Origin: Thalassiosira profunda
Lineage: Eukaryota > Bacillariophyta > Thalassiosirophyceae > Thalassiosirales > Thalassiosiraceae
Reading direction: 5' to 3'
Assembly (NCBI GenBank): GCA_036939355.1
Contig: JALLAP010000028.1
Coordinates: 1-32,841, forward strand
DNA: 32,841 nucleotides
Position numbers and translations under genes: made by a program. Shown here piece after piece: positions 1 through 32,841 of the stretch (positions within the stretch are counted from its first letter, which is position 1; every line of letters begins with the position of its first letter). The notes beneath the pieces were generated by a model. That model saw nothing but the letters and a program-made list of their open reading frames with translations, did no database searches and was not told the DNA's origin.

Positions 1-2
1 AT

Positions 3-260
3 CCCTCGGACGCCAAGGTGATACGCCGGCTGCCGTCGCTGTTGGCGTCCGAGGGGTGGGCACTGCTTTGCTTGAACGCGCCCGAGCTGGACACCGCTTT
101 CTTATTAGAACTGGTGAGGATCGAAGCACCGGAACTGGGCTTCGTAGAACGGTTGGACAACCCGCCGGAGTTTGCCTCGGCGTTTCCGGAGCGTGCCTTG
201 AAGGTCCTCGTGTTTCAGTACCGGCCGGTGCTTAACGCAGAAGACAACGATGTGAGATGA
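3..260 (+). CDS. C-terminal end of a class I SAM-dependent methyltransferase-like protein (5' partial)
   Basis: The frame is open from the window edge to TGA at 258-260, so only about 85 C-terminal residues are present. The segments CLNAPELDTAFL, PELGFVERLDNPPEF and ERALKVLVFQ resemble, from memory of the family, the C-terminal end of bacterial-type SAM-dependent RNA methyltransferases of the RlmI/COG1092 group (final strands of the Rossmann-type fold). The SAM-binding motifs would lie upstream, outside the window, so the assignment rests on the tail alone. The gene is convergent with the nitrilase-like gene ending at 494. Alternative: an unrelated conserved protein. Confidence 0.5.
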   Translation, partial: PSDAKVIRRLPSLLASEGWALLCLNAPELDTAFLLELVRIEAPELGFVERLDNPPEFASAFPERALKVLVFQYRPVLNAEDNDVR

Positions 261-493
261 ATGCGTGGGAGCGTGGACGAGAGAGAAGACACCGATTCAT
301 CGTGACCTTCGACGACGTGCATTTGCGTTCTCTTGCTCGCTGAACTACTTCCTCCTCGAATGTGCTGCGCCTTCCTCGGGACCCTTTGATTGATTGAAAG
401 GAAGGAGTTAACCCCGCCTGTGGCCTCCAGTGGCCTCTAGGCTCTCCTCCTTCGTAGTACACAAGCCTTCGATTGTACTCATATTATAGTATA

Positions 494-2419
494 TCATTCT
501 CCCCCGTTGTCTGTGATAGGCACAGGATCGTAGACCGTCAGCCTCGGTGGGTACATTGCGCTCGAAAAGACTCCCCGGAGCGCATCCTTCCAGTGTCGGC
601 GCCCTCTCTCTGTATACAGATTGTAGTCTTTGAAATCGTAGTTCATTTCATAGTTGAAAGTAACATCCGTCGCTTTGAGTGCAGAGGCAGTTGAGGGAAT
701 GTGAGGGAGTGTCACAGAGTGTGCTGATGAGCGAAAGACAATCTCACCAGAGATGACAGCTGTTCGCTTGATGGACTGCGAACCACCGTGGAATTCCTGT
801 AGAATCAAGAAAACGAGCACTCGGTGGGATACTTTCAATTGAGCACGGCGGACGACACTGCCCTGCCGGAAACAACTCACGTATTCGTTCGGCTTGCACT
901 CGTCCTCTCCGTATGTGGTGCTGGGAGGCACGTGGCCCTCTGCGCCGTCTTGTAAGAATACGTGGCCGCCGTCCGCGAGGGCCATGCTCGACACCTCGAC
1001 GTCCATTCCGGCACTGCTAATGAGTTGCAATTGAGCCTGCCGTTTCGGGAGCCCGATCCACTCGATGGAATCGTTCGCCGAGCTCGGAACGAGCGTGTTC
1101 TGCCCCGTCACCAGGTCGGCGGTGTGTGTCATTAGCGCCCGCCGTTGCAGGTGATCCAGGCAAATCTCGACGGCAAATGATATGCCGTCCAGGTAGAACC
1201 AGCCGTATTCGATCATGGTGTACCCCAGCCCTGATAACTCGTCTTTATATCGCATCCATACATCGTTGTCGTATCGATGCTGCCCGCTCGCGTGCGGATT
1301 CATCAATGTCCGGTCGAGCGTGCGATCCTTCTCGTCCAGCAGCTCCATCACGAGGGTGCGGTTGGTCAGGTCCCGCATTGGCGTCATGAAATCAATGTTG
1401 GAGACATAGCGCTTCGGCACGATGAAGTTCTTCCCGGCGGTCTCCTTCTTGATCGACACCTTCGCCGGGTCGAATCCCTTGTACATGGGCGCAAAGTTGT
1501 AGAATTGGAAATCGAACGTATCCTCGACGGGCAATGCCTCGCTCGCGATCACGGTGCCAAACAAAAACAGCCAGTTCTCGAACCGTTCGTCGGCAGCAAT
1601 GTCCTCGAGGCCCTTGAGAATGTGGCAGATGTCGCTGCATTCTCCTTCCGCCTCTTCCTCCTCCTCCAGCACGAACTGAAATGCTCCGTCACTCCCTCTG
1701 AAAAAGAACTCCGGGGCGAGGAATATCTTGAGCGTGGATTCGTCCTGGTCCGACTTGTCATATGCCCTGTTCACGGCGTCTCGCATGATTGCCAGCCGGT
1801 GGTGGACGTCCTCGGTGGTATCCTCGAGGCCGAGGTAGCATTGATACTCCTCGGAATCTTCGGGCAGTCCGTAGGAGTGCAACCCCTCGCATTCCGGGTT
1901 CCTCTCCTCCTCCCCCGTGCTCTCGTCGGCGATGAACGCCGGCGCCCCTCCCGTGTATATCTGGAAGCTTAGCGTCTGCACCCTCTCGTACGGCGACTTG
2001 TTCGCTTTTTTGCTGCGGCCTCGCCCGAGCCGCTCTAGGACGCTCTCGATCTCCGCCGCCTCCTCGTATTCGGACGAGGCGAGGGGTGTTGGGGCGCGAT
2101 GGGCGAGCTTGAAGCATACCACTGCTGTGGCGCACGCTGCAATTGCAAATGCAAATTGCAACGAGCGAGAATGCAAAATGGTGCACAAGATGTGAGCAAA
2201 ACCGAAGTTACACAGCAAGCAAGCCCCAAGCACGAAGATCGGGCACCCAAAGTACGCACCCGCCGACAGGAACAGCGCCCACAGCGCGCTCCGCCCTCGC
2301 TCGTCCGCGCGCTCCGTCCGCTTCGTTTGATGTTGATGGGTGTCATCATTTCGATCGCCTCCGACGAACCGCAGCCCGACCAGCGGCGTGCTCTCGGTCC
2401 GCTCCGGCGCCCGCCGCAT
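494..2419 (-). CDS. Membrane-anchored nitrilase-superfamily-like protein
   Basis: This is one uninterrupted frame of 641 aa. After a charged N-terminus, residues about 45-110 hold two or three hydrophobic segments (ALWALFLSAGAYFGCPIFVL, then a second stretch through FAIAACATAVVCF), so the protein is probably membrane-bound. The rest looks like a carbon-nitrogen hydrolase fold with the Glu-Lys-Cys triad: LAPEFFFRG (Glu about 237), VPKRYVSNIDF (Lys about 336) and FAVEICLDH (Cys about 418). That triad hydrolyses nitriles or amides in the family; the substrate here is unknown. There is an acidic insert of consecutive Glu near residue 255. The gene is divergent from the small gene starting at 2655. 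Several ATGs cluster at the 5' end; the first was chosen. Confidence 0.6.
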   Translation of the reverse strand: MRRAPERTESTPLVGLRFVGGDRNDDTHQHQTKRTERADERGRSALWALFLSAGAYFGCPIFVLGACLLCNFGFAHILCTILHSRSLQFAFAIAACATAVVCFKLAHRAPTPLASSEYEEAAEIESVLERLGRGRSKKANKSPYERVQTLSFQIYTGGAPAFIADESTGEEERNPECEGLHSYGLPEDSEEYQCYLGLEDTTEDVHHRLAIMRDAVNRAYDKSDQDESTLKIFLAPEFFFRGSDGAFQFVLEEEEEAEGECSDICHILKGLEDIAADERFENWLFLFGTVIASEALPVEDTFDFQFYNFAPMYKGFDPAKVSIKKETAGKNFIVPKRYVSNIDFMTPMRDLTNRTLVMELLDEKDRTLDRTLMNPHASGQHRYDNDVWMRYKDELSGLGYTMIEYGWFYLDGISFAVEICLDHLQRRALMTHTADLVTGQNTLVPSSANDSIEWIGLPKRQAQLQLISSAGMDVEVSSMALADGGHVFLQDGAEGHVPPSTTYGEDECKPNEYVSCFRQGSVVRRAQLKVSHRVLVFLILQEFHGGSQSIKRTAVISGEIVFRSSAHSVTLPHIPSTASALKATDVTFNYEMNYDFKDYNLYTERGRRHWKDALRGVFSSAMYPPRLTVYDPVPITDNGGE

Positions 2420-2654
2420 GATGATGTTCGCTTCGTCTCAACCAGGAAGCCGATTTATGAGGCGAGGAGACGGGCGTGGTCTGCGGTGTTGCAACCTCGT
2501 GAAAGTGCAGGGCGTTCGTCTTGTGGCGGAGATTCGCTGGTACTTAGGTACTATTCCACTGGGTTTCTACGCAAAAGATACTTTTAGTTTTAGAAATCCG
2601 GCCGGCCGGATTTCGCGGATTCATCCCCTCCGCCCCCCAACCTCCTCGCCCACC
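2420..2654. promoter_or_regulatory. Divergent promoter region between the nitrilase-like gene and the small + strand gene
   Basis: These 235 bp separate the start codons of two divergent genes and so should hold both promoters. The clearest structure is the perfect 22-bp palindrome at 2593-2614, 41 bp before the + strand ATG. No confident TATA box was found. Confidence 0.45.
2593..2614. repeat. Perfect 22-bp palindrome in the divergent promoter
   Basis: The left half gaaatccggcc is followed directly by its exact reverse complement, with no spacer. The core repeats GGCC/CCGG. It could bind a dimeric regulator or form a cruciform; no factor can be named. Confidence 0.85.
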
Positions 2655-3260
2655 ATGGCCGCCGCCGCCGCCAACGACAGCAGCTGCCGCGCCGCCCAGG
2701 ACCCTCCGGCCCGGAGGCCGGCCCGCGACCGCGCCGCCAAAACCGGAGACCTGGCGGCATCCTTTACCAATTATGTTGATTCCGCCCCGCCGCAGGAGGT
2801 CAAAGATTTGACGGACCAATTGCAAAGGGCGCTGGGGGCGATTGCCACCGGCGCCGAGGCCGAAGGAGGCGCTGCAGGAGAAGACGCAGGAGCCGACAAT
2901 ACAAATTTGGAGGGCGCATCAGCACAGCCGGGGCGGAGGCGCACACGGCGGCGGTCCCACTCGTCGCCCTCCAGCCCCTTCCAATCATCCATCACCTCCA
3001 CAACCAGCCCCGCCTCGCTGACACGGCCGGGCGGCGACGAGTATTACGCCCCCAAATCCTCCTCCCGGCGGAATTCCCGGGCGGGGTCCGAACTGGCCGC
3101 GAGCATGAAGTTGGCCGCGCAAAAGGCTTTGGCGGAGCTGGGAGAGCTAAAGGATGATGGCGAAGATGACGATGAGTTGGTGCGGGCGGGGGTGTTGGAG
3201 GGGGTGCGGGAGGAGAGCGTGCGGAGGTTACTGCGAGAGGACAGCCAGTTGGAGGCGTAG
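2655..3260 (+). CDS. Hypothetical 201-aa Ser/Arg-rich protein
   Basis: The ATG at 2655 sits in an excellent eukaryotic start context (caccATGg). The frame runs further upstream, but that part overlaps the neighbour's start and the promoter, so this start was chosen. Visible features are an Ala-rich start, a short amphipathic helix (VKDLTDQLQRALGAI, about 50-65), a basic stretch RRRTRRRSHSSPSS (about 94-107) that could be a nuclear signal or phosphorylation region, a Ser/Thr-rich middle, and a C-terminal helical region with an acidic run (DDGEDDDELV) ending in RRLLREDSQLEA. No known domain was recognised. Confidence 0.6.
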   Translation: MAAAAANDSSCRAAQDPPARRPARDRAAKTGDLAASFTNYVDSAPPQEVKDLTDQLQRALGAIATGAEAEGGAAGEDAGADNTNLEGASAQPGRRRTRRRSHSSPSSPFQSSITSTTSPASLTRPGGDEYYAPKSSSRRNSRAGSELAASMKLAAQKALAELGELKDDGEDDDELVRAGVLEGVREESVRRLLREDSQLEA

Positions 3261-4134
3261 GAGGGGATGGAATGGGTGGGCTATAATTTTGAGGGGAGAG
3301 CTTTGAAGGTTTCCAGGAGCGCAATGGATATGCCGCCAATTAGAAGTTATGAGAGTCGATGCGAGGTTCCCAACGTTGGCAGACCAGACGCATAGATGAG
3401 GCTTCAGCTTGCAAAGAATAAGTTGGGCTGTGAAGTTCCAGTTATGCGAGAGAACGGGCCGGACCGAACTAGATGAAGCTGCATACATTTGCCCCGGAGG
3501 CTTCGATGTATGAGTACGAATCAACGTTGCAACCCAACCACCACTGCGTAAACTCAAAGCATTACAAGTACAAGGCCGCCAAATCAGAAGTGCTTTGCAC
3601 TTCGATGGGGGGAGAAGAGGAAGCTGCGCCACTGGGGCACAGATAAGTCCCTCTCAAAGTTGGGCGTAACTGGGACGGTACGGTAGACGGCTGATTTGTT
3701 TGCGATAGAAGCAAATGAATGTGGGTCGGTACAGTAAAAGGCATTGAGAGCAGAAGCAAAAGCAAGACCAAACGAGGAGACGTGCACAACTTCTCTCACA
3801 CTCCTCTCACACACAACGCAGGCGCTCCTTTGCAACGATTGCCCGCGCCTCCCATCCCGTTCCCGTCGCCGCGGCAACATCTAGCATCGATAGCTCATAA
3901 ATATTTGCCGGCGACAGGGCGAAGGGACGACGCATCTCCAGGTGAGTGCAGGATACCGGCAGATAAGATACCGCCGTTTGGAGATCGTTGTTGGTGATGC
4001 GAACCCGATGCATGCATTGCAACCCGCCAGCGTTTGCACTTCCTTTGCATCAATTGGCGTGCCAGCGCTCACTCTTGCATTTTATGCATTTACATTTCAT
4101 CGTATCCACAGTTAGATATATCGACACATAAGTC
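3261..4134. other. Intergenic region, 874 bp, with probable promoter of the Cys-rich gene
   Basis: No gene can be supported; short frames on both strands are not gene-like. The last 150 bp before the ATG at 4135 are AT-rich and contain several TGCAT/ATGCA words (near 4008-4020, 4047, 4076-4090), plus TATA-like stretches near 3898 and 4115. CT/CA-rich repeats lie near 3790-3815. The 3' UTR of the upstream + strand gene must also lie here. Confidence 0.4.
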
Positions 4135-6393
4135 ATGAAGCTGATCGCCGCATCGAGCGTTCTGCTCGCGGGCGGGGCCTCCGCGAAGAACCTGCGCTCC
4201 TATCGGCCCAGCAACAGCAAGGCGGCATCCTACGCACGATCAATCGCCGGGCTCCAGGCGCTCGGGAAGCTATCCCACGCCAAGGACGGCCGCGCGCTGC
4301 AGCTCGTCGGATTCGAGGATGTGGATTTGGAGCTGTTCCAGTTCGGCGCGCCGAATACCTGCGGGGAGACGTGCGACAACGACGCGCTGTGCGCCTCGTT
4401 CATGACGACGGGGAACGACCTCGAGGCGACGTGCAACGAGGGGTGCGTTCCCCAGGCGGCGTTGGATTTCTGCGAGCAACTGTGCAGCAGTGCCAATAAT
4501 CCAGCGCTGGATTCAAGTGCGCTGGACTCGAGGCCCATGCTCGGGGGTGCGGGTGCTTCGCAGGGGGCGTCGGCGGGCGTTGGTGCCCCATCGGCCGCGA
4601 CCGCCGAGCAGCGGCAGGGATTCCTCGACGCCGCTCTTGGCATGGCCTGCGGCTCCTGTGAGTACTACAAGTGCTGCACGAACGGCGAGGTGGCCGTCGG
4701 CGAGACCAAGTACGCCGCGTGCTCTGACCGTCTCCCCGACCCCGACGCTTTCCTTCCCGGAGAGGGATTGGACTTCCTCGAGGATTGGGAGGGTATGATG
4801 GGCGATATCCCCGATTGGGAGTCGCTCTTTCCTGAAGACTGGGGCGCGTGGGATGCTCCGGGCATGGCTCCGGGTGCCACCCAGGGCGGCAGCGGGTCCG
4901 GCCCCGGCGGCACCGATCAAGCTTCGGGCCTTTCAGGGCTGGGACAGCTCGTGGGCAGCTTTGACTGTCCCGATACCTGCGACTGCGAGACCCTCTTCTC
5001 TGGCACCGCAAGCCTCGAGACCATCGAGGACGCCTGCAACTCCAACTGCCTCCCCACGGTCACAGTTTGTGAGGAAGTATGCTCCGGCGATGCTGCCGCT
5101 TCTCAACTTTGCAACGTGTGCAACTTTCTCTCGTGCTGCGGAGAGGATGAGGGCGGGAAGTTCACTACCTGCCAGGAGTATGTCCCAAACCTCGAGCAGC
5201 TGCTGGATGTCGGGGACGGTGCCAGCTGGGGTGGCCCTGGCAGCGCCGTGAATCTTCCGGCCTTGGACTTGGAAAGTCTGTTCAACGGCGTGAAGTGTGC
5301 TGACACGTGCGAAAAACCCGATCTTTGTGGTTCGTTCCTCACAAGCATGAGCGACCAGACTGTCATCAAAGAGGCGTGCAATGCCAACTGCCTCCCCGAA
5401 GTGACCACCTGCGAACAAATCTGCGGGAACATGGACGGGCCCGAGGTCTTTGGACCAATGATCGATAACGCCTGCCAGACCTGCCAATTCTTCGAGTGCT
5501 GTGCCACCAATTCCTTCGAGACCTGCGGGTCGAAGATGCCCGCGATGCCTGATATGGGTAACCTCTTTCCTGACATCGATTGGGAGGCGTGGGGCACTCC
5601 TGGTGCATCTCAGGGCGACAATCTGGGCCTTGAGGGTGTGGACTGGAGCGGAATCGAGGAGGCGTTGGCGGATGTATTCGATCAGCTCCAAACCGCCATC
5701 CAGGACGTGGTGGGCGATACGTCAGTGCCCGAATTCTGCCCCGATGGCAATACTTGCCCGGTCGAAGGCTTTTGCGACATCTTCGATGGAAACACGGCCA
5801 ACTGGAACTTGGCTACCATCGACTATGAGCAGGCGTGCACAGAGAATGCCCTCTTTCGTTGCGGCCCGGCCGAGTTTAAGCAGATGTGTACTGAGAAATG
5901 CACTGAGGGAAGCCTTACAGCTCCTGGTGCCGTCACGGCAGAGGCTCGAATGGGTGGAGACTTGGCTGACGGGATGTTCTGCTCCTTGTGCGACATCGCC
6001 ACGTGCTGCGAGACCAAGGGCGACTCTACAACGTTCGAGGACTGCGCCACGGCGGCTGTCCCTCAAGAGTTTGGCGATGCCATCGAGTCTGCCGCTGGCG
6101 ATGAAAGCTCGAGCGGACCGATTGAGCAGACAGGAGACGAAAGTGCGAGCGCCTCCACTGAGGACGCCTCTCCGGCCGACGAAGCGAATGGCCAGCAGTC
6201 CGCTGCGAGCGATGGATCCTCTAGCGACTCTGAGCCCCTCGTTCCCGACACTCAGCCAGTTGACGATCCCAACGACCCCATCCTTGCTGCGATTGAAAGG
6301 GAGGAATCGGTGGCCTCTGGGTCGGGCAATTTGGGGGCCACGTTGGGCATCGCTTTGTCTTCTGTTGCCGCCGTGGCCATCGTCTGCATCTAA
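4135..6393 (+). CDS. Secreted, GPI-anchor-like protein with four cysteine-rich modules
   Basis: A 752-aa single-exon protein. The N-terminus is a signal peptide (KLIAASSVLLAGGASA, cleavage expected near residue 18). Four Cys-rich modules follow (about 75-185, 278-345, 382-470 and 535-650). Each runs C..TC....C, then C(N)xxC, a CEQ/EVC-type pair, and ends in C..C..(Y/F/A)..CC, for example CGSCEYYKCC, CNVCNFLSCC, CQTCQFFECC and CSLCDIATCC. Acidic Trp/Gly-rich linkers separate them. The C-terminus is a Ser/Asp/Glu-rich stalk followed by a short hydrophobic tail that ends the protein (LGATLGIALSSVAAVAIVCI), which fits a GPI-anchor signal or a terminal membrane anchor. It is therefore probably a cell-surface or wall protein. 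No named family was recognised. It is convergent with the methyltransferase remnant, only 61 bp away. Confidence 0.8.
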   Translation: MKLIAASSVLLAGGASAKNLRSYRPSNSKAASYARSIAGLQALGKLSHAKDGRALQLVGFEDVDLELFQFGAPNTCGETCDNDALCASFMTTGNDLEATCNEGCVPQAALDFCEQLCSSANNPALDSSALDSRPMLGGAGASQGASAGVGAPSAATAEQRQGFLDAALGMACGSCEYYKCCTNGEVAVGETKYAACSDRLPDPDAFLPGEGLDFLEDWEGMMGDIPDWESLFPEDWGAWDAPGMAPGATQGGSGSGPGGTDQASGLSGLGQLVGSFDCPDTCDCETLFSGTASLETIEDACNSNCLPTVTVCEEVCSGDAAASQLCNVCNFLSCCGEDEGGKFTTCQEYVPNLEQLLDVGDGASWGGPGSAVNLPALDLESLFNGVKCADTCEKPDLCGSFLTSMSDQTVIKEACNANCLPEVTTCEQICGNMDGPEVFGPMIDNACQTCQFFECCATNSFETCGSKMPAMPDMGNLFPDIDWEAWGTPGASQGDNLGLEGVDWSGIEEALADVFDQLQTAIQDVVGDTSVPEFCPDGNTCPVEGFCDIFDGNTANWNLATIDYEQACTENALFRCGPAEFKQMCTEKCTEGSLTAPGAVTAEARMGGDLADGMFCSLCDIATCCETKGDSTTFEDCATAAVPQEFGDAIESAAGDESSSGPIEQTGDESASASTEDASPADEANGQQSAASDGSSSDSEPLVPDTQPVDDPNDPILAAIEREESVASGSGNLGATLGIALSSVAAVAIVCI

Positions 6394-6454
6394 CCTTGTG
6401 AAATGTTTAGTACTGTTTGAAGCCCGTCTGCGCGTGACACAACGAAACCATAGT

Positions 6455-7911
6455 TTAGAATACTCCTGTTTTGTCCAGCTCGTAGCAATATACCTCTTTC
6501 ATGCTCCGTGCAATGGCGCACGCTAGGCCAACTGGGACAGCATTTCCAACTTGCCGGTATTGCACACCGATGCTTCCACAAATTTCATACCACAAGGGAA
6601 ATGACTGTAGACACATAGCCTCCCGCACAGAAATAAGGCGATCTTCTTTGGGGTGAAACGGAGGGGTGGAACTTGCCCGGATAGTTCGAGCAAGACCGTA
6701 CGGCATTAGGCGGCAAGTCTTGTGCTGACCTGGCTTCAGTGAAGTTGTTTTCCTCCCCATATTTGTCATCCGCTCATCAGCATCAAATAATAGCGCCTCT
6801 TTAACTGTGCCATATTCGTTTGCAGTGCCTGGTCCATGCGTTTTTGGAGGGAACGACGGTTCCGGCATGGTATCCTTCCAAATGTACATGATGACCCGAG
6901 GGCGATCCTGGGGGTCTCCGTAGTCACACGCGTGCAAGACTGTCCACTTTGCGAGGTACCCCATCTTCATCACTTCCTTTGCAATTTGTTTCAAGTAAAA
7001 GATGTTATCTCGGCGCCAGATCCCAACCACATTCTCGAACACAGCAGTTGAACAAGATGTAAGGCGTATAAGATCAACGAGCAACAAGGACAACTCAGCT
7101 CGTTCTCTTCTGCCAGCGATTGGCCCTCTGTTGGCACCAGAAAAGTCTTGGCATGGCGAGCTAAATTCAATGTGATCAGTCCTTCCATACACATACTTCA
7201 ATTTGTCGTAATCCCTGATGAACTCCCTCACGTCGCCAGGATAAACTCGCAAGTCGTCACCAAAATTTTTCTTCAGTGTGCGGACAGCATTTTCATCCAG
7301 TTCTATTGCGGCTACAGTCTCGAAATCATTTGTATGAAACCCAAGTAGACTCCCACCTCTGCCCCAGCAAAGACCTCCAGCGCACGTATTTTACCCTGCG
7401 AGGGCTTTCTCCTTAGCATTCTCTTTGGCAGCCTCCGCTCGTACGAATACCCGCATGTATACCAGTTTCCCGGAGATTGGGGTTGGTAAATCATCCGAGG
7501 CATAATTTGGACCTCATCTGATTCTCCCTCGAACTTCGAAAGCGGCAACTCCTGAACATGGCCTTGAATCTGTACGTATCTGTCTGCCAAATGGTCTGCT
7601 ACATACTCTGAACCTTCGTCTTCGATGCCCAGGATCGAATTGGCGAATTTATCGATCAGGATGCATTTGGCAATATCATTTGAGTTGAAGCGTTGTATTC
7701 CGACAATGCGACGGACCCCACCAACATTCACCACGTAGCAGTGGCGCTTCCTGAACAAGGTGCCCTCATTTGCTACCTCATTTGGATCAAATGGGGCGGC
7801 TGCTTCGCGTGAAACAGGTTTGCTTGCAATTGATTCCCTGGTAGAGCGTTCAGACCGAAATCCCTGGCAGACCACGTCAATCTGCTTCGCATGATCTTCT
7901 CTATATGATGG
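6455..7911 (-). pseudogene. Catalytic part of a cytosine-5 DNA methyltransferase, interrupted upstream and frameshifted
   Basis: The frame is open from the element boundary at 7911. After about 180 residues of unknown N-terminal sequence come the C5-methyltransferase motifs: motif I (EVFAGA, about 7360-7380), motif II (VAAIELDENA), the catalytic PCQ loop (SSPCQDFSG), ENV (AVFENVVGI), the arginine motif DPQDRPRV, motif IX (RTIRASS...SVREAMCLQSFP) and motif X (QVGNAVPVGLA). This family methylates cytosine in DNA using SAM. The reading frame breaks inside motif I, near 7355-7362. Upstream reads FAGAEVGVYLGF and soon stops; the next frame gives GGSLLGFHTNDFETV, so two extra bases (or one lost) would explain it. 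No intron fits. There is no credible start codon in this part; its 5' end probably lies across the mobile element at 26,556-27,408. A sequencing error cannot be excluded. Confidence 0.85.
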
Positions 7912-7929
7912 GCCCTCGGGGCGCCCACC
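7912..7929 (+). repeat. Left 18-bp terminal inverted repeat
   Basis: GCCCTCGGGGCGCCCACC is the exact reverse complement of 26538-26555. Together with the adjoining bases it can also fold locally: TGGGC at 7909-7913 pairs with GCCCA at 7923-7927, giving a small GC-rich hairpin of the kind found near Helitron 3' ends. Confidence 0.6.
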
Positions 7930-8405
7930 CCAGAAGTTTTGAGGTTGCTTGGGAGAGGTGCGGCCTATGGCCTAGTCTTTATTTGGCAAAATGTAACCCA
8001 ATGTAACCTCTTCTCTACGTAGGAACTGGCTGAAATCGAATTCCTACGTATGTACGGTATTGGAGTCCCGTAGAGCTTGTGTAGAGTGTACCAGGGAGGC
8101 ATGTCTGACCTGTGTATGTAGACTTGTAACAGTTCCTCCGTAAAATGGGGTGGAAAAATCTCAATGTAAGATATTTTTCATAGGGTTCCCACGTAGAAAG
8201 TCCTGTAGAATGAAGGGGCAATAGACAGGGCTGTCACAGTGACATAAAACAGTCTAATTTAGACGGGTTATGAGCTCATGGCATTCATACGAGCCGGAGA
8301 AAATGCTGGTTTTTAAGGCGGGTTTGGCTGTGGCAAAGCTCGAGAAATGTGAAGGGTCTTTTAGTGGGTTCAGACAGACATATTTAGACTGGTCATTGTT
8401 TATGT
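7930..8405. other. Left (3') non-coding end of the element, with hairpins
   Basis: This stretch lies between the terminal repeat and the polyprotein stop codon and has no gene. It holds a 10-bp tandem repeat (aatgtaaccc / aatgtaacct, 7990-8009), a perfect 10-bp stem hairpin at 8016-8050, and at 8151-8180 a looser hairpin (GGAAAAAT ... ATTTTTCA) resembling the intronic repeats. The words ggagtcccg (near 8061) and ggttatgagc (near 8265) echo motifs of the same intronic family. It should also carry the 3' UTR. Confidence 0.5.
8016..8050. repeat. Hairpin with perfect 10-bp stem near the left end of the element
   Basis: TACGTAGGAA at 8016-8025 and its exact reverse complement TTCCTACGTA at 8041-8050 flank a 15-nt loop. 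It lies about 100 bp inside the proposed left (3') terminus. Helitrons often need a 3' hairpin for termination of rolling-circle transfer, though usually within about 10-20 bp of the end. It could also serve as a transcription end signal. Confidence 0.7.
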
Positions 8406-11400
8406 TCAGTTGAAGAATGATCGCTGAATGGTGTATTTGCAGCGTCGTCGTCTCCACGAGTCGTTCGGCCTCCGAAGCATCTTTATTATGTCACTTTCGA
8501 GTTCTTCTGAGGAGGAATAGGGACATTTGATGGCACGTGCCAAAGTGTTTTCCTCGATTTCTTTGAGGCGTTCGTCAGTGTATGTTTCCTGTCTTGTTTT
8601 GTCCGCCCTTTTCAATAGGAAATGTACCCATTTGTCTCTCTTGATGACTCCCTCCTTTTTGTCTCTGTCATCGGTTTTCTTGTTGTAGGTCGTGGAGCAC
8701 CATCTTACTCTGTTTTCGGACATATTGGATCCCTCAAAATATATAGCTGAATCGGTGGGGTGCTTGTTGGTTGCAGACATTGAGCCCATCGTTTTCCCTC
8801 TGCTGACAGCAACATAGAGAAGGCCAGGACTCCTGTTTTCGGCCATTATGCACCCCGGGTCAATGATCAAATTTTGAACAGTGTCCCATGTTTCCTTTCC
8901 GGCTTCAAAACCTTGAAACTTGTGGATGGTTGTAGCCCAAGCCGGCACCAATGGACAAAAAGTGACTGAGCAACAGGGTACCTTCCGACTGTACGCGCAT
9001 GGGGCTGTTTTCATTGGGATGGGGACGTGCTAACGAGGGTAGAAGGAGAAGGGAGTGAGATAATTGGCTGAACAAGATCGCAAATTGCACTGTTATGCAG
9101 GGCCACTCACAGTGGGGTGGTTGAGATCCCAGGGCTTGTATTCTGGAGGCAGTGCTAAATTGGGAAAGTCCACAACCACATATTCAGGAAGGTGTTTCCG
9201 TTGTTTGTCGTTCGGACCCTCCGGTCGTTTGAACTTCATCTCCACGACTTTACCCCTGGCCCCGTTGAACAACCCAATCTCGGGAATGAAATTGACACCA
9301 TCTATCGCAACTGTGGCATTCAAACAGAGATTTGTCTGTCTCGTGTATCTCACATAGTAGAAGTGGTCTCTGTTTGGAATGCAGTATTCTGGGTTGCCAT
9401 TCCGATTGCTCTCATAGTGACAATTCAAGCGTGCAATGGGAACATTGTCGTGATTGGATGTCTCCCTCAATTTTTTTCGGTTCTTGTCGATCATCGGTTT
9501 TCGTTCTGCAAATATCCACATGGTGCTGGGATCGTTATTCAAAGCATCTCTGAACTCCTGTGTATAGTTCCCAAGACTCAGGTTCGTGAGTGTGGTGGGG
9601 TCATCTAACTTGTCGTCATCGGCTGGCTCGCCAATTCGGAGCCTTGCAAGCAAGTCCTTGAACTCGTGTAAGTCTGAATCCACTCTCATGTTTTGAGTCA
9701 AATGGAACACATGTTCAACCATGTGGTCGGTGAATATAGTGTCCCCCCGATGACGGAGAAGCTGCCCGTCTTTGAGTTCCTTCGTTTCCTTTGTAATGCC
9801 TTTTTCCTTTCTTCTTGCAAATCCGTTGATGGCGCCTTGTCTTTGAATTGGTGGGAGCTGGTAATCGTCTCCGAACAGAAGGACTACAGGGAGTCCTCCC
9901 CATGTTTCGTCCGTGTTGTGGCCTCCAAATGCGCATTCACGAAGATTCTTTTCCGCGGCTGCAATTGTTTTGGAGTCAATCATGCTGCGCTCATCAATGA
10001 TCAATGCAAGCAGACTCTTCAGTTGTTGTCTCATGTTTTTTTTGACCTTTTCTGCGAGGGGAGTCCATTGTTGCTTGATTGGTATACCGAGAAGGCGGTG
10101 AAGTGTGCAGCCTTTGACGTTGAATGCGGCCCCCCCGGAAGGAGCGGCGACTTTCACAGAATTGTTGCACTGCGTGTATGAGGCAATGATGGACACGATG
10201 GTATGGATGATGAAGGATTTTCCTGTGCCTCCACAACCAAGTACTGTTGCTCGAAATGGTTTGTATTCCGGATCGTTGGTGAGGAATTTCACAATGGCAT
10301 CAACAGCTGCAAAAACGATGACTCGTTGCTCCTCGTTCAAGTCACCAATTTGTTCATTGAGAGGATAGACATCTCCGTTCCTTTTCTGTCTTGGTTGTAC
10401 TTCCAGTTTTTCCTCGGCACCATAGAATCGTTCTTGAAGGTTTGTAAGATAGGTTTCCCCATCGTCAGTGATGTGCCTTTCTTCTTGAAAAGTGGGTGTT
10501 GTCCAATCGTATTCACGACCAATGTTCACCCGTACTCCGTCCATCATGTCATCGCATTTCCAATCGTCTGTCTTATGTCCACAAAATTCGTGCTCTAGGA
10601 TCTCATCGAGCAAGTCGGGATCGATTGCATCTTCGTCTAACTCTTGATTGTCGACAATTCCTTGTTTCGCAATCAGTTCAATTTTTGCTTCTTGGGAGTA
10701 TTTTCGAGCAATGTCATATTGCAGTCGAACGGAAGTTGGAAATGCCCCAGGCTCGTCAAGCATTCTTAAGAAGGTCTGAATGGTCTTGTTTCGATCTTTG
10801 AATAGGTCGTCAAGCGGGTTGTTCTTGTGCCATGGTTTGTGAAGAAGGAGCATTCCCCGGGCAAAATAGAAGTCAGCTGGATACACTGGCTTGCAATTCA
10901 ATCCTCCCGCCATGAGTATCCTGTGTTTCTTATTGTCTTCGATGTGATCCCTGCAGTAAACGGCATAGAAGAATTCTTCGAGAGAATAGTGAATGTGCTC
11001 CCTAGCCCGTCGACGGTAAACAGAAATTAGATCTGTTTTCTTTGAGTTTTCGGATCTTGATTTCAGAGCCAAGCACTGACTCATGCTGATATGCGTGATG
11101 CTGTCAGAACAAATAGTCAGGTCGAGCTTATCAATTTCGTGACAAGCCTCTGACATTCCAACCATCCGCTGCGCAGTCAACGTGTTCAACGCCTTTTTTG
11201 TGAGGCAACTCAGTTCAGAGAGGTCATCCTGTTGTGCACTGTTGGATTTTGAACAGGTTATGAGCCCAATGAATGGAAAATTTTTGAAAGTCGAGATTTT
11301 TCCAATCGGGAGTCCGTTGCAATTGAAAAGGGTTATGGAAAAATTTTGATGTTTGAGTTTTTTCCAATCGAATTCACTCACCTTGCAATGAGGTCATGGA

Positions 11401-14400
11401 TAATGTTCTTCTCTTGTGTGTGGGTCTTGTTTTTCTTGCCCGTGTATGCGACAATGTATCGAACCACGTTGTCAATTTCGTTGATGTCAGGACAACTTGG
11501 GTCTGATTCGTAGAGTAGGAGTTTCACGTCGCAATTACCCCTCCACACTTTCAAAAACGTCCGACTATGTTGCACAACCCTCTTTGAACGTGTTCGTTTC
11601 ATTTGGAGGTGTCGAATACGTCTGTTGTCGGTCACTATTGCATGCGTTGATCGTCTCTCCCACCCTGGGGTGTCGCATGCTCCTCTTTCCGTTTCCATTC
11701 CGGCTAGCGATTTGCACTCTCTTGGACCCACATGCTTTGCTGATCGCAGGCAATAGTCGTTGCAATGATGGATCAAACAAGCCTGGGCAAGCCTTTTGCA
11801 GTCCAAATCCTTATCTTTGCACTCGCAATACCTCGTTTTGAGAGGGGAATCAATTTTGCTCTCACGATATTCTGGGTCGTCAGTGACGTCGACATCCGCA
11901 GTCATGTCCAGAACTCGCTCTGCATATTCTGCAACGACTTCGGCCTTTTCTGTTCCTGTCTTTGCTTTGTAATAATCTTGCAGATATGCCTGATCTTCAG
12001 CAATAGCCAATAAATGCAGGTGTATTTGGCCTCTGCCTGGAGCGAATTCGACTCGACCCCAGTAGTATTTGATGCCAAGTGCCTCCTTCACGACGTTTTC
12101 CATGAAGTGTTTGGCCCTCTTCATGAAGAATTCGTTGACATAGAGCGGCCATTTTTTTACCGTTTTTGCCATTGCGGTGAACCCTCTATCGCCTGTGTCA
12201 CGGAGAAGCTCAACCTGTTCCATGTTCCCTGCATTTGTTTCGAGATCAATCATCAGTCGCCGCAGATCTGGCCACCAATTTTCTGCGCATGAAAGAGTGA
12301 TGAAAAACGTAGGAGGACCGTTTCCTTCTGAGATGTGATGATTGATCCAGCCTTCCAGTTCCTTTGTCTTTCGTCTCCAAAAACCATCACTTCCTCTAAT
12401 CCCTTCTGAGAAGTACTGTAATTTGTTGATGAATGTATTGTCGCCTTTCCGGAGGTCCTGCTGAAGGTCTTCGATGGATGGAGGTTCTTTTCCAAAGAAG
12501 TGCTCACTCTTGAAGAAAAAATGACCTTTCGAGTTGTTGATATGCCGCTGTATAGTGTTGAAAACATAGAAAGTGAACATTTTGTCCTTCATGAAACGCC
12601 CATCACTGTATCGAAGCAGGTGACGCGCCCATTCCTGAATGGGGACCGTTCCCCGTTTTGAATCATATAGCCCCCCAATTCCGCCGGGAAAAAGCCAAGG
12701 AAAGGCATTGACAAAAATCTTTTTCGAAGTGTCATACTCCCTGACAGAAGAAAGTGAGTTTATTGGTGAGGTTGCATTAAACACCAAGAAGCGTCACTTA
12801 CGATACTGGTTCGGAACTGATTGGAGGAAAGTCGAGGATTTTGTCACATTGATTGGTCTCTTCGGCAGTGTGGATGAGTTCTTCGATGGGTCTTGTTGGT
12901 TCCCCTCTTGGAATTGTGACATTTTCGTTGGTGTGCATCGTTGACATTTCAAATCCTTCTTCCGTTTCAACGTCTCCGAGGTCTTTGTCATGGGCAGGAG
13001 ACACTGTTTCGACTCCCTCTTTCTGTTCCTCATCCATGACAAAAGTGGTGGAATCCTTGAGAATGTCAGTTTCGTCTCCTTCAAACCAAAGATTGTCCAT
13101 GTCAATTGTGATGTCCTTGTAACCGTCATGGTGCCTTTTCAGCCACTGCAATGCCCGCAGTACCCGATCCCTGTTTACCTTGTACTGTTTCGCACTGACT
13201 TGGGTACTTGTATTGCTTTTCAATTGGCGTATGAAGGTAACAACAGATGTTTTCATTCTTGGGAGGACATTGCAAGCTTCTGTGATGTCCTGTGGAAACG
13301 TGACGCAGTTGCCTTTTGTTGCAAAATTGCCTTTGCTCACGTGAAAAGAAGGAATGTAGGGTGCGTATCGTCGGATCAGCATCTTTTCTGGGACTGTCAA
13401 TTCGCTGAGTTCAGGAGGGATCTCGTAGTGAATGATGGGCTTCCCTTTTGAGTCCAGAATCAGCTCCCCGTTTTCGTCGTGCTCATACCATATTGGGTGC
13501 AGATTGTTGTAGAGATAGTGATCCGATCGAGGTAGGTTCTTGCATCGCTCACACGTAGCTTTCTGCTTTGCACCTGGAACAAATGTTTTGCTTTTCGTAT
13601 ATTCGGAAGAATTCGACACCATGACATTCTCTCGACAACATGGACATACCATGATGGAAAGGCATTTCATTGTGTGTTCCATCATGAGCATCTTTTCCTC
13701 CAATATGTGCTCTCGATTGGTTTTTTTGGTCCCACTTTCAGCCGGATCGAAACACTGTACCTTCCTTTTATCAGGGAGGTTCAACTCGACATATTTGGTG
13801 CTCTTGTAACTGGCAATGCTCCTGGTCACCCTGTTCTTGGCATCCTCGAAATCTTCAAGCGAGCTCACTTCCAACAACGCAGACATCCTATCCAACTTCC
13901 CATAATTCAGTAACTTCCTGTAATACGCATTGAGACTCTTCACTTGCTTGCGATACATTTTCGGGTCGTTCTTCAATGACTCGAAGAAGAACGGCAATTT
14001 CCATTTTTCATCCAAGTCTGCATTTGATTGGCGAATTCGAGCCTTTTTGTGATAAAATGGTGTCGTCGTGATACCCTTGCTGTTCTTGATCCTTTTGTGC
14101 TTCGCTGGTTTATTCTTCTTGACACTCAAATCTGGACAAAGCAATTGGGAATCTTTGAACACGCCAGTCAACAAATGGTAGTCTTTCACTGGTTTCCACT
14201 CGGGATTTGGATTGAGAATGAGTCTCCCTGAAGACTGCACTCGCAACTTGGTGATACATATCTCGTGGTTGTCAGTGAGATTGAATCCATTGCTGAGGAC
14301 AATCCTTGAAGGAACAGGTGTTCTCTCTGACGACAGGATTTCCAAAACTAGAGCACTTCCAAAATCTCGTTCGTTCACCGACCGGTAATAGATCAAGAAC

Positions 14401-16148
14401 CCGGGCCTCAAAGATAAGTTTGGCACAGACTCTTCATGATCCTCGTCACAAGGTTGACACAGTACAGGAGCGGATTCATCGAGTTCCATTGAATCCATTG
14501 TCACGACACAAGAGCGTTTGTCATCGCTTGGAAGTGCGTCGTATCTTGCCTTGATGTTTGTCAGTAATGTGAACGCGTCCTGTCTCAGCTGTAAGACATC
14601 GGGTGGTTTGATGTCAAACGCTGGGTTGTCTCTCAGTTTTGCTTTGAATTTGTCTGTCAAATCAGCTCGCGAAAAAGACATGTTTTTGACAACGACCAAA
14701 GCATGGAGGTATCGAAGGACGTAAAGGCCGCTGTCGTGGGTATTTTGTTGTCTTGCGACTAGTTTGAGACAAGATCAGGTCAGCAATTCAATCGTGAGAT
14801 TTCAATTGAGACAAAAAATACTCACCCTCGACACGATGCAGCGGAAGACTGTGACGGCTAAACGGAAGCCTCTGCTCAAAATCATCCGAAGATTCCAACT
14901 GCCACACCCGATTGAGCCAGTACCTGATCGATGTTGCAACCTGGTTTTGGTTGTGACTTGAATTGGAGCCAAGCGGGTCAAAATAGAGCAAATATGGATG
15001 GCATGACTTCGACCGTCTTGAGGTATTCGTGGCGATATATCCAGGATGAGCTACCACGAACAAAGACCAGTGATCGTTGGCATAGAATGGAAAGAGAAGC
15101 AATTTCTTCGACAACGCAGCAACGTTGTTTTGTTTTGCCCAATATTTCATTTCATTTGGATCTTCTCGACTCAACAGTTTGGGGAGGAAACTTGGATCAA
15201 ACAAGTACATGTCATCCCTTGAAGCAGTGATCCTGGAGAACAGGTTAGTCTCAAAACCAAATGTTTTGCGTGAATTTGCAAATTGACGCACCATGTCATT
15301 AGGATATTCATTGCCCCATCGTTGAGTGACTGCTGAAGGAGAAGGCAGCGAAAGACTGCACCATTCACTGGTTGCGATCTTCTCCGACTAAGGGCAATGC
15401 CAAACTGCCTGGCATCAAAATTTGGATCTAGTCCTTGGTCAAAGATTCCAACACGCCTTCCGCAATTGAATAACATCTCGTCATTGCAAGTGAAAGGAAA
15501 GTTGAACTTGTGTTCAAAAGGGTCGCTTCTGAGTAGGGAGTCCATCAATTCTTGGTGGCCCAAAAGAGACAACGACCGCATTAAATTCGTCCTCTCCATT
15601 TCTTGATCAATGATGCGAGCTTCCCTTTCCTTTTGTACTGTTTCAGTCATCAGTCGAAACGTTCTATAGACGTCATCAGATTGGATCAACTTTGAATGAT
15701 CAAAACAGGGATAAAAGGCTTTGAAGCACCCAAAATCAAATCGTATCCTGTGCGATTCAGCTGTTTTGTCAGTTGCTTGAAGAACAATGTCGCGCGTTCG
15801 ACTGCCTTGCCTTGTTGTGTCCAAACCATCTGGAGTGATAGCTAACGAGGTCAAGTTCCCTGGGTCGATGGCTGCTGTTGACGACTGATTAGTGACGAAC
15901 CGAGCCAAGTATACCCCATTTTCAATGTCGTATTGTTCGATTTGGACTATCTTCCCAGAAAGCGAAGGATTTTGGTGGTTGGTGATGACCGCTCGGCGAT
16001 GTGGGGCACGGTAAAAGTCGTTGTAAATTGAAATGGCAGACTCGTTGATTGCTGCGGCAACCTTGTACCTCTCCAAATCCTCGATAATGGAACATTGATG
16101 AGGCCCTTGGCTTGCTTTAGATGCAAAGCAACAATGCGTGATTAGCAT
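8406..16148 (-). CDS. Helitron-like polyprotein: Ulp1-like protease, DUF6570-like, Rep (HUH) and PIF1 helicase
   Basis: Six exons: 16148-15292, 15232-14826, 14758-12802, 12740-11382, 11238-9111 and 9029-8406. All five GT-AG junctions keep frame, giving 2,443 aa. Residues about 240-440 form an Ulp1/C48-like domain: LNDGAMNIL, HWSLF (His340), YFDPLG (Asp371) and QQNTHDSG, where Ser431 replaces the nucleophilic Cys. A Cys-rich DUF6570-like domain (CPCC about 793, to FPQD about 911) follows. Then comes the Helitron-like N-terminal and Rep domain (FPWLFPGG; FFITLSCAENWW about 1224; HUH motif GQIHLHLL about 1314; YIVAYTGK about 1504). The helicase has Walker A GCGGTGKS (about 1861), IIDE (about 1945), TIHKFQG and YVAVSRGKT (about 2271-2306). 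Rep nicks and rejoins DNA and the helicase unwinds it in rolling-circle transposition. The first intron has a weak GTGCGT donor but a good CTAAC branch site. The start is uncertain: the frame stays open to an acceptor at 16253. Confidence 0.85.
11239..11381 (-). repeat. Intron of the polyprotein gene holding two hairpin repeat units
   Basis: This 143-nt intron (GTGAGT...CAACAG) is about twice as long as the gene's other introns. Read on the minus strand it holds two copies of a unit of the form GATTGGAAAAA...TTTTTCC; the second copy is preceded by GGACTCCC. It also holds a 20-bp word (aacaggttatgagcccaatg on the + strand, near 11252-11271) that recurs exactly in the F-box gene intron near 18007-18026. 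Repeat units run in the sense direction of the host gene here. Confidence 0.75.
14759..14825 (-). other. Intron through the active-site region of the Ulp1-like domain
   Basis: A 67-nt intron (GTGAGT...AACTAG) splits the protease domain between the His/Asp half and the QQNTHDSG half. Splicing joins g from 14826 to tc at 14758-14757 (a Val codon) and places QQ and Ser431 in frame. Without this intron the domain would appear to stop short. An intron at this exact place is helpful for telling the spliced C48 domain from a truncated one. Confidence 0.8.
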
Positions 16149-16300
16149 TGCCTTGATGTACCAGACTAGAACCCGGAGCGTTTCACGCTCCTTCTTGATC
16201 TCCGTGCTCCAGAACTGCCTCTGTTGTGCTAATCTCTCTTCAACTGGAAATCCTGGAATAGTGGATGAAATGGGGTGTTAGCTCGCACAAGTTACGTGGG

Positions 16301-18227
16301 TTAAGGTCTCCTATTCGCCGATGTGTCTTTCCATTCGGGAAATTTTGACAGGGCAATAGGCGATGGTCGGTATTCCCGTCGATAGCGAGCAGAGAAGCCT
16401 TGACGAATTATCGTGTTGGATCGGTCGGAATAGACACCTTCGACCAGATCCATAGTAAGGATATCCCTGCTCCTTTTGTATACAGTTTTTGCAAGCTGCC
16501 GCGCTTCCGACGAGCTAAGGGCCCTTGGATTCTTTAGGAAATCACCAAGCACCTTGTGCAATGCCCTATTCAATGTCGGACAGCCAGTGTCATAGGTGAG
16601 CACCCAGGTGCCTTTCTTGTAGGGAATCTCCCGATAGAGAAGGAGAACTCTTGTCATGACCTCGCATTGAGTGGTGAAATACGTTGCTGGTCGGTTCACC
16701 CTCGATATCTCTTCGAGCCACTTCATGATGTTCCCTTTTGATGTTTCTTTGATGAGGGCGTCAATGCCTTTCATTGCGAGGTCAATCTTGTTGAACCTCT
16801 TTATATTTTCTTGGGCAATTGCATTCAGCTTCCTCTCTTGAACAACATGCTCAGCGTCTTCAATACAATCCTCATACGCTCTGATAATTGGGATATATGA
16901 TGTCGGTGATGACGTGTACGTCACGAGATGGTCAAGGAAATAGTCAATTCCCCTGGAGACCTGCTCCTTCCATTCGCGTCGTCCAAGAGAAAGATCGTCA
17001 ATCTTGTTGAGATATGAGACGAGATCTTGTAGAAGTGACGCTGTCATAATCGGACCAGTCGGGTTTCCGTATGAGTCAAGTGTCGGCTCTGACCACATGA
17101 GCTCAAAAGCATCCTTACTGTCAACGGGGTTTTGTGCCTCGTACATGTCACCAACTGGAATCAATGACCCTTCGTGGTCGTCAAGGTATCGAAGACCGTA
17201 CGGGTACGCCAAAACTCTTTCATGAGACCATATTTCGAAGAGTAACTGACGGTTGTCGACATAATACTGATTGAGTTCTTCGCCTCGGACCTTGTACACT
17301 GGCTTCGTCAATCTTGAATAAATCGCTCTATTCGGGGATGAAATGGAACGACGGATTCGACTGTGTTGAAGACAGGCCCAACATACCCTCGAAGGGAAGT
17401 GAGGTCGAACACGAGTCGTACGACATGTTGAGATTCCGGCCTCGACAAACTTGTCGTGTGATGCGCTATTCTCGTTGCACCATTCGCATTTCGTGCCTGT
17501 GCACAAAGACAACAATCTCATCGGCGACATTGAATGAATTGCCCTTTTCGCGTATTGACGGTAGACATTCTTCATCGATTGCATCTCATTTCCCCCGGAA
17601 TAGAGTAGACTCCGAACGACGAGATCTGTCGTAATAAGAGCCAATAGGAGATGATTGCAGCTTGCTGTGCTCAATAACTCTTTGGGTGGGAGGAAGCTCA
17701 TGACCAAGGATGAAATATCAGGATCGAATCCAAATACCTGTTTCTTCTGCTTGGTCTTCGTGCGCTTTCGTAGCTCCTTTTCTTGTTCGAAAATCGCTAT
17801 TGCTTCTGACGCCTCTTTTCCTCGAAGCGCAGTCTCTGAAAATGTCATTCCTTCGGCCCTGTATCGATCCAGGATGTGATCTGGAGGAAGCGTACCGGGA
17901 CCTTTCGTCTGAAATCAAGAAAAAATGATTGAGAACAGATTTTGAAAACAGTTCCAATAGAAATGGACTCCCGGATGGAAAAATCTCGAACTTCCTCTTT
18001 TTTCCAAACAGGTTATGAGCCCAATGTCCTGTTTCACATGCCAGGACTCCCGTTTGGAAAAAAATGATTCTTCGATATTTTTCCAGAGTTCCGTCAGACG
18101 AGGACTCCCGATTGGAAAAAATCTCAACTTCGATTTTTTTCCGGGGTGTCCCAATAGACGTGGACTCCCGTTTGGGAAAATCTCCGAGTTCGATTTTTTC
18201 CCAACAATGTGTGCTTACCTTTGCCAT
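16301..18227 (-). CDS. F-box-like protein encoded upstream of the Helitron polyprotein
   Basis: Two exons: 18227-18219 (codes only for M-A-K; ATG in good context gaaATGg) and 17908-16301, joined across a 310-nt intron (GTAAGC...TTTCAG); 538 aa. Residues about 60-105 read as an F-box-like motif (FDPDISSLVMSFLPPKELLS, then CNHLLLAL), which in the family recruits a substrate to an SCF ubiquitin ligase. A Cys cluster follows (CEWC, CWAC, about 150-195) that could bind zinc. The remaining 300 aa are unrecognised. The stop lies only about 150 bp upstream of the polyprotein's first ATG, on the same strand. In the next frame, a donor at 16295 and the acceptor at 16253 would fuse both proteins, so a frameshifted single polyprotein is possible. 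Confidence 0.65.
17909..18218 (+). repeat. Intron of the F-box-like gene filled with four hairpin repeat units
   Basis: Four units on the + strand start with GGAAAAA-type words near 17977, 18056, 18114 and 18174. Each has the plan GGACTCCCG-(A/T)TTGGAAAAAT-(10-15 nt)-TTTTTCC, and the terminal A/T runs pair as a stem-loop. Here the units are antisense to the gene that contains them, opposite to the other two introns. The 20-bp word shared with the polyprotein intron lies at about 18007-18026. Confidence 0.8.
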
Positions 18228-18448
18228 TTCTCCGTCGAATCTCTCACTGTTTGCATTCTTACCTGAACAAGCAACAAAGAAGTGTAAGATATCGGCCCAA
18301 AATTCTAGTAACGTTATGTTACAGGAAAAAACAACCGACGTTTCAAGAACAGATACAAATGAACGACGACGACGAAGACGTGACGTATAGACGTGGAAAC
18401 CCTTGGACGTGACGAGCAACGCTGGATTGCATGCATTGGGAGGGATGA

Positions 18449-20422
18449 TTACTCATCGTAAGGCTTGTGTTCGATGTCAGCCCACTGCATGATAGGCTTG
18501 GGCCAATTCTTGAAGACACGATCGAGGTTGACTTCGTCCCAGCCATTGACTCCAATGCCCTGGAGGAATTCCTTGATCTGATTGTCCATCAAGAACCGGT
18601 CCAGGTGGCAATCGAGGACCACAGTGCGCTTCCTCGCGAAGACGTCCACCAAAGTCTGATGCAGGTAGGCTTCCAACTTGTCGTCTTCGGGATACTGCTT
18701 GTGGAAGTAGTCGACGATCCCGGGCGAATTCTCCTTCATGTAGGTGAGGCAGGTGGAACCAGGCTGAGCAGCCGGATGGTAGAGACGCTCGATCTTCTTG
18801 AAAGCGGACAGGAGCATCTGTTGGAACATTGGTTCCTCCGAAACCTTGTAGGTGAAGACGAACATAATCTTGTTGATGGTGCGTCCGACACTGTTGCCCT
18901 TTCCACTGTTGCGACGCTTGTACTCGTTGTCGCCGTAAGACACCTTGCGAATGGGGACCTCGGTGAAAGAAGCCTGCCACTCAGGCAACTGGTACTTCAG
19001 GTCGTTCGCCATGAGTTCGAACATAACGGATAGATGACCAGCGTGGAGGAACCAGGCCTCCCTAGCCGTCTCAAACACGATGGCATGGCTGATCTTGGCC
19101 TCGTTGGTATGGGGGAAGGGTGGAGAGACGAAGTACGTGTTGCCTGACTTGCTGCCAGTCCCTTGCTGCTTGACCTTGCTCTGCAACGCGTTTGCCTTTG
19201 GCGTCCACACCGCAATCACGTCCTCGTCGTCGTTGTCCATATTGAATATGTTCTCACCTTTAATCTTGGTGGTCTCGCCCTGCTGCTCGGCTGCAGAAGC
19301 CTTTGCGGGAGTCGTCGTCGATGGAGGAGTGAAGCCTTCGGCGAACGCACCTTTGAGGGGAGTAGATGGGTTCGTCTGATTGACGGTGGACTCGACCTCC
19401 ATCGCTTTGGCCAGGTCTCGATCTTCCTTGTGGCGCTGAATGAGCTTCCATCCAACAAGGTGATCAGTGGTCCCCCCAATGACTTGGGTCAATGCCACCA
19501 ACTCGTGCCCTTTGTGGAGATCGAACACTTCATCTTCGTCTGAATCCTTGCGACGAACAGAGACAGTATCGATCTTGTGCTCGGCGAACAGGCTCATGAT
19601 GATGTTCATCCCCGATGACTTCGTGTAGTCCTTGTCGGCGGCAGGCTTCTTGAGAGCAACCTTGGGGATGTGGGGGTTCCTGTATGCGATCGGTCGAAGT
19701 TAGAAACGGTTGCTCACATCAGACAGTATTACAAGAGCTACTCACGCAGGCTGGGTCATCTCCTCAAGCTCCACGACCTCAGCGTTCGGCTTCTCGCTCG
19801 CTTGCATCTTCTTCAGGGCCTTCAGGACCATCGTCGTCAGCTTGCTGCGCATGGCAGGAGCGTTGTTGGGGCGCTCGGCACTATCCTTGAAGCAATGCAT
19901 AGCTACAGTCAGTTCGTCCTTGGTGAGCTTCTTGATGTTCTTGGCAACGAGTTCTTCAAGATCGACAGGGGTAGCGTCGCCCTCGCAGTTGTAGAGGTGC
20001 ATGTACAACGCCCTCTGCTGCTCGAGGTTCTCCCAGCGGATGTCCTTGATCGCGGGAACCGCGTCGGCGTCGGCGTCGGAGTCGACGTCTCCCTCGGACT
20101 CGGAGGTGAGATAGTCCCCGAGATTGCACTGGGTTTCGGGCAACCCGGAGCGCGCATCGGCCAGGGACGCACGCTTGAGGGACACGATGTCGCTTGTATC
20201 ATCGGCGGTGCGCTTGCTGCCGGCGGAGTAGGCCGGGGACGAGAGGGTGGAGATCTTGCTGGTCGCCGCGGTCTCGGGCGTCTCGGCGCCGAACGAAGTG
20301 CGGTAGGCAGACGACTTCGACGGCGACGTGGCCGAGGCCGTGGCCGTGGCCGTGGCGGCGTTAGCCGCTTCCGCGAGGGACGTGAGGTCACCGTCGGCGG
20401 GGGGAGGGACGAAGAAGTTCAT
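18449..20422 (-). CDS. Unknown 635-aa protein carried by the element
   Basis: Two exons, 20422-19746 and 19679-18449, joined across a 66-nt GTGAGT...TACAG intron with the frame kept. The N-terminal 120 aa are low-complexity (Ala/Thr/Ser, then an acidic patch SESEGDVDSDADAD). Residues about 130-225 look helical. A Pro/Thr-rich linker (about 300-345) precedes a 250-aa globular C-terminal region with segments ETAREAWFLHAGHLSVMFEL, INKIMFVFTYKVSEEPMFQQ and LDCHLDRFLMDNQIKEFL. No domain was recognised. Its stop is 221 bp upstream of the F-box-like start on the same strand, and it is divergent from the 1,536-aa gene. The pairing suggests the two act together, but no function can be given. Confidence 0.75.
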
Positions 20423-20885
20423 GATGCGGCGGGGGGTGATGGAGGTAGGTTGTTGATGAGGTTGGATGATTTGTGAGCTGCAAGGTCTGAGCGTGGAATC
20501 GGCCGTTTGGCTGCGCCATCTGCCGTTTGGCAACGCCATCTGCTGGCTTCTCTTACCTTCTGTCGGCTTCTCTGTCGAAATTTCAGTTGGCCAATTCCTA
20601 CGTACATGTGCGTTGAAGATGAGCCAACTTGCACAACCGAACTTCCAAATTTGGATTTTCAAGGCTTCTCACGGGGAAATGTATGAAGTCCTTCGTGTAT
20701 GGAAGGGCTCATGATGGGTGTCTCGGAAACAATCAAACTTTTGAATCTTCTTACCTATACCAGGTCCTCTGCACGTGGGCTGATTCGCTGCTTCTCAGCT
20801 GCTTCTCAGGTAATATTCAACGGGCGGGGCTCATCAAAGTGACAGGACCAAAGTTCGGCCACCTTCTCCTATTGAATCCTATGTA
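20423..20885. promoter_or_regulatory. Divergent promoter between the two unknown element genes
   Basis: The 463 bp separate two divergent start codons. They hold a 20-bp tandem duplication (20502-20521 and 20522-20541, gccgtttggc followed by ngcgccatct-type sequence, two mismatches) and an 11-bp tandem repeat gctgcttctca (20787-20808). Immediately before the + strand start is a minimal upstream ORF, ATG-TAA, overlapping the start codon as ATGTAATG (20881-20888), which could lower or condition translation of the large protein. Confidence 0.5.
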
Positions 20886-23800
20886 ATGTACGACAGAAAC
20901 GGGGCTCAACGATCGAACACGCGTCTTACTAGTTCCTTCGTTACAAAATATCGCCAACAGAAAGCCAAAATTTTGCTGCCACAAGTTGAGCCTCAACGGA
21001 AACGCATGAAATTTCGACAAGCCAAAACGCAGAGCGCAACCCTCCTCCCGCAACTCGAAGCTCTCATAAAACAGGACGACGATCACCCCCGAACGAGTGC
21101 AACGATCATGACGCCGACCATTTCCAACGACAGCCCTACCACGGGCGGGACCGCCACCGCTCCCACCGCCGGCGGCAGCCCTGCCACGGGCGGGAGCGGG
21201 GACGCCGCCGCCGCGCCCGCCTCCGCGCCCGCCGACGAGAACAAGGCCGCACCAGCCGCCGACGGGCCGGGGAAGAACAAGACCGATGCCGAGGCCGAGG
21301 CCGCTGCCAGCTCGCCCGCTGACGGCGCGACCGGCGACGGCGCGACCGCCGGCGACGACGCAACCGGCGACGACGCAACGGGCACGCCCGCGGAGAGCAA
21401 AGAGGAAGAAAGCGTCGAAGCCGACGCCGACGCAGGCAATGAGGTCGCGAGCAGCACTACTTCGCCGCCCACCGCCTCTAAGAAGAACAGGAAGAAGAAG
21501 GGGGAAAGGTGAGTTCGATCTGGCAGGTGTAACGATTGTCCTGGTTTCGATCTGCTGCTGACCCCTGCATGTCGCTTCTTACTACTCAGCTCCAAACCAG
21601 CTCTGTCGAGGACAGAGCATGTGCTCACCCACTACGTCCTCCCGACAAACACCGAGGTCAAAGGCCTCCACCCATCACAGATTGGTAATCTATTTCCCCA
21701 AGACGCAGCAGGTCATCTCCTTTCAGTCGAAGGCTTAAACGCAAGCAGCATACGCGCTCCTCTTCTGTCTAAAGCCGTCAATGGGATGCTAAACAACCCA
21801 ATGAAGATCAACCTCTTTGTGCCATTGGGGCATACATTCGATAGCGATTGTCCAAAGCTGTTCTGCTTCGAAACGCGAGTGAGTACAAACGATGTTCCAA
21901 ATGAAGTGGCCTGGCACCTCTGACAACTAATGTCTCTATTCTATTTCCAGCTCAACGAAACGAAGGACCTCGACAAGGAGAACAACAAGCTCGACCTTCG
22001 GCCTGTGTTCACCCAGGAGAAGGGTGATACGATTACCGTGGACGCTTTTCATGGGACAACAGCGTTGAGCAAAGACTTCAAGAAAGTCATAGCCTTAGAC
22101 CTCCTCGAACGTGCCAATAGGACCACCACGGCAGATTACTTTGGGTTCAAAGAGACGTGGGAGGCCATCGAGAAATCCTTCGACGACAAGACGCCTTTGT
22201 ACGAGATCTGCTCCAGTTTCTACAAGGCTCGTTGGAAGTTCGCTAGCGAGGAAAATCGGACCTCAAGAATCTTTGTAGCGGAAGAAGGACAACACCGCGC
22301 GTTGGGCTGGATCCTCGTCTACTGCGCGAGCAAACTCACCATCAACCAGCCGATGATCGTCCCAGGCAGCATGGACGAAGCTTTCCTTCGTCATGAAGGC
22401 CTTGCCCAGCAAGATGGATTCAAGAATCAGGCCCTGACCATTACGACAGTGACTGGCCTCGACCTCAAGGCGATCATTGAGCAAGAACTCCGTCGGCCTG
22501 TTTCCGAAGAGACGTACCATCATCTGAAAACGCCCATCAGGGCTTCCATCCGCGTTCTCAAGCCCACTGAGGACATCCAAGTTGACAAGAGTGCCGAGAC
22601 GCTTGTTAGTCTGCTTCGACTGGAGAGCACTGCGAGCAAGAATGACAAGAGACAGAGCAGCAGGCTCAGCTGTACCGACACGCTCTCCCATGAAACTCAG
22701 CGAATCGATAGGAGAATTAAGGAATCGGGCAGGGCGTTGGTCAGCGAGCCAGAGCTCACAGACGCGGTGTTCACTATTCTTAATCCCAAGAAATGGGACT
22801 TCAGCAAGCTTGACGAGAACTCCGATGACAAGGCCTCTTATTTGAAGGCCAGTCCTGACCCGGCCTTCATGCAGCTCAAGGAAATGGACGAGTACATCGA
22901 GAATCCTTTCGACGACGCAAGCTACGTGAAGCTTGCGACACAGCTCGATGCGGTAGCTAACTTTCGGTCGAAGAGCAGCGAGTCTCCTGACGAACGTTGG
23001 ACCGAAGAAAAGGAGCCCCACTTCAATTCGAATCGAATGCCACCTCCCTTCATGAACACGTATGATGGAATGAAGATTGACGCGCCGCCCAAGAAAATTG
23101 CAGAGGCCAAAATGAACACCCAGATGGTGAACCATATCCTCTTTCTCCCCCTTGCGATGGCAGCTACCCACAACGAAAATACGGATGATGAGGCGAGAAT
23201 CAGTACCACCAAGTACATGCTCAAGTACCATCTGTATCCCAGCTTGACCCAGCTCCCACAACTTCAGAAACCCTACACGATGTTCTACAGCAAAGAATCG
23301 AGCAAAACCTTCTTTGACGACAATATGACGGACACCACGACGGCAATGTTCTTCTCGCTGATGATGAATGCTGTGCTGACTTTCGATAGTAGCCTCAACC
23401 GCTTCAATAGGATGTGCGAGATTTTGAGCAAGGACGAGGCTCAGTTTGGGACAAAGACGTTCAAGAAAAGACTTGGTGAGACTGTCATGACTCTCCTTTG
23501 GCTCGTTGAACCGAGGACAGCAAACTCACACATATTTCACTCTTTCGCCTGATTGGAAAAATATGAACGCTCGACATTTTTCCGGGGCCCGATTACGACG
23601 GACTCCCAATTGGAAAAATCCTGAAATGCAATATTTTTCCGTGTCCCCAACTCTCGGACTCCCAATTGGAAAAATCTTGAAATGCAATTTATTTCCGGTG
23701 CCGTCAAACCTGGACTCCCATTTGGAAAAAATCTTACACTTTGAAAAATTTCCAACTGCAACTGCACTCATCACCCCGAACCTCAACCAAAAGTTTGTCA

Positions 23801-25967
23801 TTTCGCGGAGCTGCTTCGTATGGAGAAGAACCTACTTCAAACCCTCAAAAGGGTCCAGAGGCAAGGGCCAGACCTGAAATTTTCTCTCCAGCTCACCAAC
23901 AGACTCAGGATGGTGGTCTTGTACGAAGCAGTCAAGGTCTACGAACGCTACGGCTTGAGGCCAACGCTGAACACTTACTCCTGCATGAAACACTGGCCTG
24001 TGATGGGTGACGTATACAAGAACGCCGTCAGTACGGCGAATGGCACGAACAAGGCCAAGGACTGGAAAGCCAAGCTGAAATCCTACCTCGATGGCTACCA
24101 ATCCGTCGGAAATGAATTTAGCACTAGATCAAGGATCAATGTCGTTCACAACTGCGACGACGTGATTCGCTACCTGCTGATAATGTTCAACGCCAAAATG
24201 GCCCAGATGAGTAAGGAGGAACTCATCCACATGAAAGCTGGAACGTTCGTCGGATTCACCAGGACTGAGGTCGAATTCGAGAATCCTGGGGATCCGGAGG
24301 ACCCGGGATCTTACGGGGCGCGCACCTCCGACTTTCTTCCGTCACAGGGTGATTCCGGAGGTCCCAACAACATCAGCTTTGTCGAGTTTGCAGGCTCATT
24401 TCTGGATTGCAAATACACTAAGACCCTCGAAACAGCCGACCAGGAACACATCAAGTTCATCAATGACACTATTGGAGCCGGAGAATGGAAATTTGAGGAT
24501 CTCGGAGCTATGGATGATGAACGAGTGACTACGAAGAACCCTAGTACGCCAACAAGCGGTACGAACGCGATTGGCAAAACCGACAGAACGATAGCGGAAA
24601 TATACGGACCAGTTGGAAGCGAAGAGGAAGAGGAGGAAGATGCAGGAGGGGATGGGACTTTCTCAATGACAGAGGACGATCAAGACATCGAGCCAAAGGA
24701 TACAGCGCAGGCCGAGTCGCACACCGAACAACCAAAGGTGAGCGAAGAAAAAGAGGAAGACAGCGAGTGGACTGAAGTGACAAGCAAACGCACGAGGCCA
24801 GACGAACGTGAGGTGATACGCGTACCATCGGTAACCGAAGAAGGACAGTGGACCGAAGTGACCTTCATGGGAACCTTCGACAGGAAGGCAACCTGGAGGT
24901 GCGCGGATGGAAATGAACGCTCTGTTCCTTGGTCGATGATGCAGTGGCAACGTCGCCAGTCAGGGGAGAAGCCTGCTGCGACGGCTCCAGCTGCGAATGA
25001 CAATATTGCAGCCAGTGCTCCGTTCGCCTTTTCAATGGCCGCCCTGACGTCTTTTCGGTCGCCGGCGCCGGCAACAGATCTTGATGCGATCCTCAAGGAC
25101 AAACTCCAACAGGCAGTTCAGGATATCTTCTTGCCCGAGAACTACAAAAAAAAGAGAGTACAGGCGGCCATCACCGCGTTGAACGGCGTAAACGACACCG
25201 CGCACTTGACACACGTGACCAAGCAAGTGATGATGACGCAGTTCGCGAAAGCGCCCAACATGAGCTATCTCGCGGGCCTGAACAAAGCGTATGGGACAGA
25301 TCCAATGAACGATGGAAACACGACCGTTGACAAGACCACCGTAAAGAACGTGTTCGAGCGTTCGCACTACCCCTCTCTCCATTGGAAGGACGAAATGACG
25401 GATGCCCACGAACAGGCACTGCCCAAGAAAAATACCACGAAGGAGATGATGGCGGGCACCATGCGCGACAAGTGGATACTGATGACCCTCACCGGCAAAA
25501 ACCTCATAAAGGGGATGACAAACCTGTACAAGGATGTCAGCGGCGAGGGAAATCACACAAAGGAAGCGAAACACTTGAAGAACTTCTTTGAGACCATTAT
25601 GCCGCACGCAGGATGGGCGGTCATAGACGACACCTTCACCACTCCCCAACCGAAAACAGAACATGTCATCCTGTTGGAAGAGACGACTCCTGCCCACTCC
25701 GACGATGAACAAGCATCCTCGAAGGACATCCAAGACCTCGCTACGGCCAACAAAAACAACATGAAAACGGATGAGACACCGGACGGAGATGGAGACGAGT
25801 CCGAAGATGACGGTGATGAAACCAGCTCCCTCCACGACGCCAGCACCAAGAAAAGAAAGCGAGAGGACGGCAAGGACGCGCACGGCGCTGAACCAGTAGC
25901 GAAAACAAGCAAAGTCGACTCGGCCATTGAAGAGCCTGAAGAGGCAGATAACGATCTCGAGGTATGA
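20886..25967 (+). CDS. Unknown 1,536-aa protein carried by the element
   Basis: Four exons: 20886-21508, 21590-21878, 21951-23475 and 23794-25967. The three GT-AG introns of 81, 72 and 318 nt all keep frame. The N-terminus is basic, followed by a Pro/Ala/Thr/Gly/Asp low-complexity region (about 75-205) and a KKNRKKKGER basic cluster. Residues about 210-820 and 820-1020 are globular and unrecognised. An acidic stretch (GSEEEEEEDAGGD) and two E(W)TEV repeats lie near 1080-1170, with a second helical region at about 1230-1430. The C-terminus is acidic, with a likely nuclear signal KKRKRED (about 1499). GDSGGP near 998 resembles a trypsin motif, but no other protease motif is present. The start is uncertain; later ATGs (21009, 21108) are possible. 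The gene is divergent from the 635-aa gene, suggesting joint function. Confidence 0.7.
23476..23793 (+). repeat. Intron of the 1,536-aa gene filled with four 56-bp hairpin repeat units
   Basis: GGAAAAAT-type words occur at 23555, 23612, 23668 and 23724, a spacing of 57, 56 and 56 bp. Units read GGACTCCCAATTGGAAAAAT, then about 13 nt, then ATTTTTCC; for example 23612-23619 pairs perfectly with 23633-23640. The units are in the sense direction. The intron's length (318 nt) nearly equals that of the F-box gene intron (310 nt). Confidence 0.85.
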
Positions 25968-25984
25968 AAACAAATGGGAACAAA

Positions 25985-26160
25985 GAGAGGACATCGTGTC
26001 CAAGTGCAAAGAAAAGGAATGAAAAGAAAAGAAGAGAGGACTGGAGTCCAGGTGCAACCAGTCCTCAAGTGATGGGAACGAAGAGAGGACATCGTGTCCA
26101 AGTGCAAAGAAAACGAATCAAAAGAAAAGAAGAGAGGACAACGTGAGTCCAAGTGCAACC
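25985..26160 (+). repeat. Four 49-bp tandem repeats with palindromic cores, 3' of the large gene
   Basis: Small palindromes start at 25989, 26038, 26087 and 26136, exactly 49 bp apart: GGACATCGTGTCC, GGACTGGAGTCC, GGACATCGTGTCC and GGACAACGTGAGTCC. Each is preceded by agaga and followed by a(a/g)GTGCAA. Units 1 and 3 are most alike, so a 98-bp unit was probably duplicated. They start 21 bp after the stop codon and may act in the 3' UTR or as subterminal binding sites of the element. Confidence 0.85.
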
Positions 26161-26537
26161 AACGAAATGAACCGCAACGTCCACCGGGGGGGCAACGCAG
26201 TATAGGTACTCGTAAGAAATATAAACCAGAGAATGGTAAACTTGTGCTTCGCCATGCTGCACGCCAACCTGCCCAGCTGTACGTTCCATAGTGCTCCTTC
26301 TGAATGGCAAACTATCCTCTGGGGCAAAACGCATGTAGGAATTAGGATCCGAACTACACGGGACAAGAATTTTTCCCAAACTTCAAGAAAATTCCAGGCA
26401 ACACTTCACTGCGAAGCAGCTCATATAAGGAATCCTTACTAATCTACCTACTTCCTTGTTGACACATTTTGTTACACTGCGAAGCAGCTCATATAAGGAA
26501 TCTAATTCCAACACCTCTTCAAACAGTGCATCGTTAC
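26161..26537. other. Right (5') non-coding end of the element
   Basis: No gene is supported here. Besides the pair of 28-bp direct repeats there is a weak hairpin-like segment near 26370-26396 (aatttttcccaaa...gaaaattcc) resembling the intronic repeats. The promoter or transfer-start functions of the element's 5' side could lie here. Confidence 0.4.
26407..26502 (+). repeat. Two 28-bp direct repeats near the right end of the element
   Basis: 26407-26434 and 26475-26502 are identical over 28 bp, 68 bp apart. Each begins with CACTGCGAAGCAG, which contains the small hairpin CTGC-gaa-GCAG, followed by ctcatataaggaatc. They lie 53-148 bp inside the right terminal inverted repeat, a position suited to Rep binding. 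Confidence 0.85.
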
Positions 26538-26555
26538 GGTGGGCGCCCCGAGGGC
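26538..26555 (-). repeat. Right 18-bp terminal inverted repeat
   Basis: GGTGGGCGCCCCGAGGGC is the exact reverse complement of 7912-7929. Outer flanks (aagag to the right, gatgg to the left) show no duplication. The GGGCGCCC core is itself palindromic, which raises the chance of coincidence somewhat, but position and frame arguments favour a true element end. Confidence 0.6.
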
Positions 26556-27408
26556 AAGAGCAAGTCCCGGACAGGACGGACACTTTCTTGCTCGTTCACA
26601 GATGTTACTCCCGTACTTCACCACTGTCGTCGTCTTCGTCGCCCTCTTCATCCTCGCACTCACTATCACTGCTAGTGCTGTCAGCGTGTTGACCCCCATC
26701 TGCGGATATCTCATCAGAATTAACTAACGCGTCCTTGTTGCTCATTGGGTCCTTTTCACCACCAATGTTAGACCCACCACCAGATAGTGAGACGTCAATT
26801 GCATCACACTCTGAAGCCAAACCACGAACACAATCTGACCCAGAACCATTACACACGTGATCCGCCTGTTCTATAGCGGGCCTAACTGTACCCTGGCAAA
26901 TCTTTTTCGTTGAGGGGCTTTGACTATCGTCCGTTTGATCAGTTTGATCGCGACGGCGACGCAAGGCTTTCAGTTCGTCTTCCAGGGGCCGGATTTGATT
27001 GTCATAGTATTGGCAAATCACTGGCGTCAAAAAGGCAGAGGTTAGCTGTGATGGTGGAATAGACTCGGTGCTTACGACATTTTTTCGCACCCTCAGTTTT
27101 GTCGACGTCGCATGATCGATTGGGGCACGATAGCAAGAATGCATATTCTTCGAGCTCTTTGTTCTTCTCCCTCTTCAGCTCATCGATGCTTCTGATCAGC
27201 TTCGATCGCTGCCGATCCATGTCGAATAGTAGCTGAGTTGGTTAGCTCTCGCTGCGCGCGGAGGCTGATGAGAGGGCCGGCTAATACTACGATACCTATC
27301 TACCGGCCACCTTGAACTGCTCCAAATCTGCTGATGAAAATATCTTAGCGAGTTCCCAAGTAAAGACTCACGTGAAACAATACCAAGTTCTATCGCTAAT
27401 CGTGTCAT
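26556..27408 (-). CDS. Coiled-coil, Cys-rich N-terminal part of the interrupted methyltransferase gene
   Basis: Proposed exons: 27408-27372, 27330-27311, 27232-27076, 27020-26664 and 26623-26556, with GT-AG introns of 41, 78, 55 and 40 nt, all in frame. The ATG at 27406-27408 opens a continuous helix (DLEQFKLLFDMDRQRSKLIR), then Cys pairs (CPNRSC; KKCLICQYY), a second helical stretch, a Ser/Asp/Glu-rich linker and, after the last intron, a CERARKCPSC cluster running into the element boundary on a codon edge. The next codon at 7911 continues in the methyltransferase frame. If the 40-nt intron is not used, the frame instead ends at 26605 after an acidic tail, giving a free-standing protein of about 210 aa. 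Function by itself is unknown; zinc binding is likely. Confidence 0.6.
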
Positions 27409-27531
27409 CTCTGATCTCGGCGGATTCGTCCGCCGTCCGCCCAGGCAGCCCAGTTCCTCTCCCCCACCCCACTGTGAATTGCAATTAGTTGTGCACCTCC
27501 ATCATCGATTGATCCCGCCTCCCTCTCCAGC
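27409..27531. promoter_or_regulatory. Short divergent promoter of the methyltransferase and ubiquitin-like/helicase genes
   Basis: Only 123 bp separate the two start codons. The stretch is C-rich with cggcggattcgtccgccg, a near-palindrome, at about 27419-27436. The two genes are likely to be expressed together, or were before the methyltransferase gene was interrupted. Confidence 0.45.
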
Positions 27532-30500
27532 ATGCTGTCGAGATCGAGGTTCTTTTACGACAAGGAGTTGGCGGACCTGGCCGCGATACGCAAGGCAAGA
27601 ATTCATCACCGTTCACAAATCGCATTCCGTCGAGAAGCTCAAGTCCATTGTCTTCAACCTGACACACGTGCCACCCCAATTTCAGCAGCTGAAGGTATTC
27701 GACGGCAGTCTTCTGGATGACCACAGCATGGCTTTGGGCGAATATGGTGTGAAAGATGGAGATGTCATTACAGTGACTCTTGTTTGTCGTATACGAGGGG
27801 GTGGTGATGGTGCCCCTTCTCAAGATGCTGACAGGTTGGGCAAAGGAGGCACAGGAGGCAGCCCCAAACCAATGCCTTTGGACGATGATATGGCGGAGAT
27901 CTGTGATATCTTAGGCATTCAGAGAAAGATGAAGAAGGTGATGGTATCTTTGGGATGTTTTGGCACTGCTCGTGAAACCATTGCGGCCAGAGATTATCTT
28001 CAGCACCCACGCGATGAGAGGCTCTCGGACAACACACGGGCAGACCTTCTCATCTTCATAAAGTGGCGAACCAAGAATGCCGACGCTGACATCGGAGATT
28101 TTGATCGATACTTCGAGGCTATGGAAGAGAGGGATCTCCACCGCGAACGACAGACTATTCTGAAACCACCATCTGCTGAGAGAGAAATGGTCGAGGATCT
28201 TACGCACACGCTGAAGGAACCAGGTGATCTCGACCAGAAACAAGAGGGGCTACGGAACAAGTCTCCTCCAGAATTGCATATAGCAATGGAGAAGCAGTCA
28301 GGGTCTGTCGAGGCCAACGAGACCTGCGATCTGGACTTTGCTAACTTGAAGCAGTCAGGATCTATCTCTGTAGGCGATTGGAGGTGCCTTTCGCCGGGAA
28401 TCGAAGAGGATGAAGCTCTTCGCATCGCACTCTTGGACGATATGACCCACATCCTCGATCAGATTGGGACCTCTGTGACTGACCGGCGGCGGTTGAAAGA
28501 GGGTGGGGTTCATACCGTTGAAGATCTCCTCAAGAATGAGAGTTCGCTCAAACAGAGGCAGTGCTGCAAGCTCAATGACGACACGCAAGCCAGGCTTTCT
28601 GTTGTCATCAGGTGGTGTAAGCAAAACCCAGAGAAGAGCATTCGAAATGATTTCACTGCGGGGGCATTTGACGAGCTAAAGAACAAGGAAAAGTGCGTCA
28701 GGATCTACAGGAAGCGCCTGGGATCCTGTAGATACCAAACAACATCTCGAGACTATTATGATCAGATCTGTAATTGGGGGTTACTTGACGACGTCATCGA
28801 GAATGTCGCAAAGGGTGTGGTTACACCCGATCTCAAGGAGAAGCTTCAGTTCTTCCAGACCACCAAGTTTCTCGAGGCGTCCACTTCATTATTCCATGAC
28901 TACCTGGGCCATCCGTGTCCACTCAACAATCGCAAAACAGCGCTTCACATATGCGTTGGCCCTCCACAAAGCGAGAAAACTGCCTTTGAAGCCTTGGTTC
29001 AAAGCTATGCTGAGATATTGAAGTTCCTTTGTGGCAGTTAACGAAGGGTGATGCGGAGTGCAAAGATCTTAAAGCAAAGATGGAGAAACTAGCCAAAACG
29101 AAAGACAAAGAATTCATCATCGCCGCTCCAAACTGCAAGGACTCGAAGGGGCAGACTGACGTCAGGAATGAAGAAATACGCGACGCATTGAGAAATAGTC
29201 GTGGGACACTTCTCTTTGCAGATACATGCGAGCAGGCGAAGACTATGACGCGGCACGCCCGGTATTATCACAAAAAGCATCGAGACGGCCACAGCATTGT
29301 CATTGTTGACGAAGCTGACTGCATCCTCCGGACTGAAAAGGGAGAGCAGGAATTTGAGAAGGATTTTGTGGCATTCCTGGATGCATTGAGACCGACCATT
29401 CTCATCCTGGTCACTGCAACTCCAGACTCTATATTTCTTGCTCTGAAGAGTATCAAACGCCGGTTCAATTGCAGAGACAAAGTGGAATCATTCGCGATCA
29501 ATCCCAAAGAAATGTACAATTCAATTGAGGATCTGAAACCATTTGAGCCTTTCCTGCAAGACGGCGAGCTGACAAATGCGCATCATATCATTCCAACTGG
29601 TTTTCGAGGTGACAAATTCGGCATCCCGTACATGAGCGACACAGTCTATGCCTATTACAAGACGGCACTTGCCTCTGGAGCGCTGCTGTTGGATAACGCG
29701 TGTCCATATGTGAATGTCGACGGACGCAATGTCTTTTTCAAGGCTGAGATGGTACAAAGGCTTATCAAGGTCGATACAGGTACCGATATTGTTGTCATCA
29801 CGAAGACAGGGGAATTTGGGGTTTGCGTAAAGCTGTCAGTGAGGGAGGACTGGGAGAAGAACAAGTGGCAGGACCGACTAGTCGGCGAGCTTCTTCAGCA
29901 CATCCAGGGTCTCGACCTGGATGCGCCTGTCTTTATCTTTGGGAACTACAACACTATGGGTAGATGCATTTCTTTCCGATCCAACACACTGGTTGCTACC
30001 CACCATGTGATGTGGCTGGGAGAAGGCCACAATGATAGCAATTGTGTTCAGAATCTCTGTCGTCTGTGTGGCTACACGAAACAAGTGCTCAAGGATAATG
30101 GCTTTCCGCACGCAACTATTCTAGCGAAGGAGCGGGATTACATCATGGCAAAAAAGCATTTCAGGATGCAGAAAGAATGGTTTCGACGGGTGAGCGAAGG
30201 CCAGGACATTCTAGATGCGTATCTTGGCGCCAATGAGGCTATACCCCGGGATGCAGCCTTTGCTCTTTGTACGAGTCGAGAAGTAGGAAAAATCAAGGGC
30301 CAAAAGGCTAGTTACTTGGCCCGGGCAAACATTGCAATGAAACGATCCATGTCAGACTCGTCTATTTCGGACGACGGGAGCATCCTGACCCAGAGAGTTA
30401 TTGAATCATTGAACTGTCTTCGTGTGCAGCCCATGGTGGGAAGGAACAGAGGCGAGGTCACTGCTGTTGACGTCGCCGATGAAATGGTCGATCAGAATCG

Positions 30501-30702
30501 GGGTTGCATCGATATTGAGGACGTGGAGGCTCATTTGCGCTCGCTGTGCGACAATGGTTATATCGAGGAGAAGGAGAAAGACGGGGATTTGCAATGGTAC
30601 CAAGTTCACAGGAAGATTCGTACGGGATCTGGATCAAGCGATGACGAAGAAGTTGCGCCCTCTGCAAGGGTCAGCCCCGAGAAAAGGCAGAGGGTTGACT
30701 GA
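27532..30702 (+). CDS. Ubiquitin-like domain fused to a DEAD-type SF2 helicase
   Basis: The proposed model is 27532-27548, 27595-28996 and 29038-30702 (1,027 aa). It uses two short introns (46 and 41 nt) with weak GTT donors; without them the frame breaks near 27590 and 29035. Residues 1-75 match ubiquitin in plan (EFITVHKSHSVEKLKSIV, LDDHSMALGEYGVKDGDV) and end in CRIRGG, then a Gly/Pro linker. A helical domain occurs twice (about 95-180 and 290-390; shared pattern LxDxTxAxLxxxIxWxxxN). The helicase has GPPQSEKT (Walker A with Glu for Gly), IVIVDEAD, LVTATPDS and QNLCRLCGY. The tail has a winged-helix-like segment (TAVDVADEMVDQNRGCIDIE) and ends in a basic KRQRVD. It probably acts on nucleic acid in the nucleus, with weakened ATP binding. 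If the introns are wrong it is a frameshifted pseudogene. Confidence 0.65.
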
Positions 30703-31019
30703 TAGGTGGACCGGTCAAATGGGGGCGAAGGAACTGACTGTCAATTTAGGTAGTGTTGTGTTTGAAGTGTTTCGATGCCATCGATTGCCTCCTCGTCGAT
30801 CTAGCATCGCGTCTCCCGCAAGGACCGGAACTACGTCCTCGTTCGACGTTTGAGACATTTCCAGGTAATCAGTGCCGGCAACCCGAGCTCTTGCAACACC
30901 AGAGGAGCACAGAGCGACGCCTGTGCTATGTTGCTGATAGTTCGTCTCCGATATCTTTGCCAATCTCTCAGTTCTGACAGTCACTTCAATCTCTAGAATG
31001 CTAGCGAAAGGGTGAAACT
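30703..31019. other. Intergenic region between convergent genes
   Basis: These 317 bp should hold both 3' UTRs. No gene, strong hairpin or repeat was seen. Confidence 0.5.
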
Positions 31020-32839
31020 TCACTGCTCCTCGCCTTCCACAAGTGGGTGCTTCATCGAAAAGAAAGCCGTCGATCCCTGCATCAAGCTGCCATCGGTGGC
31101 ACTGTACAGCCGCGACGATCTCGAGCAGTAACAGCCCGGGGTAACATCGTCTCCCATTCCTCCACCAAGAGGCCCACTGCTCCTGCTGTTGATGTCCTCC
31201 AAAAACACCAAGACTTCGGTCAGATACGCATCGGCGCTGGAACCCCTCGATTGAGAGAAGGACATATATCGCGGGGCTCGGATGTAGGACGAACCTACCA
31301 GTGCTGCAACGTACGATCCGTCCATATCCCACACCACCCGTCTCTCCTCCCGTTTCTTTGTTCGTCTCGCTTCGTTCACAACGACGATGCCACTGCTCTT
31401 AATGTTGGCCATCGACGACAGGGACGTGGGCGTACCCATCACCTAATGGGCAGAAAGAGAGATTAGCACAGGAAGAGAGGAGAAGAGACACGTTGCAAGT
31501 TTCTTCTCACCTTGCCATACGTATATGACTGTGAAACGCTAACAGAGTAATCCCACTCGAATTGCAGTGCCACCTTTTGCACGCCTATGTGCCACGTCGC
31601 GAACCGATCATCTTCTCCAGCTTCTGCTTTTGCACTAGCCGCCTCGCTCTTCTTGCCAAAGCCCTTTTGCGGAGACAGCCGGCTGGATAAGGTGAAGGGC
31701 TCTCGCACAAAGGTGTCGCCAATGAAAACGCCTGCGGTTAGTCCAAACATTCCCACTGGGTGTCGTTGCATCTTTGCGGCGCTGCCTCCGGTGGCAGAAT
31801 CGATCACTCGTTCGTTGTGCTTGCCGATCGATTCCATCAGGCGGCTCATCTTGTCGTCTTCCGTTTCGTTTTGTACCGATAGAAGGTCCAGCGGAGATGA
31901 TGGCGATTTGGATGGAGACTCGATCACTTGCGATATGAAATCTGCGGCGTAGTCCTCCTCCTCCTCCTCATCTGTTGGTTGCTCTTCCTCTGGCATCAAT
32001 TTGTTCTCTTCTGCTAGGATCACTGCCAATAACTGATAGTTCCTGCTCTTTGCCGTGTCATCATCTTCGTCTTCGCCCCCCACTGCACTGTCCCCTGACC
32101 TTGCACTCTCATCCCCATAGAGCAAAAAGCAACGACTGCGCTCCGTGTCAGAGATGGCCAAGGTGTGCTCGACCACAAATTGCACCGATGATGCATCTAC
32201 GCCCCCCACCAGCGACTGCGGAAGCAGCGGCAGCGGGGGTGCATCGCCCACCGCGATGCGATCGTCCAGCGAATAGCTCCCATCCACCGCGTCCACGTCC
32301 ACGTTCGCCCCCAGTTGTATCGACCGCGCGAACGGCACCGACGCCCCCTCGAACTGCATTGATTCCACGAGGCGCAATCCCCGATTCCCCCGCCGGCCTC
32401 CTCCCAATTCAATCTGAACAAAGGATTGGTAGGGCTTGGATGCAATTCCCCGCTTCAACCCCGCCGCCGGGTCCATCGGCACCGAATAGGCGATCGCCCC
32501 CTCTTGGCACGTCCAGCACTCGGGCTTGGCGGCCTCCTCGTCCCCGCTCCCCACGGCGTCCAACCCCTCCAGCAGCGATTTCATCTGCTTAGAGGAAGAT
32601 TGGGCCGCCGAGGAGGTCTCGTGGAACGACGACAGGGCCTCGTACGCCTCGCGCTTTTGCTGCGCGACCTCTTCTTCGGAGGGCAGGCTGGCCCCGCCGC
32701 TGGACATCCTTAATTGCAACGTCGGTGCATCATGTTGCAGCCGCCGCGGGGAGAGCGGTGATGGGTGCACCAACACATCACATCTTGCGAGCGAGGGCGA
32801 CGGCGCAAGAAAGGCGCTGCCGATCGGCAAGCCAGCGAT
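31020..32839 (-). CDS. Plastid-targeted hypothetical protein (5' partial)
   Basis: Two exons, 32839-31511 and 31442-31020, joined in phase 0 across a 68-nt intron (GTGAGA...CATTAG). The frame is open to the window edge, so the start is outside. The first visible residues, IAGLPIGSAFLAPSPSL, look like the end of a signal peptide followed by the ASAFAP-type motif of diatom plastid import. A Ser/Arg-rich transit-like segment follows. The mature part (about 590 aa visible in all) has many short beta-like strands, an acidic loop (EEEQPTDEEEEEDY), and a C-terminal half with WHIGVQKVALQFEWDY, RRVVWDMDGSYVAALVG and AYLTEVLVFLED. That strand-rich plan suggests a calycin/lipocalin-like barrel such as the phycobiliprotein lyase-like families, but this is only an impression. 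Confidence 0.7.
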
Positions 32840-32841
32840 AA

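Follow-up and report, generated by a model that had tools for sequence, protein, structure and literature searches.

A C5-cytosine DNA methyltransferase gene of Thalassiosira profunda very probably carries, at a single point in its exon 2, the insertion of a Helitron2-type rolling-circle transposon. Within the window, the whole stretch of 32,841 nucleotides analysed here, the element appears to occupy about 7909-26607 on the plus strand (18,699 bp, or equivalently 7908-26606), as judged by comparison with a second copy in the same genome, and the two parts of the interrupted gene flank it on the minus strand.

A probably interrupted methyltransferase gene

The 5′ part of the host gene (26608-27220, minus strand) consists of exon 1 (27220-27076), a putative 55-nt intron (27075-27021) and the start of exon 2, which together give 186 codons up to the insertion once this intron is removed. 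The 3′ part (6455-7908, minus strand) holds a linker without Pfam match and the C5-methyltransferase domain PF00145. This domain and the top PDB sequence hits, annotated as DNA (cytosine-5)-methyltransferase 1, liken the host protein to Dnmt1/chromomethylase-like C5-methyltransferases; an N-terminal coiled coil and acidic region, which in our comparison only metagenomic relatives share, set it apart from them. In the catalytic half, the first Met lies 156 codons into the open frame, and a frameshift falls at motif I, in the overlap of ORFs 7312-7971 and 6455-7390. All 18 metagenomic relatives aligned (P0121-P0137 and P0019) read through motif I at this point. The methyltransferase thus looks doubly broken, by the insertion and by the motif I frameshift; misassembly may account for the frameshift or for the insertion picture, and the frameshift is perhaps a sequencing error.

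It is possible, if doubtful, that the frameshift came first and that the insertion was neutral in what was already a pseudogene, a question of timing that is compatible with the transposon insertion favoured above. The frameshift at a motif that the 18 relatives read through is what speaks for this order. Against it, the rest of both halves is open, and the C-terminal ORF matches P0001 at 74% identity over 74% of its length; the frameshift could stem from a sequencing error; and the order is not readable from one genome. The first-pass annotation had a Helitron-like element splitting a DNA methyltransferase gene, which our analysis supports; its further statement that the insertion disables the very system that usually silences transposons is too strong, because a second lesion is present that may be earlier or later than the insertion and because the genome has other C5-methyltransferase matches.

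A second copy and the element ends

Exact 18-bp inverted repeats lie at 7912-7929 (plus strand) and 26538-26555 (minus strand), as first annotated. Of 200 dinucleotide shuffles of the window, one produced an inverted pair of 18 bp with 1 kb or more between its arms; the window itself has one further such pair (19 nt, 11297/18102) inside the element. The 21.8-Mb assembly contains two exact copies of the repeat, both in the window, and 103 matches to the pattern with up to three mismatches, compared to 74 when the control pattern, its reverse, was used. Of these, we inspected the pairs in the window and in C259; further contigs, C912, C242 and C171 among them, have two 3-mismatch matches.

Contig C259 carries the second copy (1596-2339, 744 bp). 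Position 5 of the repeat is T in both window arms and A in both C259 arms, and the C259 arms are unlike each other at the last repeat position; the inverted repeat is kept in both copies despite the position 5 difference. Outside the repeats, the two copies stay homologous for 3-4 bp on the left and for 52 bp on the right, with a right-hand core at 26558-26596 that is identical in C259 at 39 of 39 positions. Because C259 shares sequence outside both repeats, the boundaries probably lie slightly outside those first proposed, at about 7909 and 26607. The 5′ asymmetric terminal inverted repeat then stands 3 bp from the 5′ end (4 in the equivalent parse) and the 3′ one 52 bp from the 3′ end, the intervening 3′ terminal segment (26556-26607, plus strand) carrying a predicted hairpin. 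With one repeat at the left tip and the other 52 bp inside the right tip, beside a conserved stretch predicted to form this hairpin, this terminal anatomy makes the left end the 5′ end and the right end the 3′ end.

Hairpins are predicted at both ends of both copies. The left one (7909-7927) holds the 5′ repeat, with the same stem in C259, and does not exceed shuffled sequence in stability (z 0.43 and 0.20). At the right end, two segments of the window folded with z -1.03 and -1.15 and C259 with z -1.89; apart from this C259 end, none was clearly more stable than shuffles.

On this comparison, the right end appears well fixed and the left end narrowed by C259. There is a small chance that the left end lies up to 11 bp further out, at 7898, since both copies share TCTCTA 5 bp outside the left end given here. 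TGGGCC and GATGTTA stand at the two ends of the element; were the left end moved to 7898, it would begin with TC, with the 3′ end still without CTRR. One A shared at the ends may belong to the element or to the target; with only two copies found, the ends stay ambiguous by one base and any target rule would be provisional. No target-site duplication is visible at 7911/26556. The open joined frame described below favours an insertion without duplication, and neither T-rich flanks nor the flanking T runs typical of the group were seen beside the element.

The shared 52 bp might instead be common target sequence, both copies having entered related DNA. Only two copies are known, and TCTCTA stands at the same offset in both left flanks, 5 bp outside the end, as such an origin would have it. 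We nevertheless hold it to be very unlikely: the C259 flanks have no further blastn match to the window, a hairpin is predicted in the 52 bp at the place given for one in Helitron2-like 3′ ends (PMC3627910 and PMC5148889), and, kept in the host gene, the 52 bp puts a stop in the frame of that gene.

The reading frame across the junction

The first-pass annotation also held that deleting 7912-26555 restores one open frame. This does not hold, for the true N-terminal frame of the right flank meets TAA at 26605-26607, and what stays open across 26556/7911 is another frame, which has stops further upstream. Leaving out 7909-26607 (equally, 7908-26606) joins the correct frames, EVRE/SYREDHAK, and the TAA directly at the junction is made by the element. 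The C259 comparison permits four joins, of which the two open ones are identical in sequence. An open frame alone is a weak guide to the ends, because 23 of the 110 joins tried near them are open.

That both flanks derive from one minus-strand gene, as originally suggested, agrees with the relatives, which have both halves as one protein: each of the 18 aligned has sequence on either side of the junction within a single chain, and no insertion was opened at the junction in their alignment. The first 80 residues of the right flank scored 25.1 bits against the N-terminal profile of the relatives, compared to a best of 10.6 bits among 1,998 shuffles scored of 2,000. The N-terminal homology rests on this profile because BLASTP with the same 80 residues was weak, giving one match, to P0121 (E 1.5), outside the P0121 N-terminus. 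These results bear on the idea that the flanks are two separate genes, for a small coiled-coil protein and a methyltransferase, with the element between them. Its attraction is that the acidic stretch before the junction is of low complexity and could align by composition, and that the assembly has no uninterrupted allele, a 400-nt joined-flank query matching only its own two halves in the window; with every aligned relative carrying both sides in one chain and all scored shuffles beaten, we regard it as highly improbable. We also give very little credence to an element bounded by the 18-bp repeats themselves (7912-26555) in the manner of a cut-and-paste TIR transposon: the repeats are exact, but homology with C259 continues for 52 bp beyond the right one, including the identical 39-nt core; 7911/26556 shows no duplication; the N-terminal frame proper meets its stop outside that boundary; and the coding genes are of the rolling-circle type.

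Element genes, placement and consequences

The interval is element-like, as first described, with matches to Helitron_like_N, PIF1, DUF6570 and, after a putative splice, Peptidase_C48. A candidate five-exon RepHel gene (8406-15387, minus strand), antisense given the 5′ end at left, would encode a C48 (Ulp1-like) protease, DUF6570, Helitron_like_N (Rep; PF14214, 87.1 bits) and a PIF1 helicase (PF05970, 72 bits). Its frame is open across putative GT-AG introns at 14825-14759, 12801-12741, 11381-11101 (whose acceptor is one of several possible) and 9110-9030, read from the sequence. By eye, the Rep ORF shows HLH and YxxxY, which we take to be Rep motifs. ORFs 15171-16277 and 16301-17914 (15171-17914, minus strand), the second with a below-cut-off F-box match, are perhaps upstream RepHel exons or a separate gene. 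Two accessory ORFs on the minus strand (18449-20668), one of 416 aa at 18449-19699 and one of 308 aa at 19742-20668, have no family above cut-off. On the plus strand lie ORFs of 232 aa (20814-21512; no Pfam family, coding status doubtful), 542 aa (21924-23552) and 740 aa (23745-25967; no family). Two relatives of the 542-aa ORF were found, scored only among the 7,998 candidates sharing most words: P0140 (93% identity over 74% of the query) and P0141 (43% over 91%); its structure, predicted from three sequences, had a mean pLDDT of 36.5.

None of six element ORFs had a PHROGs family, the Rep ORF had no PDB sequence match up to E 1, Rfam (gathering cut-off) and tRNA searches gave nothing, and among viral contigs no relative of Rep, the helicase or P0121 was confirmed. 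In the assembly, where ORFs were searched by six-frame exon so that counts are lower bounds, the Rep ORF matched only itself, giving no further full-length copy, as did the 740-, 542- and 416-aa ORFs. The helicase ORF matched itself and, weakly, five others; the one of these examined in context, a short piece of a helicase at the C280 edge, has no other window match in the first 6 kb. Neither blastn nor tblastx at 1e-3 matched the window to contigs C292, C316 and C1065, chosen by the internal repeat of the element.

We provisionally place the element as a new example of a known group, Helitron2, because of its end anatomy and the lack of an endonuclease match. An HUH Rep with a PIF1-type helicase and asymmetric inverted repeats, 5′ terminal and 3′ subterminal (at 3-4 and 52 bp), are present; among 20 ORFs scanned, there was no Pfam match to endonuclease or OTU domains, and hence no endonuclease fused to RepHel as in Helentrons. 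Two other classes were considered and set aside: Helitron1 (5′ TC, 3′ CTRR, one 3′ hairpin, A/T insertion), given the ends TGGGCC and GATGTTA, and a cut-and-paste TIR transposon (terminal repeats plus duplication), given homology 52 bp past the right repeat and no duplication.

In the excerpted text of Bao and Jurka 2013 (PMC3627910), Helitron2 repeats are 8-15 bp long, 0-2 bp from the 5′ end and 20-30 bp from the 3′ end, some members have RepHel reversed, and short non-autonomous copies measure 657 and 673 bp. As far as that text goes, our element shares with them the Rep/helicase, the 5′ T, asymmetric repeats (one close to the 5′ end and one before the 3′ end, with hairpins in ours that are only predicted), the reversed RepHel and a short copy, of 744 bp here, and differs in its 18-bp repeats, their distances of 3-4 and 52 bp, the lack of a TTTT flank, its 18.7-kb size, accessory ORFs and the C48 protease domain. 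The portion of PMC5148889 used here describes Fusarium oxysporum FoHeli1/2 with the 3′ repeat 38-51 bp from the end (FoHeli1, 51 bp) and hairpins at both ends, FoHeli4 and 5 with reversed ORFs, and FoHeli1-5 of about 5-11 kb; asymmetric repeats, a similar 3′ repeat distance (FoHeli1/2) and reversed ORFs (FoHeli4, 5) are common to these and ours, unlike terminal sequences, insertion preference and size (18.7 kb here). Mite Helentron-type (HINE) elements have repeats 2-4 and 38-60 bp from the ends in extracts of PMC4067079, so that our distances are near those of FoHeli1 (PMC5148889) and HINE; by the same extracts, ours differs from Helentron-type elements in having no endonuclease/OTU match and no T-rich flanks.

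For such an element, Rep would nick the left (5′) end, the helicase would peel off one strand, replication would be ended by the right-end hairpin and the inner repeat, and the copy would join a new site without target duplication. The host gene would be left with an N-terminal stub of at most 186 residues and a catalytic half severed from its start codon and frameshifted as well. Among the literature matches listed (titles and openings of abstracts), we found no described case of a Helitron inside a methyltransferase gene or of Ulp1/C48 with a Helitron, which does not prove their absence.

A bolder reading, which we think improbable, is that a giant Helitron2 with almost orphan genes knocked out one host DNA methyltransferase and that the host line then let the gene decay. 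It is no more probable, as part of the same reading, that the transposon, its RepHel still open, removed part of its own possible silencing machinery.

With the split host gene as a ruler, the Helitron2-type insertion favoured here gives near base-level ends for a large element of this kind in a small eukaryote genome, and indicates that exact inverted repeats in Helitron2-type elements need not mark their borders. Should methylation or element activity prove to have changed in this host line, the case could serve to test how much the loss of the enzyme weighs in transposon control.

Inverted repeats, element ends and the host frame

The two 18-bp inverted repeats (7912-7929 and 26538-26555), which the first-pass annotation took as the ends of the transposon, are exact and lie where it had placed them. 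When the window was shuffled 200 times with dinucleotide content preserved, an inverted pair of this length at least 1 kb apart arose in one shuffle; the window itself has one additional pair of that class (19 nt, 11297/18102) within the element, and the two arms are the only exact copies of the repeat in the assembly (21.8 Mb, 1,366 contigs). As element ends, they are contradicted by a second copy. Probes from the left end (300 bases) and across the right end (500 bases) each had one further match, both on contig C259 and less than 750 bp apart, in a 744-bp copy (C259:1596-2339) whose left end aligns with that of the window element over ~300 bp (79% identity) and whose right end does so over ~140 bp (83%); its middle part gave no blastn match to the window. 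The suggested genome search for other copies was thus productive, but the ends of the copy it found lie outside the repeats: homology continues for 52 bp beyond the right repeat, up to 26606/26607, including a 39-nt stretch identical in both copies and with no other occurrence in the assembly at ≤3 mismatches, and for 3-4 bp beyond the left repeat, up to 7909/7908. As the two ends share one A, the element is 7909-26607 (18,699 bp) or, equally, 7908-26606. This correction is well supported on the right and a little less so on the left.

Outside the left end, five mostly unlike bases are followed at equal offset in both copies by TCTCTA (window 7898-7903; 2345-2350 in L035, a stretch of C259; n = 2 copies, 5 bp outside the end). 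This may reflect a target preference or feature, or chance, or the motif may belong to the element, whose left end would then be 7898. We favour 7909, with which the host frame is open; with 7898 it is open for one of five right ends tried, and that one disagrees with the C259 comparison.

The host gene lies on the minus strand. Its 5' part runs from a start at 27220 to 26608 (186 codons, with an inferred 55-nt intron), the next codon being a TAA (26607-26605) formed by the last bases of the element, and the methyltransferase frame on the left begins at 7908. With 7909-26607 taken out, GEVRE runs in frame into SYREDHAK; junction versions with zero or two A's are closed. Since 23 of the 110 joins tried near the ends were open, the frame is support, not proof. 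Deleting 7912-26555, previously said to restore the frame, instead retains that TAA as a stop in the true reading frame; what reads open over the 26556/7911 join is another frame, which itself has stops upstream. An uninterrupted allele (empty site), sought in the assembly with a joined-flank query, was not found.

End anatomy

The repeat at the left tip lies in a predicted hairpin beginning at the first base; its partner stops 52 bp short of the right tip, ahead of a second predicted hairpin. Both copies have these terminal folds, with stability not clearly above shuffles except at the right end of C259 (7 of 200 shuffles equally stable). Repeat position 5 is T in both window arms and A in both C259 arms, which mismatch each other at the last position; the repeats thus look maintained, a hint rather than proof that end-to-end pairing matters, since this is a single two-sided change.

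The passages of Bao and Jurka (PMC3627910) that describe Helitron2 place the 5' repeat within a hairpin, 0-2 bp from the end, and leave 20-30 bp between the 3' repeat, which precedes the terminal hairpin, and the other end, with RepHel reversed in some members. Passages on Fusarium elements give 38-51 bp between the 3' repeat and the end, with some ORFs reversed (PMC5148889), and those on mite Helentron-type families give repeat-to-end distances of 2-4 and 38-60 bp (PMC4067079). The layout of the window element is like that of Helitron2. T-rich flanks, which have been reported for these groups, were not seen. It is on end anatomy that we would place the element as Helitron2-type, and from that layout the 5' end would be the left one and the minus-strand RepHel (Rep/helicase) gene antisense.

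Coding content and internal repeats

The minus strand of the element carries Helitron_like_N, PIF1 and DUF6570 domains. With two inferred GT-AG introns removed (14825-14759 and 12801-12741), three ORFs form a stop-free reading frame of 1,292 residues; an inferred 281-nt intron (several acceptors possible) and an 81-nt intron extend it, with just one stop, into the helicase ORFs. Intron 14825-14759 is supported by the Peptidase_C48 score, which at 16.3 bits falls below cut-off in the unspliced sequence and reaches 46.9 bits once this intron is removed. Where the protease cysteine is usual, the sequence reads serine (DSG, window 14825-14700), so the protease may lack activity or be altered. Starting at the C48 domain, the gene appears to have no certain lesion, as the inferred introns close the ORF breaks; two ORFs upstream of the domain (15171-17914) lie outside this stretch.

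None of the five ORFs in the right part matched a Pfam family above cut-off. The 542-aa ORF has two relatives among 5.8 billion proteins (7,998 candidates with most words in common scored); one of them, metagenomic protein P0140, covers 74% of the query at 93% identity, suggesting that another sample may contain a closely similar copy of the element. Within this assembly, neither the Rep ORF nor three of the accessory ORFs matched anything but themselves.

A ~57-bp unit (GGACTCCC..TTGGAAAAAT...TTTTTCC) recurs at 11274-11328, 17952-18203 and 23543-23731 in seemingly non-coding stretches, one copy inverted within an inferred intron; of its 13 genome matches (≤2 mismatches), this element accounts for 8, the rest lying on C292, C316, C13, C94 and C1065. 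The ends of C292 and C316 (L054, L055) share long stretches 80-92% alike, perhaps as paralogous or haplotype copies. Two 68-nt direct repeats (25974-26139; 96% alike, 98 nt apart) directly follow the 740-aa ORF, and close to the 3' end a 28-nt sequence occurs twice without mismatch (26407-26434 and 26475-26502) and contains CTGC-GAA-GCAG, a possible tiny hairpin, partly kept in C259 amid unlike surroundings. At the edge of C280 (L065 18-155) lies a short piece of a further Helitron-type helicase.

The interrupted methyltransferase gene

Searching with the joined protein found at least 19 proteins at E ≤0.001 among the 8,000 candidates with most words in common; 17 of these (P0121-P0137) were aligned together with P0019, which came from a separate search, and P0138 (E 2e-7) and P0139 (E 1e-6) were omitted. 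All 18 aligned relatives extend across the junction, with 14 residues upstream of it in P0019, whose start is cut, and up to 320 in the others, and align without an insertion there; several rows have a one-residue gap adjoining the junction, and eight positions downstream the window lacks two residues present in most relatives. Composition alone might explain the alignment of the acidic residues ahead of the junction, so residues 1-80 were assessed on their own: plain BLASTP was not significant (single match, E 1.5), and a profile of eight relatives' N-termini scored the window N-terminus at 25.1 bits, with a highest score of 10.6 among the 1,998 shuffles that were scored. Taken together, the spanning relatives and the profile score argue that both flanks are one gene, as the first-pass annotation had proposed.

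Among the plus-strand ORFs next to the split gene (27338-30702), a ubiquitin-like domain scored 28.4 bits, and AAA/DEAD matches were weak and fell below cut-off. The methyltransferase also carries a frameshift in motif I, where ORFs 7312-7971 and 6455-7390 overlap and the 18 relatives read through in frame; it may be older or younger than the insertion, or an assembly error. Elsewhere in the assembly, contig C167 has a candidate C5-methyltransferase (488-aa open frame, 38% identity), with partial matches on C1307 (two), C133 and C99. Altogether, judged from sequence, the insertion into the methyltransferase gene is well supported: a Helitron2-type element has split a C5-cytosine DNA methyltransferase gene of T. 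profunda.
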